A stretch of 64,000 nt of DNA from a virus, in IMG/VR virus record IMGVR_UViG_3300010430_000013, positions 1 to 64,000 of that record, one strand, 5' to 3'. Both the position numbers and the translations under genes were made by a program. Below, piece by piece: positions 1 to 64,000 of the stretch. Under the pieces are notes generated by a model, which saw only the letters and a program-made list of their open reading frames with translations, made no database searches and was not told the origin of the DNA. The stretch's first letter is position 1. The number at the start of each line of letters is the position of its first letter.

Positions 1-228
1 AATCACAGCAGTGATTCCCGAAAAGTGCAACAGAGGGTCATCGACAGAACAGTAGAGCTGGCTGAACGTGTCAAGGAACTCAATGTAACCAACCTAGAAG
101 ACATTGAAGAACTTTCCAACGACACAATCAATCTTTTGGCGAACCTTAGTTCTGACGTTGTGTCTACTGTTGACTCTGTTAGGGATGAAACTGTTAAGTC
201 ACTAGATTTAATCATTGGGAAGCTATGA
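1..228 (+). CDS. Partial helical protein, 5' end outside window
   Basis: Frame 1 is open from the first base and stops at TGA 226-228, leaving 75 visible residues. A GTG at 25 could be an internal start, but nothing favours it. The visible part is charged and probably all-helical (for example ERVKELNVTNLEDIEELSND), with no motif I recognise. Its stop overlaps the next ATG (ATGA, 225-228), the coupling style used throughout this genome. Confidence 0.65.
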   Translation, partial: NHSSDSRKVQQRVIDRTVELAERVKELNVTNLEDIEELSNDTINLLANLSSDVVSTVDSVRDETVKSLDLIIGKL

Positions 229-422
229 GTTAATTTCAAAAAGAATTAACGGATCTAATTAACTTACATAGCCAAGAGACAGCTTCAGGAACTCCTGATT
301 ATATCTTAGCGGAATTTTTATCTAACTGTCTTGCATCTTGGAACCAAGGCGTTCAAGAAAGATCAAGATGGTACGGAACATCGGTTAACGGTCACAATCT
401 AAAAGATGCTGATCAAACCTGA
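225..422 (+). pseudogene. Small conserved phage protein with an in-frame stop at codon 3
   Basis: An ATG at 225 is followed by AGT and then TAA (231-233); the same frame then stays open to TGA 420-422. The downstream reading (FQKELTDLINLHSQETASG, then a PDYILAEFLSNCLASWN-like stretch and a RWYG) matches, from memory, a small family common in T4-like and other myophages whose members begin MSFQ and run straight on. Removing the TAA would restore that start. No ATG, GTG or TTG lies between the stop and the conserved part. It may be a recent nonsense insertion or start at a rare codon. Its 3' end is antisense to the endonuclease gene ending at 385. Confidence 0.5.
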
Positions 423-1377
423 GTAGTTTCTTTATTGAAGAAAGCGCTTTATCTAATAGGTTATCTATGTGTTCAATCTTGTCGTATGGCAAATAACATA
501 TACGATAGCCGTTAGATAAAGCGTAATCTAACTTGATTTGGTCATTAGCTGTGACTTTGCTTAAAGAGTTATTTTGTTTTTCATTAAAGTACGTGTTCTC
601 ATGGTAATGATGTTGCCCGTGATACTCAATAAGAAGTTCGTAATCGGGCAAATAAAAGTCAAACCTATAGTGCTTATTGTTTTCGCTGATGCAATCGTCA
701 AACTTATGCTCTTGAAAAAAGACAATGTTATGTCTTTCAAGGTATCTTTTAATTGATTTTTCGCCTTTGCTAGAGCTACAGTTTGGACAGCCATAACCCG
801 ATTTCGCATTAGAAACTTTTATATTCCATGAGTGGTTACAAACTTTGCAGGTTGCGCAAAAATAATCATCGCTCCTTACTATTTCTTTTTGAGGCAGGTT
901 TGGAAATTTAATGTTCGAATTAATCTTTACTATGTCCTGCTTGTGCTCTTCCCATGTCTTTGAGGCTTTACCAACACAGTACGGGCACCCGTGACCTGAT
1001 TTAACACTATGCAAGGATGTTTTCCATGTATTATTACATATCTTGCATCTTAGATCAATTTTTGAATGATTGTTTGTTCCTTTTGGGCGAGCTTCAGGAA
1101 GAATAACATTCAGGTTAGCTTCGTTAGCTTCTTTTACATGATCTGACCAGTCTTTTCTCCTTCTGCCTAGAGTATAGGAGCATTTACGACAACTGCGACC
1201 CTGTCTCGCTTTTGATACCGCAATAAACCACTTATGGCCACATTCTTTACAGGTTGCTTCAAATTTAGATTTATTGTTTTTAAAATCTTTTGGTTCTTGA
1301 CTTGGAACAATGATTTTCTTATTATGCTTTAAGATATTTTCGCGATGCTCTTGCCATGTTTTCTTTTTAGTGCACAT
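385..1377 (-). CDS. EDxHD-type homing endonuclease with zinc-ribbon repeats
   Basis: The protein (330 aa) has three tandem zinc-ribbon-like repeats (C-x2-C-GHKW ... GxxCxxC), likely for DNA binding. A C-terminal nuclease domain follows with GEKSIKRYLE, RFDFYLPDY and LIEYHGQHHY, the Vsr-like EDxHD signature of phage free-standing homing endonucleases such as I-Bth0305I. The start at 1377 is preferred over the upstream ATG at 1413 because TTGGAGTTGTT precedes it. It lies antisense to its neighbours and has its own promoter-like site near 1480. It probably promotes its own spread into endonuclease-less relatives. The target site is not identifiable here. Confidence 0.85.
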   Translation of the reverse strand: MCTKKKTWQEHRENILKHNKKIIVPSQEPKDFKNNKSKFEATCKECGHKWFIAVSKARQGRSCRKCSYTLGRRRKDWSDHVKEANEANLNVILPEARPKGTNNHSKIDLRCKICNNTWKTSLHSVKSGHGCPYCVGKASKTWEEHKQDIVKINSNIKFPNLPQKEIVRSDDYFCATCKVCNHSWNIKVSNAKSGYGCPNCSSSKGEKSIKRYLERHNIVFFQEHKFDDCISENNKHYRFDFYLPDYELLIEYHGQHHYHENTYFNEKQNNSLSKVTANDQIKLDYALSNGYRICYLPYDKIEHIDNLLDKALSSIKKLLRFDQHLLDCDR

Positions 1378-1477
1378 AACAACTCCAAAAAAATAGCCAC
1401 CGAGTTGGATCAAAACAGTATAGGTATAGAAACCTAAGAGTTTTCTCGGTGACTTTTGTATTAACTGTAGTGATCCG

Positions 1478-1494
1478 CCATTATAAACACCAAA
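1478..1494 (-). promoter_or_regulatory. Minus-strand promoter for the endonuclease
   Basis: The minus strand reads TTTGGTGTTTATAATGG, with a perfect TATAAT (complement of 1480-1485) two bases after GGTG. The same GGTG plus TATAAT combination precedes several other transcription units in the window. It points toward the gene starting at 1377. Confidence 0.55.
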
Positions 1495-1531
1495 TCACCC
1501 CTTTTGTACTCACTTTTAAGGAAAAAAAATT

Positions 1532-2794
1532 ATGGACTACGATTACAAAGCCCTTCAACAGAAGGTTGATGCTGCTCTGTATACTTTGCAAAGCCGCTTC
1601 AGCTTTTGGGGCCCCTGCGTTTACTGGACAAATGCAGAAATTTTTGACGGGAAACAATTCCGCGCTGCTACAGACGGCAAAAAAATCCTATTCGACGCAA
1701 AGTTTGTTGAGGAATCATCTCAAGCACTAATCAATGGTGTAACTGTTCACGAGATGGAGCACATTCTTAGGATGCACCACTTGAGAATGGGCTCGCGAGA
1801 ACCAGAAGTTTGGAATCTTGCTTGCGACACTATTATTAATGCGGACCTTGAGGAGTATTTTGCAAGTTACCCCGCTTATTTTGAGATTAAGGATTATTAT
1901 AATCTGGAATGTTTCGAGCGGGATTCCGGCAAAAAAATAGACGACCTCAGTCAGTACACAGAAGAGGAACTTTACGACATTCTCATGGAAAAGCTTGACC
2001 AAGACGCTCAGGCTGACGGGTATGATTCATACTCTGACATGAAGGAAAAAGTTGGCCAAAGTATTCTCGACAAGATCAAAGAAGCTATGGACCGACTGGA
2101 TCAGCCTGAGTCAGCAGAGCAGGGCGAAGGCTCAATGTCGGAAGAACAACGCCAAATTGAAGCTTTGATTAATGAGTGCGTTGAAGCAGAGAAATTTCAA
2201 GCTGGTAGCGTTCCTGGTCACTATACTGACTATATCGACAAGAGAGAGGAGCCAAAGGTACACTGGCAAGACAAGTTGAGACAATTCTTGACGCAATCTT
2301 TCCAGAAAGAGCACTCTTGGAAAAACTTTGAGAAGCGTACCCTGTATAGGGATTTGTATCTTCCGCGAGTCAACCCCAAGGAAGCCATCGGAGAGCTTGG
2401 CATTGCTTTGGATGGTAGCGGATCTATGTATGGACAGTTTCAAAATTGTATTGATGAAATCGCTGGCCTTGTTCGAGAGGTAACGCCAGATGTTATTCAT
2501 TCGATGCAGTTTGACACTGATGTGCATCATTATGAAAAATTGGAAGCTGTAGAGGATTTTCCAATTGTAGAAGGAGCGCAGTGGGGAGGCACTGCATTCG
2601 ACCCCATCTTTAATTTTGTAAAAGAAAAAGATATTGATCAAGAAATGACTGCATTGCTTATCTTTACTGATGGCTATGCAAGTTTTTCTGCTGATCAACC
2701 TAGTTACCCCGTGATGGCTGTAGTCACAGAAGATGGAACCGAAGAGTATTTCCCTGATTGGGTAGAAGTTATTAGAATTCCACCAGAGAAGTAA
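1532..2794 (+). CDS. VWA-domain putative metallopeptidase (COG3864-like)
   Basis: 420 aa. The N-terminal domain carries HEMEH (residues 73-77), the HExxH zinc-peptidase signature, followed by a conserved-looking DTIINADLE. The C-terminal third has a von Willebrand A fold with a MIDAS motif, DGSGS, after GIALD, and a later FTDG. This two-domain order is that of the predicted metal-dependent peptidases usually encoded beside a MoxR-type AAA ATPase; no MoxR gene is in this window. RBS AAGG lies before the ATG. A UUCG-loop terminator follows. The substrate is unknown. Confidence 0.85.
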   Translation: MDYDYKALQQKVDAALYTLQSRFSFWGPCVYWTNAEIFDGKQFRAATDGKKILFDAKFVEESSQALINGVTVHEMEHILRMHHLRMGSREPEVWNLACDTIINADLEEYFASYPAYFEIKDYYNLECFERDSGKKIDDLSQYTEEELYDILMEKLDQDAQADGYDSYSDMKEKVGQSILDKIKEAMDRLDQPESAEQGEGSMSEEQRQIEALINECVEAEKFQAGSVPGHYTDYIDKREEPKVHWQDKLRQFLTQSFQKEHSWKNFEKRTLYRDLYLPRVNPKEAIGELGIALDGSGSMYGQFQNCIDEIAGLVREVTPDVIHSMQFDTDVHHYEKLEAVEDFPIVEGAQWGGTAFDPIFNFVKEKDIDQEMTALLIFTDGYASFSADQPSYPVMAVVTEDGTEEYFPDWVEVIRIPPEK

Positions 2795-2824
2795 AAAAAA
2801 CGGTCGGTGGTCTTGATTATTCGT

Positions 2825-2848
2825 GCCGCCTTCGGGCGGCGTGTTTTT
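2825..2848 (+). terminator. Rho-independent terminator
   Basis: GCCGCC-TTCG-GGCGGC stem-loop (2825-2840) followed by GTGTTTTTT. The stable UUCG tetraloop and T-run make this a convincing intrinsic terminator after the metallopeptidase. Confidence 0.85.
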
Positions 2849-2863
2849 TCCTTGGAGTAAACT

Positions 2864-3202
2864 ATGAAATTAACCGAAGGACAGCTTAAGGATTTGCTTC
2901 AAGAGGCAACCCAAGAAGCAACCAGAATGCTCAAAAAAGATCTCGTTGATAAGATTGAATACGAGATGACAGACGTAGCCCGAACAACCATAAAACACTT
3001 TGTAAAGGACTGGGTACAAGACAATGTTATTCCTGAGGTAACCAACAGACTTGTAGCCTCTAAGGATGGACTGGTAGCCTCAGCGATTCCAATGGCTGAC
3101 GCTATTACTGAAGGAGTTTCTCAAGCACTAACCGAAGCAGTAAAGGAGAATCTAAGCCGCTCATACGACAGAAAAAAGATTTTTAGCGCACTTTTCGATT
3201 AA
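2864..3202 (+). CDS. Helical hypothetical protein
   Basis: 112 aa, preceded by GGAG eight bases before the ATG. The composition (many K, E, A, L, V; no Cys) and heptad-like spacing indicate a largely alpha-helical cytoplasmic protein. No signal peptide or known motif is visible. It starts a new run after the terminator at 2825. Confidence 0.75.
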   Translation: MKLTEGQLKDLLQEATQEATRMLKKDLVDKIEYEMTDVARTTIKHFVKDWVQDNVIPEVTNRLVASKDGLVASAIPMADAITEGVSQALTEAVKENLSRSYDRKKIFSALFD

Positions 3203-3211
3203 GGATTCAAC

Positions 3212-3409
3212 ATGAATATTCATCTACTAAAAGATGACGAGGGTGGGGTCTTGAATTTTCCAAGTTTTCCCACGCTTCACAAAAAGACTTGTTTTGTTAG
3301 AGGGGACTATCTGTACGTCTTTATTGATAAGGAGTTCACTAAATACAAAAAACATTACTTTGACTCTGCCACAATTGAAGTGGATGAAGTCGAAACTGTA
3401 AACTCGTAA
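3212..3409 (+). CDS. Hypothetical protein, 65 aa
   Basis: It starts nine bases after the previous stop with an AAGG-like RBS. The middle has alternating hydrophobic and aromatic residues (KKTCFVRGDYLYVFIDKEF), suggesting a small beta-rich fold, followed by an acidic tail. I do not recognise the family. Confidence 0.65.
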   Translation: MNIHLLKDDEGGVLNFPSFPTLHKKTCFVRGDYLYVFIDKEFTKYKKHYFDSATIEVDEVETVNS

Positions 3410-3445
3410 ACATTTAAACTTTTTTATTAAACTTGGAGAAAAATT

Positions 3446-3772
3446 ATGACTTTGCCTAACATGCAACCCGGACAAGAAGTTACCCCTGACATGCGTTACT
3501 GCATCATTCGATGCCGAGATGCTGGCGTTCACGCTGGATATGTTGCGCATCACTCGGGTCGAGAAGTGACTCTGCTGAAAAGCCGTCGTCTTTGGAAGTG
3601 GCACGGTAAAACGCTGAGTGGCCTTGCCCAGGAAGGCACGACCAATGCGGACGAATGCAAGTACGCCAATGAGATTCCTGAGATCATGGTACTTGATGCT
3701 TGCGAAATCATTCCATGCTCGGAAGCTGGCAAGGCTTCCATCGGCATGATTCCCGACTGGGAAAACGAGTAA
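3446..3772 (+). CDS. DUF6948-like phage protein
   Basis: 108 aa. MRYCIIRCRDAGVHAGYV, the RRLWKWHGKTLSGLAQEG core and the CEIIPCSEAGKASI ending match, from memory, a widespread small phage family (YxIVRsxdAGVwaGyl ... aRRLWyWaGAasLsqLA ... aciLPcTeaA). The function is unknown. It has a strong GGAG RBS and is followed by an intrinsic terminator. Confidence 0.75.
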   Translation: MTLPNMQPGQEVTPDMRYCIIRCRDAGVHAGYVAHHSGREVTLLKSRRLWKWHGKTLSGLAQEGTTNADECKYANEIPEIMVLDACEIIPCSEAGKASIGMIPDWENE

Positions 3773-3783
3773 TAAAGGGGGTG

Positions 3784-3819
3784 GGCGGCGCTGCCTTCGG
3801 GTGGCGCTGCCTGTTTTTT
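3784..3819 (+). terminator. Intrinsic terminator before the glycine-rich array
   Basis: A 12-bp stem with three G-U pairs (3784-3795 with 3800-3811) closed by TTCG, then TGTTTTTT. The ATG of the first glycine-rich mini-gene begins at the end of the T-run (3820), so the array either depends on read-through or has a promoter I cannot see. Confidence 0.8.
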
Positions 3820-4032
3820 ATGCAAGAAATAGAAAACATACATGGCTCCTGTAGAATATCAGGCTATTCAACATTTGTTGTCGGTGATACACTCTATGGA
3901 AATACCCGACTTGAAAAAAAAGGCGATGGCAAAGGAAGAGGCTGTGGCGACGGATTCGGAAGGTCTAGCGGTTACGGACGGGGTGACGGTTGGGCTGAAG
4001 GCAGATGTCTGGCAGAAGGGATGTCCTGGTGA
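3820..4032 (+). CDS. Glycine-rich mini-protein 1
   Basis: 70 aa starting MQEIENIHGSCRISGYST. The ATG sits on the preceding terminator's T-run. Two Gly/Asp stretches (GKGRGCGDGFG and GYGRGDGW) lie in the C-terminal half. It is a clear paralogue of the next gene in its first 28 residues. A longer in-frame reading upstream overlaps the DUF6948 gene and was discarded. TGATG couples it to the next gene. Confidence 0.7.
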   Translation: MQEIENIHGSCRISGYSTFVVGDTLYGNTRLEKKGDGKGRGCGDGFGRSSGYGRGDGWAEGRCLAEGMSW

Positions 4033-4211
4033 TGACTGAAATAGAGGGGGCCTCTGGTTCTTGTAGGGTGTCAGGTTGCTCAACATATGATGTTGAAGTT
4101 GCTGCTTATGGAAACATCCTAGATCTAAATTACGGCTCAGGACTAGGCTGTGGCGATGGACAAGGAGATTGCCAAGGTTTCGGACGGGGGGATGGTTTCG
4201 GCAATGTTTGA
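4032..4211 (+). CDS. Glycine-rich mini-protein 2
   Basis: 59 aa, MTEIEGASGSCRVSGCST, starting inside the stop of the previous gene (TGATG at 4030-4034). It shares the xEIE..xGSCR[IV]SGxST start with gene 1, then GLGCGDGQGDCQGFGRGDGF. The paralogy of 1 and 2 is direct evidence of tandem duplication. Confidence 0.7.
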   Translation: MTEIEGASGSCRVSGCSTYDVEVAAYGNILDLNYGSGLGCGDGQGDCQGFGRGDGFGNV

Positions 4212-4395
4212 AACAGACACATCGTGTAACATTAGTGATCACTCTGTGAGTAATTCTTATAATAATATATGCACTAAAAAAGGATTTGGTTCTGGTGCAG
4301 GTAGCGGCGATGGCAGAACAAGAGACCCTCGTTCCGCATCCGAGGGAGATGGCTACGGTAATGGCAGAGGAACCCAGTATGGACAATGGCCATAG
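4204..4395 (+). CDS. Glycine-rich mini-protein 3
   Basis: 63 aa. The ATG at 4204 overlaps the previous stop by 8 bases and is chosen over upstream ATGs in frame. The N-terminus TSCNISDHSVSN recurs as NISDHTVNH in the gene at 7842, linking distant members. Gly run: GFGSGAGSGDG, then EGDGYGNGRG. Confidence 0.65.
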   Translation: MFETDTSCNISDHSVSNSYNNICTKKGFGSGAGSGDGRTRDPRSASEGDGYGNGRGTQYGQWP

Positions 4396-4610
4396 ATATG
4401 CCTTATTCAAATGCAGCAATTGAGACACGATACGGTTCGTGTGACTCTTCTGGATCATCCAAAGAAAATCCTTGCTATGCAAACGGCAACGTAATTTGCA
4501 ACGTAGGTTATGGATACGGCTCTGGTGACGGAGACACGGGCATGTCTGGTTACGGCGAAGGAGACGGTTATGCTATGGGACAAGGACTTAAAGAAGGGTT
4601 AAATGCTTAA
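4386..4610 (+). CDS. Glycine-rich mini-protein 4
   Basis: 74 aa from 4386, or 70 aa if the ATG at 4398 just after the previous stop is used; the sequence does not decide. It contains YGSCDSSGSS, similar to NGSCHADGSS in the next gene, and a long VGYGYGSGDGDTG run followed by GYGEGDGYAMGQG. Confidence 0.7.
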   Translation: MAIDMPYSNAAIETRYGSCDSSGSSKENPCYANGNVICNVGYGYGSGDGDTGMSGYGEGDGYAMGQGLKEGLNA

Positions 4611-4884
4611 ATCACGGAACAAGCGAATAAATGCTAACGGCTCGTGTCACGCAGATGGCAGCTCTAAAATACCAGACCATCGGATTTATTTTGATCTGGA
4701 GGCAGAAGGACAAGGCTACGGTTACGGCAATGGGGACGGGTCTTATGGGTCCAAAACCCCCGGACGAAGAGCCTCGAACGGAAATGGGCGCGGCCACGGC
4801 ATGTGCTTCAGGTCTGGCGCATCAGTAGGTATAGGTGCATTAAAAGCTGATTGTTTCTCAGACGGAAGGTCTGTCAGAGAATGA
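4603..4884 (+). CDS. Glycine-rich mini-protein 5
   Basis: 93 aa, the longest member, overlapping the previous stop by 8 bases. A basic N-terminus (MLKSRNKRINANGSC) is followed by GQGYGYGNGDGSYGS and a less regular C-terminal half with GNGRGHG. Coupled to the next gene by ATGA. Confidence 0.7.
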   Translation: MLKSRNKRINANGSCHADGSSKIPDHRIYFDLEAEGQGYGYGNGDGSYGSKTPGRRASNGNGRGHGMCFRSGASVGIGALKADCFSDGRSVRE

Positions 4885-5105
4885 GTTACCGTAATGAAAT
4901 ACTAGGAAGGGGCGCTGGATTCGGCTCTGGAGAATGCACTCAATATGGAAATTTTTCCAGATGGGCATATTTACCCTCTAGTAATTTTTGCTATGGATCA
5001 GGAGCCACTGGCGGGGGGTCAGACCACGGGACTGGCTTAGGTGGCGGCTTATTGTTTAGTGACTGCGATAAAACTGGCAAATCTCACTTAGCCGTAGAAA
5101 TTTAA
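4881..5105 (+). CDS. Glycine-rich mini-protein 6
   Basis: 74 aa. The ATG at 4881 forms ATGA with the previous stop and is preferred over the in-frame ATG at 4851. Here the Gly motif is near the N-terminus (GRGAGFGSGEC), with a second looser Gly run (YGSGATGGGS). The end (LFSDCDKTGKSHLAVEI) is not Gly-rich. Confidence 0.7.
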   Translation: MSYRNEILGRGAGFGSGECTQYGNFSRWAYLPSSNFCYGSGATGGGSDHGTGLGGGLLFSDCDKTGKSHLAVEI

Positions 5106-5303
5106 ATGAATGAACAGTTTGAAGATGGCTTAGGTCACGGAGATGGTCGCGCCGATGGCTACACAGACGAACAAGGCTTCGGAGAAGGCGACGGATATGC
5201 TTGGGGAAGAGGAACCAGTGGTGGTTACGAAGAACAATTTGATCTCGACCCAGAAGGATATGGAAACGGATACTGCTTCAAAACTGGTGAAGGGGCAGGT
5301 TAA
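5106..5303 (+). CDS. Glycine-rich mini-protein 7
   Basis: 65 aa, starting directly after the previous TAA with no overlap. It is very acidic and Gly-rich: GLGHGDGRADGY, GFGEGDGYAWGRG and GYGNGYC give three regularly spaced Gly runs. Its many Asp residues could bind Ca2+, but that is only an inference. Confidence 0.7.
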   Translation: MNEQFEDGLGHGDGRADGYTDEQGFGEGDGYAWGRGTSGGYEEQFDLDPEGYGNGYCFKTGEGAG

Positions 5304-5439
5304 CATTGCTTACGAATGTCCCAGCGGGGCAACAACTTCAGCAGGGTTTGGATACGGTCACGGTTGCAAAATGAATGGTTATGGAAACGGATACGGCTCT
5401 GGCGAGGGATATTCTAATGGAGTCGGCAATGGAGTCTAA
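5287..5439 (+). CDS. Glycine-rich mini-protein 8
   Basis: About 50 aa. No ATG lies near the expected junction. The options are GTG at 5287 (used here) or ATT at 5305, just after the previous stop and behind an AAGGGG sequence. The protein carries GFGYGHGC and the dense NGYGNGYGSGEGYSNGVGNG run to its end. Confidence 0.5.
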   Translation: MKGQVNIAYECPSGATTSAGFGYGHGCKMNGYGNGYGSGEGYSNGVGNGV

Positions 5440-5665
5440 ATCTAGGTTTGGCTATGGTGAAATCCTAACCGGATACATGGACTACGGAGGCGGCGAAAGT
5501 CATGACTGCTGCAATGTTTATGGTACAAATTGCCGTAGAAATTTAACAAACCAACAATTCGGAGACGGCTGCGGCAGCGGATCATCTGATTACGACGGAT
5601 TTTCTTTTGGTTTTGGCGAAGGCGATGGAGAGGGACTTGAAGATGGGCGCGGGTGCTGTTCTTAA
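5429..5665 (+). CDS. Glycine-rich mini-protein 9
   Basis: 78 aa from the ATG at 5429, overlapping the previous stop by 11 bases. RFGYGEILTGYMDYGGG is followed by a Cys-containing middle (DCCNVYGTNC) and a C-terminal FGFGEGDGEGLEDG run. Confidence 0.65.
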   Translation: MESKSRFGYGEILTGYMDYGGGESHDCCNVYGTNCRRNLTNQQFGDGCGSGSSDYDGFSFGFGEGDGEGLEDGRGCCS

Positions 5666-5897
5666 AGTAAGTGCTACCGCTTACAAAAAAATCACCCTGC
5701 TTCAAAACAACGAACGGGGCATAGTAAGCTCCCCTAAAGAAAGCATCTACTTCGGCCAGCCAGCTTTTAAAGAAAATGGAAAAATTTTAACATTTAATCC
5801 AGAGCAGGGCCAATTCGTTAAAGTCGACCGAACTTGGGTTAACACTAGGGTTATGGTTAAACTAGATGAAAGAAGAACATACAGATTGCCAGCATGA
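5643..5897 (+). CDS. Non-glycine-rich gene within the array
   Basis: 84 aa from the ATG at 5643, overlapping gene 9. Apart from a short MGAGAVLKVS start it has normal composition, with beta-like alternation, KESIYFGQPAF and VNTRVMVKLDE. It is unlike the mini-proteins, so the array is a mixed operon rather than a pure repeat. Family unknown. Confidence 0.65.
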   Translation: MGAGAVLKVSATAYKKITLLQNNERGIVSSPKESIYFGQPAFKENGKILTFNPEQGQFVKVDRTWVNTRVMVKLDERRTYRLPA

Positions 5898-6024
5898 CTG
5901 GGAAGCTATATATAGATTCAACAGCACATTTCGCAGTGGAATAGGCTGGGGCTTCGGAGAAGCTAACGACAATTCTGGAGGGACCACAAGTGGTAGATGC
6001 AAAAGCGATGGTAGCGGAGACTAG
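5866..6024 (+). CDS. Glycine-rich mini-protein 10 (short)
   Basis: 52 aa, MKEEHTDCQHDWEAIYRF, then GIGWGFGEANDNSGG and a Cys. It overlaps the previous gene by 32 bases. The GIGWGFGEA element resembles GIGWGTGEA in the last array member (9188-9457), which supports it being real despite its size. Confidence 0.6.
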   Translation: MKEEHTDCQHDWEAIYRFNSTFRSGIGWGFGEANDNSGGTTSGRCKSDGSGD

Positions 6025-6256
6025 TCTTCCTTTTCTAAAATCTCCTAGAATAGAGCTAATTAGCGCCAAACTCTTAAGAGAGGAGGGCACTTTAGAAATC
6101 TATCAAGTTACCTATAGAAAAGGCACAAAACCCCGACCTTATTATAAAAAATTCTACAAAGAAGGCATCATGGTGTATTCCAATGGAGTTTATGGCCTTG
6201 GTAAAACAGTTAAAAGTGCCAGGCGTAGCTTCATGAGGAAGATTGGATTTATCTAA
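6008..6256 (+). CDS. Hypothetical protein within the array
   Basis: 82 aa from the ATG at 6008; a GTG at 5990 would add six residues. Basic and hydrophobic, with RIELISAKLLREEGTLEIY, PRPYYKKFYKEGIMVY and a basic C-terminus. Normal composition, no Gly runs. It ends TAATG into the next gene. Function unknown. Confidence 0.65.
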   Translation: MVAETSLPFLKSPRIELISAKLLREEGTLEIYQVTYRKGTKPRPYYKKFYKEGIMVYSNGVYGLGKTVKSARRSFMRKIGFI

Positions 6257-6498
6257 TGGAATTTGATCTGCGTAATATATTTAATTATGGCATAAGCTTC
6301 AAAGACCCGGATGATTATTGTCTTATTGAGAGTACCAGAAGACATCGTCGAGTCGTGACCCCTAAAATTTCAGCTCGTGAATTTAGGAATTATTTATTCC
6401 ATATTGGGGGCTGGCCTGATGTAGAGCGGGTCGTGTATTTTTACAAGAAGGATGGTATTTTATACATTTCGGACCAATGGCACAAAAATATTTACTAG
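6256..6498 (+). CDS. Hypothetical protein within the array
   Basis: 80 aa, start fused to the previous stop (TAATG). Contains FNYGISFKDPDDYCLIES, a basic RRHRRVV patch and GGWPDVERVVYFYKKDG. Normal composition; family not recognised. Confidence 0.65.
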   Translation: MEFDLRNIFNYGISFKDPDDYCLIESTRRHRRVVTPKISAREFRNYLFHIGGWPDVERVVYFYKKDGILYISDQWHKNIY

Positions 6499-6755
6499 AA
6501 GTTACTACGGATTGGGATTTTGCCTTGGTGTATAAGGATAGGTATTATTATGGAGATATAACACTTCTTTTAGACAGCCCAAGCGAATTAAATAAAATGA
6601 CAATCGTATGTGGCAGTAAAACTTACGAGTTCGACTTTTCCAAAGAACAAATTCTTTTTAATCCTGAGGCCGAATTTAAATATCTCGGCGGAAACAGAAA
6701 TGTAAAATGGACTCCGGTTACCCTAAAAAAATTAAATGAACAAAGTCAAATTTAA
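6477..6755 (+). CDS. Hypothetical protein within the array
   Basis: 92 aa, overlapping the previous gene by 22 bases. Predominantly beta-type alternation (VTTDWDFALVYKDRYYYGD, FKYLGGNRNVKWTPV). No known motif. It lies between two glycine-rich stretches. Confidence 0.65.
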   Translation: MAQKYLLEVTTDWDFALVYKDRYYYGDITLLLDSPSELNKMTIVCGSKTYEFDFSKEQILFNPEAEFKYLGGNRNVKWTPVTLKKLNEQSQI

Positions 6756-6945
6756 AGAATTTTCCGAAACTGGTCTCGGCTATGGAATAGGTTCCTTTGA
6801 TGGGGAAGAAGACGGTGAATGCCCTCAAGGTCTTTGGAAAGCCTACATTAAATTATTTTCTGACGGACACGGTTACGGCGGCGGAAAAGATAACACTAAT
6901 TGCCTAAGGTCGGGGCGTATAATATCAACGGACAATTCAAAATAA
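6736..6945 (+). CDS. Glycine-rich mini-protein 11
   Basis: 69 aa, ATG overlapping the previous gene by 20 bases. GLGYGIGSFDGEEDGEC is followed by a non-Gly stretch (WKAYIKLFSDG) and HGYGGGKDNTNC. It resumes the array after four ordinary genes. Confidence 0.65.
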   Translation: MNKVKFKEFSETGLGYGIGSFDGEEDGECPQGLWKAYIKLFSDGHGYGGGKDNTNCLRSGRIISTDNSK

Positions 6946-7124
6946 ATGACAATGGCTGGGGCTGCGGATGCTTGGACGGTTTTACCGAAGATGAATTACT
7001 TAACGAGTGGTGTATTCTTGTTGCCGGGACGGGTTTAGACACCGGAGGCGGAGCGTTTAACTCAGATTGCGACAGTCAAGGTTTATCTAACGCTTGGACT
7101 CCTTCTGAAGGATTATCAAATTGA
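6900..7124 (+). CDS. Glycine-rich mini-protein 12
   Basis: 74 aa, apparently from a TTG at 6900, overlapping the previous gene by 46 bases; no ATG exists in this frame near the junction. NGWGCGCLDGFTEDEL and GTGLDTGGGAFNSDC are the Gly/Cys parts. It ends TTGA into the next gene. Confidence 0.55.
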   Translation: MPKVGAYNINGQFKINDNGWGCGCLDGFTEDELLNEWCILVAGTGLDTGGGAFNSDCDSQGLSNAWTPSEGLSN

Positions 7125-7453
7125 GTATTTTAGTTAGCATATATTTGTTGTTTGCTGGTTTTGCCTTGCCATGGTATATATATCAATGTTTTTGTTTGAG
7201 AAATGACGTATCTCTACTTAAAAAAGCTTTATTAGCTAAACTTAACTCAACTAGTGGTCTTGCTAAGACTATAATTAAATTGAAGGACGAGATTACTCAA
7301 CTTAAACACATTGAAGATACCAAGATTCGGCAGATTTCTGAGGAATGGTCTAAATATAGAAAATTTCTTATGGAGAAATACCCAGCCGAGGATGGTAAGG
7401 AATGGGAGTTTGAATGCGAATACCACCAGAAGATAGATGGATTACTAAAATAA
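7121..7453 (+). CDS. Membrane-anchored coiled-coil protein
   Basis: 110 aa with a TTG start overlapping the previous stop (TTGA). Residues 1-25 form a transmembrane segment (VSIYLLFAGFALPWYIY). Residues 30-80 look like a coiled coil (LKDEITQLKHIED). It is the only membrane protein in the array and could anchor its neighbours, though that is speculation. Confidence 0.65.
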   Translation: MSILVSIYLLFAGFALPWYIYQCFCLRNDVSLLKKALLAKLNSTSGLAKTIIKLKDEITQLKHIEDTKIRQISEEWSKYRKFLMEKYPAEDGKEWEFECEYHQKIDGLLK

Positions 7454-7641
7454 ATTGTTCAGAAGTAGCCATATTAACTGAAAAGATGGGAGTTGGATAT
7501 GGTCCCACCTATATAGCCAACACTATGTTTAATATGAATTGGACTCCTGGAAAGGGATCTCAGGGAGATTGCTATTGTCAGATGTGGTCTGAGGATGGCC
7601 AGTCTGGTTTAGGTTGTGGTGAGGCGAATGGTTCAAGATAA
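7414..7641 (+). CDS. Glycine-rich mini-protein 13
   Basis: 75 aa from an ATG, overlapping the previous gene by 40 bases. The N-terminal half is ordinary (IPPEDRWITKINCSEVA). The second half has GVGYGP, GKGSQGDCYC and GLGCGEANG. It overlaps the next gene by 14 bases. Confidence 0.6.
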   Translation: MRIPPEDRWITKINCSEVAILTEKMGVGYGPTYIANTMFNMNWTPGKGSQGDCYCQMWSEDGQSGLGCGEANGSR

Positions 7642-7867
7642 CTGTGGAGATGGCTCAGGTCAAACTGTTTCAACAGGACTAGGCGTAGGCGCGGGAGCAG
7701 GTTCTGGCAAAAGCAATTGTTGTGGAGAATCTGAAATTGATTTGTCTGATTCGTCTAATCGCTGGAATATCGGCTGGGGAACCGGAACACGCTACGGAAA
7801 CTGCGATTTTAGTGGATTAAGCAGTCATTGGATAAGAAAAATTGAACATTTCAGACCATACGGTTAA
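7628..7867 (+). CDS. Glycine-rich mini-protein 14
   Basis: 79 aa from the ATG at 7628 (a GTG at 7616 is possible). NCGDGSGQTVSTGLGVGAGA and GSGKSNCCGES are followed by a WNIGWGTGTRYGNC stretch. Of the members, it is the richest in small residues. Confidence 0.65.
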   Translation: MVQDNCGDGSGQTVSTGLGVGAGAGSGKSNCCGESEIDLSDSSNRWNIGWGTGTRYGNCDFSGLSSHWIRKIEHFRPYG

Positions 7868-8081
7868 TCATTATGGATATGGCACAGGTTACGGTCATCT
7901 AGACAACACAGACCCGGATGACGATGATATCATATTCTATTTAACAGCTGTCACCGAAAAAAGAGGTGGTTCGACTGGCAGAGGATGTATATACTCAGAC
8001 GGGGAAAAATCTGGCTACGGCTCTGGAACCGGTCATTTAAATAAGGACTCATGCAAGGCGTCAGGAGCTGAATGTGGTTAA
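7842..8081 (+). CDS. Glycine-rich mini-protein 15
   Basis: 79 aa, probably from a TTG at 7842. NISDHTVNHYGYGTGYGH repeats the NISDHSV start of mini-protein 3. An acidic middle (DPDDDD) is followed by SGYGSGTGHLNKDSC. Confidence 0.55.
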   Translation: MNISDHTVNHYGYGTGYGHLDNTDPDDDDIIFYLTAVTEKRGGSTGRGCIYSDGEKSGYGSGTGHLNKDSCKASGAECG

Positions 8082-8280
8082 AGACTGTGACATACAAGGC
8101 TTTTCTTATAAAGAGAGAGCAGAGAGGGTTGATTGTGACGGCGACTGCAATGGGATTGGCGGTGGCTGGGGAGACGGAGAGGCATGTGGCCATACAATGA
8201 GAAACGGAACATCAAAATGCGAGAGAATTGGGACTGCGATTCAATTGGGGTCGGGCGAGGGTATGGACAGGTCTCTATAA
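8074..8280 (+). CDS. Glycine-rich mini-protein 16
   Basis: 68 aa from GTG at 8074, overlapping the previous gene by 8 bases. CDGDCNGIGGGWGDGEAC is the central run. Cys-rich (six Cys). The start codon choice is uncertain. Confidence 0.55.
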   Translation: MVKDCDIQGFSYKERAERVDCDGDCNGIGGGWGDGEACGHTMRNGTSKCERIGTAIQLGSGEGMDRSL

Positions 8281-8426
8281 ACTTTGATAACCCAGTGGTT
8301 GTCCTGATGTATGAGCTTGCTGTTAAATCAGGTCAAAACATGACGCATGGTTGTTCTGAAAATAATTTTCAATTTGAAAAACACGGCATTGGTATAGGTT
8401 GGGGACATGCGTATACCGACAGGTAA
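8184..8426 (+). CDS. Glycine-rich mini-protein 17
   Basis: 80 aa from ATG 8184, or 69 aa from ATG 8217; the latter gives the shorter overlap typical of the array. Two Gly runs (SIGVGRGYGQ and GIGIGWGHA) flank an ordinary hydrophobic stretch (FDNPVVVLMYELAV). Confidence 0.6.
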   Translation: MWPYNEKRNIKMRENWDCDSIGVGRGYGQVSINFDNPVVVLMYELAVKSGQNMTHGCSENNFQFEKHGIGIGWGHAYTDR

Positions 8427-8595
8427 TAATTTTGGCATAGGAATGGGTCATATAGATGGTTTTGATGAGACCGATGCTTTTTTGGTCTTTATGTCTATAC
8501 TATATCAGTCGCGTGGGTATGGCTACGGAAAAGGCTGTAACCACACGCAGGACGAAATAAATTCTGGCGAAGGACAGGGAAGAGGATCATGGTAA
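8407..8595 (+). CDS. Glycine-rich mini-protein 18
   Basis: 62 aa, ATG overlapping the previous stop by 20 bases. FGIGMGHIDGFDETDAF, then RGYGYGKGCNH and GEGQGRG. Followed by a 7-base overlap into the next ATG. Confidence 0.65.
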   Translation: MRIPTGNNFGIGMGHIDGFDETDAFLVFMSILYQSRGYGYGKGCNHTQDEINSGEGQGRGSW

Positions 8596-8801
8596 ATTCT
8601 GGAGCAGGCTCAGTTTACACTGATTGTCTTAGAGATGGTTCAACAGATGAACAAATTCTATGTTTAATTGGTTCTCCAGGATATTATGATGGGTCTGGGC
8701 TCGGTTGGGGGTCAGCTACAGGCTGGGCGCCTCAATACTATGGGGCAGGCTTTGGTAGTGGGGACTGCAATCAGAAAGGTGACAACAATTACCGTTTCTA
8801 G
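8589..8801 (+). CDS. Glycine-rich mini-protein 19
   Basis: 70 aa from ATG 8589. NSGAGSVYTDC, then GSGLGWGSATGWA and GAGFGSGDCNQKGD. The C-terminal 23 bases overlap the next gene. Confidence 0.65.
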   Translation: MVNSGAGSVYTDCLRDGSTDEQILCLIGSPGYYDGSGLGWGSATGWAPQYYGAGFGSGDCNQKGDNNYRF

Positions 8802-8994
8802 AATCAACAAACAATATAAAGACTCCAAAGGAGATGCTTGCGGAAAAGGCAGATCCGATGGAAAATCTACAGGTTATTGCATTGTTAGCTTTTATCCTCC
8901 AGGGGAGGGAAGCGGTGCAGGATACGAAACAGGACATGGTTTTGGAAGAGGAAGCGGAAACGGTGATTGTAGAAGCCTTGGCCAGAGCATTTAA
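8779..8994 (+). CDS. Glycine-rich mini-protein 20
   Basis: 71 aa from GTG 8779; an ATT at 8788 behind AAAGG is an alternative. GDACGKGRSDGKSTGYC and GEGSGAGYETGHGFGRGSGN form the Gly-rich part. A longer in-frame extension to 8668 lies wholly over the previous gene and was rejected. Confidence 0.5.
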   Translation: MTTITVSRINKQYKDSKGDACGKGRSDGKSTGYCIVSFYPPGEGSGAGYETGHGFGRGSGNGDCRSLGQSI

Positions 8995-8997
8995 GAT

Positions 8998-9216
8998 ATG
9001 TATAATGGTAACTACGACGAAACTCACAGTGACTTCTGTGTTTCAGGGTGCGGCTACTGCACCACAGACGGAGAAGGTTGGGGCAACGGACTACATTTGG
9101 ATTTTTGCTTTGGGTATGGGGCATCCGGCAGTGGAGTTGGTGTTACTTCTTGCAGCGCGTCCGGTTACTCAAAAATGAGCAGAACAAATGGATCAATTAC
9201 CGAAACTCCACGATGA
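8998..9216 (+). CDS. Glycine-rich mini-protein 21
   Basis: 72 aa from ATG 8998, three bases after the previous stop. SGCGYCTTDGEGWGNGLH aligns with YGCGYCSADGTAWGDGDA of the next gene, another adjacent duplicated pair. The later part has GYGASGSGVGV. Confidence 0.7.
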   Translation: MYNGNYDETHSDFCVSGCGYCTTDGEGWGNGLHLDFCFGYGASGSGVGVTSCSASGYSKMSRTNGSITETPR

Positions 9217-9457
9217 CTATGAAATCTACGGCTGCGGATATTGTTCAGCAGATGGCACAGCATGGGGAGACGGCGATGCATACACCACCAACACACCAAC
9301 CGGACTAGGCTTTGGAACAGGAGCGGCAGACTCAGAGGCTAACGATAACGTCAGTTCTGGTTCGGAAATAGGCATAGGTTGGGGCACCGGAGAAGCTTGG
9401 GGTAGTACTGATCATTGCGGGATTGGCTTATCTGGTTATTCCAAAGATTTTATGTAA
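9188..9457 (+). CDS. Glycine-rich mini-protein 22 (last of array)
   Basis: 89 aa from ATG 9188. YGCGYCSADGTAWGDGDA is shared with mini-protein 21, and GIGWGTGEAWGS with mini-protein 10. The stop lies inside the 3' end of the convergent serine protease gene (22-base overlap), which closes the array. Confidence 0.7.
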   Translation: MDQLPKLHDDYEIYGCGYCSADGTAWGDGDAYTTNTPTGLGFGTGAADSEANDNVSSGSEIGIGWGTGEAWGSTDHCGIGLSGYSKDFM

Positions 9458-10107
9458 GCGTCTAAGTGCTTCTTAATGATATATGCAGGAATACACACAG
9501 CCGTTGTGCCGCCATCTGTCTGTCTAGAAATCATTCCCATGACGTATCCACCCATCTCTAAAGATTGTGCGGGTGAGCCACTACAGCCGCCCTCACAAAG
9601 AGGCGAACCTTTAAGCACTTTAAAATCATAAACATCCCCAATACTAGTCTGTCTGTTGGCATGTCCAATAACATTTAGAACATTAGGCTTTCCAGCGGGG
9701 AAGCCTGGAGCCACACAGATAACGCCTTCGCATTTCTTTGCAGGACTGAGATTTAGAGGATTTTTTACCTTGCCGTGAGCTGGGTCAAACTTTAGAATTG
9801 CAACATCGTCCATTTGACCGAATTCAGCGCCTTCGCATTCATAGACAACTGTAGCTTTGCCAAGCTCTTTAAGAACTATCGTACCTGCTACAGGCCCAGG
9901 AATAACACTGTGAAGCGTTACTACTTCACCAATAGACACAGAGTGATCTGTCGCTATGATTGTACTGGCATCAATAAAAAAACCAGTCGAAAGTCCAGTC
10001 TTTTTGTCTGGGCCAATCTTAGATTCTATCCGAACAATTTGGCCGTTTACCTGACTAATCAAGGAGAACAGCAGTGAAATAACCGCAAGTGCTTTAAAAA
10101 TTCGCAT
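9436..10107 (-). CDS. Secreted trypsin-like serine protease
   Basis: 223 aa. Residues 1-22 are a signal peptide (hydrophobic SLLFSLISQV core ending at NG). The S1-type triad is visible: H55 in IIATDHSV, D101 in MDDVAILKFD, S176 in EGGCSGSPA, where GCSGSP replaces the usual GDSGGP. This suggests an HtrA/V8-like exported protease without a PDZ domain. It is antisense between the glycine-rich array and the reverse transcriptase, with its own promoter at 10128-10140 and GGAGG before the start. A host-surface or virion substrate is plausible but unproven. Confidence 0.85.
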   Translation of the reverse strand: MRIFKALAVISLLFSLISQVNGQIVRIESKIGPDKKTGLSTGFFIDASTIIATDHSVSIGEVVTLHSVIPGPVAGTIVLKELGKATVVYECEGAEFGQMDDVAILKFDPAHGKVKNPLNLSPAKKCEGVICVAPGFPAGKPNVLNVIGHANRQTSIGDVYDFKVLKGSPLCEGGCSGSPAQSLEMGGYVMGMISRQTDGGTTAVCIPAYIIKKHLDAYIKSLE

Positions 10108-10127
10108 TTTATTTTTCCTCCAACTCT

Positions 10128-10140
10128 TTTATACACCAAA
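10128..10140 (-). promoter_or_regulatory. Minus-strand promoter for the protease
   Basis: The minus strand reads TTTGGTGTATAAA, with a TATAAA box (complement of 10128-10133) directly after GGTG. It faces the protease start at 10107. The opposite strand has TATACA at 10131, which could serve the RNA units as a divergent promoter. Confidence 0.5.
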
Positions 10141-10143
10141 ACC

Positions 10144-10283
10144 AGACTGTTGCTAAACTTGTTAATTCAAGGTTCCGTTGTTCCGACGGGCTAAATAGAG
10201 TAAACTAGAGGCTGGCGCAGCTCCTTTACGACCTTCGGATAAAGGAGCTGTCGCCTCGAAATAGTATAATAGACGAACAGTCT
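10144..10283 (+). ncRNA. Retron-like msr-msd unit 1
   Basis: Complementary 8-base ends (AGACTGTT 10144-10151, AACAGTCT 10276-10283) look like a1/a2, and the first is followed by GC, as at retron branch sites. A 6-bp hairpin CCGTTG-TTC-CGACGG (10175-10189), a conserved GCTAAAT...AACTAGAGGCT stretch, and a long stem (GGCGCAGCTCCTTTA with TAAAGGAGCTGTCGCC, 10214-10255) lie inside. The long stem would be the msd part copied by the RT. Order and position, directly upstream of a retron-type RT, fit a retron non-coding RNA. Confidence 0.7.
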
Positions 10284-10286
10284 TAA

Positions 10287-10401
10287 CATTGCTGCTTTTC
10301 ATCGTGAAATTCCGTTGATACGACGGGCTAAATTTATTTAACTAGAGGCTTGCGCTACCAGGTTATCACCTGGTTTCGCGTCACCATTAAAACGAGCAAT
10401 G
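10287..10401 (+). ncRNA. Retron-like msr-msd unit 2
   Basis: Second copy, 3 bases after unit 1. Its ends are a different complementary pair (CATTGCT 10287-10293, AGCAATG 10395-10401), the latter overlapping the RT start codon. CCGTTG-ATA-CGACGG (10312-10326) and GCTAAAT...AACTAGAGGCT are conserved. The long stem is unrelated in sequence (ACCAGGT-TATC-ACCTGGT, flanked by GCG/CGC, 10352-10379). Pairing is kept while sequence changes between the copies, which argues for a selected RNA structure. Confidence 0.7.
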
Positions 10402-11103
10402 CATCTTACACAAAAATCCATAAAAATAGGCAACAAAATCAGGAAAATTGTCCTGTGTCCACCAGACTTTAAGGAGTCATATTATCGAAAACACGTAGAA
10501 CTTAGCAACCTATTCGAAGAAAACCCGTTCTGTGAGTATGTACATTGCAGAATTGGAAGATCCGTCATCAGTAATGCCAAGCCCCACATAGGGTTTACCT
10601 TTACCCTTAAGATGGATTTAAAAAACTTCTTCTACAATATTACTGTAGACTCACATGGACAATACATCCCCAAAGAATATCATAGATTTGTGTTTTATCG
10701 GGGTAGAGTTCCACAGGGCTTACCGACGAGTCCTTCTGTTGCCAATCTAGCTTTTGCTGTTTGCGACAAGCAGATAGCAGAATTTTGCAAAAAGAAAAAA
10801 GTTATTTATACTAGATACTGTGACGACCTGAGCTTTTCATTTAACGACTATACTTTGGCTGACCAGCTAAAGAAAAAAGTTTCAGATATTGTTTCTGGCG
10901 AGGCTCACAAGATCAACACCCGAAAAACCAAGTTGCTTTACGCAAAGGCAGGCCGTAGAATAATCTGCGGAGTTGGCGTTGGAGAAACTAAGCTGCACGC
11001 CACCAGAAAGTCTAAGCGTAACTTACGAACCTACAAGAAGAATGGGCAAGAGCTTGCAGCCCAAGGAATGCAGGCTTGGATTAACTACTGCGAAAGCGAA
11101 TAA
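10399..11103 (+). CDS. Minimal retron-type reverse transcriptase
   Basis: 234 aa, shorter than typical retron RTs (about 300 or more), mainly at the N-terminal fingers. Motifs in order: GRSVISNAKPH (53-63); first catalytic Asp in KMDLKNFF (D73); RVPQGLPTSPSVANLAF (from 103); YCDD (140-143) in place of the usual YADD; KINTRKTKLL (161-170); ICGVGVGE (179-186), equivalent to the retron VTGxxVN. The PQG-type motif and GRS..NAKPH segment are retron-like rather than DGR-like. It should prime from the upstream RNA. The next gene starts two bases downstream. No established retron effector is fused or obvious. Confidence 0.9.
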   Translation: MHLTQKSIKIGNKIRKIVLCPPDFKESYYRKHVELSNLFEENPFCEYVHCRIGRSVISNAKPHIGFTFTLKMDLKNFFYNITVDSHGQYIPKEYHRFVFYRGRVPQGLPTSPSVANLAFAVCDKQIAEFCKKKKVIYTRYCDDLSFSFNDYTLADQLKKKVSDIVSGEAHKINTRKTKLLYAKAGRRIICGVGVGETKLHATRKSKRNLRTYKKNGQELAAQGMQAWINYCESE

Positions 11104-11104
11104 T

Positions 11105-13039
11105 ATGAAATTACCAACACGCACACAAATCAACAAAACCTTCTCAAGCAACTCACAACAAACCAAAGAGTGCTTCTTCTCAAAAGGTAAAACGAACCAG
11201 CGTAATCTGATTGTCTCTAATTACTCTTATCCTGAGAGAGCAATCATTAGAGAGCTTACGGCTAACGCTAGGGACGCACATATCCAAGCAGGTCAAACTA
11301 AGCCTATCAAGCTAACAGTAAAAAATAACAGCGACCAAAAATATATCACCAAAGGGTTCTGGTTTGAGATTCGTGATTACGGCAACGGAGTATCTAAAGA
11401 GTACCTTGATAATGAATGGTGCGAGATTGGCCTATCAACCAAATCAGAGTCTAACGACCAAGTTGGTGCGTTTGGTATTGGTCGAATGACCCCGTTTTGC
11501 TTGGCGGAATCGTTTAGTATTACGACATTCCAAGACGGTAAAGCTCACAGTTATGTGATGTCGGAAAATTCCAGCGGAGTATTTCAGAATACCTTCCTTG
11601 GAACCCGCGATACTAACGAAGAAAACGGATTGAAAATTCAATTTCAAACCAATAAGGGTCGCATCAATCCAGAACACTTTTTTAATGTGCTATTCCTTGA
11701 TGTGCCGCTAGACGCTACCGTTGACGGTCAAAAGATTAAAATCCAAAATCACTCAGACTACTCTTGGCATGGAGATGATTACAGCCTGTCTAATCGTGGT
11801 GGATTTGTAATCTACGGAGGAATTGCGTACGAGCCCGTTTACACGAGTTATCTAGGCGGTTCGCCCCTCAATGTAACTATCCCGCTGGGAGAACTTGAAG
11901 TTTCATCCTCCAGAGAGGCTCTCTCTAGGACCACAGAGAACTGCGAAATTATAAAAAAATACCAAGAAAAAGCCAAGAACAATATTAAAAAGAGCATTCA
12001 AGCAAAATTGAATACCTGCTCCTCCAGGAAGGAGGCGTTTAAATTATATTATGATTTAGTTATGCGTATGCCAAACGGAACACTTAACACGGCATTATAT
12101 CAAGGGGAGAGATTGCTCCTTAGAACAAAAAATAACTATCAAAGCTATGTCAATTCTCTTTCTGAAGAAACATGTTGGGATAATAGAGTTGGAAACATTC
12201 GTCTAGAGCCCGACATTAATGGGATAATCATTGATGATGATAAATATTCCGCCAGGAACTATATTAAAGCCGCTGAATTAGAAGGACTGGTTGTAGTTGC
12301 TAAGCATATTAGCGTTGAAGACTTCGCAAAAGAGTTGTGTCTTGACGAGAAAGATATTTTGCTTTCTTCAACATTAGTTGAGCAAACTAAAGAGTACCTT
12401 AAAGAGAAAAGAAAATCTAGAAAAAGCTCTACAACCGGTCCAAACTTTGGTAGCGCTAAGTATTTTTCTTACAACGGGAATTTTTCGGGGCACTATGTTA
12501 AGGGCAACCTTACCCCGGTTTCAAAGCCTGAAAAATACATCATATCTATGGATAAGTATCAGATAAATAAACGGGTACTATTAAGTAGTTACAATGATAT
12601 CGCTACTCTTCCGGCATTCAGCATTGTAAGAGAGAGCCAATTCCAAAAGCTTATTGACTCTGGCAAATGCGAGTCTCTTTATGATAAAGCTACTCAAGAA
12701 ATAGAGAAGCAATCTAAAAACGTATTACGACACATTAAAAGAGCAAACTTGCTAAGAACTCATGAGGGCAGGTTAATTAAGTTCCTTTACGAAGAATGCG
12801 GATGGAAAAAGCTTAAGCCGATTTTAGAGAAAATGCAAAAATCAGAAAAGATTTGCGCCAAAAATGCCGCGCTAGTCAAGTCTATTCGACGAGCACCTAA
12901 CCAAAGTCTAGACTACGATATTGATTTTGGAATTATTGAGAGACTACCCTACAATGTTAGTCAAGTAAGACCAAGAGAAAAGGAGGACCTTAAGGCTCTT
13001 TACAAGCAAAAATACGGGGAGACAAAAAATGGAAAATGA
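11105..13039 (+). CDS. rIIA-like GHKL ATPase
   Basis: 644 aa. The start at 11105, just after the RT stop, is preferred over an in-frame ATG at 10973 inside the RT gene. GHKL ATP-binding motifs: N-box RELTANARDAH (49-59), DYGNG (91-95) and GAFGIG (121-126) after STKSESND. This arrangement is that of phage rIIA-like proteins (RELxxNAxDAH ... DYGxGL ... STK..SND ... GxGxGSKSPF). rIIA in T4 affects exclusion by host defences and membrane functions. Whether it forms an operon unit with the RT is open. Confidence 0.85.
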   Translation: MKLPTRTQINKTFSSNSQQTKECFFSKGKTNQRNLIVSNYSYPERAIIRELTANARDAHIQAGQTKPIKLTVKNNSDQKYITKGFWFEIRDYGNGVSKEYLDNEWCEIGLSTKSESNDQVGAFGIGRMTPFCLAESFSITTFQDGKAHSYVMSENSSGVFQNTFLGTRDTNEENGLKIQFQTNKGRINPEHFFNVLFLDVPLDATVDGQKIKIQNHSDYSWHGDDYSLSNRGGFVIYGGIAYEPVYTSYLGGSPLNVTIPLGELEVSSSREALSRTTENCEIIKKYQEKAKNNIKKSIQAKLNTCSSRKEAFKLYYDLVMRMPNGTLNTALYQGERLLLRTKNNYQSYVNSLSEETCWDNRVGNIRLEPDINGIIIDDDKYSARNYIKAAELEGLVVVAKHISVEDFAKELCLDEKDILLSSTLVEQTKEYLKEKRKSRKSSTTGPNFGSAKYFSYNGNFSGHYVKGNLTPVSKPEKYIISMDKYQINKRVLLSSYNDIATLPAFSIVRESQFQKLIDSGKCESLYDKATQEIEKQSKNVLRHIKRANLLRTHEGRLIKFLYEECGWKKLKPILEKMQKSEKICAKNAALVKSIRRAPNQSLDYDIDFGIIERLPYNVSQVRPREKEDLKALYKQKYGETKNGK

Positions 13040-13208
13040 AGATATTGAATACTTTTTCATGAACGGTACGCTTTGGATTCTTCCTCCTGATACGGATACC
13101 CCGAAGCCTGTTTCAACTGATAATCCACTTTATGCAATGGTGCTAGAGTTGGAAAACAAAAACGGAAATCTTAACGAGTATTTAAAGGAATCAGATGTCA
13201 AAGATTAA
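13029..13208 (+). CDS. Small hypothetical protein, 59 aa
   Basis: Reads MENEDIEYFFMNGTLWILPP and ends LNEYLKESDVKD. It overlaps the rIIA-like stop by 11 bases and the next ATG by 14, the usual packing here. Acidic, cytoplasmic, no recognised family. Confidence 0.6.
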   Translation: MENEDIEYFFMNGTLWILPPDTDTPKPVSTDNPLYAMVLELENKNGNLNEYLKESDVKD

Positions 13209-14289
13209 AATGAATCTAAACCTGGACATTGTTTTGGACGGGGACAAAATTACAGTCAGCGGGGCTGGCGAACGATGCCAGTGTGTGTGCAGAGAGCCTA
13301 CACCTACGCCTGAGCCGGAACCGGAGCCCACGCCTGAGCCAGAACCAACACCGGAACCGGAACCTACGCCTGAGCCTGAGCCAGAGCCAACGCCTGTCCC
13401 AGACGGAATGCCTAAAGAGTACGGATATAGTGAACTTTTCGCAACAAGTGGACCTGCTGGATCACACCGAGAAAGAGTTGATTATCCGGTATTTGTCTAT
13501 CAGATGAGCAGGTTTAACGCTTTTTATATCTGTAAGACCGGTGGGAAAAAGCAACTATACACCGCCATTGTTAAGGATGGCAAAATTGACTTCTCAACTG
13601 AGAAACACCTGCCTGTTGGAACTCAGAAAGTTGTTCACGTTCAAGCTGCCCAAGAAGAAAACTCTAGCCAAAAATGGCTGAACTTTGTTACGGAAAGCAA
13701 TGGTTTTCACTTGTATTCCTGGCTGGTAAACCGAGGAGAAGTTCAAGGAACTCCCGCAGAAACTCCTCACAGAACTTCGGACGTTATCGCGACAACCAGT
13801 GGACCAGGTATCGAGCTTTGGAAGAAAATCGATAATTTTGTCAAGCACCCATCGACCGGTAAAACTATTGATTATATCAGACGGTGGTTCAAAGGCGACA
13901 GCGACGAACTAACCTTTAATGGATTGGGCTCCAAAGAACAAGTCTACAGTATGGCCGTACATAAAGCCGACAACAAAGGCTATGTAGCTATGCTTGGCTT
14001 ATTCAAAATTGAGAACGATGGTGCTCATCAATACGGTGGAATTCACCCTGTTTGGGCCACGTCAAAAGATGGTATCGCTTGGGACTTGCCTTTTGGCACA
14101 AAGTCAGCTCTGGATGCTCCAGATAAAGACCGAATGGTTCTGCCTACTCAATTCATGCCATTCGGAAAAGAGTTGTATCTAGTCTACAGCGATAACGCAT
14201 TTAGCCACAACACTTACCAACCTGGAGATGTTACGAGTGGCGCTTATGTTAGATACCGTATGACAGATGTAGAAGGACTTCTTAATTGA
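13195..14289 (+). CDS. Propeller-like protein with Pro-Glu-Thr linker
   Basis: 364 aa. A short N-terminal domain with paired Cys (CQCVC) is followed by a rigid PEPTPEPEP-type linker (about residues 35-70), then a roughly 290-residue beta-rich domain. The latter has propeller-like features (ATSKDGIAWDLPFGTKSA, FGKELYLVYSD) resembling glycoside-hydrolase 43/sialidase-type folds. No catalytic residues can be assigned. The spacer plus propeller layout would suit a virion surface or receptor-binding role. Confidence 0.6.
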   Translation: MSKIKMNLNLDIVLDGDKITVSGAGERCQCVCREPTPTPEPEPEPTPEPEPTPEPEPTPEPEPEPTPVPDGMPKEYGYSELFATSGPAGSHRERVDYPVFVYQMSRFNAFYICKTGGKKQLYTAIVKDGKIDFSTEKHLPVGTQKVVHVQAAQEENSSQKWLNFVTESNGFHLYSWLVNRGEVQGTPAETPHRTSDVIATTSGPGIELWKKIDNFVKHPSTGKTIDYIRRWFKGDSDELTFNGLGSKEQVYSMAVHKADNKGYVAMLGLFKIENDGAHQYGGIHPVWATSKDGIAWDLPFGTKSALDAPDKDRMVLPTQFMPFGKELYLVYSDNAFSHNTYQPGDVTSGAYVRYRMTDVEGLLN

Positions 14290-14531
14290 GTTTATCACCA
14301 ATAACTTTAGAAGAATTTATCTCTAGATGCTTTCCTGGGGAGGTTTATCCGCCTCCTCAGAAAGGGGTCATCATAAGCGAAAATGATCTGAAAACTCTTT
14401 TTAGATGTCTCGAAGTTTTAGCGGATGCGTCTAAAGGCCAAGCAAACTCCTATGATCTTGTTGTGGTTAATCAAAACCTATCTGATTTAAAAACATCTAT
14501 TCTGAGAAATACTGAATATCCTTACTTCTAA
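14286..14531 (+). CDS. Hypothetical protein, 81 aa
   Basis: TTG start overlapping the previous stop (TTGA). Contains ITLEEFISRCFPGEVYPPP and a helical C-terminal half. Last plus-strand gene before the minus-strand operon, with which its 3' end converges (overlap 14497-14531). Family unknown. Confidence 0.6.
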   Translation: MSLSPITLEEFISRCFPGEVYPPPQKGVIISENDLKTLFRCLEVLADASKGQANSYDLVVVNQNLSDLKTSILRNTEYPYF

Positions 14532-14709
14532 ACACGCTGTTCGAAAAGATCTCGGGAGTAACGTTATTATACGTCTCCTGAGTTCTTTTTTTTGTTATGA
14601 CGGCACCCTCTGCGTAGAACGTGTTTCCAATTGCTACCACGTCCAGATTAGTGTAGGTGTATGTGCTAGCGCTAAAAAACAAAAGTGTTCCAGCAATAAA
14701 TTTATTCAT
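14497..14709 (-). CDS. Small secreted protein
   Basis: 70 aa, last gene of the minus-strand operon. Residues 1-19 look like a signal peptide (MNKFIAGTLLFFSASTYTY). The mature part contains DVVAIGNTFYAEGAV. Overlaps the upstream gene by 8 bases. Function unknown. Confidence 0.6.
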   Translation of the reverse strand: MNKFIAGTLLFFSASTYTYTNLDVVAIGNTFYAEGAVITKKRTQETYNNVTPEIFSNSVFRSKDIQYFSE

Positions 14710-14965
14710 AACTTAGCTCTCTAACCTTCTCTGGTGGAAGCCATCCATCCGTATTGGGTACAGTCAACTGCGAGTCGATAGCGATATCACCACTGTATTT
14801 TTTAACTTTCGTCGGAGCATTCTTAGAAGAATTGTCCGCCAAAACAACCACTGCGCTCACAAGAATAACAAACGATACAATCGTATACAGACTAAAAAGA
14901 CTGCTACGTCTTTCTGATTGTTTATTTTTTTCTTCAAAAGCGTTGTAAATGTCTAATGTACTCAT
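14702..14965 (-). CDS. Single-pass membrane protein
   Basis: 87 aa. A short cytoplasmic N-terminus (MSTLDIYNAFEEKNK) is followed by one transmembrane helix (TIVSFVILVSAVVVL, about residues 28-43) and an outside domain. ATGA-type overlap with the upstream protease gene. Possibly part of an envelope-associated complex with its neighbours. Confidence 0.65.
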   Translation of the reverse strand: MSTLDIYNAFEEKNKQSERRSSLFSLYTIVSFVILVSAVVVLADNSSKNAPTKVKKYSGDIAIDSQLTVPNTDGWLPPEKVRELSYE

Positions 14966-16002
14966 TTTTTCAAACCCTTAAACTCTGTTATTACATTCTT
15001 CCAATTGATCAGATTGACCAACGTATCAAGTTCTGCTATGCAATATGAGTCGCCCTGCTTTAATATGTACTCCATGTCACGTCTGGAGCAAATGAAGGCA
15101 CCCTGAGGCAAGTCTTCTAGGAATCCAACGGGACCACCAATCCAGCCGCCGTATTGTTTATCAGGACCCCAAGAGTTCAAAATCACAAATGCATCTAACT
15201 CATCAATATAAGCGCAAACATTCATGCAATGAGCCCAAGCTCTGCCAGTTCTAGGTGAAACTCCCTGCGAATCCCGTGTCGTTCTAAAAGAACTCTGGGA
15301 GCAGATATATATAGGAAAACCGCGCTGTAAAGCGACCCTGGCTTCCTCCGTATCTTCGACTAAAACAGCTCTGCCCTTGTACTCAGAAGCCTTTTCTGTA
15401 ACTTCTTGAGGTACGGAACCAGAGCGCGTCCAAGATCTAATTAATCCAATATTGTAGTCATTGAAATCATATTGACCCGCCTTTTGAGATCTGAATGGAA
15501 TGCCGTATTTACTAATACTGCTAGCCATCCAAGATCCGGTTGAACCATCGCCAAATCCGCCATGACCAATACGACTGAGTGCATAGATATGACCCTTTGC
15601 AACAAGACCAACCCATCTATTGTTTTTTGACCAAACGCTTCGAGAGTAAGCCATTACGGCCCCTCTTTGATCAATTGCTGAGCCACTGCCAAATCCGACG
15701 CAACTCCCAAGTTGACCCTGATTTTCTGCGTCTAATCTACCTGTTTGCTTTTCTAGGTCGGATAACTCTCCCAATTCCTTCTTAAGTTGATAGAGTGCCC
15801 TATAGAGCAGGGCAGAACCTTCCTCGTCTTTGTATAGCGAAGCTACCTTGATGAACTTAGTTCTAAGGAGTTGATGTTCAGGACTCCGTTGGTATTCACG
15901 TCTGGCCTGTGGGTCATCTACCCATCCGTTAGTATTATAGGGTAATTGGGCCAACGAAACCTGAGAAAAAACCAGGCACAAGAAGATTATGAAATTTCGC
16001 AT
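14962..16002 (-). CDS. Secreted papain-like cysteine protease
   Basis: 346 aa. Signal peptide 1-18 (FIIFLCLVFSQVSLA). The papain-family (C1) signature is present: NQGQLGSCVGFG with C101 (QGxxGSC), H258 in WAHCMNV, and N276 in VILNSWG. An approximately 80-residue stretch before the catalytic Cys may act as a propeptide. It sits in an operon of secreted and membrane proteins, so it likely acts in the periplasm or at the cell surface. Substrate unknown. Confidence 0.85.
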   Translation of the reverse strand: MRNFIIFLCLVFSQVSLAQLPYNTNGWVDDPQARREYQRSPEHQLLRTKFIKVASLYKDEEGSALLYRALYQLKKELGELSDLEKQTGRLDAENQGQLGSCVGFGSGSAIDQRGAVMAYSRSVWSKNNRWVGLVAKGHIYALSRIGHGGFGDGSTGSWMASSISKYGIPFRSQKAGQYDFNDYNIGLIRSWTRSGSVPQEVTEKASEYKGRAVLVEDTEEARVALQRGFPIYICSQSSFRTTRDSQGVSPRTGRAWAHCMNVCAYIDELDAFVILNSWGPDKQYGGWIGGPVGFLEDLPQGAFICSRRDMEYILKQGDSYCIAELDTLVNLINWKNVITEFKGLKK

Positions 16003-16003
16003 A

Positions 16004-16309
16004 TCAATTATTCAACTCTGGGATATCAGGATAAGTTCTTCTTCTAAATTCTGGGTCCTGAAGCTCTTTCCAAGACTGCCTAATAAAATATTCTCGTATT
16101 TGCTCAAGCATCCGTTGCTCAACCCGCCGAAAATATCGAGCTTTTGTTTTGTATTTTGATTTTGTTCTGAATGGTTCTTGCTTAATTAAGGGCTCCACGG
16201 TAGACTCATTAAGAGTAACTGACTTACTCGGAGTTGGCTCAAATGGCACAATTCCTGCAAAGCACGGAGCGCAGCATATTAAAAAGATAAATAATGTTAA
16301 TTTATTCAT
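16004..16309 (-). CDS. Secreted basic protein
   Basis: 101 aa. The ATG at 16309 is preferred to a GTG at 16318. Signal peptide MNKLTLFIFLICCAPCFA; the mature part is basic (KSKYKTKARYFRRVEQRM). It ends just before the papain-like protease start, suggesting linked export. Family unknown. Confidence 0.6.
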   Translation of the reverse strand: MNKLTLFIFLICCAPCFAGIVPFEPTPSKSVTLNESTVEPLIKQEPFRTKSKYKTKARYFRRVEQRMLEQIREYFIRQSWKELQDPEFRRRTYPDIPELNN

Positions 16310-16544
16310 CCATGACACCTAGCGGGCTTGGAACTACTGAATCGGGCTCCACAGGCTCTACTACATCTTTCCCAAAGAGTTTTGCCTTGGTGTAGCCCAA
16401 CTGATAACCGGCATTATAAGAGGCGCAGCTAGGCACGATTGCGAGAAGACCACCAACAACCAGCAAGACAACGGTTTTTACGAAGCCGTACATATCATCA
16501 ATAGGGTTGAAGATTCCAACGATGCTGCTCAATAGTTCTTTCAT
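16302..16544 (-). CDS. Small membrane protein
   Basis: 80 aa with one clear transmembrane helix (VKTVVLLVVGGLLAIVP, about residues 22-38), then GYQLGYTKAK and an acidic, Pro-rich tail. Overlaps its neighbours on both sides. The size and charged tail could suit a spanin- or holin-like protein, but nothing shows this. Confidence 0.6.
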   Translation of the reverse strand: MKELLSSIVGIFNPIDDMYGFVKTVVLLVVGGLLAIVPSCASYNAGYQLGYTKAKLFGKDVVEPVEPDSVVPSPLGVMDE

Positions 16545-16819
16545 TCTTCGATTCTCGCTATCAAAACGCCTTGACCCTTAATGAGCCTGTGATAGAATTC
16601 CTTCTCAATTAAGTAATCCTGACCAACGCATAGCTCGACTGGAACACAATCATCCATTTGGATTTTCCAGCCGCCTTCATTTGTCAATATTGTAACTCGT
16701 CTGTTGTTTTTATCTCTATGCCAAACTAAGTCTTTGGCGTTTGTATTTTTATCGAAGACTCTGTAAAAAACATTCTCATTAATGCCAGAGTCCGCTTGGA
16801 AAAATGGAAAGTCAGACAT
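16541..16819 (-). CDS. Cupin-like conserved phage protein
   Basis: 92 aa from the ATG fused to the previous stop (TAATG). DLVWHRDKNNRRVTIL, GGWKIQMDD, a P..L..G pattern and YHRLIKGQG match, from memory, a short conserved phage family with the VWHRD ... YHRLIKG signature. The histidine arrangement suggests a cupin-like fold. Presumably virion-associated, but the role is unknown. Confidence 0.65.
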   Translation of the reverse strand: MSDFPFFQADSGINENVFYRVFDKNTNAKDLVWHRDKNNRRVTILTNEGGWKIQMDDCVPVELCVGQDYLIEKEFYHRLIKGQGVLIARIEE

Positions 16820-17397
16820 TACCAATACTTGCCACCGATTGGCTCGCCTCCATAAATCTTATGAAAATACCGGTTAACTCGGCAACTCCAATAACTAGGA
16901 GTCAACTTATCATTAGCCTGCTCACAATTATGCCTAGCTGTGAAAGCAGCTCTGCGTTCCGGGTCTTCCAAAAGTTTACGTGTAACATTTAACCCAAAAT
17001 TAATCTTACGAACATTTCCAGTTTTAGGGTCCTTAACGAAAACTTTAAACTTTTTTACATCACCCTTCATTGGTTTGTTTAGTTCGACATCTTTTCCTTG
17101 ATACTCAGCCGCACTAACAAAACCAAAATATTCGTCAACTATGTAAATATGGTCGGCTGAGGTGAAATCTTCCGAAGAGATAGGAAAATCAAGAGGAACT
17201 TCCTCTCCATTGAACAAACCGAATTCTCCAATTTCAGTCGAAATAAAATCCCGTTCTGATTCAGAGATTTCTAGTGAATCAATATTGGCCTTGGCCTCAT
17301 TAATAACCCTAAAAAAGGTATCGCTTCCATAGCGATAGGCATCAATCAATCCATCGTCAACGCTTAAGGCGTATTCTAATTCTTTAGACAAGTTCAT
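16819..17397 (-). CDS. Phage protein with RRxAFxARHxC...YWSCR domain
   Basis: 192 aa. The C-terminal 70 residues (KFKVFVKDPKTGNVRKINFG, DPERRAAFTARHNCEQ, YWSCR) match a domain found in many large phages near structural and head-maturation genes. The N-terminal part is unique, with helical and acidic stretches. I infer a virion-related role from domain context only. Confidence 0.65.
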   Translation of the reverse strand: MNLSKELEYALSVDDGLIDAYRYGSDTFFRVINEAKANIDSLEISESERDFISTEIGEFGLFNGEEVPLDFPISSEDFTSADHIYIVDEYFGFVSAAEYQGKDVELNKPMKGDVKKFKVFVKDPKTGNVRKINFGLNVTRKLLEDPERRAAFTARHNCEQANDKLTPSYWSCRVNRYFHKIYGGEPIGGKYW

Positions 17398-17400
17398 TTT

Positions 17401-17850
17401 TTACCAAGGTTTTGAGTTATAGACAGAAGAAGCTTCGTAGGCATCAGCCAATTCTCTGAGTTTTGCCACAAGGGTAGCTCTATCTGTTACCTCTTCGAGA
17501 TTTTTTTCGACCCAAACTTCAATTTTTTCTGCTAGATTTGGATACTTTAACTTAAAATCAAAGCCAGCGGGATACGAAATCTCTAAAGCTCTGAGTAATA
17601 CACTCTGCATATCTGAAGGAGTCTTGTAAATGTTACGACCTTTGGCGTCTACGGCGATACTGTTAGAGGCAGACCTGAGACATGCCGCCAAAAGCGCCAA
17701 ATCGCTCGCTGACTCCTTTGGAGCGTTCTGGATGACTATCGTGTCGATTTCTGTCTTGGGGGCCACAGATTGCGAGCCAGGCATCGAGTTGAAGTATCCG
17801 AAGGCACCAATGCCGACCATAAGCAGGCCGATTAAGTCATTAGCTTTCAT
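17401..17850 (-). CDS. Membrane-anchored hypothetical protein
   Basis: 149 aa. N-terminal hydrophobic segment (LIGLLMVGIGAFGYF) with Ala/Thr/Asp-rich spacer, then a helical domain (LALLAACLRSASNSIAV ... LVAKLRELADAYEA). Overlaps the operon's first gene by 11 bases. Likely an anchored periplasmic domain. Confidence 0.65.
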   Translation of the reverse strand: MKANDLIGLLMVGIGAFGYFNSMPGSQSVAPKTEIDTIVIQNAPKESASDLALLAACLRSASNSIAVDAKGRNIYKTPSDMQSVLLRALEISYPAGFDFKLKYPNLAEKIEVWVEKNLEEVTDRATLVAKLRELADAYEASSVYNSKPW

Positions 17851-18136
17851 TTGAATTCTCGTTGTCTTTAAGTAATTCCGGTAAAACAGTCGTTCGCAGG
17901 TAGTTCTTAATCTGCGGATTTGCTACAGTATCATGCAAATCTTTAACAATCGCAGCATTTTTCATGAACATGCTATTTTTTTCGACTTCTTTTGCCAAGA
18001 TAGGCCCAAGTTCTTTAACCTTTTTCAGGCTTGGTGACTTAGACTTACTTTTGAAAAGCTCTTTAAGAGCAGGAATTTTGTCAAAAAGAACGACGCCAAT
18101 TCCCAAAATGATTAACCCGATGTAAATTTTGTCCAT
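17840..18136 (-). CDS. Membrane-anchored protein, first gene of minus operon
   Basis: 98 aa from the ATG at 18136 behind GGACAGAAAA; a TTG at 18148 would add four residues. One N-terminal transmembrane helix (IYIGLIILGIGVVLF) is followed by a Lys/Ser-rich linker and a helical domain. The promoter at 18165-18186 is just upstream. Confidence 0.65.
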   Translation of the reverse strand: MDKIYIGLIILGIGVVLFDKIPALKELFKSKSKSPSLKKVKELGPILAKEVEKNSMFMKNAAIVKDLHDTVANPQIKNYLRTTVLPELLKDNENSNES

Positions 18137-18164
18137 TTTTCTGTCCAATTTTAATTGAAGTCTC

Positions 18165-18186
18165 CATACATTATAGACACCAAACA
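18165..18186 (-). promoter_or_regulatory. Promoter of the minus-strand operon
   Basis: The minus strand reads TGTTTGGTGTCTATAATGTA, with a perfect TATAAT (complement of 18170-18175) two bases after GGTG. It would drive the eight-gene run from 18136 down to 14497. Confidence 0.6.
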
Positions 18187-18225
18187 GGGTTTTATCGGAA
18201 ATTTTTTTTGTCGAATTCCCAAAAT

Positions 18226-18236
18226 GGGGTACAATA
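18226..18236 (+). promoter_or_regulatory. Plus-strand promoter of the putative ncRNA
   Basis: GGGGTACAATA resembles the window's GGTG-TATAAT motif. Its TACAAT box (18230-18235) would place a start near 18242, at the head of the GC-rich structured region. Confidence 0.4.
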
Positions 18237-18239
18237 CAG

Positions 18240-18563
18240 GTACGAGGTTAATACTTCAGGCTGGCCGTGAGACTCTGGCGGCGACGTGGGCGCGATTTCA
18301 AAGCGACCAAGGGTGACGAGCCCACAGGAGATTACTTGCTCAAATTCAGGGCGCGTCTGCGGAGATTCGCGTAGGGGTAGAGCAGGACGGCAAACAGATG
18401 CCAAACTAAATCAGACTCACAAATCCTCAATGAGTCTACGTTTCTTAAATGAACCTGAATCCAGAGGTTATGCACTTCTAATAAGCCCCCTTGCTCCACT
18501 CTTTACACATTCAGCATGTGTTTTGTGTTTTTTCTTCTTGTAGTAGTGGGGTAAGGGGCTTTT
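18240..18563 (+). ncRNA. Putative structured non-coding RNA
   Basis: The region 18149-18794 has no convincing gene. 18240-18440 is unusually GC-rich for this genome and has several stems: GTGGGC/GCCCAC (18286-18325), GCGTCTG/CAGATGC around 18355-18400, and AGACTCA/TGAGTCT (18413-18437). It ends in a long, slightly imperfect stem AAGCCCCCTTGCTCCACT / AGTGGGGTAAGGGGCTT (18483-18561) followed by T residues. I could not match it to RNase P, tmRNA, 6S or a known riboswitch. Short ORFs on both strands here have no protein-like features. Confidence 0.5.
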
Positions 18564-18566
18564 CGT

Positions 18567-18654
18567 ATGCACTCTGAAAGCAAAGCTAAGTTGGTTCTTC
18601 CAAGCCCACCGAGTTTTTAAATATAAGAAAAGTTTATTAGAAAATAGAGTGCAT
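18567..18654. repeat. 9-bp inverted repeat in intergenic region
   Basis: ATGCACTCT (18567-18575) and AGAGTGCAT (18646-18654) are perfect complements 70 bases apart, with ATGCACTTCT also at about 18470. The rest of 18655-18794 holds small hairpins such as CGTTAG-TTAAT-CTAACG and leads into the next gene. It could be a processing or regulatory site. Confidence 0.4.
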
Positions 18655-18794
18655 TTGCGCGACTTGGCTGGGTTATTCGGAAACCCAAGAGCACGGCGAA
18701 GCTAGCGTCGTTAGTTAATCTAACGTTTAATCTGTACAGATACCGTATTAGCCGTATAGCGGTAACTTACCGTTAACTCCTATAGAGGACCCTT

Positions 18795-19088
18795 ATGAAG
18801 ATTGAATCTTTTGATGGCAAAACTTATGCAGTTCTTGGTCACACTTTCGTGGACGGATTTTTTATTAATTTAGACTGTCTTGAAAGACATATTGCCGAGG
18901 CGAGAAAGTTAGGAGCAAACGACATACACATGGAAGGCCGTGCTGGTGGAGTTAAACTGCGTTATGTTCGACTCGCCACAAAAAAAGATGCCATCGAGGC
19001 CCAGGTTGGTTATGCGAAAGCCGCATTAAAAAGACAGCAGGAATATGTAAAAAGACTTGAAAGAGATTTAGCAAAGGAGAATAACTAA
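18795..19088 (+). CDS. Hypothetical protein, 97 aa
   Basis: RBS GAGGA precedes the ATG. The N-terminal half is beta-like (GKTYAVLGHTFVDGFFIN) and the C-terminal 40 residues form a likely coiled coil (YAKAALKRQQEYVKRLER). First gene after the structured intergenic region; TAATG leads to the next gene. Family unknown. Confidence 0.7.
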   Translation: MKIESFDGKTYAVLGHTFVDGFFINLDCLERHIAEARKLGANDIHMEGRAGGVKLRYVRLATKKDAIEAQVGYAKAALKRQQEYVKRLERDLAKENN

Positions 19089-19669
19089 TGAAAGTTCCTA
19101 ACTATTTGTTTGATTTTTACTCCATTTCTCTTAGGTATCACAGAGGAGTTACCACCAAACAACAAGAAACCGCCATTAAGATTTTTCTTGAGGAGGTCAA
19201 ACAGAGCTTGCTTAAAGATGTGAGCTATTGCGTCTACAGAGAGTTGAGGCACGCCCAACACTGGACTCCATTCGCTGGTTATACAGTAACATACTCGCGA
19301 GTAGATTATGAAAGCCCAACAAAGCATGGATTAAGGATGACGTTAAATAATGTTGGCAGCAGAGCAAATTTTTTTAAGAAAGCCAACAAAGCATTTTCTA
19401 ACCGTGCAAACTGGTATCCATCGTACGGCGGTTCAAGGTGGGCCAGAATTGCTAAACTCGCAGCTCTCTTGGAAGAAGATAACTTTCAAGATGTTGGAAA
19501 TTCAATTGTTCTTATTGACAGATTGGTTGATGCTGCTCATAATACCGGACGCTGTCTTGATAAGGTTTATCCGGGAATCAATAAGTGGCTCGACAAAAAA
19601 CGCTGCTCGAAGAAAACCGACTGGATCATTCGAGGCTCCAATAGAAAAATCCGCCATATTTTTAGGTGA
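19088..19669 (+). CDS. Hypothetical protein, 193 aa
   Basis: Basic and largely helical, with VYRELRHAQHWTPFAGYT and NWYPSYGGSRWARIAKLAAL, and a Lys/Arg-rich C-terminus (DKKRCSKKTDWIIRGSNRK) that could bind nucleic acid. The start fuses with the previous stop. No family recognised. Confidence 0.7.
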   Translation: MKVPNYLFDFYSISLRYHRGVTTKQQETAIKIFLEEVKQSLLKDVSYCVYRELRHAQHWTPFAGYTVTYSRVDYESPTKHGLRMTLNNVGSRANFFKKANKAFSNRANWYPSYGGSRWARIAKLAALLEEDNFQDVGNSIVLIDRLVDAAHNTGRCLDKVYPGINKWLDKKRCSKKTDWIIRGSNRKIRHIFR

Positions 19670-19672
19670 ACA

Positions 19673-19918
19673 ATGCATTTTAATAAACGCGTCTTAAATA
19701 CATACATTCAACATGGATATAAACTAGTCGGTCCATTTGATATGATAAGGCTTCGTTGTTATGCATGCGAACAAGTGGACCCTTTTTCAAAAAAGAGAAG
19801 TTTTAGTTTCTTAAAACTATCCACTGAATTTACAGGGTATCCAAAATACTTTTGTCTCAATTGCTTAAATCAAATCTTAAAAGAGGAATTCTTACGTGGC
19901 CATCCCCAAAGTAACTAG
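19673..19918 (+). CDS. Small zinc-ribbon-like protein
   Basis: 81 aa with two Cys pairs: RCYACEQ and FCLNCLNQ, about 30 residues apart, the spacing of a treble-clef or zinc-ribbon fold. Overlaps the next gene by 23 bases. Function unknown. Confidence 0.65.
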   Translation: MHFNKRVLNTYIQHGYKLVGPFDMIRLRCYACEQVDPFSKKRSFSFLKLSTEFTGYPKYFCLNCLNQILKEEFLRGHPQSN

Positions 19919-20225
19919 AGAACAATTCGACAAAGCAATGGAAGCCGTCTGGACTGAAATCGAGTATCGAAATAATCTCGAAAGACGCACCGAAGAAGAC
20001 GAATGCAAGGATATTGCGGGTTTTTGCACGCTTCTTAGGCACATGTTGCACAAATGCGAGCAAGATTGGTACAGTTGGAAAGCCTCAGAGCAACCAGACG
20101 GTCAGATGCAAGTGACCGAGTGTCTTCATTGGATGAGAAAGCTTGCCTCTGGAGCAGTTATTGCTATGGTTTACAACGGATCTCTAAACAGAAGGACGTT
20201 TAAAACAAATGAAAAAACCAGCTAA
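19896..20225 (+). CDS. Hypothetical protein, 109 aa
   Basis: GTG start at 19896. Helical, with KAMEAVWTEIEYRNNLERR, DIAGFCTLLRHMLHKCEQDW and HWMRKLASGAVIAM. Overlaps the next gene by 17 bases. No recognised family. Confidence 0.65.
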   Translation: MAIPKVTREQFDKAMEAVWTEIEYRNNLERRTEEDECKDIAGFCTLLRHMLHKCEQDWYSWKASEQPDGQMQVTECLHWMRKLASGAVIAMVYNGSLNRRTFKTNEKTS

Positions 20226-20634
20226 ACCAAAAACACCTAGAAAACCATCTGAGCCAAAGCTTCCCCTGAAGGAGTACCCGTATACAATCAATCATAGTAT
20301 ACAAGGCGAAGGTCGCTTAGTTAATCTTTTGCCAGAAGGGGTTCGTCCAGAAGATTTAGTGATGGAACACACAGGGTATGATGGAGGTTATGAAATCTAC
20401 TATGAGGCAAGGGGAGTCAGACCAAATCACCATTACAAACAAGAAATGAAGGCTTTTCAGGAGAGGTACGCTAAGTATGTAGAAAAACTGAAAGTCTACG
20501 AAGAAAAAATGGAATCCATGCGGGAGGAATTGGATCAATACGAAAAAGACATGGCTGAATACGAAAAGTTTAAAAAGTTAAAACATATTGAACAACTCAA
20601 ACAACAACTCAAGGAACTAGAAAATGAAGATTAA
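20209..20634 (+). CDS. Pro/Lys-rich coiled-coil protein
   Basis: 141 aa. A basic Pro/Lys N-terminus (KKPAKPKTPRKPSEPKLP) is followed by a short globular part (HTGYDGGYEIYYEARG) and a long coiled coil of about 70 residues (YEEKMESMREELDQYEKDM). Possibly a scaffold or adaptor. Function unknown. Confidence 0.65.
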   Translation: MKKPAKPKTPRKPSEPKLPLKEYPYTINHSIQGEGRLVNLLPEGVRPEDLVMEHTGYDGGYEIYYEARGVRPNHHYKQEMKAFQERYAKYVEKLKVYEEKMESMREELDQYEKDMAEYEKFKKLKHIEQLKQQLKELENED

Positions 20635-20645
20635 CAAATTTTTCT

Positions 20646-20954
20646 ATGCAATCTAAAATGAAACTACCTGATGAAAAAATTCAAATAGCCATTTTAAATG
20701 TAATTAAAGCAGGAGGAACTCATCAGAGACACATTGTAGAGCTTGTTCTTAAGGAACATCCTGAAATCATGCACCCGAAAGATATTCGACTAGAAATACG
20801 TTATCTTGAAGGACTTGGTTTAATTAGACAAGAAGGCTTTGGTAGCACCCACAGGTTTCATTCCGCAGTACGTTGGAAGAAAATTACTGAAACTATTCAT
20901 GAAATAAATAAAGATCTACTTATGAACTTGCGCCAGCAGGGTAAAATCAAATAG
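20646..20954 (+). CDS. Winged-helix-like protein
   Basis: 102 aa. KIQIAILNVIKAGGTHQRHI ... DIRLEIRYLEGLGLIRQEG ... RFHSAVRW has the helix-helix-wing order of winged helix-turn-helix proteins. ATG 20646 or 20658 could start it. A DNA-binding regulatory role is inferred from fold pattern only. Confidence 0.6.
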   Translation: MQSKMKLPDEKIQIAILNVIKAGGTHQRHIVELVLKEHPEIMHPKDIRLEIRYLEGLGLIRQEGFGSTHRFHSAVRWKKITETIHEINKDLLMNLRQQGKIK

Positions 20955-20990
20955 AACCACAAAAAAACAAGTGAATATGAAAGGACTTAA

Positions 20991-21158
20991 ATGAGCAGAT
21001 TGTCGATTTTTCTCGGTAACTTTATAGTAACAGTCAATACGTTATGTTTATATGATCCAGACTATAGTGTTAATTTCGCCACAGGATTTCTAATGTTAGG
21101 AGTTGGTCTGTCGATTGGCGGTTTGTTAGCTTTAATTTCGGAGGATTACTTGGCGTGA
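20991..21158 (+). CDS. Two-helix membrane mini-protein, 55 aa
   Basis: MSRLSIFLGNFIVTVNTLC starts a first hydrophobic segment; FLMLGVGLSIGGLLALI is a second. A five-residue leader (MKGLK) overlaps its start in another frame. Lies just before the antisense endonuclease. Function unknown. Confidence 0.55.
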   Translation: MSRLSIFLGNFIVTVNTLCLYDPDYSVNFATGFLMLGVGLSIGGLLALISEDYLA

Positions 21159-21166
21159 AAAAACTT

Positions 21167-22063
21167 CTAAGCTAGATCTAGAGATCTAGATAATTTGTTC
21201 TCAATTTTTGAGTTATATGGAATCTCGATATAACCAATGTTATTATCTAAGCACCAGTCTTTTTTTATCTTATCTCTTCTTTTTCTTGCCTTAAATTCGG
21301 CTTGTCCGCCAAAGTATGCCACTGGCATATAGTGTTGTCGTCCGTGGTACTCGATTACTGTATTGAAGTCAGGTAAATAAAAATCAAACCTTAAGGAGAT
21401 TTTATCAATACACCCTTTGAATTTTTTTTGAGTTTCAAACCTTATTCCTTTTTTAGTTAAAATTTCTGAGATCTTAAGTTCTCCTCTAGAAAAATTGCAT
21501 TGAGGGCATCCTCTTCCATGAAGATGGTTATTGGCATTTTGACTAAAAGGCCCGTGTTCGGGACAAACGATTTCTATTTTGTTGTTCACTCCACAAAAAA
21601 TAGATTCTGAGTAATCGTATTTTTCTCCATGAATTTCTTTAGCCTTTTTAACAAAATGATCTTTGTCAACTCTTCTCGTGTCGTAAAAACACCACCTACA
21701 ACCATCTTTATATAAATGATTTTTTGGTTTCACCATAAAGTCACCATGAATTGGGCATGTGACTGCAACTTCTGTCACTGAGTTTTTATAATCAACGTTT
21801 TCATAGGAGTATTTATTGCCATGTTTTTCTATTGCTTTTGCTATGAACTCTTCTTTTGAATAGTGGGCATTTTCCTTAATGCAGCAAGGACACCCTGTGA
21901 TACCAATTCTATTGCTGTATGGGATTTGCTCGAACCATACGTCATGTTTGATGCACTTTATTGAGATTTTATCTCTACAACTTTTGTAATTAGATTCGTC
22001 ATACTCAAATTTTCCGCCAGTTTCCTTAAAACATCTTTGTATATATTTGTTTTTGTATTTCAT
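21167..22063 (-). CDS. EDxHD homing endonuclease with DUF723-type repeats
   Basis: 298 aa. Three zinc-binding repeats of the type KHGNKYSYENVDYKN ... CPIHGDF ... GCRWC, then the nuclease: GELKISEIL, LRFDFYLPDF and VIEYHGRQHY. It has the same nuclease architecture as the gene at 385-1377 but a different DNA-binding repeat type, so it looks like an independent acquisition. Antisense to all neighbours and led by a promoter-like site at 22103. Probably a free-standing selfish gene. Confidence 0.85.
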   Translation of the reverse strand: MKYKNKYIQRCFKETGGKFEYDESNYKSCRDKISIKCIKHDVWFEQIPYSNRIGITGCPCCIKENAHYSKEEFIAKAIEKHGNKYSYENVDYKNSVTEVAVTCPIHGDFMVKPKNHLYKDGCRWCFYDTRRVDKDHFVKKAKEIHGEKYDYSESIFCGVNNKIEIVCPEHGPFSQNANNHLHGRGCPQCNFSRGELKISEILTKKGIRFETQKKFKGCIDKISLRFDFYLPDFNTVIEYHGRQHYMPVAYFGGQAEFKARKRRDKIKKDWCLDNNIGYIEIPYNSKIENKLSRSLDLA

Positions 22064-22101
22064 TCCAATGTCCTATCCGAGATAAAAAAGACACTTTAAC
22101 T

Positions 22102-22869
22102 ATGTATACACCAAAAACTAAAAAACTTCTTACACAGAATAAAAAATTAGAAAAAACCTCAAAGAACACCAAGTGGAAAATGTATGGCTTAAACTTAAGT
22201 CCTTCTAATATAGAGGGTTCCGGGTTCAATACATGTAAACATGCTGGTTTTTGCAAAGAAGTGTGCATTGTCAAAACCGGACTGAATGTAATGACAGCGG
22301 CTCAAAAATCTAGGATTGATAAAACAAGGTGGCTATTCTATGATCAGAAAGGGTTCTTAACTCATCTTCATAAAGAAATCGGGAATCTATACGATAAACA
22401 CGAAAACAACTTGCTCATCCGCTTAAATATTTTATCTGACATTCCATGGGAACGCATCGACCCAACTTTGTTTTCAAAATATCCAAATGCTCAATTCATT
22501 GATTATACGAAGTACATTGACAGGGCTTGCGATTCTAAGTTTGACAAAAAGTGGCCTGTTAATTACGAGTTAACTTATTCATGGAATGAAAAATCTCATT
22601 CTCACAAGAGAAAGATTAATAAACTGTTAATGTCTGGCGGCAGGATTAATGTTGTTTGGCATCATCGGTATAAGTATAATGATCTCCAACGAAATCAATT
22701 GCCTGAGAATTTTACAATCGCAACAAAAACTCACGAGGTTGTTGATGGGGATTTGGATGATGCAAGGCTGGAGGAAGGAAAGGTTGTAATGGTTAGAGCT
22801 AAACTAGCCAAAACAAAAATTCCGCACTATGTAAAAAAAGGATTTATTTTAGAAAGGAGTAAAGTGTAG
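22102..22869 (+). CDS. GP88-like phage protein
   Basis: 255 aa. The LNLSPSNIEGSGFNTCKHAG ... FCKEVCIVKTG segment with four Cys, followed by SRIDKTRWLFYDQKGFLTHL and ILSDIPWE, matches from memory the GP88 family of phages and plasmids. The Cys cluster could hold a metal. Biochemical function is not established. Confidence 0.65.
   Translation: MYTPKTKKLLTQNKKLEKTSKNTKWKMYGLNLSPSNIEGSGFNTCKHAGFCKEVCIVKTGLNVMTAAQKSRIDKTRWLFYDQKGFLTHLHKEIGNLYDKHENNLLIRLNILSDIPWERIDPTLFSKYPNAQFIDYTKYIDRACDSKFDKKWPVNYELTYSWNEKSHSHKRKINKLLMSGGRINVVWHHRYKYNDLQRNQLPENFTIATKTHEVVDGDLDDARLEEGKVVMVRAKLAKTKIPHYVKKGFILERSKV
22103..22115 (-). promoter_or_regulatory. Possible promoter for the endonuclease
   Basis: The minus strand reads TTTTGGTGTATACA: GGTG directly followed by TATACA (complement of 22103-22108). 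It overlaps the first codons of the plus-strand gene at 22102, so coding constraint may also explain it. Confidence 0.35.
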
Positions 22870-22931
22870 CTTTTTTTAGTAATTTAGTTGTTTGTTTCTA
22901 ACACGTTGTTAATTTGTTTAGGGTTTTTTTG

Positions 22932-23690
22932 ATGAAAAAGTTTGTTTTTTCTTTGGTACTGTGTGCATTTACTGCTAACTTTGCTCAGGCAGGACTTGAA
23001 TGGGGAAGCGTTGACACCAGTGAAGCTGTAGTCTCGGCCTACGCTAGGTGGATCTTCAACAACTCTCCTGGCTTGAACGAAAGTGATTTCGATGATTCTC
23101 AGAATCTAACCCCTCAAGCTGCCTCGCAAGAGCTAGCCGAAGCTGATCCTCTTGACTGGGGAGATATTACTGGATATGCAAAAGCTATCTGGAATATGAC
23201 CGGTAGCGGAGTATTTAGCCTCTACACCAAAAGCACGATGGATGTAGGTTTGTTTCCTAATCCAGACAGTCATTATAGCAGTAATCAAGTTCACTTGGTG
23301 ACAGATTGTACATCAAGCGGAACTGTAAAGATTACCTATAAGATTGTTCTCAAGATGGATAAAGCCGAATGGAACGGTATGCATTTTGAAGATGATACCT
23401 TTACAGGCACTCTAACGGGAGACGAGGGAACTAGCTTTACATTTTCCTACGACGCTCTTTATGACAGAGTTGAAGTAAAAGAGTGGGATGGAGCTACACT
23501 CGTCAACACAGAGTATGCCTACACAGCAACCTCTGGAGACGGGAATTGGGAGCAAGCAACTTGGACCAAAGTCCGCACCTACAATAAATCAGTAGGGGAT
23601 CATCCAGGTTGGTTTGTTCTTGGAACTGCAAACATCCAAGATGTTGGCGACCATATTTTGGAAGTCAGCATTACGGGCGTTGAAAACTAG
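22932..23690 (+). CDS. Secreted hypothetical protein
   Basis: 252 aa from the ATG at 22932; an upstream ATG at 22914 would put six residues before the signal peptide. MKKFVFSLVLCAFTANFAQA is a textbook signal peptide with an A-Q-A cleavage site. The mature protein is acidic and beta-rich (WDGATLVNTEYAYTATSGDG), with no Cys-based motif beyond one Cys. Followed by a strong hairpin. Family unknown. Confidence 0.75.
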   Translation: MKKFVFSLVLCAFTANFAQAGLEWGSVDTSEAVVSAYARWIFNNSPGLNESDFDDSQNLTPQAASQELAEADPLDWGDITGYAKAIWNMTGSGVFSLYTKSTMDVGLFPNPDSHYSSNQVHLVTDCTSSGTVKITYKIVLKMDKAEWNGMHFEDDTFTGTLTGDEGTSFTFSYDALYDRVEVKEWDGATLVNTEYAYTATSGDGNWEQATWTKVRTYNKSVGDHPGWFVLGTANIQDVGDHILEVSITGVEN

Positions 23691-23703
23691 ATTGACTTAA
23701 GCG

Positions 23704-23727
23704 AGCCGGGGGGTAATTCCCCCGGCT
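23704..23727 (+). terminator. Strong hairpin, probable terminator
   Basis: AGCCGGGGG (23704-23712) pairs with CCCCCGGCT (23719-23727) around a 6-base loop. It is followed by TTCTTAATAATT rather than a clean T-run, so termination is likely but less certain. Confidence 0.6.
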
Positions 23728-23763
23728 TCTTAATAATTGCCCCCCACAAAAGAGAATTTCTTA

Positions 23764-23928
23764 ATGATTTTTTACGGAATCGGATGTCAAACCGCCACCA
23801 ACGCTTATGGGGCGGGTGAACAGTATGACATGTACGATTCGAGCATGGGCGCTGGAGAAGGTTCCGGGGTAGGTTATAGCAACGGCGGAGGCCAAGGAAT
23901 AGGCCATGTTGGGTGGTCAATACTTTAA
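23764..23928 (+). CDS. Solitary glycine-rich mini-protein A
   Basis: 54 aa from ATG 23764. YGIGCQTATNAYGAGEQY and GAGEGSGVGYSNGGGQGIGH have the composition of the 3.8-9.5 kb array, but it stands alone 14 kb away. A dispersed paralogue suggests a mobile or repeatedly copied gene family. Confidence 0.6.
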   Translation: MIFYGIGCQTATNAYGAGEQYDMYDSSMGAGEGSGVGYSNGGGQGIGHVGWSIL

Positions 23929-23944
23929 TTAGGATTAGCAAATC

Positions 23945-24100
23945 ATGCTAGAGTGGCTTAAAAAATTCTTAGCACGAGGAAATTGCTGGAGAAGCCACAG
24001 GCATAATTGGCGCATCGTAACTCGCTATGGAGATGGCAGGGTGAAAAAGTGGACTTGTTTAGAGTGTGGCAGGACTTGGATTAAAAGAGGACCAAAATGA
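23945..24100 (+). CDS. Small basic zinc-ribbon protein, 51 aa
   Basis: [20 protein letters not shown] at the start and [14 protein letters not shown] at the end, giving a C-x2-C pair plus an upstream Cys/His cluster. Stop and next ATG overlap (ATGA). Likely a mini zinc protein that binds nucleic acid. Confidence 0.6.
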
Positions 24101-26310
24101 AAAAAGCCCTAATCACAGGCGTAACAGGACAAGACGGTTCCTACTTGGCAGAGCTTCTCCTTGAGAAGGGATACGAAGTTTACGGAATGATTCGTCGAGC
24201 TAGCACGAGCAATACGTCCCGCATTGACCATATTAATGATAAAAATTTTTCTATTTTATATGGCGACTTGGCGGATCAGGCCAGCTTGACGGGTTTGGTT
24301 GGTGCTGTCAAACCTGATGAAATCTATAACTTGGCGGCTCAGTCGCATGTGGGAGTTTCCTTTAAGGTTCCAGAATACACAGCAGATGTGACTGGCGTGG
24401 GGCCTTTGCGGTTGCTTGAAGCAGTTCGATTGAACGGCTTGTGTGGGCACACTCGCTTTTATCAGGCTTCTACTTCCGAACTTTTCGGAAAGGTTCAAGA
24501 AGTTCCGCAAAGTGAAACTACTCCGTTCTACCCGAGGAGCCCGTATGGGGTAGCTAAGTTGCACGCCCACTGGAGCGTAATCAACTACAGAGAAGCACAC
24601 AATATGTATGCGTGTAGTGGAATTTTATTTAATCATGAGACTTTATCTTATGGAACTCCAATTATTATCAAAAAAGATGAAGAATTAGATATTCTACCCA
24701 TAGGGGATGTTGCCAGATTTCATACTGGGGTGTTATTCAATATGGAAAAAGACTACCAGGAGGGAAAGCCTATTTCAGATATAAAAATATGGGACCAGTC
24801 TGGATGGGTCGACATTTCTTGGGTGTCAGGATATCCGCATAAAGGTGATAAAAAACCCAGAATAGTGAATGCCAGAAACTCTGTTTACATGGCCACAGGA
24901 AGTCATCCATGTATCATGGAAGATAACTCCGAAAAAAATACAGAGAATTTAAAAGTGGGGGATAAGGTAAAAAATATATCTTACCCGCCTGTTACGAAAG
25001 CTAAAGATGTTTCTTTAGAAGAAGCCGAGTGGCTTGGAATGCTGGTGGGAGACGGAAACCTTAAAGGCAATGCTCCAATATTTACAAATAAAGACCCAAA
25101 AATTAAAAAAAAGTTTGCCGATTTATGGGTTGCATTTACTGGCGGCGAATACAAATATCGAGATAGTTTTTCTGCATTTAACAATGAGCCTGTAGGACAA
25201 GTTTCATGTTATGGTAAATCAGATTTAGAGTATGACATCTATACGAGTGATATAAGTCCATTTGGACATAAAAATAAAAAAGTTCCAATGAAAATATTGA
25301 ATGGATCATTAGATGTAATGGAAGCTTTTTTAGTTGGATACAATTCTTGCGATGGACTAAAATCTAATAAATGCACTTATCGATTTAAGAATTTTAAAAC
25401 AAATTCACCAACTCTAGCCTCGGGTCTTTTGTTTTTAGTATCCAAAGTAACTGGGCAAAAATACAATATCACAGTAGAAGATTCGCTTAAGTGGGGAAAG
25501 CGTCAGCAATATTATTCTATTAATCTTCTCTCGGATCAAGAAACCTCTTTAGAGAAGTATAATGAAGTTAAGGGTCTGTTAGATAAAAATATTTTCATAA
25601 GAAAAATTCACAGAGATACTGGGATAAGCAGAAAATTTATACAAAAAGTTAAATCCGGCTATATTCCAACTAATGAACACGTACTCAAAAAATGTTCAAA
25701 TGAAATTAAAAAAATAATAGACATACCAGATTACTCTGGATGGTTTTTTGATTTAGAAACATCCAGTGGCACATTTCATGCTGGAATTGGGCAGGGAGTA
25801 GTCCATAATTCCCCTCGTCGCGGTGAGAACTTTGTGACTAGGAAAATTACAAAAGCCCTATGTAATGTAGCCAAAGGTGATCTAGCTTATCTCCACATTG
25901 GCAACATGGACGCCAAAAGAGACTGGGGACATGCTCGTGACTATGTAAGAGGAATGTATCTGATGCTCCAGCAGGATTCCCCAGAAGACTACGTTCTAGC
26001 CACAGGAGAACAGCACAGCGTCAGAGAATTCATCGAACTAGCCGCTTTAGAGTTAGGAATTGAGATTGGCTGGACAGGCAAAGGACTTAGTGAAGAGGGG
26101 TATGTTAAAAGACTGTTCGACACAAAATATGGAGATCCACCACTTGTAGAAGACGAAGTCATTGTGGTTGTTAATGAAGAGTTCTATCGACCGACCGAAG
26201 TCGATACCTTGTTGGGCGACCCCAGCAAAGCCAAGAAGGAACTCTCTTGGTATCCTCAGGTTTCATTTAAATCCCTCGTCTCTGAAATGGTGGAAGCCGA
26301 CTATGACTAA
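24097..26310 (+). CDS. gmd: GDP-mannose 4,6-dehydratase with intein
   Basis: 737 aa precursor. The spliced protein would be 347 aa, normal for GMD, which converts GDP-mannose to GDP-4-keto-6-deoxymannose, the precursor of GDP-fucose and related sugars. Extein motifs: GVTGQDGSY (8-16), STSELFG (125-131), catalytic Y150xxxK154 in SPYGVAK, and FNHE joined to [12 protein letters not shown] across the intein. With the sulfotransferase and glycosyltransferases elsewhere in the window it suggests glycan building. Start by ATGA overlap. Confidence 0.95.
24640..25809 (+). mobile_element. Intein in GMD (390 aa, LAGLIDADG)
   Basis: Inserted between FNHE and SPRRGE, a highly conserved GMD motif. It starts TLSYGTPI (Thr as residue 1 instead of Cys or Ser), has block B ATGSHPCI, two DOD endonuclease motifs (WLGMLVGDG and [10 protein letters not shown]) and ends GVVHN before Ser+1. 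Full-size splicing and homing domains look intact. The Thr at the first position is rare and may slow or alter splicing. Confidence 0.9.
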
Positions 26311-26488
26311 CGATAGTCAAGGATATGGAGCAGGAACATGTTTTAGATCTGGCCATGCGTTTGTTAAGATTTATGATAAGTCATACGGGGAAGCTGTGGG
26401 TGGACATGAGCCTACTTTTTTTAAAAGTATTGGATTTGGAACTAAAAACATCCTCATGATAAAAAAGCTTCTACTAAATAAAAAGTGA
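26303..26488 (+). CDS. Solitary glycine-rich-like mini-protein B
   Basis: 61 aa; the ATG overlaps the GMD stop by 8 bases. It starts [17 protein letters not shown], resembling CFRSGASVGIG in array member 5, then [10 protein letters not shown] and a basic hydrophobic tail ([12 protein letters not shown]). Only part is Gly-rich, so it may be a diverged relative. Confidence 0.55.
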
Positions 26489-26501
26489 ACTCATTTTACA
26501 A

Positions 26502-26519
26502 TCTAGCCAACTGAGCTAA
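26502..26519 (+). repeat. D-arm-like repeat 1
   Basis: TCTAGCCAACTGAGCTAA, the reverse complement of a standard tRNA D-arm (TAGCTCAGTTGGCTAGA). It precedes the first gene of the block by five bases. No acceptor or T-arm follows on either strand, so it is not a tRNA gene. Confidence 0.75.
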
Positions 26520-26524
26520 ATACC

Positions 26525-26743
26525 ATGACCAGACCATATCGGGCGGTGATTGTCCTTGAGACTGACGACGGCTGGTGTGCAGCGGTCGCGGAATATGAGT
26601 CAGAGGAACTGTATTACGAGTGTTGCAGCGGTGGTGAGTCATTCCCTGTGCCAGAAAGCGAAATCATGACAACCTGCAGACACCGTCACAGGTCGCCTGC
26701 GTCGTGTAGGCGATGTTGCTTACGCATGCAGAAGACGCTCTAG
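26525..26743 (+). CDS. Cassette-block gene 1, 72 aa
   Basis: MTRPYRAVIVLETDDGWCAA, then a Cys-rich C-terminal half (CRHRHRSPASCRRCC) that might bind zinc. The stop TAG is the TAG inside repeat 2 (GCTCTAG). GC content and codon use are higher than in flanking phage genes. Family unknown. Confidence 0.6.
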   Translation: MTRPYRAVIVLETDDGWCAAVAEYESEELYYECCSGGESFPVPESEIMTTCRHRHRSPASCRRCCLRMQKTL

Positions 26744-26756
26744 CCAACTGAGATAG
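26737..26756 (+). repeat. D-arm-like repeat 2
   Basis: GCTCTAGCCAACTGAGATAG. Supplies the stop codon of the preceding gene. GCTC and GAGA/GAGC ends can form the short D-stem. Confidence 0.75.
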
Positions 26757-26784
26757 GAAACCAAACGGAAGGAAACGAAACCAA

Positions 26785-27486
26785 ATGTTTAACCCAGAAA
26801 CCGGAAAACGAATCCACCTCACTCACGGAGCAGGCAACGGCGTGGATAAAGCCTGCTTAATTACCGCTTCCAACATGCTGATTGGTCGCGGACAAGACGG
26901 CGACAACAATAGTTGCGTCTGCCCTGTCCTGCGGAAATTCATTATCACTACCAACGACTCGATGCCCGAAGATTTGCTCAGCGAACTCTACGGTCCACTC
27001 GCATGGGAAATCCTTGGCACCGCAACCGGTGACCCTGCAACCGAACAGCAGCGTGCGTATCGCTTTGTGGACTGGGCGGTGCGGGAGATTACACCAATAG
27101 CATTAAGGGCATCAGGGATGGGTGACCACGCATCAAAGCTGAAGGCGCTGTCGCCAGTGGTAGACCAGCAGACCGCCCGTGCCGTCGCCCGTGCCGCCAG
27201 TGCCGCCCGTGTCGCCCGTGCCGCCGCCCGTGCCGCCGATGCCGCCTATGCCGCCGCCGCCGTCGATGCCGCCGTCGATGCCGCCGTCGATGCCTCCGCT
27301 TATGCCGCCGCCCGTGCCGCCGCCCGTGCCGCCGCCAGTGCCGCCCGTGCCGCCCGTGCCGCCGATGCCGAATTGATCTGGCGAAAGTGCCCTGACATTA
27401 TCCGCGAGGTAGCTGCGATTGGGGACAGGCGACCTGTTGAGACTGTAATTGACCACTGCGATTTAGCAGCCGCTCTAGCCGACTGA
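26785..27486 (+). CDS. Cassette-block gene 2: Ala-rich repeat protein
   Basis: 233 aa. The N-terminal 120 residues are globular (HLTHGAGNGVDKACLITAS, then YRFVDWAVREITPIALRASG). The middle is built of Ala/Arg/Asp triplet repeats (RAARAADAAYAAAAVDAAVD), probably one long amphipathic helix. The C-terminus has IIREVAAIGDRRPVE. The RFxDxAVRxIxPxALRxAG layout recalls Ala-rich phage proteins of unknown role. The frame ends LAD-stop inside repeat 3. The GCC-GCC triplet DNA is likely unstable in copy number. Confidence 0.65.
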   Translation: MFNPETGKRIHLTHGAGNGVDKACLITASNMLIGRGQDGDNNSCVCPVLRKFIITTNDSMPEDLLSELYGPLAWEILGTATGDPATEQQRAYRFVDWAVREITPIALRASGMGDHASKLKALSPVVDQQTARAVARAASAARVARAAARAADAAYAAAAVDAAVDAAVDASAYAAARAAARAAASAARAARAADAELIWRKCPDIIREVAAIGDRRPVETVIDHCDLAAALAD

Positions 27487-27491
27487 GCTAG
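27472..27491 (+). repeat. D-arm-like repeat 3
   Basis: GCTCTAGCCGACTGAGCTAG. The gene reads CTA GCC GAC TGA through it, so the stop is the repeat's TGA, in a different frame from repeat 2. Confidence 0.75.
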
Positions 27492-27516
27492 TTAACTAAC
27501 CAGAAGGGAAATTGAA

Positions 27517-27774
27517 ATGGAACATCACGAAAAAGCAAACGAGCAGGAAGAACGTATCAAAGCACTCGAACAGATTGCGAGGCGATACCAATTCTTGCTT
27601 TCGCAATTCCAAATGCACTCGCCCGACATGGCTGGAGCGACTCGCTACCGGTTCCGCAATGGTGGCTGGCCTATGACACATTTTTGCGGCCCGACCATCG
27701 AGGCGGCGATTGATAATGCGATGTCGGAAGTAGAGCGGGAAAAAAAAGACACTCTAGCCAACGGAGCTAATTAA
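27517..27774 (+). CDS. Cassette-block gene 3, 85 aa
   Basis: Helical N-terminus (EQEERIKALEQIARRYQFLL), then ATRYRFRNGGWPMTHFCGPT and an acidic/basic helix. It reads into repeat 4, where a T-to-G change removes the usual TGA. The protein therefore ends LANGAN instead of LAN, a visible extension by read-through of a mutated repeat. Confidence 0.6.
   Translation: MEHHEKANEQEERIKALEQIARRYQFLLSQFQMHSPDMAGATRYRFRNGGWPMTHFCGPTIEAAIDNAMSEVEREKKDTLANGAN
27751..27770 (+). repeat. D-arm-like repeat 4 (mutated stop)
   Basis: ACTCTAGCCAACGGAGCTAA. The CTGAG of other copies is CGGAG here, so the in-frame TGA is lost and the upstream gene extends to TAA at 27772. Confidence 0.7.
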
Positions 27775-27775
27775 C

Positions 27776-27874
27776 ATGAGAATGATTGCAATTGAACTTA
27801 TTTGTGCCGGATTGCTGATGGCTCTTGGGGTAGTCAAGTTAATCGAAATCATACACGACGCTCTAGCCAACTGA
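27776..27874 (+). CDS. Cassette-block gene 4: 32-aa membrane mini-protein
   Basis: MRMIAIELICAGLLMALGVV begins a single hydrophobic helix, ending HDALAN at the TGA inside repeat 5. Very short, but the intact start, hydrophobic core and repeat-borne stop like its neighbours' support it. Confidence 0.55.
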   Translation: MRMIAIELICAGLLMALGVVKLIEIIHDALAN

Positions 27875-27878
27875 GCTA
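27860..27878 (+). repeat. D-arm-like repeat 5
   Basis: GCTCTAGCCAACTGAGCTA, a perfect consensus copy with GCTC/GAGC stem. Supplies the TGA stop of the mini-gene before it. Confidence 0.75.
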
Positions 27879-27900
27879 CACAACCAAGAGGTAATAAAAA

Positions 27901-28104
27901 ATGAACAAAATGCAATTGCAAAAGATTTCGAGCGACGTGTTCACGGTCAGCGTTGGCTGCGTGTCTATGGCGGTAGAGCTAGACAGCGATGACGAGAGGC
28001 ATCGTCTCGTACTGCGAGACATGGTCGACGCATATAACGATGCCATTGAGTTTCGGACAGCCAAGGAACGGCATGCCGAATCACAATACAACAATACGCT
28101 ATAG
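27901..28104 (+). CDS. Cassette-block gene 5, 67 aa
   Basis: MNKMQLQKISSDVFTVSVGC, then MAVELDSDDERHRLVLRDMV and a helical, charged C-terminus. The RBS GAGGTAATAAAAA precedes the ATG. Stop TAG lies in repeat 6. Family unknown. Confidence 0.6.
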   Translation: MNKMQLQKISSDVFTVSVGCVSMAVELDSDDERHRLVLRDMVDAYNDAIEFRTAKERHAESQYNNTL

Positions 28105-28116
28105 CCAACTGAGCTG
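28098..28116 (+). repeat. D-arm-like repeat 6
   Basis: GCTATAGCCAACTGAGCTG. One change in the stem side, otherwise consensus. Provides TAG at 28102-28104. Confidence 0.7.
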
Positions 28117-28122
28117 ATAACT

Positions 28123-28329
28123 ATGAGTCGAGAAGAATATAGAAACTTGGAATACGCACTGGGCGGGCGCAAGGCAGCGGATAGGCATATAGCTTCGCGG
28201 TTACGTGAACTGGCGGATATTGTCGAATCAGACGAGTGGCCAGACGTGATTAGCTGGCAAGACGATAGAGAGTTTGAGCCAATGATGACGACGGTAAAGC
28301 TGACGTTGTCACTGCCGCTGGGCGGGTAG
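28123..28329 (+). CDS. Cassette-block gene 6, 68 aa
   Basis: MSREEYRNLEYALGGRKAAD, followed by a helix (HIASRLRELADIVE), an acidic loop and TTVKLTLSLPLGG. Stop TAG lies within repeat 7. Family unknown. Confidence 0.6.
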   Translation: MSREEYRNLEYALGGRKAADRHIASRLRELADIVESDEWPDVISWQDDREFEPMMTTVKLTLSLPLGG

Positions 28330-28364
28330 CCAACTGAGCTAGAAAAAGCTCTAGACAACTAATA
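28326..28364 (+). repeat. D-arm-like repeats 7 and 7b
   Basis: GTAGCCAACTGAGCTAG (28326-28342), shortened at its 5' end, is followed six bases later by a decayed second copy GCTCTAGACAACTAATAA (28348-28365). Two adjacent copies look like a cassette boundary from which an intervening gene was lost, but that is inference. Confidence 0.6.
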
Positions 28365-28379
28365 AAGGAAACCAAACTT

Positions 28380-28751
28380 ATGTCCAATAACAAACAGCCA
28401 AATAGACACGTCTGGTTCTTCCGCCTTGCAGGTGGAGGAAACCAATGCACTGAATACAGAACTAGTGAAAAAGAAGCCGCGATGCGTCTCTTGCACGACG
28501 AATATGGAGAAACCGCAGTCGATGCTGTTCGGCGGGAGTTGACGTTTTTTGAATACGCTGGACTGCTCCGGTGTAATTACGAGGGGTACGGGCGGCAGGT
28601 GTATCAAGCGTTGCAGGACTTCTTTTTTCGGTGCGACCCGCGAGGACATAAGGGCTTTGACGACGAGACGTTAATCCGGTCGCAGTCCGACATCCAAGCA
28701 GGCAGGGTGCTGTCCACGGAGGAATACCTTGAGGACTTAAGGAAAGACTAA
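28380..28751 (+). CDS. Cassette-block gene 7, 123 aa
   Basis: The largest ordinary member. HVWFFRLAGGGNQCTEYRTS, ETAVDAVRRELTFFEYAGLL and a C-terminal helical part. The stop TAA lies just before repeat 8. RBS AAAGGAAACC. Family not recognised. Confidence 0.65.
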   Translation: MSNNKQPNRHVWFFRLAGGGNQCTEYRTSEKEAAMRLLHDEYGETAVDAVRRELTFFEYAGLLRCNYEGYGRQVYQALQDFFFRCDPRGHKGFDDETLIRSQSDIQAGRVLSTEEYLEDLRKD

Positions 28752-28752
28752 C

Positions 28753-28772
28753 GTTCTAGCCAAATGAGATAA
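28753..28772 (+). repeat. D-arm-like repeat 8
   Basis: GTTCTAGCCAAATGAGATAA, the most diverged full-length copy. It closes the block just before an intrinsic terminator. Confidence 0.65.
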
Positions 28773-28786
28773 TAAGCATTAAAATG

Positions 28787-28823
28787 CAAGCGCCGAAGTC
28801 GCCCGCCGCTTGTAGTTTTTTTA
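28787..28823 (+). terminator. Intrinsic terminator of the cassette block
   Basis: CAAGCG (28787-28792) pairs with CGCTTG (28807-28812) over a GC-rich loop, followed by TAGTTTTTTTATT. Confidence 0.7.
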
Positions 28824-28914
28824 TTGTTGTGCGACCAGGAGATAATTTTATAGGAATTTTTTCTGCGCTCATTCTTTTGTTGTTGACTGAAGTTAAACTC
28901 TAAGGACCATAAAT

Positions 28915-29160
28915 ATGTTAAATATTCTTGCTGCTTTCGGTGTGCTGCTTCTAGCGAGTTTTCCATTGATTGTTGGATACAAGATCATTCGATGGGTTCT
29001 CACAATTGAAAGAAGAATTGATGTAGTGGCTAACGCTATTAACGAAGTGGCTCGCACGCAGATGGCCTCAAGCCCTGCGCTGGCTATTTCATCTGAAACG
29101 TCTGAAACTCAAATGGGCTTTGTCCAAGGAACCTACCATGAAGAAGATGGGAATTCATAA
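28915..29160 (+). CDS. Membrane-anchored small protein, 81 aa
   Basis: N-terminal transmembrane helix (ILAAFGVLLLASFPLIVGY, residues 3-21), then a helical stretch (RRIDVVANAINEVARTQ) and a Ser/Thr-rich acidic tail. Good AAGGA RBS. Opens a run of membrane and zinc mini-proteins. Function unknown. Confidence 0.65.
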   Translation: MLNILAAFGVLLLASFPLIVGYKIIRWVLTIERRIDVVANAINEVARTQMASSPALAISSETSETQMGFVQGTYHEEDGNS

Positions 29161-29248
29161 TTTCCTGCTATTGGTCTATTTATTTCTGTTTCTCTTTGCG
29201 GTGTTTGTGCCGCTCGGCATTTGGAAACTTTTGGAGATTTTATTCTGA
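29138..29248 (+). CDS. 36-aa membrane mini-protein
   Basis: MKKMGIHNFLLLVYLFLFLF continues as AVFVPLGIWKLLEILF, one long hydrophobic helix. Overlaps the previous gene by 23 bases and is joined to the next by TGATG. Confidence 0.55.
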   Translation: MKKMGIHNFLLLVYLFLFLFAVFVPLGIWKLLEILF

Positions 29249-29475
29249 TGCCCAGCTATGAACTTGGTAGAGCCACCATTGATTATATTTCTGGTAAAAA
29301 TTCTGATCCATGCGATAATTGCGGTACCACTCATGCAACAATGTATTCTGTTGGACTAGCGAAATCGCCTGGAGAAGAAAAGAACATTTCCTGGACCCTT
29401 TGTGTTACTTGTAGATCCCACCTAGAAGGCGTATTTAATGAGCACACAGAGGACTGGGATTCAATCTTCTATTAA
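29248..29475 (+). CDS. Zinc-finger mini-protein, 75 aa
   Basis: Start at 29248 (TGATG) preferred over an in-frame ATG at 29221. DPCDNCGTTH and LCVTCRSHLEG give two C-x2-C pairs typical of a treble-clef zinc finger. The DPCDNCG...CVTCRSHLEG layout may recall HNH-like folds, but catalytic residues are absent. Confidence 0.65.
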   Translation: MPSYELGRATIDYISGKNSDPCDNCGTTHATMYSVGLAKSPGEEKNISWTLCVTCRSHLEGVFNEHTEDWDSIFY

Positions 29476-29486
29476 GTTGAGGTGAA

Positions 29487-29609
29487 ATGATAGACTTAAT
29501 AAACGCAATAGCTATTGTTGTATTGGTATTCTATTGCTTTTATTGGCTACTTTGGATTAGTAAGGTTGAAAAATACATTGACTCTAAGGAAAAAGAGAAT
29601 GGACAATAA
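29487..29609 (+). CDS. 40-aa membrane mini-protein
   Basis: MIDLINAIAIVVLVFYCFYW and a short cytoplasmic charged tail (KVEKYIDSKEKENGQ). GAGGTGAA RBS. Overlaps the next gene by 11 bases. Confidence 0.55.
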   Translation: MIDLINAIAIVVLVFYCFYWLLWISKVEKYIDSKEKENGQ

Positions 29610-29769
29610 ACTAGTCATCACTACAAAAGCGTACAGCGAATTAACCTATATTTTGAGGGAGCTGGTAGATGAAATACATGAATCACGCAGATGCTATCTT
29701 GTAGATGCTTTAAAAAAACTAGATGATGAGATTTACACAACAAATCAAGAGGCATGGCAAAATTTTTAA
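29599..29769 (+). CDS. Small helical protein, 56 aa
   Basis: Start ATG 29599 (the in-frame upstream ATG lies over the membrane gene). MDNKLVITTKAYSELTYILR, then helical charged sequence. Function unknown. Confidence 0.55.
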   Translation: MDNKLVITTKAYSELTYILRELVDEIHESRRCYLVDALKKLDDEIYTTNQEAWQNF

Positions 29770-30145
29770 TCCATATTCTGATAACAGCTGGCCTTCAATA
29801 ATCATAGCCCTCGCTTTAGTTGCGCTTTTATGTGGGTGGCTAATATATTCTCAAGAGAAACCAAAAGGTCCAATCATTCAAACTTGTGAGATGTGTGGGT
29901 CTGAATGGGAAGTATATCCTAGAGACCCAAACAGGCCAGTCCCATCCACTGTGGAATGGTGCTTTAATGATGGGTCATACTGTGAAGAAGGTTTCAAGAT
30001 GATTATCGAATCAATGGAACACGGAGAAACTCCTGAACAAAATGTTCAATGGATCAATCATTGTATGAGGTGTAAGGGCTGTAGGTGTGCCGCATTTAGT
30101 CCTGAAAGGTGGAAAGAACTAATGGAAGCTTTGGAGAGAATCTAA
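29723..30145 (+). CDS. Membrane-anchored zinc-binding protein, 140 aa
   Basis: A basic start is followed by a transmembrane helix (SIIIALALVALLCGWLIY, about 25-42) and a Cys-rich domain: CEMCGSEWE, WCFNDGSYCEE and HCMRCKGCRCAAF. Likely two zinc sites. The long 47-base overlap with the previous gene leaves the exact start uncertain. Confidence 0.6.
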   Translation: MMRFTQQIKRHGKIFNPYSDNSWPSIIIALALVALLCGWLIYSQEKPKGPIIQTCEMCGSEWEVYPRDPNRPVPSTVEWCFNDGSYCEEGFKMIIESMEHGETPEQNVQWINHCMRCKGCRCAAFSPERWKELMEALERI

Positions 30146-30261
30146 TGGAATTTTTTATATTTCTGATATTATGGCTAGCGGCTGTCGCGATAGTGTTTAT
30201 CATGTACTTCATAATGTATGACATGAACAGAAGATTTTCAAGGAATGGCTTCCGTAGTTAA
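30145..30261 (+). CDS. 38-aa membrane mini-protein
   Basis: Fused to the previous stop (TAATG). MEFFIFLILWLAAVAIVFIM then YFIMYDMNRRFSRNG: one membrane helix with positive residues on the inner side. Confidence 0.55.
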   Translation: MEFFIFLILWLAAVAIVFIMYFIMYDMNRRFSRNGFRS

Positions 30262-30285
30262 TTATGAATTAATTGAGATGCAAAA

Positions 30286-30483
30286 ATGAGTAACTATATT
30301 GGACTTCAACTTAGAGTTTCTAGAAAATTTCTTTTTATCCCCAGGAAAGTAGGAAAAAGGCTTATGTGGCTTCGCTGGGTTAAAGAAGTAAATTTTTGGT
30401 TTGATCCTCACAATTGCTGCATCCCTAGGTGGGCTCATGTTTGTTTCTACGTACCGAAGTATCTAAGGATAAATAATGATTGA
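30286..30483 (+). CDS. Hypothetical protein, paralogue of 30880
   Basis: 65 aa. RKFLFIPRKVGKRLMWLRWV and FYVPKYLRINND. The KFLF[IL]P[RK]K ... WLR.VK ... [YF]Y[IV]PKY pattern is shared with the frameshifted gene at 30880, so the two are duplicates. Overlaps the next gene by 8 bases. Confidence 0.65.
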   Translation: MSNYIGLQLRVSRKFLFIPRKVGKRLMWLRWVKEVNFWFDPHNCCIPRWAHVCFYVPKYLRINND

Positions 30484-30649
30484 GTTTCTAACTTTTTTTG
30501 GTGGAATGTCACTGGTGATGCTCGGTATCGTGGGTGTGTTTTTTACAATACATTTCATCTGTGAGACTTACGATTGGAGAAACAAGACAAAGAACCAAAT
30601 TTCGGATCTTCAGTCAAGGGTACAAGAACTTGAAAACAAGGAACAGTAA
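30476..30649 (+). CDS. 57-aa membrane coiled-coil protein
   Basis: MIEFLTFFGGMSLVMLGIVG with a hydrophobic helix to about residue 27, then a coiled coil (QISDLQSRVQELENK). TAATG into the next gene. The layout resembles small phage lysis accessory proteins, but nothing specific supports that. Confidence 0.55.
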   Translation: MIEFLTFFGGMSLVMLGIVGVFFTIHFICETYDWRNKTKNQISDLQSRVQELENKEQ

Positions 30650-30858
30650 TGCATCACATAACATGCGGCGAATATTGGATTAATTACAATTCAGATTTTA
30701 GTGGTGACCTCCACATTAGAAAAGATGATTTTTTTGTAAAGCTTCCTATGGAACTTTTCGAAGCTATAGTTGCCCAAAAAATTCGAACTGAAATGATTAC
30801 AACTTTAGAGAATGCTGATAATCAAACAATTCTTTATGGGAAGAACCATGAAAAATAA
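30649..30858 (+). CDS. Hypothetical protein, 69 aa
   Basis: MHHITCGEYWINYNSDFSGD, then KDDFFVKLPMELFEAIVAQK and a helical C-terminus. Small cytoplasmic protein of unknown family. Confidence 0.6.
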   Translation: MHHITCGEYWINYNSDFSGDLHIRKDDFFVKLPMELFEAIVAQKIRTEMITTLENADNQTILYGKNHEK

Positions 30859-30879
30859 CGATATGCTGGTCAAAATGCC

Positions 30880-31087
30880 ATGAGTTTCAGTGAAGAAATT
30901 TTAGCACACACAGCAAAAGATGGTCTACTTTCTGTAGAAGAGAAATTTTTATTTCTGCCTAAAAAAATAGATGGTAAATTTTACTGGTTAAGAAAAGTCA
31001 AAATGCTATCGTTTTCAGTGGTTTTGGACGTACGGTTCAGAAAATTATCAATTTTATTACATTCCTAAATACATTAAATTACCATGA
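30880..31087 (+). pseudogene. Frameshifted paralogue of 30286
   Basis: The open frame from 30880 reads EKFLFLPKKIDGKFYWLRKV like its paralogue, then drifts into unrelated residues and stops at 31066-31068. From about 31000 the +1 frame instead reads QWFWTYGSENYQFYYIPKYI, ending at TGA 31085-31087. This matches FYVPKYL of the paralogue and gives an ATGA overlap with the next start. So either a one-base deletion or a +1 programmed shift near AAAATGC separates the halves. Confidence 0.6.
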
Positions 31088-31290
31088 GAGTATATGAACC
31101 CGGAACAACCGTATTTATTGGAGATGGTACCATTCAAGGAGAGCTTTTGAAGGTGTGTATATGCAATGAAAATTACGTTAAATATCAGGTCGTTTGGTGG
31201 AATGGCGGGGAAAGAAAAGTAAAGTGGTTAGATTATAGGGAAATTCATACTAACTATAACAGCGAAACCATTAGAATAGACTACGAATAA
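31084..31290 (+). CDS. SH3-like small protein, 68 aa
   Basis: YEPGTTVFIGDGTIQGELL, VKYQVVWWNGGERKVKWLD: alternating hydrophobics and conserved W/G as in small SH3/KOW-like folds common in phages. Stop overlaps the next ATG. Function unknown. Confidence 0.6.
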   Translation: MRVYEPGTTVFIGDGTIQGELLKVCICNENYVKYQVVWWNGGERKVKWLDYREIHTNYNSETIRIDYE

Positions 31291-31991
31291 TGGATTTTGG
31301 TGTATGTAAGGTATACACCCGACCCACCCGAAACAATGGAAAAATGATCATTCTAAGTGACCTACATTTAGGCTCTAATCGTAACTATCTATATAACTTA
31401 AACAGGTGGCTAAAAAAGGAGAATAAAGACCAAGAAGTAGTTCTGCTTGGGGACACGTTCGACGATTATAAGAAAAGGTTTCTAACCTATGACGACTTGG
31501 TGTTTCTGGAGAGAGTTAGAGAATTCAATTCAGTTCACATATTTCCTGGAAATCACGACGCTCAAGTCTTTCGGAATCATTCTCACCACTTTGCGTCTTA
31601 TTGTGGGAAAATGCACTGCAATCTAGATAACCTTCCAGTTCATCTAACCCCCAACATCTTGGCCTTGCATGGCGACCATTGGGACAGAACAAACCCAATC
31701 CTTATGAGATGCGCAGATGTAGTGTACGACTTAATGCTGGCTAATAACAGAACCGGTTACGGCTGGATCAAACAGCTAGCTAAAAGACGCTGCATAAATT
31801 CTTTTCTAAAAAATGCAAAAATTTTGTTTGAGGAAAAGCCTGAAGTAGACTATATATTAGTAGGCCATCTTCATCAGCAACAGTCGTGGGAGCTACTTCC
31901 CGGTAAGACACTAGTGTGCTCTGGATGCTTTGTTGAGGAGGAAACTTTCCTAACTGTCCAGGGCAAAACCATAACCATGAGAAGGTTTTAA
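31290..31991 (+). CDS. Calcineurin-like metallophosphoesterase
   Basis: 233 aa. All five metallophosphoesterase motifs: SDLHLG (23-28), GDTFDD (54-59), GNHD (87-90), HGDHWD (near 127) and GHLHQ (near 192). The LHGDxxD and GHLHQ forms resemble UDP-2,3-diacylglucosamine hydrolase-like enzymes, but a nucleic acid or nucleotide phosphoesterase is equally possible. Two-metal catalysis expected. Cytoplasmic (no signal peptide). Confidence 0.85.
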   Translation: MDFGVCKVYTRPTRNNGKMIILSDLHLGSNRNYLYNLNRWLKKENKDQEVVLLGDTFDDYKKRFLTYDDLVFLERVREFNSVHIFPGNHDAQVFRNHSHHFASYCGKMHCNLDNLPVHLTPNILALHGDHWDRTNPILMRCADVVYDLMLANNRTGYGWIKQLAKRRCINSFLKNAKILFEEKPEVDYILVGHLHQQQSWELLPGKTLVCSGCFVEEETFLTVQGKTITMRRF

Positions 31992-31993
31992 AT

Positions 31994-32539
31994 ATGAAAA
32001 AGTTCATTATTTTAATGGCGCTTTTTGCCATGTCGATTGGCTGTCAGAGAGTTCCGCAGTATACTGTCGAACTAGTAGATGTTGTCCCAGATGCTCCGGG
32101 ACCTAATCCGACCCCCCGACCAAATTCCAATAAGGTTCAGACGGGCAGGGTTTACGAGCCAAGAACCTACAAAGAATACAACGATTTAGTCCAGAAGGCA
32201 GTCAAAGCTAAGCAGCCTGTCGCGATTAATATTGGGACTACTTGGTGTGGCTACTGCGTGAAGATGACTCCTCACTTCAAGAAGCTATCTAAAGAAATGA
32301 CCAAAGTTGTCTTTATTAAGGCTACAGTGGACAAGTGGTCCGAAGATGATAGAGTCCGACTGACTATCTTGGCAAAGATCAAGGGCTACCCTAAGACCTT
32401 TATTAAGTATCCCGACCGAGAATGGAAAAACAATACTGGGTATATGGAAGAGTCTGTTCTCCGAAATTACCTCAGCGAACGTTACAATCTAACTAACTCC
32501 CTTTATTACGGCGAAAGAACCCTGTTAAATGAAAATTAA
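31994..32539 (+). CDS. Thioredoxin-like lipoprotein
   Basis: 181 aa. Lipoprotein signal peptide with lipobox (FAMSIGC, Cys17). A Pro/Asn-rich spacer precedes a thioredoxin fold with the redox motif WCGYC (about 82-86) and the cis-Pro loop GYPKT. It should act outside the inner membrane on disulfides, perhaps of the Cys-containing secreted phage proteins. Overlaps the next gene by 11 bases. Confidence 0.85.
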   Translation: MKKFIILMALFAMSIGCQRVPQYTVELVDVVPDAPGPNPTPRPNSNKVQTGRVYEPRTYKEYNDLVQKAVKAKQPVAINIGTTWCGYCVKMTPHFKKLSKEMTKVVFIKATVDKWSEDDRVRLTILAKIKGYPKTFIKYPDREWKNNTGYMEESVLRNYLSERYNLTNSLYYGERTLLNEN

Positions 32540-33509
32540 ATTCGAAACTCTAGAGAAAAAAGAGTTGTTCGCAATTGACGCTCTTGTAGATCACTTGTCT
32601 CAAAATGTGCATGATGCGGTAGCCGACAATGTCGCTCCGTACGAACAGCACATGTATTCAGAAGACGCTATTCATTTTCCCGGAGCTGGCTATGGAAAAA
32701 TGTGTACGGCTGGATTTCCTCAGTTTTGCTTTGGCGATGACTGGTGGGATGAAAACTTCTTCTTGGCTGAGTATGACTTTACGGGAGTTAACTACGGCCC
32801 CAAAAGCGGCACAGTAGTAGCACCGGATATTGTACTGTCCGCCGAGCACCACGGTAATCTAACCAGCACCAGTTCTCCATTGCCTGATTATTTGTATTTT
32901 TATGACCAAGATGGAGTGGAATATCAAAGATCTATCGTAGGTCATATGTATGTTCCGGGCTCTGGTGACTTGAGAGTTAATAAGCTTGACTCACCGCTGC
33001 CCGCTGAAATCAAGGTTTACAGCTTGCCTGACCCAGATTTTCATGCTGATGATTATAGATTAGCTAATGCAGTTTACATGGATCAAGACGACAATGTATA
33101 TATTGGCAAGTTGGCCAATTATACTCCAGCAGACGTATCAGACGTTAATGATCAGTACCAGAGATTAATTAAAGATACCGTCCCTTATGTAGACGAATGG
33201 GAAGGTGCAGTAGGAGGAGACTCTAGCCATCCAACCTTTATCCTCAATGGAAACGGCGAACTGGTTCTGGCATCAGTTATGCACAAGGGACCGTCTCCAG
33301 CGGGTCCAGACCTTGGGGACCCTGTGGTTCAAGCAAATCTGCAATCTGCTATGGCTACTTTGGGTTCTACATATTCCCTACAAACTGTTGAATGGGGAGT
33401 TCCTGCTGATTGGGAGGCTCCAGCACCCGCGTCTGTTGATGCTATATTTGCATCCTTTGAAGAAGTGGGAGGAAGACGAACGCGAACTGTTAGACAGACT
33501 TGGTCTTAA
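32529..33509 (+). CDS. Trypsin-like protease with LEPR-XLL-like N-terminus
   Basis: 326 aa. It begins MKIKFETLEKKELFAID, close to the N-terminal signature (FExLExRxLLA) I remember from exported planctomycete proteins. The rest shows a chymotrypsin-like pattern: H107 in VLSAEHHG, a candidate Asp in NKLD (154) and S232 in GAVGGDSSHP, which resembles GDSGGP loosely. The C-terminus is acidic then Arg-rich. The N-terminal signature is the best host clue in the window. Protease activity is plausible, not certain. Confidence 0.65.
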   Translation: MKIKFETLEKKELFAIDALVDHLSQNVHDAVADNVAPYEQHMYSEDAIHFPGAGYGKMCTAGFPQFCFGDDWWDENFFLAEYDFTGVNYGPKSGTVVAPDIVLSAEHHGNLTSTSSPLPDYLYFYDQDGVEYQRSIVGHMYVPGSGDLRVNKLDSPLPAEIKVYSLPDPDFHADDYRLANAVYMDQDDNVYIGKLANYTPADVSDVNDQYQRLIKDTVPYVDEWEGAVGGDSSHPTFILNGNGELVLASVMHKGPSPAGPDLGDPVVQANLQSAMATLGSTYSLQTVEWGVPADWEAPAPASVDAIFASFEEVGGRRTRTVRQTWS

Positions 33510-33511
33510 TA

Positions 33512-33922
33512 ATGATTAAAAGCTACAAAAAACGAAAAATAGATTTAACTTCAAAGGTGCAGGTTTATAAAAATTTACACAAAGATTGTTACTCAATAAG
33601 ACAAAACGGCCTGGTGGTAGGGCATGCCGACAAGGTAGTCCTGTGGGGATGCGCTTTCAAAGTAAGCAAAATGGGTGTCCAAAAGATACGGAAAGAAAAA
33701 AAGAAATCCGTAATTGCTTACGTGGAAGGAAATATTTCTCCATGTCGTAGGCCAATAACCAGGGTCTTTGAGCAGAATCTTGAAAATGAAAAAATTTCAT
33801 CAGACTTCACCTTTAATCCCTATAAAAACGAGGAGTTTATATGCACCAAGACACAAACCCCACTGAAGACGGCAGCGTATTGTCTCTTGGATTCCAAGAG
33901 AAGAAAGGTCGTCCTTTGGTAA
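33512..33922 (+). CDS. Conserved phage protein (NLHKDCYSIRQNG family)
   Basis: 136 aa from ATG 33512. SKVQVYKNLHKDCYSIRQNG, LVVGHADKVVLWGCAFKV and KEKKKSVIAYVEG match a widespread small phage family remembered as KVxVxxNLHKxxxSIxxxGxVxxHA. The C-terminus varies. Function unknown. Overlaps the next gene by 82 bases, unusually long. Confidence 0.65.
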   Translation: MIKSYKKRKIDLTSKVQVYKNLHKDCYSIRQNGLVVGHADKVVLWGCAFKVSKMGVQKIRKEKKKSVIAYVEGNISPCRRPITRVFEQNLENEKISSDFTFNPYKNEEFICTKTQTPLKTAAYCLLDSKRRKVVLW

Positions 33923-34194
33923 CTTTCGGCGTAGATAGCGCCGGACAACTGGTAATTAAACTTCACGAGGGAGCAACTTCTGACGCAGAGTCATTGTCTG
34001 CGGCTATGTTTTACCTGACTCAGAAACCAGAAATTGTAGAGCAAAAACTTATCCAGGCCGTTCAAAATATTCTTTTGAATAATCCAGAAAAAGCCACGGA
34101 AATGGCGAACGCTTTGACCAGATTTAAAACCTTGGTAGCCTTAACTTCGGTTGAAAGACCAACTATGAGTGGTTACGATGTTTTTGTAGGATAA
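33841..34194 (+). CDS. Hypothetical protein, 117 aa
   Basis: TNPTEDGSVLSLGFQEKKGR, then LVIKLHEGATSDAESLSAAM and a long helix. GAGG RBS before the ATG. Acidic and soluble. Possibly structural or a chaperone by size, but nothing specific. Confidence 0.6.
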   Translation: MHQDTNPTEDGSVLSLGFQEKKGRPLVTFGVDSAGQLVIKLHEGATSDAESLSAAMFYLTQKPEIVEQKLIQAVQNILLNNPEKATEMANALTRFKTLVALTSVERPTMSGYDVFVG

Positions 34195-34197
34195 TAA

Positions 34198-34632
34198 ATG
34201 ACTGATTTAGAAAAAGAAAAGTACATTAACGTTTCTGAGCGGCAAATTGATTTTAAGCCCATTACTGAAAGTGATTTTTTCGAATCTACGGAAGAAATGG
34301 TATACTCTGCCCAGGAAGCCGAACAAGTAGCGTCCCATCCATTATCTAATATTTACGCAAATAACTTGAGATGGGCGCTCAGTTCCTTTAATTTGTTCGA
34401 ATTTCACACAAATTTTCCAATTACAGAGCAAGTTCTGGACACAATTGAAAAAACCGCAGGAGTTGAAAGCATTTCTCAGTATACTAAGTACCGTGGGATT
34501 ATCAGCGTTGGGCGGCTTTTTGATGATGTTGTCGTCAGAAATGATATTCGAGAGGGTATTACCAAAACTTTCCAGAAGCAGAACGAAGACATCGAACCGC
34601 TTTTAAATGAACAAACTAAAGAGGAGGACTGA
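34198..34632 (+). CDS. Hypothetical acidic protein, 144 aa
   Basis: Acidic and helical (ESDFFESTEEMVYSAQEAEQ), with a Lys-containing C-terminal half. Three bases after the previous stop. An 18-codon ORF (MVYIITGIPLFLVNIANK) at 34634 follows and may be a leader. Confidence 0.6.
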   Translation: MTDLEKEKYINVSERQIDFKPITESDFFESTEEMVYSAQEAEQVASHPLSNIYANNLRWALSSFNLFEFHTNFPITEQVLDTIEKTAGVESISQYTKYRGIISVGRLFDDVVVRNDIREGITKTFQKQNEDIEPLLNEQTKEED

Positions 34633-34698
34633 TATGGTGTATATTATAACAGGAATACCTTTATTTCTTGTTAATATAGCCAATAAGTGAGACAAATC

Positions 34699-35145
34699 AT
34701 GAGTGAGTTCATTCCGAATAATGCTGTGGATGGCAATCAGGTTGAAAGGGGCGCTATTTGGGGCGTAAAAAGCTCTAGCAACTCGGCTGCTGTGCAAGCA
34801 CATTACTTTACTGCACTTCCTTCGGGTTCGACGGACGCTACCAGTTCGCTGGTTTGTAGCCCGTCAAACGTAGGTGATTATGCCTGTACCCCTTGGACTG
34901 GCAAAAACGTTGTCGATTATAATAGCTGTCAGGAGCAATTGTGCCCTGCTACGGCAGAAACTATCGCAGACAACACTGAGTCGTACACAGTAACCTTGTG
35001 GGACGACCAGCAAAAATGCGCAACAAAGTATCAGTTTGCTAGCTGTGGGGGAGACCCTAAAAGCGGTGAACCAATCACTTCCTGGGATGCTGCACAGGTG
35101 TCTGGAGTATCTGCTCCAGGTAGTGACGCAGATCAAACAATTTAA
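34699..35145 (+). CDS. Ser/Thr/Cys-rich possible virion protein, 148 aa
   Basis: ATG 34699 (one 12 bases upstream is possible). Six Cys in spaced pairs (CSPSN..C, CQEQLC, C, C), many Ser/Thr/Gly, few charges, no signal peptide. Composition like small capsid-decoration or tail proteins. Function is inferred from composition only. Confidence 0.55.
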   Translation: MSEFIPNNAVDGNQVERGAIWGVKSSSNSAAVQAHYFTALPSGSTDATSSLVCSPSNVGDYACTPWTGKNVVDYNSCQEQLCPATAETIADNTESYTVTLWDDQQKCATKYQFASCGGDPKSGEPITSWDAAQVSGVSAPGSDADQTI

Positions 35146-35178
35146 TTTTAAACTAGCTATATTAACAGGACACGATTT

Positions 35179-35364
35179 ATGTCTGGATTTGACTATGAGC
35201 TTTGGTTAGTAGAACGGGACAACACCGGGAAACCGGTGTTGAACTCGTTTGGGAATCCCCGATACAAAAAAATGACATCTAACGATGCTAATGATGTATC
35301 GGCTTTCTTCGATAAGTATTCGGGAAAGAAGCGCAAAAAGAAGACTAAAAAAACTAAAAAATAA
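35179..35364 (+). CDS. Basic-tailed small protein, 61 aa
   Basis: GFDYELWLVERDNTGKPVLN, then a Lys-only C-terminus (KKRKKKTKKTKK) suggesting nucleic acid or membrane binding. AGGA RBS. Confidence 0.6.
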   Translation: MSGFDYELWLVERDNTGKPVLNSFGNPRYKKMTSNDANDVSAFFDKYSGKKRKKKTKKTKK

Positions 35365-35383
35365 TCAGGTCAAGGATTTGTAC

Positions 35384-35632
35384 ATGTCAGAATTTTTCAT
35401 ACCACGAAGAGACCTGTTAGAAATAAATTGTTTCTCTATCAATAGGATTTTATTTGAACCAGAAGGCGTTCCAGGTAGGTTTTCTGCTATGAGGCTTTCT
35501 ATTCTGGTGCAGCTTTTATCTCGAAACGGCGTTCAGGCTGATGCGGTTGAAAACATGTTTAGAGAATCAGCCGCAAAATGCACAACTGGAATTAGATTTA
35601 ACACTTCTAAAAATGAATTAATCTATGAGTAA
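35384..35632 (+). CDS. Hypothetical protein, 82 aa
   Basis: ATG 35384 chosen because the longer reading runs through the previous gene. MSEFFIPRRDLLEINCFSIN, RFSAMRLSILVQLLSRNGVQ: probably helical. Overlaps the next gene by 8 bases. Confidence 0.55.
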   Translation: MSEFFIPRRDLLEINCFSINRILFEPEGVPGRFSAMRLSILVQLLSRNGVQADAVENMFRESAAKCTTGIRFNTSKNELIYE

Positions 35633-36062
35633 TATTTATACTACAGAGGCCGGAACCGGTCAATTCTTGATGAATGATGCATCGGGGAATATGACTTGGT
35701 CTGACCCAGTTTACGCTTCTACAACGAACTCAGTCTACGATACTTGGTCTGGGACCAATCAATGGAACTACACAATAAAAGTTCCTAACCCTAATGAAGA
35801 ACTCCCAGAAACATTAAAACAGATAACCGACCACACTCTTGAAGAATGCTGGAAGGACTCACGAGTCAAGTGCTTTAGTTCTAGAGAAGAGCTATATTCC
35901 TACATCGACTCACTAGAATATGAGTCTACGGTTTTCTTCCATGAAGAGATTTCCAAAAAGGTAAAGCCTAAAACTATTCTTCATGTATTTAAAGATTATG
36001 GGCGAGTTGGACTAATCCTCAGTGGCGACTCAAGTGAAATTTTCTTCGTTAAAGATGAATAG
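35625..36062 (+). CDS. Hypothetical protein, 145 aa
   Basis: A Ser/Thr-rich N-terminal 50 residues (TGQFLMNDASGNMTWSDP), typical of phage fibre-like segments, precedes an ordinary C-terminal domain (LEECWKDSRVKCFSSREE). It may combine two unrelated parts. Overlaps the next gene by 8 bases. Confidence 0.6.
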   Translation: MSNIYTTEAGTGQFLMNDASGNMTWSDPVYASTTNSVYDTWSGTNQWNYTIKVPNPNEELPETLKQITDHTLEECWKDSRVKCFSSREELYSYIDSLEYESTVFFHEEISKKVKPKTILHVFKDYGRVGLILSGDSSEIFFVKDE

Positions 36063-36207
36063 CTCTGATTTAATCCCAATACTGGCTATGCTGCTGTATT
36101 CTACACAGGGCTTCATATTACTACATAAAAGGCAGTACGGATTTGCCTTAATGTGGTTTTCTTATGCTGTAGCAAACATCGGCATCTTAATTGCACAAAG
36201 AAAATAA
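36055..36207 (+). CDS. 50-aa membrane mini-protein
   Basis: MNSSDLIPILAMLLYSTQGF and a second hydrophobic segment (FALMWFSYAVANIGILIA) with a short basic loop (HKRQYG): a two-pass hairpin topology. ATG inside the previous stop region. Confidence 0.55.
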   Translation: MNSSDLIPILAMLLYSTQGFILLHKRQYGFALMWFSYAVANIGILIAQRK

Positions 36208-36208
36208 A

Positions 36209-36433
36209 ATGAATTGGAAATATTATCCATTAGAGTCGCCCAAGCGGGCTGGAAAATATTTGGTCGTACTTGAGTGCATGGGCGAACGTTGGGTTTCTAT
36301 TAAACCTTGGGGTCAAACGCAAGTTCATAGCGGAAGCTCATTTGGTCACAAACAAGAAAAGTGCTGGTTTCTGGGCATGGAATTTAAAGATACGCAAGTT
36401 GTAAAGTGGTGTGAGATACCACCTTGGGAATAG
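36209..36433 (+). CDS. DUF551-like small protein, 74 aa
   Basis: ATG 36209 one base after the previous stop. MNWKYYPLESPKRAGKYLVV and WCEIPPWE at the end recall DUF551-type phage proteins (W..l...P..g..V ... THW.plP). Function unknown. Confidence 0.55.
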   Translation: MNWKYYPLESPKRAGKYLVVLECMGERWVSIKPWGQTQVHSGSSFGHKQEKCWFLGMEFKDTQVVKWCEIPPWE

Positions 36434-36464
36434 TCAAAAAAAACTTGATGACGTAACTCGTTGA

Positions 36465-36476
36465 TTGGTGTAGAAT
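36465..36476 (+). promoter_or_regulatory. Promoter before nrdJ
   Basis: TTGGTGTAGAAT: GGTG directly followed by TAGAAT (36471-36476), placing a start about 36 bases before the nrdJ ATG. Confidence 0.5.
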
Positions 36477-36518
36477 ACTATTAGCCAATTAATTTAACCC
36501 AACAATGGACGTATCCCA

Positions 36519-39515
36519 ATGGAAAACAATCTTCCCACCCCTTACCAAGAGTTCATTCATCTTTCACGTTACGCTCGATGGCTTCCAGAAGAAAAAAGAC
36601 GAGAGACTTGGGAAGAAACGGTTGATAGATTAGTTAACTTCTTTGAAGAGCACCTTAAGGAAAACTTTGACTTTGAGTTAGGCAAGGCAAAAAACCGCCT
36701 CCGCAAAGGAATCTTGAATCTTCAGGTTGTTCCAAGCATGAGGGCGCTTTGGGCTGCTGGTCCCGCTGCATCACGCGATAATGTGGCATGTTACAACTGT
36801 TCAGCTTTGCCTATCGACAAGCCCGCATCTTTTGATGAATTATTTTATATTTTAATGAATGGCTGTGGCGTCGGATTCTCAGTTGAACGACAGTTTATCA
36901 ACAAGCTTCCTGAGGTGTCTGATAGCTTCCATGAGTCCGATACAACCATCGTGGTGAGTGATAGCACCATCGGCTGGTGCAAGGCGTTAAAAGAGCTTAT
37001 AGGCATGCTCTACGTGGGGCAGGTTCCAAGATGGGATCTATCGAAGATTCGCCCTGCCGGAACTCCACTTAAAACCAAAGGCGGTCGAGCTTCTGGTGGC
37101 GAAATTCTCGGTCAACTGTTTGACTTTGTTGTAGTTACCTTTAAGGGTGCATCGGGCCGAAAGCTAAACTCTCTTGAGTGTCACGATATCTGCTGCAAAA
37201 TTGCTGAAATCGTAACCGTCGGAGGTTGTCGCCGTTCAGCTTTGCTGAGTTTGTCCAATTTGTCAGATTTACGCATGAGAGAAGCAAAAGTTGGGCGTTG
37301 GTGGGAAGAAAGCGCTCAACGTGCAATGGCAAACAACAGTGTGGCTTACACAGAAAAGCCAGATATGGGCATCTTTATGGAAGAATGGAAGTCCCTCTAT
37401 GACAGTAAATCTGGCGAGAGAGGTATCTTTAATCGGGAGTCTTGCAAAAAAATTATCGAAAAGATTGGTCGCAGGGATACTGATTTTGAGTTTTTAACTA
37501 ATCCGTGTGTCACATCTGATACATGGATTGATACTTCCGAAGGTCCGATTCAAGCATTCAATCTGATCAACAAGCCATTTCTGGCAACAGTAAATGGAAA
37601 AAATTATGAATGTAAAACAGGTTTCTTTAAAACGGGACATAAAGATGTTTACGAAATCGAAACCTCTCGCGGATACTCAATTAAATGCACCTCTGACCAC
37701 AAAATCTTAACAATTAAAGAAGGTCAAGAGCTTTGGGTTGAGGCGCAACATCTAGACGAGAGTTCAAATATCTGTATTAATCAGCTTGTTCATCAGGATG
37801 ATTACGATTTGGATTTGAATGAATTTCATCAAGGTTGGCTAATGGGGGAAGTAGCTGGAGACGGCGGTCACAATCCTGAAAAATATCCTTCGTATGTCAG
37901 ATTCTGGGGACATAATCGACATCAAATGTCGTCTATGGCTCACGATTTCGTTAAAGATTTGCCTTATGATTCGCACAGGCCAACAGCGCTTGCTGATGAT
38001 CCCACTGACAACGGAACTTATAGTCAATCGGCCAGCAGAGCGCTTGACGAGCTACTGGAGGGCATGCTTGAGCCAGAAACCAAGAATATCCTGCCAGCCC
38101 TAGAGGGGGCGTCAGACTCTACTGTGAGAGGCTTCTTGAGGGGCATTTTTGATGCTGATGGAACCGTGCTTTTTAATAAAGAGAAGGGGCGCTCAGTAAG
38201 GCTTGGTCAGAACAATTTAGACCGACTTAAGTCAGTTCAGAGAATGCTGCATCGTTTTGGTATTGAGTCTTCGGTTTATCAAAATCGAAAACCTGAAGGT
38301 TATTACGAAATGCCTGACGGAAAAGGAGGTAATAAAGAATACTTCTGTAAGGCTATGCATGAACTGGCTATCTCTCGTGAAAACATTTGCAAGTTTGCAG
38401 AATTAATTAATTTTTATGATGCTGACAAAAAAACAAAACTAACTGAGTGCATTGATTCGTTAAGTCGAACTCCGTATAAAGACAAAATGACCACGAATTT
38501 CGTGTCTCGTCGTCATATCGGTCAGCAAGACGTTTATGATTGCACAGTGGATGAAGTGCATCGGTTTGGAGCGAATGGAATTATTATTCATAATTGTAGC
38601 GAAATATTACTCAGACCTCGTGGATTCTGTAACCTCTCAGAAGTAATCCTTAGGGAGGATGATACAGAAGAAACAATCCTTGAAAAGATTGAACTAGCAA
38701 CAATTCTTGGAACCATCCAAAGCACCTTTACTAATTTTCGCTATCTTAGCAAAAACTGGAAGAAGAACGCAGACGAAGAGCGACTGCTTGGTGTTTCGAT
38801 GACTGGAATTATGGACTGTCCTCTTACGAATGATTCCGTAGAAGGTCTTGAAGGAAGGTTAGAGAGATTCAAAGAAAGGGCCATTGAAGTAAATAAAAAA
38901 TGGGCAAAGTCTATTGGTATTAATCAGTCTGCTGCTATTACCTGCGTTAAACCGTCAGGCAATACTTCACAGCTTTGCGACACTGCAAGTGGAATTCATA
39001 CTCGTCACTCTCCTTACTACATCAGAACGGTTAGGTCTGACAAAAAAGACCCGCTAACCAAACTAATGATTGATAAGGGGTTTCCATATGAGGACGAAAT
39101 TAACAATCCTCAAAATATTGCAGTGTTTAGTTTTCCAATTAAAGCTCCTGAGCAATCGTTTTTTAGAAATGATAAGACCGCTCTTGAGCAGCTAGAGCTT
39201 TGGAAGAAGTATCAGTTGCATTACTGTGAGCATAAGCCATCTATTACGGTTTCGGTAAAAGAAGACGAATGGCTTGAGGTTGGTGCCTGGGTTTATAAAA
39301 ACTTTGATTTGATGAGCGGCGTTTCTTTCTTGCCGTTCAGTGATCATGTCTATAAGCAAGCGCCTTATCAGGATTGCACTAAAGAACAATACGAAGAGCT
39401 TTTGGCAAAGATGCCGAAAACTATTGACTGGTCTGAACTATCTGCTTACGAGTCCTCGGATATGACTACCGGAGCACGAGAATTAGCATGTACTGCTGGA
39501 GGCTGCGAAATTTGA
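36519..39515 (+). CDS. nrdJ: Class II ribonucleotide reductase with intein
   Basis: 998 aa precursor, 635 aa after splicing. It resembles the monomeric adenosylcobalamin-dependent reductases of cyanophages: TPYQEFIHLSRYARWLPEE, SMRALWAAGPAASRDNVACY, GWCKALKELIGMLYVGQVP, VTVGGCRRSALLSLSNLSD and NPC-SEILLRPRGFCNLSEV. The finger-loop cysteine lies in NPC at the intein junction, and the C-terminus has the redox pair region CTAGGCEI. It reduces ribonucleotides to deoxyribonucleotides for replication and needs B12 from the host. Led by its own promoter. Confidence 0.95.
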   Translation: MENNLPTPYQEFIHLSRYARWLPEEKRRETWEETVDRLVNFFEEHLKENFDFELGKAKNRLRKGILNLQVVPSMRALWAAGPAASRDNVACYNCSALPIDKPASFDELFYILMNGCGVGFSVERQFINKLPEVSDSFHESDTTIVVSDSTIGWCKALKELIGMLYVGQVPRWDLSKIRPAGTPLKTKGGRASGGEILGQLFDFVVVTFKGASGRKLNSLECHDICCKIAEIVTVGGCRRSALLSLSNLSDLRMREAKVGRWWEESAQRAMANNSVAYTEKPDMGIFMEEWKSLYDSKSGERGIFNRESCKKIIEKIGRRDTDFEFLTNPCVTSDTWIDTSEGPIQAFNLINKPFLATVNGKNYECKTGFFKTGHKDVYEIETSRGYSIKCTSDHKILTIKEGQELWVEAQHLDESSNICINQLVHQDDYDLDLNEFHQGWLMGEVAGDGGHNPEKYPSYVRFWGHNRHQMSSMAHDFVKDLPYDSHRPTALADDPTDNGTYSQSASRALDELLEGMLEPETKNILPALEGASDSTVRGFLRGIFDADGTVLFNKEKGRSVRLGQNNLDRLKSVQRMLHRFGIESSVYQNRKPEGYYEMPDGKGGNKEYFCKAMHELAISRENICKFAELINFYDADKKTKLTECIDSLSRTPYKDKMTTNFVSRRHIGQQDVYDCTVDEVHRFGANGIIIHNCSEILLRPRGFCNLSEVILREDDTEETILEKIELATILGTIQSTFTNFRYLSKNWKKNADEERLLGVSMTGIMDCPLTNDSVEGLEGRLERFKERAIEVNKKWAKSIGINQSAAITCVKPSGNTSQLCDTASGIHTRHSPYYIRTVRSDKKDPLTKLMIDKGFPYEDEINNPQNIAVFSFPIKAPEQSFFRNDKTALEQLELWKKYQLHYCEHKPSITVSVKEDEWLEVGAWVYKNFDLMSGVSFLPFSDHVYKQAPYQDCTKEQYEELLAKMPKTIDWSELSAYESSDMTTGARELACTAGGCEI
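37506..38594 (+). mobile_element. Intein in ribonucleotide reductase (363 aa, LAGLIDADG)
   Basis: Starts CVTSDTWIDT right after NP and ends IIIHN before CSEILL, so the first C-extein residue (Cys+1) is the NPC active-site cysteine. Block B has TSDHKILT. Two DOD motifs, WLMGEVAGDG and FLRGIFDADG. All splicing residues are standard, so it should be active. RNR is a favoured intein host because this site is invariant. Confidence 0.92.
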
Positions 39516-39697
39516 AGCCGTTAAAAGAATTAATAGATCTTAATGAAAACTTCTTCTGTGAATGGACCGGGGTAACGGATGACCCCGTAGGTTTGAAATA
39601 TAGCACTAAGTGTGGAAACACAGTCTTTGAATTTGAAACCAAGCCTCACGTTTCATGGAAATTTTGTCCATTCTGCGGAAAAATGCTGAAGCCATAA
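39512..39697 (+). CDS. Zinc-ribbon mini-protein, 61 aa
   Basis: TTG start inside the RNR stop (TTGA). Two Cys before and FCPFCGKMLKP after a beta hairpin (FEFETKPHVSWK): a zinc-ribbon. TAATG to the next gene. Could bind DNA or a protein partner. Confidence 0.6.
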   Translation: MKPLKELIDLNENFFCEWTGVTDDPVGLKYSTKCGNTVFEFETKPHVSWKFCPFCGKMLKP

Positions 39698-39966
39698 TGT
39701 ACATTCCAGATTTTAACGTACTAGACCAACTGAAACCTTGTCCGTTTTGCGGTGGGCCACCTCTTGTTATTGAGAATGACTCATATGGTGGATGCTTTGT
39801 AGAGTGTACAAAATGCGATATAGGCTTTATGGACGAAGCTGACAATCTACAAAATGTAGTTGAAATTTGGCAAACGCGCAAGTATCGCGAAAATCCATTC
39901 AATTTTCTCTATGAATTTGAGCATTGGTTTGCTTTTGAGGTTGCTATAAGAAACAATGACGACTAA
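39697..39966 (+). CDS. Lar-like zinc-ribbon protein, 89 aa
   Basis: LKPCPFCGGPPLVIENDSYG with a second pair VECTKCDIGF, then a W near the end (VEIWQTRKY). It has the LKPCPFCG...N.R pattern of Lar-type (restriction alleviation) zinc-ribbon proteins; function in this phage is not shown. Confidence 0.65.
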   Translation: MYIPDFNVLDQLKPCPFCGGPPLVIENDSYGGCFVECTKCDIGFMDEADNLQNVVEIWQTRKYRENPFNFLYEFEHWFAFEVAIRNNDD

Positions 39967-40261
39967 AATAAAGTGTCAGGAATGTTCGTCAACCGGAAAT
40001 GTCACAGTATTCGAAGATGGAGATAAGTTATGCGACAACTGTCTTTGTAAGAAGGCTAGACAAGGCGTAAAAGATTCTCTTAACAAGCGGTGCCCTAAAA
40101 AACATTGGGCTTTTGCCTTTCCTGAAATGGCAAATAAAGTTGGGATAGACATGAAGAAAATTTGTCCAGATTGCGAACTCGCTGTGGTCAAATTTGAAAA
40201 AGACTTGTGGACATGTCCTTCTTGTAAAACAGATTTTCCTAAAGAACGATTTAAACAATGA
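39956..40261 (+). CDS. Double zinc-ribbon protein, 101 aa
   Basis: KCQECSSTG and LCDNCLC form the first site; ICPDCELAV and CPSCKTDF the second. A basic middle (KKARQGVKDSLNKRC). Probably a nucleic-acid-binding mini-protein. Overlaps the next gene by 4 bases. Confidence 0.65.
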   Translation: MTTKIKCQECSSTGNVTVFEDGDKLCDNCLCKKARQGVKDSLNKRCPKKHWAFAFPEMANKVGIDMKKICPDCELAVVKFEKDLWTCPSCKTDFPKERFKQ

Positions 40262-40788
40262 ATGAAGAACACGTAAATGAGATTTTAAAAGACCTATCTA
40301 TTGAGACATGTGCTCAGATTTTGGGTAACACATGTCGCTTTAATGGTCGTTATGATTTTAGCAGCGTAGCAACACATAGCGTCTACGTTAGCAGACTCTT
40401 AGAAGACAGAGGTTGCTCGGCTGAAGTTCAAATGTGCGGATTGTTGCATGATTTGAATGAGATTCTAATTGGGGATATTGTCAAGCCGATTAAACCATAT
40501 TTGTTAGTTCTTAATGATAATCATTATATCAATATCTCGGTCTTCGAAGGACTCTTGATGGAACAAATTCTAGACTTGCTTGGGCATTATGACTTAAAAC
40601 AAACGTTTAATGACTTTCGTCACGAGATTAAACAAGCAGACAGGGATTCTTTAGCTGAAGAAAAAAAGCTAATCGATAAACAGCACACGGATTACTTTTT
40701 TGAAAACCCTGCGGAGGGGCGAGACTCTTTTCTTGAAAGATACCGAAAGCTTGAACTCTTAATGAAAGAAGAACGAGTTAATGCGTAG
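40258..40788 (+). CDS. HD-domain hydrolase (YfbR-like)
   Basis: 176 aa. THSVYVSRLL, then LLHDLNEILIGDIVKPIKPY and a later QADRDSLAEEK provide the H...HD...D metal ligands of HD phosphohydrolases. The HDL.E...GD.. layout is that of 5'-nucleotidases such as YfbR. In the operon with nrdJ and dut it likely handles nucleotide pools. Overlaps the sulfotransferase by 8 bases. Confidence 0.8.
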   Translation: MNEEHVNEILKDLSIETCAQILGNTCRFNGRYDFSSVATHSVYVSRLLEDRGCSAEVQMCGLLHDLNEILIGDIVKPIKPYLLVLNDNHYINISVFEGLLMEQILDLLGHYDLKQTFNDFRHEIKQADRDSLAEEKKLIDKQHTDYFFENPAEGRDSFLERYRKLELLMKEERVNA

Positions 40789-41425
40789 CTTCTCGATTTC
40801 TAATAGCGACACACTATTTGACTACTGGAATAAACGAGAATCGGGCACAGAAAAAGAATCTCTGATTTGGATTTCCGAATCTAAAAAACTTCTTTACCTT
40901 AAGTCTTGTAAGTGTGCAAGTACCTCAATAGCTCAAACGCTTATTAAAAATATTCCAGATATGAAGAACTTGAGGGCCTACCGCAAAGCTCCTGATTTCT
41001 CTAAGTATTACAAAGTTACATTTGTACGGAACCCATGGGATAGGATGGTTTCTTTGTATCACAATTATTATGATACGAATAAGCTTAAACGAAAATTCGA
41101 AGTTCCTGAAATGACCTTTGATGAATTTATGCATTCTGATGTGATATTCAAATATCAAACAGTTACCCTTCACGCTATGCCAATTATGGAACTAACAGTT
41201 TTTAATGGTAAGCAGCAAATGGACTTCATAGGAAAAGTTGAAAATCTAAACCAAGACTTCGCCAAGTTAAGAAGGTTTACAACAGCAAAGCTCCCTAAGT
41301 CAAACGCTACAAAGAAAAGAAAACATTATTCAAAATACTATACCGATGAAACGAAGCAAATGATTGCAGAGTGGTATCACAAAGATATCGAGGAATTTGG
41401 CTACACATTTGAATTGGAAAAATAA
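40781..41425 (+). CDS. Sulfotransferase family protein
   Basis: 214 aa. The 5'-phosphosulfate loop is LKSCKCASTSIAQTL (about 38-52) and the 3'-phosphate motif is VTFVRNPWDRMVSLYHNY (about 85-102), as in family 2 (carbohydrate) sulfotransferases that use PAPS. Adjacent glycosyltransferases suggest it sulfates a glycan. Confidence 0.85.
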   Translation: MRSFSISNSDTLFDYWNKRESGTEKESLIWISESKKLLYLKSCKCASTSIAQTLIKNIPDMKNLRAYRKAPDFSKYYKVTFVRNPWDRMVSLYHNYYDTNKLKRKFEVPEMTFDEFMHSDVIFKYQTVTLHAMPIMELTVFNGKQQMDFIGKVENLNQDFAKLRRFTTAKLPKSNATKKRKHYSKYYTDETKQMIAEWYHKDIEEFGYTFELEK

Positions 41426-42309
41426 TGAAAATTGTAATGGTGGCTCCAGGGCATAAAGAAATCACAGAAGGAATACATGGCGGCGGGCAACAATCATGTA
41501 AAGATATCTGCCAAGGTCTGGCTAAAAAGGGACACGAGATGTTTCTGGTTGGCCATCCGATGACAGATTTGTCTTGCGTGTCTAAGGTTTATCCATACGA
41601 GCCAGAAGAAAAGAACGCGGTTAAAGTGCTCAAGTATGTCTGTAATGAGGTCACGCCGGATGTGATTTTAGACTCTAGCGCTTTTCATACTGCGGCAAAC
41701 GTAGACCTTGGAGTGGCTCGGGTTAATAGGTTACCACAACCACGCCAACCCGGAATCAAATACCCTAACACGGTAGTCAACTCCCAATGGATGGCTGATA
41801 GAAACCCTGCCAAAGTCATTAAAACAGCAATGCGAGACGTTGGATATACTGAACGCATGAGCGAAACATGGCACGATTATGTTGTTTATACTGGAAGATT
41901 TTATCCATTTAAAGGATATGAGCATGTAAGACGACTTCAAATGGCTGAAGCGCCAATCATCTCGATTGAGAATATTGATAGAGAAGTTTATTTTGATGTA
42001 CTTTCAAAAGCAAAATACCTACTTCATCCCTCGGTGGAGGATGCCGCACCAAGGTCGCCAGTCGAAGCGGCTATGATGGGAATACCAACGCTTTGTTTGG
42101 ATATCAGCGGAACGGTTGACCAAGTTATAGACGGGAAGACTGGATATGTCTGCTCTTCCCTAAATAACCTTTATGCAAGAATGACTCAACCTAGAGAGCT
42201 AAAACCTTCTGACATTAGAAACGCAATGCTGAACGATAGGTCCTATGACCAAATGATTAACGAGTACGAACAACTTCTGCAAAACGCAGTCAATGGAGAG
42301 ACTTGGTAA
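41425..42309 (+). CDS. GT4-type glycosyltransferase
   Basis: 294 aa. GIHGGGQQSCKDICQGLAKK at the N-terminus (Gly-rich loop) and a C-terminal half with YTGRFYPFKGYEHVRRL, HPSVEDAAPRSPVEAAMMG and PTLCLDISG, matching the GT-B fold GT4 pattern (E7E motif as EDAAPRSPVE). The sugar donor is unknown. TAATG to the next gene. Confidence 0.85.
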   Translation: MKIVMVAPGHKEITEGIHGGGQQSCKDICQGLAKKGHEMFLVGHPMTDLSCVSKVYPYEPEEKNAVKVLKYVCNEVTPDVILDSSAFHTAANVDLGVARVNRLPQPRQPGIKYPNTVVNSQWMADRNPAKVIKTAMRDVGYTERMSETWHDYVVYTGRFYPFKGYEHVRRLQMAEAPIISIENIDREVYFDVLSKAKYLLHPSVEDAAPRSPVEAAMMGIPTLCLDISGTVDQVIDGKTGYVCSSLNNLYARMTQPRELKPSDIRNAMLNDRSYDQMINEYEQLLQNAVNGETW

Positions 42310-43088
42310 TGGTTAAAATTAATATTGTGTCAGATAAGGATGGATGGGTTCTTCAGAGGATTTCCGAAGAGCTACATAAACGCTTACCCGACAGTAAGAT
42401 CTATCCTTTTGGGGCTCAATACAGAGACGCTGATTGGACTTGGTACTGCCATTTTAGCTTATGCTTGCGTGAGAATGTAAATACAAAAATTGGGGGTTTA
42501 TTTACACATTTTGTTCCGGGTCAGGAACAGGCATGGAAGTTAGCCTCTCGAAAGCTGGATCATTGCTTTAGTATGAGTGAACCTTGGGCGAATCATCTTC
42601 CTCCTGAAAAGACCAGCGTGACTAAGTGTGGTCTCTTTGATCATTTTATTCAACCATTAAGAATCTTATTCATCAACAAAGAAAACAATGGTAATGCATG
42701 GCGCAAAGGCGTAACTCTACAGAGAGAGCTTAAAAGCAGATTTCCCCAGGTAGAGTGGATGCATATTAATGGTGGCCTAACAAATGAACAGATGGTCGAA
42801 AAGATACGTTCTGTGGATTATGTTTGTTCTACCTCTAGGGTAGAGGGAGGAGCTATGCCATACATTGAATCTATCGCGCTGGGCAAATCCTTAATCCTTA
42901 GAAACTCTGAAGAGATTGGTTATCTTGAAGAATGCAGAAACTATGGAGACGTACTGCGTTATTCCAGTGATGACGAATTATTTAATATTGTCGAAATGCT
43001 AATCAACACTAGGGACGCTCTTCATGAAGAATTCTCATGGGACAAATTCGCAGAACAACACCTCAAAATCTTTTCTGGGAAAAATTGA
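42309..43088 (+). CDS. Glycosyltransferase-like protein
   Basis: 259 aa from ATG 42309. GT-B-like C-terminal half: NGNAWRKGVTLQRELKSRFP, a DYVCSTSRVEGGAMPYIESI segment like the GT4 donor site, and GKSLILRNSEEIGY. The N-terminal domain has a Trp-rich DADWTWYCHFSLC-like stretch. Probably cooperates with its neighbour on the same glycan. Confidence 0.75.
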   Translation: MVKINIVSDKDGWVLQRISEELHKRLPDSKIYPFGAQYRDADWTWYCHFSLCLRENVNTKIGGLFTHFVPGQEQAWKLASRKLDHCFSMSEPWANHLPPEKTSVTKCGLFDHFIQPLRILFINKENNGNAWRKGVTLQRELKSRFPQVEWMHINGGLTNEQMVEKIRSVDYVCSTSRVEGGAMPYIESIALGKSLILRNSEEIGYLEECRNYGDVLRYSSDDELFNIVEMLINTRDALHEEFSWDKFAEQHLKIFSGKN

Positions 43089-43233
43089 TAAAAAGTCAAT
43101 AAAATTACCTGTCTTAGAGGAGCCGACAGAGTATAATTTAGGTGAGCTTATAGCCAAGCTAGAGCAAAAGCATATTTATGGAATTAAAATAACTATAGAA
43201 AAGAACTACATCTCCTTAGAAGGAAAAGTTTAA
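43024..43233 (+). CDS. Hypothetical protein with uncertain start
   Basis: From ATG 43024 it overlaps the glycosyltransferase by 65 bases. The part after the previous stop (KKSIKLPVLEEPTEYNLGEL, then KITIEKNYISLEGKV) looks genuine. It could start at a non-ATG codon near 43083 (ATT). Low confidence in the first 17 residues. Confidence 0.45.
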   Translation: MKNSHGTNSQNNTSKSFLGKIDKKSIKLPVLEEPTEYNLGELIAKLEQKHIYGIKITIEKNYISLEGKV

Positions 43234-43734
43234 ATGCCAAGAATTTCAGTTTCCGGTTTAGACGCGCAAGGTCTCACAGTAACCCTATATAGTGATAAAA
43301 GTGTCTCATCAGCAGAAGACACAGCAAAAGAAACAGCTAAGCTTTTGAAAGACGCTTTCTACCTAGGCCTTAAGGGCGAAGTTGACCCAGATCAACCAAG
43401 GGGTCTCGATAGGCAATTTGTAACTCACTTTATTCTTCGGAAAAAGGGTGAAGATCTTGAGGTGGATTTGTTTACTAAATATGCAAACATGAAAGTAGTA
43501 ACTCTTTACCTTTCTAACGAAGGAATGGAAGAAGCTTTCAAGGATAAGTCTGGCATAGAATCTATGGCGGCATACAAGGTTTATCCAGCAACGGCTTTCG
43601 ATAAATCTGAACAAGGCGAGACTTCAGAGTTCTTCCATAAGCTGCCAAAGTCTTTCCCGGTTACGATTAAGCCTAATGGAGTTTACAAAGACGGCAAGGC
43701 TAAAGGTAAACAAAAGATGAAAGCGATTCTCTGA
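43234..43734 (+). CDS. Hypothetical protein, 166 aa
   Basis: DAQGLTVTLYSDKSVSSAED, a helical segment, RQFVTHFILRKKGEDLEVDL and a Lys-rich end (KDGKAKGKQKMKAIL). Soluble. No recognised family. ATGA-type junction to the next gene. Confidence 0.65.
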   Translation: MPRISVSGLDAQGLTVTLYSDKSVSSAEDTAKETAKLLKDAFYLGLKGEVDPDQPRGLDRQFVTHFILRKKGEDLEVDLFTKYANMKVVTLYLSNEGMEEAFKDKSGIESMAAYKVYPATAFDKSEQGETSEFFHKLPKSFPVTIKPNGVYKDGKAKGKQKMKAIL

Positions 43735-43946
43735 TGCCTTCTTTAAGAGTTATTTTAGGTATGCTTGGGGCAACTTGGTTATTCTTCGGATTTATGGTCC
43801 TGGGACATCAAGTGATTTATTACCCCCTAGCGTGGTTATTTATTGGATTAGTTGTTTATTCATCAGGACTTGTAAATGAAACTTTCTGTAAAATACAAAA
43901 AACTCGCAGAGAATGCTCAAGAACCAACAAAAGCCCACCCGTCTGA
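43734..43946 (+). CDS. Two-pass membrane protein, 70 aa
   Basis: Two hydrophobic helices (LRVILGMLGATWLFFGFMVL and YYPLAWLFIGLVVYSSGLV) with a basic, Cys-containing tail. Its C-terminal 71 bases overlap dut in another frame. Confidence 0.55.
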   Translation: MPSLRVILGMLGATWLFFGFMVLGHQVIYYPLAWLFIGLVVYSSGLVNETFCKIQKTRRECSRTNKSPPV

Positions 43947-44301
43947 TGGGGGCTGGGACTTGTATGCTTCAGAAATTGTACACGAGGGCTCCACGACTCT
44001 TGTTAAGCTAGGTTTTGGAATGAGTGTCCCAGAGGGCTGGTGTGCCAGAATTGCCCCCAGAAGCTCATTTACGAAGTATGGCTGGGTATTGAGCAACAGC
44101 CCAGCTTTGATTGACTGCTCCTACACTGGGGAAATTATGCTAAGATTTACTGGCATTTCCGAGAAAATCTTCCCATATGGAGTTGGAGATAGAGTCGCCC
44201 AAATGACATTCGAAGAAGTTCCCGAAGTCCTTTGGGAGCAAGTAGATACGCTGGGAAATACGGCTCGTGGAGACGGTGGCTTCGGCAGTTCTGGAAAATG
44301 A
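43876..44301 (+). CDS. dut: dUTPase
   Basis: 141 aa, normal for trimeric dUTPases. All five motifs: 1 AHPSDGGWDLYA, 2 APRSS, 3 ALIDCSYTGEI, 4 VGDRVAQ, 5 ARGDGGFGSSG at the C-terminus. It hydrolyses dUTP to dUMP, keeping uracil out of phage DNA and feeding dTMP synthesis. Confidence 0.95.
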   Translation: MKLSVKYKKLAENAQEPTKAHPSDGGWDLYASEIVHEGSTTLVKLGFGMSVPEGWCARIAPRSSFTKYGWVLSNSPALIDCSYTGEIMLRFTGISEKIFPYGVGDRVAQMTFEEVPEVLWEQVDTLGNTARGDGGFGSSGK

Positions 44302-44318
44302 CCAGAAGTTGCGACTGC

Positions 44319-44334
44319 TTTGGTGTATATAATA
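44319..44334 (+). promoter_or_regulatory. Promoter before the 44375 gene and phoH
   Basis: TTTGGTGTATATAATA: GGTG, two bases, then a perfect TATAAT (44328-44333). It lies in the short gap after dut and starts the next transcription unit. This is the clearest plus-strand example of the motif. Confidence 0.65.
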
Positions 44335-44374
44335 CTGTCAGACAACTGACCAAACTTAACACGAGGATTTAAAA

Positions 44375-44590
44375 ATGCAACCGCAAGCTAAATCTATTCT
44401 TTTTTCGGTATTGTTTCTAGTTGGCCTTTTACTTGTTTTTACGGCTAATCTGCAAATTAGTGCAGGTGTAATTTTGATGGTCATTGGATATAATGAATTT
44501 CGTTCTTTCGGACTCGCTGAAAAGCTTCTCGCAGAAATCCGAGATGCGCTTGACGGCGACGATGAAGAAGAAAATTCTGAAGTATCCTAA
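44375..44590 (+). CDS. Membrane-anchored small protein, 71 aa
   Basis: Two hydrophobic segments (ILFSVLFLVGLLLVFTA and SAGVILMVIGY) and an acidic tail (DALDGDDEEENSEVS). GAGG RBS. Function unknown. Confidence 0.65.
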   Translation: MQPQAKSILFSVLFLVGLLLVFTANLQISAGVILMVIGYNEFRSFGLAEKLLAEIRDALDGDDEEENSEVS

Positions 44591-44649
44591 TAAAAACAAA
44601 TCTTAAAATCTGAGCGCGACTTCCTCAGCCAACATCCAGGAGTCCCTCT

Positions 44650-45282
44650 ATGTCCAACAAGGTCGGGAGGATTGTACGTCATCGTAATGACGAACAAAAA
44701 TATTTTTTAGAGGCTTTAAACAACTTTGACTTAACTATGGTAGAAGCCAGATTTGGCTCAGGAAAAACTGCATGTGCCGTAGGGCACGGCTGCGAATTAC
44801 TCTTACATAAAAAGATTGAAAAGTTTTATTTAATTAGATCCGTGGGTCATCTCAGCAGCGTTGTTGGTCATACCCCTGGAACTGTTCATGAGAAGTGCGC
44901 TAACTTTTTTGCTCAACAGATTGAATACCTTTGTCAGTTCTTAGGATCACGACAAAAGTATGAAGATTTTGTTAGAGATGGAAAGATTAAGCTATTACCA
45001 ATTGGTTTATTGCAAGGTCTATCTCTTGATAACTCATATGTTTTCTGTGATGAGATGCAAAACTCTTCAAAACAAGAATTTCAGATGTTGTTATCTAGAT
45101 GGGGTCGCGGTACAACTATGTGCTGGGCTGGAGACCGACTTCAGTCTGGGCGTGGTGAAAACTGTTACTTCGCAAGGCTTTTCGATAATCTAGAAGATGA
45201 ATCTATCCGTAAGGTTACTTTGACGGAATGTTTCCGACATAAGTCACTGGTTAGAATCTTCAATAAGATGGACAAGATTTAA
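44650..45282 (+). CDS. phoH: PhoH-like ATPase
   Basis: 210 aa. Walker A RFGSGKTACA (about 30-39), Walker B VFCDEMQNSSKQEFQMLLSR, and WAGDRLQSGR with a C-terminal arginine region. The DEMQN...GDxxQ layout is the PhoH/SF1-like fold common in phages. Presumably an RNA-linked ATPase; its role in phage infection is unsettled. Confidence 0.9.
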   Translation: MSNKVGRIVRHRNDEQKYFLEALNNFDLTMVEARFGSGKTACAVGHGCELLLHKKIEKFYLIRSVGHLSSVVGHTPGTVHEKCANFFAQQIEYLCQFLGSRQKYEDFVRDGKIKLLPIGLLQGLSLDNSYVFCDEMQNSSKQEFQMLLSRWGRGTTMCWAGDRLQSGRGENCYFARLFDNLEDESIRKVTLTECFRHKSLVRIFNKMDKI

Positions 45283-45402
45283 CAAGACGTGAACAAAGCA
45301 TTGTAGTAGCGTCAGCAAACCAGAATGCTTGAAAGACCCACAGCCCATTTTTTTGGGTGGTTGAAGCTGTTAGGCTGACATTTTTTTACAAGGAGACTTG
45401 AC

Positions 45403-45708
45403 TTGCCTTTATACTGCTTTAAATGCAATAATCCAAAATGTGAAGAACCATATTTCGAGGCCGTAAATAATATGGCTGAGGCGCATCTAATTCCTAGCTG
45501 CCCAAGTTGCGGCAAAGGGGATGTGGAACGAGACTGGGGTTCCGAAGGCGCTTATCTCGCTGGACCCACAAAAACAGTTGGTTCTCTCATGGACAAAAAT
45601 AGTGCAAAAATGTCTGAAGACGAGAAGCAAAAAAAGCTCTATGATTATGGTAAAGAGCAAAACAAAGGCACGGGATCAATTTCCCCTTGGAAGAGAGTTG
45701 ACAAATAA
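45403..45708 (+). CDS. FmdB-type zinc-ribbon protein
   Basis: 101 aa from TTG 45403 behind AAGGAGACTTGA. LYCFKCNNPKCEEPYFEAV and SCPSCGKGDVERDWG give the two Cys pairs of FmdB-like zinc ribbons, with a Lys-rich C-terminus. The 45283-45402 gap has no gene, only a weak hairpin with T-runs. Possibly a regulatory or DNA-binding protein. Confidence 0.7.
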   Translation: MPLYCFKCNNPKCEEPYFEAVNNMAEAHLIPSCPSCGKGDVERDWGSEGAYLAGPTKTVGSLMDKNSAKMSEDEKQKKLYDYGKEQNKGTGSISPWKRVDK

Positions 45709-46124
45709 TGCATCAAGACATTGTTGAATCGCAACGCAATATTTACGAACCTGGAGAGAATTGCTTTACTCTTCAGGGCAGCCATCACTTTGAAGACGAG
45801 GATGGCAACTTCAGGCTTATTGAACAATACGATAAGCGTGGCAATAGAATCGACTTCAGAGAGCATAGACAAGCTTACGCTATTGAAAAAGTTATGCCGT
45901 CTATGATTAAGTATTTTGTGATGTCAGATACGACTGGGCAATTATTTGACCCCAGGAATGTAGACCATTTACAAACTGCTATGACAGTAAGAAATGGAAA
46001 TAAGATTTGGCGCTGGGTAACCATCTCAAAGAATGGCTTCGAATTTTATAAAGATTATCTAAAAAGAAACAACAAGGTTTTCTACGCGAAAGCCAAAACC
46101 GCACTTTCAAATCCAGGAGGCTAA
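45708..46124 (+). CDS. Hypothetical protein, 138 aa
   Basis: ATG inside the previous stop. RNIYEPGENCFTLQGSHHFE, DKRGNRIDFREHRQAYAIEK and IWRWVTISKNGFEFYKDYL. Mixed alpha/beta. In the recombination/replication cluster but without a family I know. Confidence 0.65.
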   Translation: MHQDIVESQRNIYEPGENCFTLQGSHHFEDEDGNFRLIEQYDKRGNRIDFREHRQAYAIEKVMPSMIKYFVMSDTTGQLFDPRNVDHLQTAMTVRNGNKIWRWVTISKNGFEFYKDYLKRNNKVFYAKAKTALSNPGG

Positions 46125-46125
46125 A

Positions 46126-46644
46126 ATGCCAAGACTTAGTAAACTACAACAAAAGAAAATTCGAGAATTGTTCCTCTCAACGGATATGTCTTTTGATGAA
46201 ATCCGAGATGAGGTTGGATTGAGTAAAAGCTCTAAGCAGGTTGAAAAACTTGTAGAAGAGGAAAACTTGGAGGAACTCAAAGACAAAATTGTCGAAAATG
46301 TAGAAGTAGAAGCTGCCACAGAAGAACTAAACGACTACGAAGACGTTGTTGGACGACTTCGGAAAGCTGGACTTAGTGAAAATGATGCAAGAAATGCTCT
46401 TCGTCGAGCCCTTAAGTCTATGGAAGAAGCAGGAAACGAGAATGCCACCTCTGACGAAGTGTTCATCGCTGCAACTTCATTCATTGGTTCAGGTGCCCTT
46501 ATTCGTAAGACCACTGATTCTGGGCGAGAAGGTGTAGCGATTATGACGCCAGAAGCATCTCGTGCGGCTAGCCCAGCTCCATCTAATCCTAATGCAACTT
46601 CTCGACACCTGAAGAACGCGCATATCAGACCAAAAGATGTTTAA
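46126..46644 (+). CDS. HTH-like acidic protein, 172 aa
   Basis: An N-terminal helix-turn-helix pattern (KLQQKKIRELFLSTDMSFDE IRDEVGLSK, residues 6-34) precedes a long Glu-rich helix and a C-terminal Ser/Ala/Pro tail. It resembles a DNA-binding adaptor or scaffold. Role unknown. Confidence 0.6.
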   Translation: MPRLSKLQQKKIRELFLSTDMSFDEIRDEVGLSKSSKQVEKLVEEENLEELKDKIVENVEVEAATEELNDYEDVVGRLRKAGLSENDARNALRRALKSMEEAGNENATSDEVFIAATSFIGSGALIRKTTDSGREGVAIMTPEASRAASPAPSNPNATSRHLKNAHIRPKDV

Positions 46645-47011
46645 TTCGAAGTATACTAAAAAGAGCGTTGACTGGAGGCATAGGATAATTGAGCTTCTTT
46701 GCGAAAACAAAGCTAAGATGGACAAGAAGCTTCCTTTGCCTCCTTCTTTTTGGAATAACAAGCCCTGGTCGCAGTACTGGGCATATCAAGCAAGTTTGAT
46801 TAAACCAATTGTTGAACATGTTGACTATATTAGCATTTACAAAGCAATCAAAGAGACTGGCGCGACATCCTTAAAGAATCAAAAATTCAAAAAAAGATGT
46901 TGGGCAATATACAAAGCTAGCCAAGCCAAACCTCAAGTTCAAGTAGATGTCTCTTCGGAAAAGTCTCTAGGGTCGTTTAAGAAAACGAAAACAAATTTAG
47001 ACCTGCTGTAG
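46637..47011 (+). CDS. Hypothetical basic protein, 124 aa
   Basis: Basic and helical (YTKKSVDWRHRIIELLCENK, NQKFKKRCWAIYKASQAK). 8-base overlap with the previous gene. Possibly nucleic-acid binding by charge. Immediately upstream of the RecA-like gene. Confidence 0.6.
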   Translation: MFNSKYTKKSVDWRHRIIELLCENKAKMDKKLPLPPSFWNNKPWSQYWAYQASLIKPIVEHVDYISIYKAIKETGATSLKNQKFKKRCWAIYKASQAKPQVQVDVSSEKSLGSFKKTKTNLDLL

Positions 47012-47019
47012 GAAAATAT

Positions 47020-47988
47020 ATGAAAATTTCGGAACTAGTAAAAAAGATTACTTTCTCTTTTGAAGAGTTTGAGGCTATGCAAGGCGAAAAGCCAATTGTA
47101 AGTCTTAGTCCTACATTTAATTCAATTTGCGGAGGCATTAAAGGCGGCTCGTTTGTTTTGATGGGTGGACCACCTAAATGCGGTAAAACAATTACCTGTC
47201 TAGACTTTGCTGCACGCGCCCAGCAAGCTGGATATACAGTGCTTTATCTTAATTCAGAAGGAAGACTCGCCGTAAGAGATATCAAGGGCTGCAAAAAACT
47301 TGACTATTCGGTAGAAAAGTTTAAATTGATTACTTCTACCACTGAGAACAAAGTTTCTGCGGAGCAATATCTAGGCTCTGTACTTCATTACATGGAAACC
47401 GAAGAACGCTTGTTTGTTATTGCGGACTCTCTTAGCCATATGGAAGCAGAGAAACAGCTTAACGATGCAACTTGCGACCTTACAAGAGATGCCTCTCCAA
47501 GAATCATGTCTCAATTCTGCAAGAAGCTGGCTCCATACATCAGCTCAAGTGACCACATTTTTCTAGGCGTTGTCCATTTAATTGCCAATACTTCTGGTTA
47601 TGGAAAATCCGTAGTAGAAGGAGGAGGCAATAAAATTCAATATGCTGCTGATATTAAGCTTCGTCTAAAAAATTACGAACCTATGACGAATGCTGATACC
47701 TATAGGGACAGGGAATACGGTCGTAAAATTAACTGGATTTGCGAAACGTCTAACATGGGCTTCCCGAAGATGGAAGGAACGTCTTATGTTATCCTTGGAG
47801 AGGGCATTGACGACATTGCTGAGCTTTTGCCCATTGCACTGGAAACTGGCGTAATGAGCAAGGGGGGAGCGTGGTATAATTATGGAGAGCAAAAGTTTCA
47901 AGGAGAGAAAAAGACTATCGAAGCACTGCGCGACAATCCAGAAATGTACAAAGAAATTAAAGATGAAGTAGAGGCAAGACTAGCATAA
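47020..47988 (+). CDS. RecA/UvsX-like recombinase ATPase
   Basis: 322 aa. Walker A GGPPKCGKTITCLDF (about 49-63), a Walker B-like VIADSLSHMEAEKQL and the RecA-like C-terminal turn GGGNKIQYAADIKLRLK. Shorter and more divergent than bacterial RecA, closer to phage UvsX/KaiC-type ATPases. It likely forms filaments on single-stranded DNA in recombination-dependent replication, next to the nuclease below. TAATG to the next gene. Confidence 0.85.
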   Translation: MKISELVKKITFSFEEFEAMQGEKPIVSLSPTFNSICGGIKGGSFVLMGGPPKCGKTITCLDFAARAQQAGYTVLYLNSEGRLAVRDIKGCKKLDYSVEKFKLITSTTENKVSAEQYLGSVLHYMETEERLFVIADSLSHMEAEKQLNDATCDLTRDASPRIMSQFCKKLAPYISSSDHIFLGVVHLIANTSGYGKSVVEGGGNKIQYAADIKLRLKNYEPMTNADTYRDREYGRKINWICETSNMGFPKMEGTSYVILGEGIDDIAELLPIALETGVMSKGGAWYNYGEQKFQGEKKTIEALRDNPEMYKEIKDEVEARLA

Positions 47989-48395
47989 TGGCAGACCCTA
48001 GAATGAAGGGCCTGGACGGAAAGGAGTATCCATTCAAAATGGTCAGTAGACCCAAAGCGAATTGTTCTTCCTACCATAAGGAAGCGATTGAATTAGTTAA
48101 GACTGTTTATCCTAACTCAACGATGCTTGAAGAAGTTTCAGCGAAGATTGGTTATGGAAAAACTCTATATTTAGATATTTATCTGCCAACATTGGGTGTT
48201 GCGATTGAAGTCGACGGTGAGCAACACAGCAAACGGAACGACTTCTTCCATAAGGACAGACAAGCATTTCTCAGAGCGAAATTTCGCGATGAACAAAAGA
48301 AAGAATGGTGTGAATTAAATGACATCAAACTCATCAGATTCGACTGCAACGGAAGGGAACAGTGGGAAGAGCTTCTTAGAGGCGCTGTTGAATAA
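47988..48395 (+). CDS. Vsr/EDxHD-type endonuclease domain protein
   Basis: 135 aa. LYLDIYLPTLGVAIEVDGEQH is the same nuclease core as in the two homing endonucleases, but here without zinc repeats and in the replication operon. It is therefore more likely a repair or recombination nuclease acting with the RecA-like protein. Overlaps the next gene by 77 bases. Confidence 0.75.
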   Translation: MADPRMKGLDGKEYPFKMVSRPKANCSSYHKEAIELVKTVYPNSTMLEEVSAKIGYGKTLYLDIYLPTLGVAIEVDGEQHSKRNDFFHKDRQAFLRAKFRDEQKKEWCELNDIKLIRFDCNGREQWEELLRGAVE

Positions 48396-48840
48396 GTCAG
48401 AAGAACTTATCAAAGAGTTTCGAGAGAAAACAAAAACCCCCATCTTCGACGAGATTGACGACGTTAAGCATATTCTCTGTCCGCGCAAAGAATACTTAGC
48501 CACTCTAACGGCTGACGAATGTTTTACTAATTGTATGACGCTTATGACTTATAAAGCGGCCTACCAAAACATCGTAAATGAAGTGGCGTCTCAAAAAATA
48601 ATGCTGCAAAAGTATTTGAATCAGCAATACGCCAAATATTGGCATAAAGCGCCAGAGATGCTTCCCAAAGAAATTCATTACGCTTGGTTGAATAACGACC
48701 AGCAATACCTAATGCCAATCGTTAAACAAGTTAATGTATTAGAAGTTTATCTAAAAGAATCAGAAGGCAGGATAGCGGATATCTCAAGGTCGGTCTCATT
48801 TTACGAGAGTAAAGGTAAAGCAATCCAGTGGAATAAATAA
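48319..48840 (+). CDS. Hypothetical helical protein, 173 aa
   Basis: Starts inside the nuclease gene (ATG 48319). An acidic/Ser-rich N-terminus is followed by helical segments (ADECFTNCMTLMTYKAAYQN, VASQKIMLQKYLNQQYAKYW) with coiled-coil character. Possibly a helicase loader or accessory protein by location, without sequence proof. Confidence 0.6.
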   Translation: MTSNSSDSTATEGNSGKSFLEALLNKSEELIKEFREKTKTPIFDEIDDVKHILCPRKEYLATLTADECFTNCMTLMTYKAAYQNIVNEVASQKIMLQKYLNQQYAKYWHKAPEMLPKEIHYAWLNNDQQYLMPIVKQVNVLEVYLKESEGRIADISRSVSFYESKGKAIQWNK

Positions 48841-49023
48841 ATGTCTAAAGAACTTGACGAAATCAAAGCTTTGTTGGCGGGATTAGCTGAAGCTCAGTCT
48901 AAAATAGTAGAAAGAATAGATCAAATGGAGTCCTCCTCGGAAGAGGAAGCTCCTGCTCCAGCTCCCAAGAAAAAACGCGGTAGGCGCAGAAAGAAACAAC
49001 AAGATCCGGCAGGATCAACGTGA
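48841..49023 (+). CDS. Coiled-coil protein with basic tail, 60 aa
   Basis: N-terminal coiled coil (ELDEIKALLAGLAEAQSKIV) followed by Ala/Pro and Lys/Arg-rich tail (KKKRGRRRKKQQD). Starts right at the previous stop. Possibly DNA-binding. Confidence 0.6.
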   Translation: MSKELDEIKALLAGLAEAQSKIVERIDQMESSSEEEAPAPAPKKKRGRRRKKQQDPAGST

Positions 49024-49050
49024 AGAGTTCCAAGTGCCGGAGTTTCCGAC

Positions 49051-49338
49051 ATGAATACAGCTCAAGCCAATACAGCCAGACCAAGAAGCGCCCAAAAATT
49101 TGGTGACGGCACAAATCAGTTTAATGCAATCCTTCCAAAGCTCAAGCGAGATAAAGACTATATCAAAGCTGACAAAGAAGATCAGGAAGAAAAAATTGAA
49201 TACTTCGAAAAAACCAGAAGAGCCCCGGCCAAAAAGGTTTCGGTTATGTGCAAGATGTGTGGAAAAACAGAGAAAGTAACTCCATATGACGGAATGAGAG
49301 AAGTACATCTTTGTAAGTCTTGCAACAAAAAGGGTTGA
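49051..49338 (+). CDS. Zinc-ribbon protein, 95 aa
   Basis: A basic N-terminal half, then MCKMCGKTEKVTPYDGMREV and LCKSCNKKG: a C-terminal zinc ribbon. Just before the helicase gene. A replication accessory role is possible. Confidence 0.65.
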   Translation: MNTAQANTARPRSAQKFGDGTNQFNAILPKLKRDKDYIKADKEDQEEKIEYFEKTRRAPAKKVSVMCKMCGKTEKVTPYDGMREVHLCKSCNKKG

Positions 49339-49341
49339 AAA

Positions 49342-50790
49342 TTGCAAAAAGATTTATCGGCAGAAAATGCCATCATTTCCTCTGTATTTAAGGGCGGCGA
49401 AGAAATATTTTGGGACCTACAACCAATCATTGTAGAACCTAGAACTTTTACAAACAATAACAATGGCGTCTTATGGGACATCTATGAGAAGGCTTTCGTA
49501 ACCCATAAGCAAAAAACGATAGATTTACCTAGTATCTTCAGCATTGCAAAAGAACGGGGTCTCGATTCTTGGGTGGGTCGAGACTCTTTTCAAAAGCATC
49601 TTGATGACATTGTCGGTTTGCCTTGTGATCCAGCCAACGCCTTACCTAAGGCTAAAAAAATCAGACGGCTTTATGTCTGTAGAATGGCGCAAGAATGCGT
49701 GGCAAACATCGGTAACGACTTGGAAATCGTAACCGGCGACGAACCAATTAGTCAAATATTCTCAATTCTAGAGAAGCCGATTTTCGACTTAGCTGGAAAG
49801 ATTAATTCGGTTGAGCAAGAACCCGTAATGATGGGTAACGCCGTTGACGAGTATCTAAAAGCTAGAACTGAAAATTCCGGCGAAGACATTGGCGTATCAA
49901 CTATGTTGCCAATTTATGATTGGGCGCTAGGTGGTGGCTTACGTCCAGGCGCACTAGACATCATCGCAGCCAGAGCTAAACAGAATAAGTCCTCTTTGGC
50001 GATGAACCAAGCAATCCACTTTGCCAAGATGGGCCTTAAGGTTCTCTATGTAGATACAGAGCTTTCCTTGGATGACCAAATGTCTCGCGTTTTGTCGAGT
50101 CAAACCGGCGTAAAGATGCGCAACATTGAGAATGGAGCGTATGCCTCAAGCGAGAACGATGCTCGGCTGATTGACAGCGAAGCAGAAGTCCTTAAAGAAA
50201 TACCTATTTACCATTTAGATGTCAGTCAGGTTCCGTCATTCGAGGAACAAATCTCAATTATGAATAGGTGGGTTAGAAAAGTCCCAGGAGTAAACTTTGA
50301 CAATTCTTCTAATCCTTGTGTTGTAATTTATGACTATATCAAACTGCTCAATAAAGACCAGCTCAGTAGGAATGTGGCAGAGTATCAACAGATTGGTTAT
50401 ATGGTGAGTCAATTAAAAAACTTTGCGCAAAAATATTCCTTGCCGATTCTGGCGTTGGCTCAACTAAATAGAAGCGGAGTTTCAGATCAAACCTCAACAT
50501 CTCTCAGTCAATCTGATAGAATTCTATGGTTCGCATCTAGTGTATCCATCCTAGCTAAGAAAACGCCAGAAGAAATCGAATCAGACGGCGCAGAGAACGG
50601 AACACACAAACTTTACGTGTCAGATGCCCGACACGGCCCAGGAACTCCGTTCGGTTCTCATATTAATCTGGAAATACAACAAGACTCATTCAAGATGAAA
50701 GAAGTCGGTATGAACGTTGCAGAAGAAGATGAAGACGACGGAAAATCCAAAAAGAAAAAGAAAGAAAAAGTAACTGAAATTGATTTCTAA
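49342..50790 (+). CDS. DnaB-like replicative helicase
   Basis: 482 aa from TTG 49342. DnaB layout: helical N-terminal domain, linker, then a RecA-fold with GALDIIAARAKQNKSSLAMN as Walker A, YVDTEL (H1a), CVVIYDYIKLL (Walker B) and LALAQLNRSG (H3/H4). The Walker A glycine before the Lys is replaced (QNKS instead of xGKS/T), which is unusual. Acidic, Lys-rich tail. Expected to unwind DNA ahead of the split polymerase, with the primase two genes downstream. Confidence 0.88.
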   Translation: MQKDLSAENAIISSVFKGGEEIFWDLQPIIVEPRTFTNNNNGVLWDIYEKAFVTHKQKTIDLPSIFSIAKERGLDSWVGRDSFQKHLDDIVGLPCDPANALPKAKKIRRLYVCRMAQECVANIGNDLEIVTGDEPISQIFSILEKPIFDLAGKINSVEQEPVMMGNAVDEYLKARTENSGEDIGVSTMLPIYDWALGGGLRPGALDIIAARAKQNKSSLAMNQAIHFAKMGLKVLYVDTELSLDDQMSRVLSSQTGVKMRNIENGAYASSENDARLIDSEAEVLKEIPIYHLDVSQVPSFEEQISIMNRWVRKVPGVNFDNSSNPCVVIYDYIKLLNKDQLSRNVAEYQQIGYMVSQLKNFAQKYSLPILALAQLNRSGVSDQTSTSLSQSDRILWFASSVSILAKKTPEEIESDGAENGTHKLYVSDARHGPGTPFGSHINLEIQQDSFKMKEVGMNVAEEDEDDGKSKKKKKEKVTEIDF

Positions 50791-51037
50791 GGTCTTTCTC
50801 TCTGAAAATTTAGAACCAAGCACGGTTGTGATTAAATCAAGACATTGGGATACACATTTGTCTTACTCGGATGTCATCTCTATTGCCTGTTTTAAGCATG
50901 ACTGTTTGCGTAGTTACATTACGTCTCCTAAGACAGAATACGGATTTCTCTTTATCCCTATTGAGTATATAATAATTGGGAAAGAAGTAAAGCTAATAGA
51001 ATGTGCGGAACCAATTCCTCTGAAGAGATTACCATGA
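50780..51037 (+). CDS. Hypothetical protein, 85 aa
   Basis: TTG start, overlapping the helicase by 11 bases. VVIKSRHWDTHLSYSDVISI, FLFIPIEYIIIGKEVKLIEC. Predominantly beta. Between helicase and primase genes. Function unknown. Confidence 0.55.
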   Translation: MISKVFLSENLEPSTVVIKSRHWDTHLSYSDVISIACFKHDCLRSYITSPKTEYGFLFIPIEYIIIGKEVKLIECAEPIPLKRLP

Positions 51038-51867
51038 GCGAACGCCTCAAAAAACACGGATTTGTCGACAAAGGTGATTATTGGTCTGGACCATGCCCAG
51101 TGCACCGAGGAGATAATACTACAGCTTGTACAATTTACAAAGACACAAGAATCTGGCGCTGCTGGACCAGACAGTGTCATCGTAATCAAGATGCCCTATG
51201 GGAAGCCCTAAAGATCAATAAAGGGTTAATCCACACGGACGAACAACTAGAAAAGAAAAAAGTTGATATTAATGATCTTCCTGAACTTATGTCCAAAATG
51301 GAGATCAAGAAACGTTTTTGTATTCCAAGTCCGTTCTTAATTAATCGCGGGTTTAATAGGGATGTATTAAATGAGTTTTACGTTGGGGCTTGTTTCAACG
51401 CAAGAGATTTTCTTGTAAATAGGACGGTTGTCCCAATGTTCTACAATGGTATAATAATAGGGTGGTCGGCACGCGCACATGATCCGAATGCTAAAAGCAA
51501 ATGGATTCATTCGAAAGGTCTTCCAAGGTCTCAATATTTATACAACATGGACTCAATCCAAGATACCGTTATCCTGACAGAAGGCCCGCTAGATTGTTTA
51601 AAGCTTCATGAGGCTGGATACACAAGCTGTGCCGCTATTTTGGGGTCGTCCATTAATAGCGGTCAAGTTAATCTGCTAGAAAGCAAACAAGTTAAAAAAG
51701 TCATTCTGCTGTTTGATAACGACGAAGCAGGAAAGAAAGCTACGGAAGAATCTCTTAAGAAGCTTTCAAAAGTTGAAACTGTAGTTCCTAAGATATCTGG
51801 CGCTGATCCCGGTGACATGGGCGCGCAAGAACTTAAAAAAGAGTTGGAGGGATTTCTAAATGACTAA
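51034..51867 (+). CDS. Zinc-finger/TOPRIM DNA primase
   Basis: 277 aa from ATG 51034 (ATGA with previous stop). The zinc finger is GPCPVHRGDNTTACTIYKDT ... RCWTRQC. The TOPRIM domain has VILTEGPLDCLKL and LLFDNDEAGKKA. Shorter than DnaG, lacking the helicase-binding domain. It lays down RNA primers beside the DnaB-like helicase. Confidence 0.88.
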   Translation: MSERLKKHGFVDKGDYWSGPCPVHRGDNTTACTIYKDTRIWRCWTRQCHRNQDALWEALKINKGLIHTDEQLEKKKVDINDLPELMSKMEIKKRFCIPSPFLINRGFNRDVLNEFYVGACFNARDFLVNRTVVPMFYNGIIIGWSARAHDPNAKSKWIHSKGLPRSQYLYNMDSIQDTVILTEGPLDCLKLHEAGYTSCAAILGSSINSGQVNLLESKQVKKVILLFDNDEAGKKATEESLKKLSKVETVVPKISGADPGDMGAQELKKELEGFLND

Positions 51868-52624
51868 AATCATCGGTTTCTGCGGGGAGAAGACCTCCGG
51901 GAAAAACACTATCGCCAACATATTTACATTAGTGGCTCTTCAAAGATATAATCTCGGTGAAAACCTACAGATGAATGGATCTACCGGTAAGATCATCATG
52001 GACGGAGAGCCTGTTCATCCTAATAGATTAAATTCTATGATTGTAAAACAATATGCCTTGGCCGACGCCCTCAAAGAAATCTGCGTTAATGTGTTGGGTT
52101 TGGAAGAGCGATGTGTCTATGGGTCTAATGACGATAAGGCTGAGTTGACCGATTACTACTGGGAAAACATGCCTGGGGTAATCACCAACAAAAGAGCCTA
52201 TACTTCAATAGAAAAAATGTTCAAGGAAAACAACTGGAGAGAATCATCGTGGCCTTGGCTCTTCCATAAGAAAGGTCAAATGTCAAACCGAGAAGTAATG
52301 CAGTTTGTCGGAACGGACATTTTTCGAAAAATGAACAGCCAAGTTTGGGTAGACTGCACAATCAAAAGAATTGCCCGAGAAAACCCAGAGTATGCCCTAA
52401 TTACGGATGTTCGCTTTCCAAATGAAACATTGGCATTTTCCAAAATTGGAACAGTGGTCGGACTTAATAAAAAGTCTGGAGAAGTCGATACCCACGCCAG
52501 TGAACAAATTAACATGCAGAACTGTAAATATATAGTTAAAAACGAAAACGCTAAAAACGTTCAAGACTTGATTCAGTGTATTTATGAAACCTTCGGAAAG
52601 AATAAGGACTTACTAAGCATATGA
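51860..52624 (+). CDS. Deoxynucleoside monophosphate kinase
   Basis: 254 aa. P-loop IIGFCGEKTSGKNTIANIF (4-22) and VMQFVGTDIFRKMNSQVWVD followed by LITDVRFPNE are typical of T4 gp1-like dNMP kinases. It phosphorylates dNMPs to supply dNTPs. Overlaps the primase by 8 bases. Confidence 0.85.
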   Translation: MTKIIGFCGEKTSGKNTIANIFTLVALQRYNLGENLQMNGSTGKIIMDGEPVHPNRLNSMIVKQYALADALKEICVNVLGLEERCVYGSNDDKAELTDYYWENMPGVITNKRAYTSIEKMFKENNWRESSWPWLFHKKGQMSNREVMQFVGTDIFRKMNSQVWVDCTIKRIARENPEYALITDVRFPNETLAFSKIGTVVGLNKKSGEVDTHASEQINMQNCKYIVKNENAKNVQDLIQCIYETFGKNKDLLSI

Positions 52625-52923
52625 GAAACCTACTAATTATTTTGACTTTTTGTTTTATTCCGGCAGTAGCTGATGCTCAGATTAGGGCTCCACAGCCTGA
52701 CCGTTTGCGACAGCCTGAATGTAGAAATGTCGACCGACTGCACAGCGCAAGAGTTCGAACTTACATTTATAGATATCCTGTTCGACCAACTCGACGCCTA
52801 GATGAATACTATCCTGGTTTGCGTCAGCCGTTTCGACTTCGACGGTATGAGCCAGTTCGACCAGTCTATCCCGTTCTTCCTTTGTACGGGCCAGGACCAT
52901 TTTATTATCGATATTGGTATTAA
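52621..52923 (+). CDS. Secreted Arg/Tyr/Pro-rich protein
   Basis: 100 aa. A signal peptide (LLIILTFCFIPAVADA) precedes a mature chain made mostly of Arg, Pro and Tyr (TYIYRYPVRPTRRLDEYYPG). Disordered, strongly basic. No family. It stands out in the replication operon. Confidence 0.6.
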   Translation: MRNLLIILTFCFIPAVADAQIRAPQPDRLRQPECRNVDRLHSARVRTYIYRYPVRPTRRLDEYYPGLRQPFRLRRYEPVRPVYPVLPLYGPGPFYYRYWY

Positions 52924-52932
52924 GGAATAATT

Positions 52933-53424
52933 ATGTGTAGCTCTCGCGTTAAAGTTGAACTTACGGACGACGAAGTTAATCGTGTAAGGGAGATAGCTAG
53001 CATTAGAGACAGCAATAAAAAAGGCTTTTCCTCAACGCGACACTGGACAGGGAAAGAGAGCACGCATTTTGTAGGGCTGCTAGGCGAAATGGCATTCGCT
53101 AAATACACAGGGCTCGACTTAGACGATACTAATTATCGTTATAAGGGGGATGGAGGCATAGACTTCGCAAAAGATGTAACCTGCCAAGTCAAGACCACCA
53201 ATTATAAAAATCCATCTATTTTGTGTTTTTACGACCATCTGAATGATTTCACGGCGGATTATGCCGTACTTACATACAGGGAATCAAACAACGTTATCTG
53301 GCTTTGCGGTTGGATTTCGAGACATGATTTTGAAATGGCGGCACACATTAGAAATTTCGGCTATGGGGATAGACTCGTAATGCGTGATCATGACCTCGAA
53401 CCAATGTGGGAAAAAGATGCATAG
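52933..53424 (+). CDS. PD-(D/E)XK-like nuclease domain protein
   Basis: 163 aa. HFVGLLGEMAFAKYTG, GDGGIDFAKDVTCQVKTTNY: the E...D...QVK order of restriction-endonuclease-like folds. Its partner Cas4-like gene overlaps by 8 bases. Could cut DNA, or be an inactive relative. Confidence 0.65.
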   Translation: MCSSRVKVELTDDEVNRVREIASIRDSNKKGFSSTRHWTGKESTHFVGLLGEMAFAKYTGLDLDDTNYRYKGDGGIDFAKDVTCQVKTTNYKNPSILCFYDHLNDFTADYAVLTYRESNNVIWLCGWISRHDFEMAAHIRNFGYGDRLVMRDHDLEPMWEKDA

Positions 53425-54427
53425 AGACAGAATTTCGGCTTCAGAAATAGCAAAATTCACAGGATGCGAAATGGATTGGTTCTTGAGTTATGTGCTCAAG
53501 TTTTACATGCCTGCGGGAATTGCGGCGACCAGAGGATCAATTTGTCACTCTTTCTTGGAGACCTGCGCAATCAGCAAGATGCACAGGCAACAAGGTGGAG
53601 AATTGCTGGACGACCCAATTTTGGGACCTAAGTCGGTCGGCTCAGATTACGAGCCAGACAAATGGTTTGATGCTGTGCTTGAGTATTACAAAGTGGAGGA
53701 TTCACATGTCGATATTACAAACAGCGACATAAAAAAATGCTGGAAGGGCATCGAAAAGGTCCTTGAGCATGAAATGAGTCCTTACAATCTTTATGAGGTT
53801 GTAGCTCCAGAATTATTGATCCACCAAGAAATTGATCAAGACTGGGCTCTCTTTGAGAAAGACGGTGAGCAGAAACGACTTATGATCAAAGGCTTCGTCG
53901 ATGCCGTGTTCCGAGACGAAGAAGGAAATTTAAATTTTATTGACTACAAGAGTTCATCTAGACTAGAATGTTTTTCGACGGGCAAAACTAAAACCGTGTT
54001 AAACATGCACGAGGACCCGCAGTTAGTTTTTTACTGGTGGGCCGCTAACAGGATGTTTCCAGAAGATCATGTGATTGGACATATTTGGTTTTTCAATCTG
54101 GATACCTTCTGGAGCCTCGGCATAGATGAAAACGACGCTCAAGCTTGCTTTGACAAGGTTGGCGAGAGAATTCAAAAAATGAGAGAGTTGAAAGTACCTA
54201 AGTGCCGATACGAACTCGATAAGAAGCAATCATGGAAATGTAAACGATTTTGTCCGTTCAGCAAAATGGTTCATCCGACGATACAGGTAGACTACAACCC
54301 AATGAGACACAGGTTCGACCCAATCGACGGAAAAGCATGTATCTGCGATACTATTAAGCAGGCTTGTGAACAAAGAGACATTCTGACAGTTGTAGAAAAT
54401 TGCCAGAATAAAGATTCAAAACGATAA
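53417..54427 (+). CDS. Cas4/RecB-like PD-(D/E)XK exonuclease
   Basis: 336 aa from ATG 53417. RGSICHSFLE at the N-terminal side, IKGFVDAVFRDEEGNLNFID then YKSSSR (G..D...DYK nuclease core), and C-terminal Cys residues (WKCKRFC plus an upstream KC) as in Fe-S-containing Cas4/AddB-type nucleases. Likely processes recombination or replication ends. Overlaps the upstream gene. Confidence 0.82.
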   Translation: MHRDRISASEIAKFTGCEMDWFLSYVLKFYMPAGIAATRGSICHSFLETCAISKMHRQQGGELLDDPILGPKSVGSDYEPDKWFDAVLEYYKVEDSHVDITNSDIKKCWKGIEKVLEHEMSPYNLYEVVAPELLIHQEIDQDWALFEKDGEQKRLMIKGFVDAVFRDEEGNLNFIDYKSSSRLECFSTGKTKTVLNMHEDPQLVFYWWAANRMFPEDHVIGHIWFFNLDTFWSLGIDENDAQACFDKVGERIQKMRELKVPKCRYELDKKQSWKCKRFCPFSKMVHPTIQVDYNPMRHRFDPIDGKACICDTIKQACEQRDILTVVENCQNKDSKR

Positions 54428-54451
54428 CCACTTTTTTCTCAGGAGGCCACA

Positions 54452-54832
54452 ATGGCTAACTCTTACAATCACTCGGTTCTGGTCGGCAACGTTGTTCGTG
54501 ATACGGAAATTCGCGATGCCGGAAAGTCTAAGGTAGCAGACAATGCTATCGCCATTACGGAGACTTTCGGGGAAAAGGAAGTAACAACATTTGTTGACAT
54601 TACTCTTTGGGGACGAAATGCTGAAACGTTTCAGAAGTTCTGCCCTAAAGGTCGCACGGTCTTGATTGAAGGCTCTCTTCGTCAAGACAAGTGGACAGAC
54701 AACGACGGCAACAAACGTTCTAAAATGTTTGTTAATGTCGACCGATTTGTTCTTTTAGGCTCAAAGCCTGGCGGTGGTCAGCAGCAGGAAACTGTTGCGG
54801 CAGGAGCAGGCTCGGATGATCTCCCCTTCTAA
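54452..54832 (+). CDS. ssb: Single-stranded DNA-binding protein
   Basis: 126 aa. OB-fold pattern (NHSVLVGNVVRDTEIRDAGK, VDITLWGRNAETF, GRTVLIEGSLRQDKW) and the classical acidic tip GSDDLPF at the C-terminus, which recruits partner proteins in bacterial SSBs. GGAGG RBS. A terminator follows. Confidence 0.95.
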   Translation: MANSYNHSVLVGNVVRDTEIRDAGKSKVADNAIAITETFGEKEVTTFVDITLWGRNAETFQKFCPKGRTVLIEGSLRQDKWTDNDGNKRSKMFVNVDRFVLLGSKPGGGQQQETVAAGAGSDDLPF

Positions 54833-54863
54833 GCCTCCCTCTCGCTTAGAAGGCACTTCGATG

Positions 54864-54896
54864 CGCCTGCGTGCTCGTAGCACGCAGGCGTTTTTT
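54864..54896 (+). terminator. Intrinsic terminator after ssb
   Basis: CGCCTGCGTGCT (54864-54875) pairs perfectly with AGCACGCAGGCG (54879-54890) around CGT, then TTTTTT. Confidence 0.92.
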
Positions 54897-54914
54897 ATTC
54901 TTTTGGAGTTGTTT

Positions 54915-56420
54915 ATGTATCACCCCGGCGTAATGACTCACGGCTCTGTTTTGCAAAGTGCAGTACACCCGGAGCATATTCAGGATTTTATCAATAATTC
55001 TGACTACTCCATGCTGCCAATCCTTGACTGGAATCTTAGTCAGGCTTACCCGTATATAGACTCGACCGAACAACCTGTAATCGGTCTATTGAAAAACTTT
55101 ACACAAGATAATGTTGAGATAACCTGCGCCCTCTATGCCCTCAATCGAAAGGGGTTTGGCGAGCTGCTCAGAATATCCAACGGGCTCCCAATTGCGGATA
55201 ATTGCAAGAATATTGCAGCACTCTCGCCGGAAGCTTTAAATATCCCGGATCTTGAAGATATTGACCTGCATATCAAGACATTCAATCCTATAGCCCCAGC
55301 GCTCGTTCTAAGGGACTCTCAGCTTGATCACCATAAGGTACTCATTAACAAAGCAAAAGGCGAATACGACGCGCCTGTGCCCCTAGAAAACGATGTTACC
55401 GATTGGTCTTGTTTAGCGCCGCTTTATGAGGCCGTAGAGAAATACAGTTTGGACAACAATCCTAGGCTTCCTCACTTTCCAACGGGAGACAAAACTGAAG
55501 ACGAATTTCTCCGCGAACTCTGCGTTAAATCCTTAAAAGATAAAAATTTAGAGAGTGAAATATACCTTAGCCGTTTAAATTATGAGCTACAGACGTTCGA
55601 AAACGCCGGAATGAGTGGTTATTTCCTAATTATGTGGGATATTTGCCGCTTTATTCAGGAGAGTGGCTCTATGTTGGGGGCTGGTCGTGGGTCTGCTGCG
55701 GGTTGTTTAGCGAGTTATCTGCTGGGCGTTACTAAAGTTGACCCGATTAAGTACGACCTAATCTTCGAAAGATTCTATAATCCTGACCGAAAGGGCGTAC
55801 CCGATATCGATTGCGACATTGTGCCGGAATTTAGACCTAAAGTTATTGATTATTTAAGAGACAAGTATGGTTCCGAGAAAGTTGCACAGCTTTGCACTTA
55901 CACTACTTTTAAAGGTCGAGGAGCCCTCAAAGAAACCCTAAAGCAACACGGAATGTCGCACGCAGAGGCAAATAAGGTAACTGAATGCCTTCATGAAGAA
56001 TCTAAAATTGATCCACAGCTCAAAGACCAGTATAATTCATTAGGGACTAAAAGTGTGCTTCTGTACACTTTAATGCATAGTCGAAGACTCGATTTCTGGT
56101 GTAAATTTAATAGGAAGACAAGTAAATACACTGGTAAGTGGGCGGATGCCTTCAAACTGGCAGTTGAGATGGACAGAACTAATATTGCAATTGGCAAACA
56201 CGCTTCGGCTTTTATTCTGTCAGATAGAAATTTGCTAGATCAGTGTCCTGTTATACCAGATCCGGCCAACGGGCCTCACCCAGTTTGTGGCTGGGAAATG
56301 AATGCGGCAGAAAGATCAGGTTTGGTTAAGTTGGATTTGTTGGGACTGGACTGCTTGTCTAAATACCAAAGAAGCAGAGAAGTCATATCTAGTAAATCAA
56401 TCTACTTGGAGGCCATATAA
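54915..56420 (+). CDS. dnaE: DNA polymerase III alpha, N-terminal part (palm)
   Basis: 501 aa from ATG 54915 behind TTGGAGTTGTTT; longer in-frame readings cross the terminator. The N-terminal region is in the place of the PHP domain but lacks its usual metal motifs. The palm carries MLGAGRGSAAGCLASYLLG, PDIDCDI (two catalytic Asp) and LVKLDLLGLDCL (third Asp). The protein stops 25 residues later, before the fingers domain, which is encoded from 59368. Confidence 0.9.
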   Translation: MYHPGVMTHGSVLQSAVHPEHIQDFINNSDYSMLPILDWNLSQAYPYIDSTEQPVIGLLKNFTQDNVEITCALYALNRKGFGELLRISNGLPIADNCKNIAALSPEALNIPDLEDIDLHIKTFNPIAPALVLRDSQLDHHKVLINKAKGEYDAPVPLENDVTDWSCLAPLYEAVEKYSLDNNPRLPHFPTGDKTEDEFLRELCVKSLKDKNLESEIYLSRLNYELQTFENAGMSGYFLIMWDICRFIQESGSMLGAGRGSAAGCLASYLLGVTKVDPIKYDLIFERFYNPDRKGVPDIDCDIVPEFRPKVIDYLRDKYGSEKVAQLCTYTTFKGRGALKETLKQHGMSHAEANKVTECLHEESKIDPQLKDQYNSLGTKSVLLYTLMHSRRLDFWCKFNRKTSKYTGKWADAFKLAVEMDRTNIAIGKHASAFILSDRNLLDQCPVIPDPANGPHPVCGWEMNAAERSGLVKLDLLGLDCLSKYQRSREVISSKSIYLEAI

Positions 56421-56632
56421 TGGCAGATTCTATTACATATGGTCAGTTGACGGTTGGCCAGAAATATACTCTCGTTAATGGAGAGGACACAGATACAATT
56501 TGGCTTAAAATCAAAACTCAAACAAAAGGCTGCTGCCGTAATCGAAAGGTTGTGGCGAATGCTCGTAATTCTGTGGATGCTACTAAAACAGCAATCCATA
56601 AACCAAGCGATAAGGTCGTGGTTGTCGGTTAA
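56420..56632 (+). CDS. Hypothetical protein, 70 aa
   Basis: ATG fused to the polymerase N-part stop (TAATG). SITYGQLTVGQKYTLVNGED, IWLKIKTQTKGCCRNRKVV: a small beta-type fold. Followed by a terminator. Unknown family. Confidence 0.6.
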   Translation: MADSITYGQLTVGQKYTLVNGEDTDTIWLKIKTQTKGCCRNRKVVANARNSVDATKTAIHKPSDKVVVVG

Positions 56633-56660
56633 TCAATAAAAGATAAATTGATTCTTTTTT

Positions 56661-56700
56661 GAACCCGCTGACTGACCTATAGGCTTTTGGCGGGTTTTTT
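56661..56700 (+). terminator. Intrinsic terminator
   Basis: AACCCGC (56662-56668) pairs with GCGGGTT (56690-56696) followed by TTTTT. It sits between the two polymerase parts, so they can be transcribed separately. Confidence 0.75.
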
Positions 56701-56723
56701 TACTTCTTAAATAAGGATTTATT

Positions 56724-56927
56724 ATGGCTAGATTTGACTGGGTTCCTTTTGGTGAGCAATTCCGATTTGAGGGGGATATGTTCAAAAAGATAGATTTCGA
56801 TACCGCTGAGAATATGTTCACAGGCGACTTTCAGCGTTTTGACTCGATGCAGCAAGTAGAGTACGAAGACTACGAAGAAGAAGCGATGGACGTATTCGCG
56901 CTTGATGACGATAACTTGGACTGGTAA
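56724..56927 (+). CDS. Acidic small protein, 67 aa
   Basis: MARFDWVPFGEQFRFEGDMF, then an acidic C-terminus (EYEDYEEEAMDVFALDDDN). No Cys. The strong negative charge might mimic DNA, but that is only a thought. Confidence 0.6.
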   Translation: MARFDWVPFGEQFRFEGDMFKKIDFDTAENMFTGDFQRFDSMQQVEYEDYEEEAMDVFALDDDNLDW

Positions 56928-56931
56928 TCTT

Positions 56932-57723
56932 ATGAAGAAAGTATGCGGCAAGTGCAAGACAGAGAAGCTCACGGAGGAGTTTTACAAAAATAAGTCAACG
57001 AAAGACGGCTATGCTGGTTGTTGCAAGTCTTGCCACACGTCATACTTAGACGCATACAAACAAAGAAATATAAAGATACCAGAAGAAAAAACTTGTTATA
57101 AATGTAAAAAGACAAAATCCAAAGACTGCTTTAGTAAAATGAAGCAAGCTAAGGACGGCTTACAGCAATCATGCAAAGAGTGTTGTAAAAAATACAAAGA
57201 GTCTCTAAAGAATAGAGAAGATAAAGCTGAATCAAAAGCATGCCCAAGTTGTAAGGTTCTTTTAAGTTCTTCCGAATTTAATTCTTTTTGTTATAGCGCT
57301 GACGGACTTTCTGTCTATTGTAAAGAGTGTACAAAAAAGAAAAAAACAGAATATCTTCCAGTAAGACGAAAAAGGAAAAAATTTAGATATGATAATGACG
57401 TTCAATACAAAATAAAAGACTCCTTAAGAAAAAGAATTCGCGTTGCCCTTAAAGGTAAAGCAAAATCAAAAGCCACAATAGCTCTTTTGGGGTGCTCCGT
57501 AGATTTTTTAAAAACATATCTAGAAAATAAATTTGAATCTGGAATGACGTGGGAGAATTACGGAATTGATGGTTGGCACATAGATCATATAATTCCTTGT
57601 TCTGCATTCGACTTAACTGATCCAGAGCAACAAGGGCTTTGTTTTCATTACACGAACCTTCAGCCTTTATGGGCTGAGGACAACATTAAAAAAAGCAACT
57701 CACTGAATTGGAGAAAAAGATGA
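56932..57723 (+). CDS. HNH homing endonuclease with zinc-finger repeats
   Basis: 263 aa from ATG 56932. Three C-x2-C...C-x2-C repeats (KVCGKCKTEKLTEEFYKNKS, TCYKCKKTKSKDCFSKMKQA, ACPSCKVLLSSSEF), then an HNH domain: WHIDHIIPCSAFD, HYTNLQPLWAEDN. Lies between the two polymerase halves, where homing endonucleases are typical. ATGA to the exonuclease. Confidence 0.88.
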   Translation: MKKVCGKCKTEKLTEEFYKNKSTKDGYAGCCKSCHTSYLDAYKQRNIKIPEEKTCYKCKKTKSKDCFSKMKQAKDGLQQSCKECCKKYKESLKNREDKAESKACPSCKVLLSSSEFNSFCYSADGLSVYCKECTKKKKTEYLPVRRKRKKFRYDNDVQYKIKDSLRKRIRVALKGKAKSKATIALLGCSVDFLKTYLENKFESGMTWENYGIDGWHIDHIIPCSAFDLTDPEQQGLCFHYTNLQPLWAEDNIKKSNSLNWRKR

Positions 57724-58421
57724 TTTTAGTTACGGATTTGGAGACAATAGACTTAAATAAAAATAAGGTTTCTCATGAGACTGCAATTCCCGTACAACTT
57801 GCGGCCATCCCTCTGGATGAGAATTCTCTGGAGATTATCGACGACCCTCTGTGTATGTGGATTAATCCTGGCGAAGAAATACTTAATTCACCGTCCTTTT
57901 ATCAAGATTACTCAAATGTTTTGGCCTTTCATGAAAAAGCACAAGGTAAACCAAAAGAGGAACTTGTCGAACTCTGGCGCTCAGGATTGGCCACGAGAGA
58001 CGCGATGAAAGAATTTAAGGATTACGTTAAGTCTTATACCAAGGGCTCAAAAAAAGCATATTTTGGAGGTATGAACGTCAGAAATTTCGACATACCTATT
58101 CTAGAGCGTTTAATCGACAAAGGCTGGCCCTTTGCTAAAGTTAAGACTTGGGATATTAGAGACGTTGCCCAAATGTGGTTCGAATATTCTCGCAACCCAC
58201 CTAAGTTGAACGGTAGAGTCAGCTATAGCTTCGACTCTTTGCGTCAATACTTTGATATGAGCACAGAGAATGCTCACGACGCCCTTGTTGACGTTAGGCA
58301 AGAAGCAGACCTGCTCAGAAGATTTTTACGACTTCAGAAGAACCTAATGACTTACGGTTATCAACACAGAGACCAAAAGGCATTTGCTTGGGCTAAAGTT
58401 CTTCATGGAGTTAAGTCTTGA
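57720..58421 (+). CDS. DnaQ-like 3'-5' exonuclease
   Basis: 233 aa from ATG 57720. DEDDh motifs: VTDLETID (Exo I), NVRNFDIPIL (Exo II) and ENAHDALVDVRQE (Exo III with His). Probably the proofreading exonuclease of the split polymerase, encoded between its halves. Confidence 0.9.
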   Translation: MILVTDLETIDLNKNKVSHETAIPVQLAAIPLDENSLEIIDDPLCMWINPGEEILNSPSFYQDYSNVLAFHEKAQGKPKEELVELWRSGLATRDAMKEFKDYVKSYTKGSKKAYFGGMNVRNFDIPILERLIDKGWPFAKVKTWDIRDVAQMWFEYSRNPPKLNGRVSYSFDSLRQYFDMSTENAHDALVDVRQEADLLRRFLRLQKNLMTYGYQHRDQKAFAWAKVLHGVKS

Positions 58422-59014
58422 GCTTAGGCGATAAGATTAAAGCGCTAAGAAATAAAGGATATTCTTACAACGAAATAGCAAAAGAGCTTGGTTGCTCTAA
58501 AGGCACTGTTTCGTATCATTGTGGAGAGGGTCAAAAGGATAAGGCAGAAGCCAGAAGAAAAAAACGAAGGAAAGAAAAGCCTGTCGACAGAAAGGTTGAA
58601 AATTTTCATGCTGAGAGAACATCATCCTTTGAACAATCTATTGTTAGAAATAATAACGAAAGAATTTCAGGGAAGATAGCGCTTTTTCATAGTTGTGGGA
58701 GTAGAATGAAAACTAAATATACACCAAGAACCTTCAGCGTGAGCGAAGCAAAAGAACTACTAGAAGAACGAGGAGTTTGTTATTTGACTGGAGATCCAAT
58801 CGACCCAGAAGACAGTCAATCTTATCATTTTGATCACATTAAGCCAAGGTCCGCAGGGGGAGAAAATACAATCGATAATTTAGGAATTTCTTCACCAGAG
58901 GCTAATTATGCCAAGGGAAGCATGGAATTTGAGGACTTCATAAAAATGTGTCATAAAATAGTGAAGAGATATCCTGATCCAGAAGACCCAAGACCAAAAC
59001 ACGAAAGGGGCTGA
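58418..59014 (+). CDS. HTH-HNH endonuclease
   Basis: 198 aa from TTG (TTGA with the exonuclease stop). The N-terminal HTH (LRNKGYSYNEIAKELGCSKG) resembles resolvase-type HTHs. The C-terminal HNH has CYLTGDPI, YHFDHIKPRSAGGEN, IDNLGISSPEANYAKG. Different family from the gene at 56932, so two endonucleases target this locus. Confidence 0.82.
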   Translation: MSLGDKIKALRNKGYSYNEIAKELGCSKGTVSYHCGEGQKDKAEARRKKRRKEKPVDRKVENFHAERTSSFEQSIVRNNNERISGKIALFHSCGSRMKTKYTPRTFSVSEAKELLEERGVCYLTGDPIDPEDSQSYHFDHIKPRSAGGENTIDNLGISSPEANYAKGSMEFEDFIKMCHKIVKRYPDPEDPRPKHERG

Positions 59015-59162
59015 AATAGTTTCGATTCGAAGTCAAGTGATGCGTCTGCCGTGGGAGGCAAAAAGGTCTAACTGCACTAGCAAAAAAGCCTTGGCGTTAT
59101 CAGCAGCTTTTGAAGACCTCGGGGCAGGACCGAGCAGCTCCACTTTTTTCAAAGGAGAAGCA

Positions 59163-59366
59163 ATGGGTGAATTTTTTGTAGAGGCCATTTTTGGCATGAT
59201 AGTGTCTGCGGTTATTGTAACCGCGCTTGTTGTGGGAGGAGTTACGTTTGCCGTGACTTGGTATTTCAGTCAACCTCCTTCAGAAGCTCAAGTCTTAAAA
59301 GAAGGGCAACGACAACAAGTTATCGAAAAACTTACACCTGAAGAACGAGAATTGCTGGGCGTTTAA
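59163..59366 (+). CDS. Membrane-anchored small protein, 67 aa
   Basis: ATG 59163 after AAAGGAG; a longer in-frame reading to 59037 was rejected. One transmembrane helix (IVSAVIVTALVVGGVTFAV) and a charged C-terminus. The 59015-59162 stretch before it has only a weak hairpin (CTCGG/CCGAG) and a T-run. Confidence 0.65.
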   Translation: MGEFFVEAIFGMIVSAVIVTALVVGGVTFAVTWYFSQPPSEAQVLKEGQRQQVIEKLTPEERELLGV

Positions 59367-59367
59367 T

Positions 59368-60954
59368 ATGATTTTTGATTGTGGGTGCGAATTTCACCAA
59401 ACAGAAGACGGCGGCTGGACTTGGGACGACGAGAATATTAATTTTCAATGTCCAAAAGTTTGGAGGTTAATTTGTTCTGGCAATACGTCTGGCGTCTTTC
59501 AGCTGGACGCTATGCTGGGTCAACATTGGTCCAGGCAGGTCAAGCCAGAAAACATTAATGAATGGTCTGATCTTATTGCTATTATCCGTCCTGGTATGCT
59601 GGAAGCTATCGTGGACGGAAAGAGCCAGACTCAGCGCTATGTTGACAGAAAACACGGCAAAGAGAGTGTCGCGTTCGACCATCCAAAGCTAGAGGAGGTT
59701 CTAGGACCAACTCAAGCTACCATGCCGTTTCAAGAGCAAGCCATGAGAATCGCCACAGACTTGGCGGGGTTCACAATGGCCGAGTCGGATACTTACATTC
59801 GCAAGGGTATCGGCAAGAAGATTCCTGAGGTGATTGCCAAAGCCAAGGAAATGTTCATCGAGGGATGCCTCAAGAATAATATCTCCAAAGAATTAGCCGA
59901 AAGAATCTTTACGTCTATCGAGGCTGCACAGCGATATTCGTTCAATAGGTCACACAGTCTTAGTTACGCTCTGGATGGTTATATTTATTCAGCATATATC
60001 AAAGCGCATTTTCCGCTGGAGTTTCATTGCACAGAATTAGACTTTGCTAAGGGCAAGCAGCCTAAGACTGACCTTGAGGCCGTCTGTGACATCATCGAGG
60101 ATGCCCTAAAGATGGACATCAAGGTTATGAAACCCGACCTTAGATATTTAAATGAAAGATTTTCTATAGTTGACGGCACCATCCTTTACGGCTTAACTAA
60201 GATAAAGCATCTCGGTCCCGATAAAATTCGAGCACTTCCAGAGCTGAAAGACGCTACTTACATAGAGCTTATCGCTGCCTTAGACAAAATAAACAAAACT
60301 TCCGCAGAAAACTTAATCAAAAGCGGGTCTTGTGATTGGATCAAAGCGCCTCGTTCTAAAATGTTGGCAGACTATGCGGCTTACTCCAAGCTAAATGTGC
60401 AGCAAAAAGAAGTTTGTGTAGAAGAATCTGACGTTCTTAAGGGAATTCAAAAAATTATAGAAATTGGGCCGTCCACCAAGAGCAAGCTGTGCTATAATAA
60501 AGTGTCGCTAAAAAAATTAAAGGAACTTGAGAATCTCCTCGTGAATCCAATCCGACAGCCAAAAGACACCCCTCAAAAGATTATTGACTGGGAAAAGGAA
60601 ACACTTGGGCGCTCATTTACTTTTGATGAGGCTTTGACTCGTTATTGGGATGGGAATTACAAAGAGTTGATTGATGTTAAGCATCATTCTGTCCCCCTAA
60701 AAGATCAATTCCTGTTGAGCGCGGTTCTCAGGGACTTTAAAGAAATTTACACCAAGAAAAAACAAGAACCTATGGCTCGAATAACTGTTTACAGTTTAGA
60801 TTGGGTCAGTGATGCGGTTATATTTCCTAGGGCTTGGGAATTGTGCAAGCATGCGATTGAATCTAATGTCGGCCAGCCGCTTTTATTCAAAGCCAGAATG
60901 AATTTCTACAACGAGCAATGGGGCCTAGTAATCGAGGAGATAGAAGATGTCTAG
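59368..60954 (+). CDS. dnaE: DNA polymerase III alpha, C-terminal part (fingers onward)
   Basis: 528 aa. It begins with MIFDCGCEF, then a W/D-rich stretch and WRLICSGNTSGVFQLDAMLG, the DnaE segment that follows the palm. AIIRPG, YVDRKHGKE, RKGIGKK, YSFNRSHSLSYAL and a helix-hairpin-helix/OB-like C-terminus follow. It has its own ATG after the 59163 gene, with no intein signature at either end. It must associate with the 54915-56420 product to form an active enzyme. Confidence 0.9.
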   Translation: MIFDCGCEFHQTEDGGWTWDDENINFQCPKVWRLICSGNTSGVFQLDAMLGQHWSRQVKPENINEWSDLIAIIRPGMLEAIVDGKSQTQRYVDRKHGKESVAFDHPKLEEVLGPTQATMPFQEQAMRIATDLAGFTMAESDTYIRKGIGKKIPEVIAKAKEMFIEGCLKNNISKELAERIFTSIEAAQRYSFNRSHSLSYALDGYIYSAYIKAHFPLEFHCTELDFAKGKQPKTDLEAVCDIIEDALKMDIKVMKPDLRYLNERFSIVDGTILYGLTKIKHLGPDKIRALPELKDATYIELIAALDKINKTSAENLIKSGSCDWIKAPRSKMLADYAAYSKLNVQQKEVCVEESDVLKGIQKIIEIGPSTKSKLCYNKVSLKKLKELENLLVNPIRQPKDTPQKIIDWEKETLGRSFTFDEALTRYWDGNYKELIDVKHHSVPLKDQFLLSAVLRDFKEIYTKKKQEPMARITVYSLDWVSDAVIFPRAWELCKHAIESNVGQPLLFKARMNFYNEQWGLVIEEIEDV

Positions 60955-61246
60955 AAAGCCTCTAGAAACGAGCCCTGGAAATATTTACGTGTACAATTGC
61001 GACTTATGTAACTGTGATAAAAACTTTTACAGAGAGTGCGAATACTGCGAAAAAGACGTTTGCGAAAAATGCTGTGAGTATATAAAAAAAGATTTATTTT
61101 GGCATAATAGTAGCAATAGTTGCTTTGTTTGTGACGATTGTCTTGCAAGATTTAATGAGAGGTATAAAAAAACCACCACTCATATGAATAAGGCTATTAA
61201 AGAATTTGAACTCGAATTTAGAGAAGATAGAAATGCTAAGTCCTAA
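60947..61246 (+). CDS. Cys-rich zinc protein, 99 aa
   Basis: CDLCNCDKNFYRECEYCEKD, CEKCCEYI and CFVCDDCLARF: about 13 Cys forming several zinc knuckles. Overlaps the polymerase by 8 bases. A DNA or protein-binding role is probable. Confidence 0.65.
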   Translation: MSRKPLETSPGNIYVYNCDLCNCDKNFYRECEYCEKDVCEKCCEYIKKDLFWHNSSNSCFVCDDCLARFNERYKKTTTHMNKAIKEFELEFREDRNAKS

Positions 61247-62711
61247 AGACTCAAAAATACTTGTGATTGGCGACTCCTCAACAAAAAAGACAGGATTTGC
61301 TGTAGCTAAAAGACAATTGCTTGATCTATTGTGGGGCGAAGGCTATAATATAGCAGAGTTCGGATTTGCTGGAGCGCAACGAAACAAGCAGTTGGTTCCA
61401 TGGAAATACTATCCAGTTGTTCCAACAGATAGAAACTCTGAAGAGTATGCGGCTTACGGAAGAAACCCCAAGCACAAGCAGGGCGGCGGCAGATGGCACG
61501 ACTTATGTTTGCACTATAAGCCGAACCTCGTTATTATGTTCTGTGATCCGTGGGACGTAGACACGATGGTGTTTTCGCCATTGTCAGATTTTTACAAAAC
61601 TGTGCTTTATGTACCTTTGGATTCTGGTCCGGTTAATGCGCATTTGACTTCCGTGCATCATGCAGCAGATTATGTTATTCCATTTACCCATTTTGCTAAA
61701 GATGAATTGGCCAAAGTTGGCATTGAAACCCTTGAGCCAATCGCGCCGGGGTTTAATCAGGTGCATACAGACAAAGCTGCTTGCCGAAGAGCTTTGGGCA
61801 TTCCCATGGAGGCAGAAGTTTTTGGCTGGGTGGGCAGAAACCAGCCACGAAAAAGAATCCTGGAGTTAATTAATGCCTTCGAACGATATCTTGCATCCAC
61901 AAATCGTGATTCTTATTTGTTTTTGCATACTGGTTTGGTTGATGTCAGCTCTTGGGATTTACCTAGCCTCCTAGTAAACTCGGACTACGCTCATAGAATC
62001 TTGTTTTCCTACAAAGAAAAGGATACGCAAAACATAATTGCTCGACCGTTTCAGCATGTGAGAATTCATGCAAATGATAAAATATACAATGCATGTAACG
62101 CCGAGTCGACCGTTATTGAGTCTATGGCTACGATTTATGGAGCCATGGATTGTTATGTTCAGGCAGCAAATTGCGAAGGATTTGGCATTCCGATTGCTGA
62201 AGCGGCTGCCCACGGGACTCCAAACATCTGTGTTGACCATACAGCAATGGCTGAGGTTTGTCGAAACACAAAAGGTCTTCCGGTTAAGCCAGCCTCTCTT
62301 TTGTATGAACCAATCATTTCAACATTAAGGGCTTCAATCGACCAAGAAGCAATGGTGGAAGCGATGAAAAATCGACCCACTGCTGTCGAACATTACTACA
62401 CTATGGAAAAGTTTGAAAGAGATTGGCTTAAGTTCATCAATGAGGTAGAATTAGAAAACCTTTGGGATCAACCTCAAAGACGATTTGACCAAAACCACCC
62501 ATATGAATTAATGAGCACGGCTAGCTTTGCAGCGTGCGGGAACATACATCCTTACGTTAGTTTGCAAATCTTACAAGATTCTTACATTCATGATAGAAAA
62601 TCTGAGGAAATAACAAATAGAGTTCGTGACGCCGAAGGCAAACTGAAGCATATGGAAGCTATTCGTTTAGGCTTAGTTCCACTAGAAGAAAAAGATTGGA
62701 TGAAAGATTAA
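61233..62711 (+). CDS. GT4-type glycosyltransferase
   Basis: 492 aa from ATG 61233. GT-B pattern: a nucleotide-binding N-terminus (ILVIGDSSTKKTGFAVAKRQ), VFGWVGRNQPRKRILELINA, and AANCEGFGIPIAEAAAHG followed by PNICVDHTAMAEV (donor site EGFGIPIAE). A C-terminal extension of about 90 residues is unique. Third glycosyltransferase in the window. Confidence 0.85.
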   Translation: MLSPKDSKILVIGDSSTKKTGFAVAKRQLLDLLWGEGYNIAEFGFAGAQRNKQLVPWKYYPVVPTDRNSEEYAAYGRNPKHKQGGGRWHDLCLHYKPNLVIMFCDPWDVDTMVFSPLSDFYKTVLYVPLDSGPVNAHLTSVHHAADYVIPFTHFAKDELAKVGIETLEPIAPGFNQVHTDKAACRRALGIPMEAEVFGWVGRNQPRKRILELINAFERYLASTNRDSYLFLHTGLVDVSSWDLPSLLVNSDYAHRILFSYKEKDTQNIIARPFQHVRIHANDKIYNACNAESTVIESMATIYGAMDCYVQAANCEGFGIPIAEAAAHGTPNICVDHTAMAEVCRNTKGLPVKPASLLYEPIISTLRASIDQEAMVEAMKNRPTAVEHYYTMEKFERDWLKFINEVELENLWDQPQRRFDQNHPYELMSTASFAACGNIHPYVSLQILQDSYIHDRKSEEITNRVRDAEGKLKHMEAIRLGLVPLEEKDWMKD

Positions 62712-62712
62712 T

Positions 62713-63459
62713 ATGGCCAAAAGTCAAGAATATCAAACAAGCTGCGTAAACTGTGTTTTTGCTGATTGGGACCCCGAAAGCCCATATCAAATTGGTTGCA
62801 AGGTTCGTCCGCTTATGGAATGTGACGAGCACCTTGGGGATGGCCATTGGAATTTGCGCAGACGATGCCATTACAAAAGAGAAGACGGATGGCTTCAGTC
62901 AGCAGCACGCAAACAAGTACGCAAGGAAGTTACCCCAAGTTACACGGTAGCCTTTTCTCTCAAGGAAAATAACGCTGACCGCATCTTTGATGCTTTTGTT
63001 GGGGCTCGACTGATGCCTAAGCAAATTTTGGCCTATACTACAGACGTAGACAAGTTCTACTCTATGATGGATAAAATCAAAACTCGACCATCTTATTGTT
63101 CAATCAGGTTGATGCAAGATGATATTGATCCCAAGCTAGAAATCTTGCGAAACGAAAAAAACAAGTATGTTTGGTTTTTGAATCCAGGCGAAGACCCATA
63201 TAAGGACCTGTTCTGGTGGATGGACCGACAAGTAAACGACTTGGAGTGGCGTTACGGTCTCATTGATGGAATCTGGCCCGTATCTCTGTTTAAAGCTTTG
63301 CCAGGATTGTCTCTGGAAGAAATTAAACAAAAAATTATGTCTGAGGAAAACCTTTACTATGAGTACGATTTTATTACAGACTGCGCAACATCCGGTGCTG
63401 ATTGGGCTTGGAAACAGGCTCGCTTTATCAAACCAAGTAAAGATGCTGGATCTGAATAA
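62713..63459 (+). CDS. Hypothetical protein, 248 aa
   Basis: CVNCVFADWDPESPYQIGCK ... LRRRCHYKRE provides four Cys and a His for a possible metal site. The rest (YTVAFSLKENNADRIFDAFV, PYKDLFWWMDRQVN) has no recognised family; it looks slightly like a nucleotide-sugar or GT-A fold, which would fit the next gene, but I cannot show it. Confidence 0.65.
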   Translation: MAKSQEYQTSCVNCVFADWDPESPYQIGCKVRPLMECDEHLGDGHWNLRRRCHYKREDGWLQSAARKQVRKEVTPSYTVAFSLKENNADRIFDAFVGARLMPKQILAYTTDVDKFYSMMDKIKTRPSYCSIRLMQDDIDPKLEILRNEKNKYVWFLNPGEDPYKDLFWWMDRQVNDLEWRYGLIDGIWPVSLFKALPGLSLEEIKQKIMSEENLYYEYDFITDCATSGADWAWKQARFIKPSKDAGSE

Positions 63460-63913
63460 TCCAGAAAAAGCAGACGTAATTCTCCTGGATAATCCAAGCG
63501 AAGTTCCAAAGAATATGGTCTCGCACTTTGGCAAGGCGTGCCGATGGATATGCATTAACGCGCCTAAGCCATTTGCGTCAAGCCGCTTCGAGGAAGTGCA
63601 AATCGACAATATGGAATACATTGACGATGTAGCGTTTAGCCCCTCGAAGAAGTTTAATCTAGAAAATGTTGTTTTATTCTATTCATCCGAGCAGTCGGAA
63701 GAAGAGTATGAGTACGATATCGCGACTGGTCCTTACAAAGATGTAGAAAACTATATTGGATATAGCACAGCGGCAGAAGCTATCGAAATGGCTCTCTCGG
63801 CTAAGGGTTTTGTGACCAACAGCGCAACCATGGAAAACATATTCAAGCATTTCAGCGGTGAAACAACTCTTAAATCGTACAAGGCGCTTGCAGAAAGGTT
63901 AGAACTGTGTTAG
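63443..63913 (+). CDS. Hypothetical protein, 156 aa
   Basis: From ATG 63443, overlapping the previous gene by 17 bases. MLDLNNPEKADVILLDNPSE, RWICINAPKPFASSRFEEVQ, ENVVLFYSSEQSEEEYEYDI. Acidic and helical C-terminus. Family unknown. Confidence 0.6.
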   Translation: MLDLNNPEKADVILLDNPSEVPKNMVSHFGKACRWICINAPKPFASSRFEEVQIDNMEYIDDVAFSPSKKFNLENVVLFYSSEQSEEEYEYDIATGPYKDVENYIGYSTAAEAIEMALSAKGFVTNSATMENIFKHFSGETTLKSYKALAERLELC

Positions 63914-64000
63914 GAATCTACATTAACTCTCACGACCTCCAAGATGAAAAACTTATCAATCTTGTGCAGGCTATCCCAGCAGGAAAATGCAAGATATTCT
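63907..64000 (+). CDS. Partial protein, 3' end outside window
   Basis: GTG at 63907 overlaps the previous stop by 7 bases. GIYINSHDLQDEKLINLVQA follows and the frame is open to the window edge. Too short to classify. Confidence 0.55.
   Translation, partial: MLGIYINSHDLQDEKLINLVQAIPAGKCKIF

Follow-up and report, generated by a model that had tools for sequence, protein, structure and literature searches.

A tiled array of glycine-rich mini-genes beside a DUF6948 gene in a virus genome, and its possible origin in a widespread phage module

In phages, DUF6948 and a mini-gene encoding a (Gly-X)n protein, here written (GX)n, are near-obligate neighbours. We describe a virus genome in which a lone DUF6948 gene is followed by an array of 22 glycine-rich mini-genes, which are very probably diverged (GX)n partners. 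Our preferred reading, to which we give a probability of roughly 0.45, is that the array is a lineage-specific expansion of this partner, supplying diversified, free-standing low-complexity 'tails' for an Sm-like, nucleic-acid-binding DUF6948 protein. The DNA analysed is one strand of a virus, positions 1-64,000 of IMG/VR record IMGVR_UViG_3300010430_000013, and we refer to this stretch of 64,000 nucleotides as the window.

Results

Layout of the array

Positions 3820-9457 hold 27 complete small ORFs, all on one strand, in a gap-free tiling that leaves 99.9% of the bases coding. As the initial annotation had described, 22 of these are glycine-rich (50-93 aa) and most overlap their neighbours; the interspersed ordinary genes that it mentioned number five, one of which (o17, 7121-7453) starts with a hydrophobic segment. 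Overlaps of 1-64 nt are found at 24 of the 26 junctions (the median over all 26 is a 17-nt overlap) and the reading frame likewise switches at 24 of 26, in line with the alternating frames noted earlier. ATG opens 21 of the ORFs, with GTG and TTG used three times each. The first reading needs correcting on two points: some start codons are uncertain, and one further glycine mini-gene lies outside the array at about 23764-23928. The features are as follows.

3446..3772, + strand, DUF6948 protein, 108 aa (PF22253, E=1.5e-26)
3783..3819, + strand, intrinsic-terminator hairpin, 13-bp stem, UUCG loop, U6; fold -28.1 kcal/mol, z -3.7; abuts first array ATG
3820..4032, + strand, g1, Gly-rich, 70 aa
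4032..4211, + strand, g2, Gly-rich, 59 aa, g1 paralogue
4204..4395, + strand, g3, Gly-rich, 63 aa
4386..4610, + strand, g4, Gly-rich, 74 aa
4603..4884, + strand, g5, Gly-rich, 93 aa
4881..5105, + strand, g6, Gly-rich, 74 aa
5106..5303, + strand, g7, Gly-rich, 65 aa
5287..5439, + strand, g8, Gly-rich, 50 aa, GTG start, start uncertain
5429..5665, + strand, g9, Gly-rich, 78 aa
5643..5897, + strand, o10, ordinary small gene, 84 aa, no family
5866..6024, + strand, g11, Gly-rich, 52 aa
6008..6256, + strand, o12, ordinary small gene, 82 aa, no family
6256..6498, + strand, o13, ordinary small gene, 80 aa, no family
6477..6755, + strand, o14, ordinary small gene, 92 aa, no family
6736..6945, + strand, g15, Gly-rich, 69 aa
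6900..7124, + strand, g16, Gly-rich, 74 aa, TTG start, uncertain
7121..7453, + strand, o17, ordinary gene, 110 aa, N-terminal hydrophobic segment
7414..7641, + strand, g18, Gly-rich, 75 aa
7628..7867, + strand, g19, Gly-rich, 79 aa
7842..8081, + strand, g20, Gly-rich, 79 aa, TTG start
8074..8280, + strand, g21, Gly-rich, 68 aa, GTG start
8217..8426, + strand, g22, Gly-rich, 69 aa, alternative ATG start 8184
8407..8595, + strand, g23, Gly-rich, 62 aa
8589..8801, + strand, g24, Gly-rich, 70 aa
8779..8994, + strand, g25, Gly-rich, 71 aa, GTG start
8998..9216, + strand, g26, Gly-rich, 72 aa
9188..9457, + strand, g27, Gly-rich, 89 aa, g26 paralogue
23764..23928, + strand, isolated Gly-rich mini-gene, 54 aa, array style but outside the array

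Coding evidence

Because codon use and the comparison of paralogues both point that way, we regard the glycine-rich ORFs as real, translated genes. In 200 dinucleotide shuffles of the region the number of ORFs passing a glycine-periodicity filter averaged 0.01 and never exceeded 1, against 18 observed. All four glycine codons are used, in proportions close to those of the genome (GGA.34, GGC.28, GGT.26 and GGG.12 in the array,.35,.28,.23 and.14 genome-wide), and in most array genes codon scores are higher in the gene's own frame than in the +1 and +2 frames. The two duplicated pairs reported earlier are confirmed, with 30 of 59 aligned residues identical between g1 and g2 (3820/4032) and 27 of 58 between g26 and g27 (8998/9188). 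Between array paralogues pS exceeds pN (0.83 versus 0.38 for g26/g27), and g26 and g27 use different codons at nine of ten aligned glycine pairs.

These results bear on whether the array could be non-functional, decaying repeat debris, left by a DNA repeat expansion that yields tolerated (GGN NNN)n ORFs. Slippage could expand canonical (GX)n genes, which are simple repeats, and the array members are degenerate. However, every frame is still open and overlapping, pS is above pN, the codons are not repeat-like, a second, cysteine-containing motif is enriched and the DUF6948 link described below is near-universal across many phyla. We consider this origin very unlikely. Frameshift sequencing errors in one long gene were also rejected, given the clean overlapping starts and stops and the codon evidence; no relative with a single uninterrupted gene was found.

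We found no relative with a comparable array; a 128-kb colinear relative (G004) has none. Searches of annotated phages with the array DNA (blastn) and proteins (tblastn) gave no homologues, at a sensitivity limited by low-complexity masking. Matches of the glycine proteins in Pfam, PHROG and PDB are weak and compositional, with no convincing known family, and the AlphaFold (AF2) prediction for g1 with its paralogues is disordered, with no fold (pLDDT 36). The ordinary array genes gave no relatives either, and no hidden DUF6948 domain was detected in o12 or o14 when these were examined singly, nor in any of them by a whole-record profile search.

Glycine periodicity

Motif statistics were computed for the 22 array proteins together with the product of the gene at 23764, with composition-preserving shuffles of these proteins as the reference. 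The glycine period is two residues (lag 2, z=17): G-x-G occurs 180 times versus 69 in shuffles (z 16.9) and G-x-G-x-G-x-G 55 times versus 1.4 (z 42). Lag 1 (GG) is depleted, at 17 versus 70 expected, as is lag 3, at 18 versus 68 (z -7.5). A second motif, C-x-x-x-G-x-S, is found 14 times versus 1.4 in shuffles (z 11.5), and cysteine makes up 4.3% of the glycine proteins. The commonest X residues in the Gly-X runs are Y, S and D. The recurring motifs pointed out previously are all present: NISDH in the genes at 4204 and 7842, GIGWGxGEA in those at 5866 and 9188. A scan for GIGWGxGEA elsewhere gave three matches, attributable to chance; one for GxGDGYAxG gave mostly chance matches, which were reused as a control set.

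Polyglycine-II structure requires a three-residue glycine period. A two-residue period with lag 3 depleted is not this pattern, and the suggestion of polyglycine-II bundles is therefore not upheld. The array thus differs from the phage gp38 adhesins, a polyglycine II sandwich, which it resembles in being made of glycine-rich phage proteins; it also sits in an early-gene context, away from tail-fibre genes. RTX calcium-binding repeats (GGxGxDxUx nonapeptides) were rejected as well, with GG depleted and no Pfam RTX match.

A period of two does place every glycine on one face of a beta-strand, as in silk. The array might then encode a silk- or amyloid-like beta material (a virion decoration, adhesive or intracellular scaffold) built from interchangeable glycine-alternating strands crosslinked by cysteine. 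The glycine parity maintained through much of many array proteins fits this, as do the cysteine content and motif, but across gaps of at least 9 residues parity falls short of significance (20 even, 14 odd) and there is no virion-family match. Genome context argues against it too. The array shares its direction of transcription with the replication genes, whereas the virion genes of the record, at about 67-86 kb, occupy the other strand; elsewhere the module adjoins recombination genes. We judge a structural material improbable, and the proposal of adhesin or coat modules is not supported, on the same facts of direction and neighbourhood. A reverse transcriptase (RT) gene lies nearby, with motifs that are retron-like rather than DGR-like; a retroelement connection was discarded, no link to the array being seen.

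Linkage to DUF6948 in other phages

The only DUF6948 copy in the record stops 47 nt upstream of g1 on the same strand. Among 84 loci that were found by a DNA pattern and hold a recognised (GX)n ORF, 77 carry a same-strand DUF6948 homologue, mostly overlapping, versus 0 of 112 control loci lacking such an ORF (Fisher p=7e-47). Sampling in reverse, by DUF6948 alone, gave an adjoining run of (GX)>=5 in 36 of 38 GTDB and 79 of 79 IMG/VR loci, against a background of 186 of 2845 random positions (6.5%). In one phage, on contig IMGVR_UViG_3300002039_000015 (L022/L353), the two are fused in frame; a second apparent fusion, at L334, proved to be just an overlapping open frame. The phrog_18306 profile contains a weak Gly-rich match at about positions 56-135, with DUF6948 at 155-234. 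We found the module in phages of IMG/VR, and also in genomes or MAGs whose assignments cover many phyla of bacteria as well as some archaea. Its neighbours include RecE, Erf, RecT, exonuclease, helicase and replication initiation genes. In some deposited phage annotations, MAMALA... proteins stand where a (GX)n gene has been read in the wrong frame.

The initial annotation knew of no described phage system of this kind, and our literature searches for such a system, for DUF6948 or for the (GX)n partner agree, having found no describing paper in the collection searched. Pairs such as gene_26/gene_25 of Chlorobiaceae phage CV-1-33 and those at IMG/VR loci L046 and L326 are undescribed. They share with the array same-strand adjacency, small size, GYG/GDG words and the period of two. 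A DUF6948 locus usually has one glycine gene and we have seen at most five, which makes the 22 highly diverged members here (with one more at a distance) an extreme expansion. Array proteins have 21% glycine versus about 40% in canonical (GX)n proteins, with less pure runs and far more varied X residues, and their cysteine motif is atypical of the canonical proteins. The interspersed ordinary genes and the terminator after DUF6948 also distinguish the array. At the locus of the nearest DUF6948 relative (72%, L326) the order is GX-DUF-GX-DUF-GX, with canonical partners.

Could the adjacency be due to chance, with the array an unrelated glycine-rich family? The differing composition and extra cysteine motif would suit this, as would the strong terminator hairpin in the 47-nt gap, where the usual (GX)n locus has a direct overlap. 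Gaps do occur at some other DUF6948/(GX)n loci, overlap being usual rather than universal in our sample. Against coincidence, the record's only DUF6948 lies directly upstream, its normal place relative to (GX)n genes, the two-residue period and the GYG/GDG words are the same, and the colinear relative G004 lacks both DUF6948 and the array. We give coincidence very little credence.

A further alternative is a set of small anti-host or counter-defence proteins, each blocking or titrating a different host target or decoying a defence sensor, with DUF6948 as carrier or antidote and the diversity of copies reflecting an arms race. This would fit an accessory region rich in small orphan genes, copies that have strongly diverged with frame conserved, and a net charge that is mostly negative; in other phages, moreover, the early genes linked to the module include DNA methyltransferases and anti-repressors. 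On the other hand, the Pfam, PHROG and PDB searches gave no convincing match to a known family, the partner in other phages consists almost entirely of (GX)n and is difficult to picture as a specific inhibitor, and a near-obligate Sm-like partner is atypical of anti-defence islands. We regard this explanation as rather unlikely.

Predicted fold of DUF6948

Structure prediction suggests that DUF6948 probably has an Sm/LSm-like (Hfq-like) fold. The AF2 model, which is of high confidence (pLDDT 93.3), shows five strands and, following the third, a helix, and its best 50 Foldseek matches in PDB are all Sm/LSm (probability 0.90-1.00), at modest scores (best E 0.013, none below 0.001; TM about 0.45). 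Among the BFVD matches are phage proteins that carry the name Sm-like, and also an 'RNA binding protein'. Single DUF6948 members give weak sequence-profile matches to SM-ATX (0.03), Hfq (0.015), LSM14 (0.08) and LSM (0.15). Profile searches of PDB sequences returned no Sm chain, and hhalign against E. coli Hfq aligned part of the expected region, not significantly.

Discussion

The linkage between DUF6948 and (GX)n genes is a matter of observation; the mechanism that we infer is as follows. DUF6948 would be a small Sm/LSm-like (Hfq-like) protein and the (GX)n protein its flexible low-complexity 'tail', usually the product of its own, overlapping gene, with an in-frame fusion of the two in one phage. 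The Sm-like protein, probably in ring form, would bind RNA or single-stranded DNA early in infection. The glycine/tyrosine-rich partner would join it and modulate how the complex binds, turns over or clusters, as the glycine-rich disordered tail does in some Hfq proteins. A physical association and a role with nucleic acids are tentative, and we would bet somewhat against them.

There is precedent for such tails. In Acinetobacter, Hfq carries a glycine-rich GGFGGQ tail that alters RNA binding (PMC11617691). The Hfq tail also has an action on ssDNA, which may bear on replication and recombination (PMC10392684). The phage module would share with the A. baumannii protein an Sm-like core, here a predicted one, and a disordered glycine- and aromatic-rich sequence. 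It differs in that the tail is in trans, in this phage in 22 versions, and with a period of two rather than GGFGGQ, and in showing no significant sequence similarity to Hfq.

An LSm domain is combined with a low-complexity region in the eukaryotic LSm proteins Ataxin-2 and LSM14/Scd6, and the weak Pfam matches that DUF6948 members give to SM-ATX and LSM14 recall these. The phage module is viral and its genes are split; condensates are here a conjecture. It is a long shot that a split Sm-like protein with a swappable separate tail gathers viral RNA or ssDNA early on in clusters or condensates, as a viral counterpart of the scaffolds of Ataxin-2/LSM14-type granules, with the 22 tails acting combinatorially on one ring.

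Why there should be 22 members is speculative. A single DUF6948 protein may have 22 diverged partners at its disposal, which could form a repertoire of tails that differ in binding preference. Divergence between the copies, as opposed to identity, may be maintained because it protects them from deletion by homologous recombination. The array proteins may have a different job, because they are far from canonical (GX)n composition and carry the cysteine motif.

This odd array provides a handle on a widespread and apparently unstudied phage module, DUF6948 plus (Gly-X)n, and the tight linkage between the two provides a testable prediction of physical partnership. If the predicted fold is right, DUF6948 would gain a proposed function. 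The 22-member expansion is in itself a natural experiment in the diversification of low-complexity sequences.

The glycine-rich array

The initial annotation proposed an array of overlapping glycine-rich mini-genes at window positions 3820-9457, and this is borne out: 27 ORFs tile the region, 22 of them glycine-rich, with alternating frames and overlaps of 1-64 nt at 24 of the 26 junctions. The choice of start codon is uncertain for some of them (GTG at 5287, TTG at 6900, and 8217 versus 8184 for an ATG). Shuffled DNA yields a mean of 0.01 such glycine-rich ORFs, that is, essentially none. Because glycine codon usage in the array matches that of the rest of the genome, codon scores are highest in the gene's own frame for most members, and pS exceeds pN among the paralogues compared, we conclude that these ORFs are translated. 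The array is preceded by one further element:

3783-3819: textbook intrinsic terminator, its U-run ending at the start ATG of g1 (3820-4032), with which the array opens

With a strong terminator directly 5′ of g1, the array must depend for its expression on read-through, on antitermination or on a promoter not seen in the sequence.

The array proteins carry glycine at alternate residues, with an excess at even lags up to lag 12, a deficit at odd lags, and aromatic and acidic residues in the off-phase positions. This even spacing holds across short gaps of 5-8 residues (32 even, 10 odd); across gaps of at least 9 residues the parity is not significant (20 even versus 14 odd). Many members also carry a second unit, C-x-x-[SD]-G-x-S, near one end or the other, and C-x-x-x-G-x-S occurs 14 times in the glycine-rich proteins against 1.4 expected. 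The AF2 model of g1, built with its paralogues, is disordered (pLDDT 36).

A widespread gene class and its partner

At least 119 stretches in IMG/VR match the GYGxGDGY DNA pattern. They encode small proteins of about 90 aa in which glycine alternates with another residue, hereafter (GX)n, where X is Y (39%), D (25%), S (17%) or N (12%). Among the matches listed these genes are mostly single, some being tandem in 2-5 copies, and no second array of comparable size was found among the sampled (GX)n and DUF6948 loci. Some phage annotations deposited in GenBank read the gene in another frame, as MAMALAMA... or MVMVMV...:

MT192033.1, gene_25
MW202478.1, 1505-2077
MW202566.1, 3111-3401

Further support for translation of the GX frame comes from Firmicutes- and Bacteroidetes-associated loci where it is joined in frame to a conserved, unnamed C-terminal domain (VYxIDGVPTII...FAHGETL...) that has no Pfam family:

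L306, 8267-8962; also L308, L311, L312, L320 and L303 (sampled loci)

In the GenBank phage records the gene next to (GX)n belongs to DUF6948 (PF22253), the family also of the gene immediately upstream of our array (3446-3772). With an iterated profile, DUF6948 is present in 77 of the 84 listed loci where a (GX)n ORF was recognised and in none of 112 control loci without one; most of the other seven end close to the GX gene. The order is DUF6948 then GX in 71 of the listed loci, usually with a short overlap. To look at the linkage from the other side, GTDB genomes and IMG/VR contigs were picked by DUF6948 sequence only and genes with enough flank counted: a (GX) run lies beside 36/38 and 79/79, respectively, against 6.5% of random positions, although the linkage samples include redundant contigs, so that p-values overstate independence. 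The linkage is close to all-or-none across many phyla. In one contig (sampled twice, as L022 and L353) DUF6948 and (GX)n are fused in frame, and phrog_18306 seems to cover the two together, its glycine half matching only weakly. The nearest relative of the window's DUF6948 (72%) lies in a tandem module duplication, alternating GX-DUF6948-GX-DUF6948-GX (L326, 3694-5159).

The AF2 model of DUF6948 (78 homologues; pLDDT 93.3, pTM 0.84) has strands at 18-23, 27-37, 40-51, 77-82 and 85-90 and helices at 57-63 and 93-100. Its best 50 PDB matches are without exception Sm, LSm or SmAP chains, alone or within complexes (probability 0.90-1.00, lowest E 0.013, TM about 0.45), and its BFVD matches, after DUF6948 itself, include phage proteins named Sm-like and an RNA-binding protein. 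Four of 18 families weakly matched in Pfam are Sm-type; sequence-only tests for an Sm relationship were not significant. We regard an Sm-like fold as probable rather than proven.

Genomic context

The commonest PHROGs among 147 module neighbours are RecE-like exonuclease, Erf, RecT, exonuclease, helicases, replication initiation and methyltransferases, and one of the 25 PHROGs listed is a virion protein. By these neighbours, the module looks early, not virion. Downstream of the array lies:

10399-11103: reverse transcriptase gene (RVT_1, E=7e-16)

Upstream of it, at 10173-10355, are two tandem copies of an element (85% over 46 nt, 137 nt apart), each running on into a hairpin of differing sequence; the fold is strong (z -4.3). 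The element has no Rfam family and no exact match elsewhere in IMG/VR; a retron-like ncRNA is a possibility.

The source virus is a tailed phage with a record of 89,733 bp, of which the window covers the first 64 kb. Replication genes occupy the + strand as far as about 63 kb and tail and virion genes the - strand at about 67-86 kb. A 128-kb relative (G004) is colinear across both modules (DnaB identity 36%). The array sits in a variable region, in the orientation of the replication genes. One gene bears on the host:

32529-33509: begins with MKIKFETLEKKELFA, which looks like an N-terminal sorting motif of planctomycete type

This N-terminus suggests a planctomycete host. Elsewhere, translations of the ribonucleotide reductase and GDP-mannose-dehydratase-like genes (36519-39515 and 24097-26310) show apparent intein-like insertions, a DNA polymerase III alpha-like gene is split over two ORFs with HNH-type genes in between (54774-60954), and the protein of 26785-27486 has a long alanine-rich AARAA/ADAA repeat.

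Discussion

The evidence extends to the DUF6948-(GX)n linkage, the fusion and the predicted fold; association of the two proteins and their function we infer by analogy. Acinetobacter Hfq carries GGFGGQ repeats whose removal alters RNA binding (PMC11617691), and the amyloid-like tail of Hfq remodels ssDNA, which has implications for recombination as well as replication (PMC10392684). On the model of such Sm-type cores with flexible glycine-rich tails attached, we propose that (GX)n may act as a tail in trans for DUF6948. The tail gene would have been amplified and diversified in the source phage to 22 versions, or 23 with the isolated mini-gene at 23764-23928. Tandem amplification is already visible in L326, and divergence between copies would protect the array from recombinational deletion. 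The claim to novelty lessens if DUF6948 is an ordinary Hfq-type chaperone; what is new is how the genes are arranged, with many low-complexity genes, expanded into a set, linked to a single Sm-like gene.
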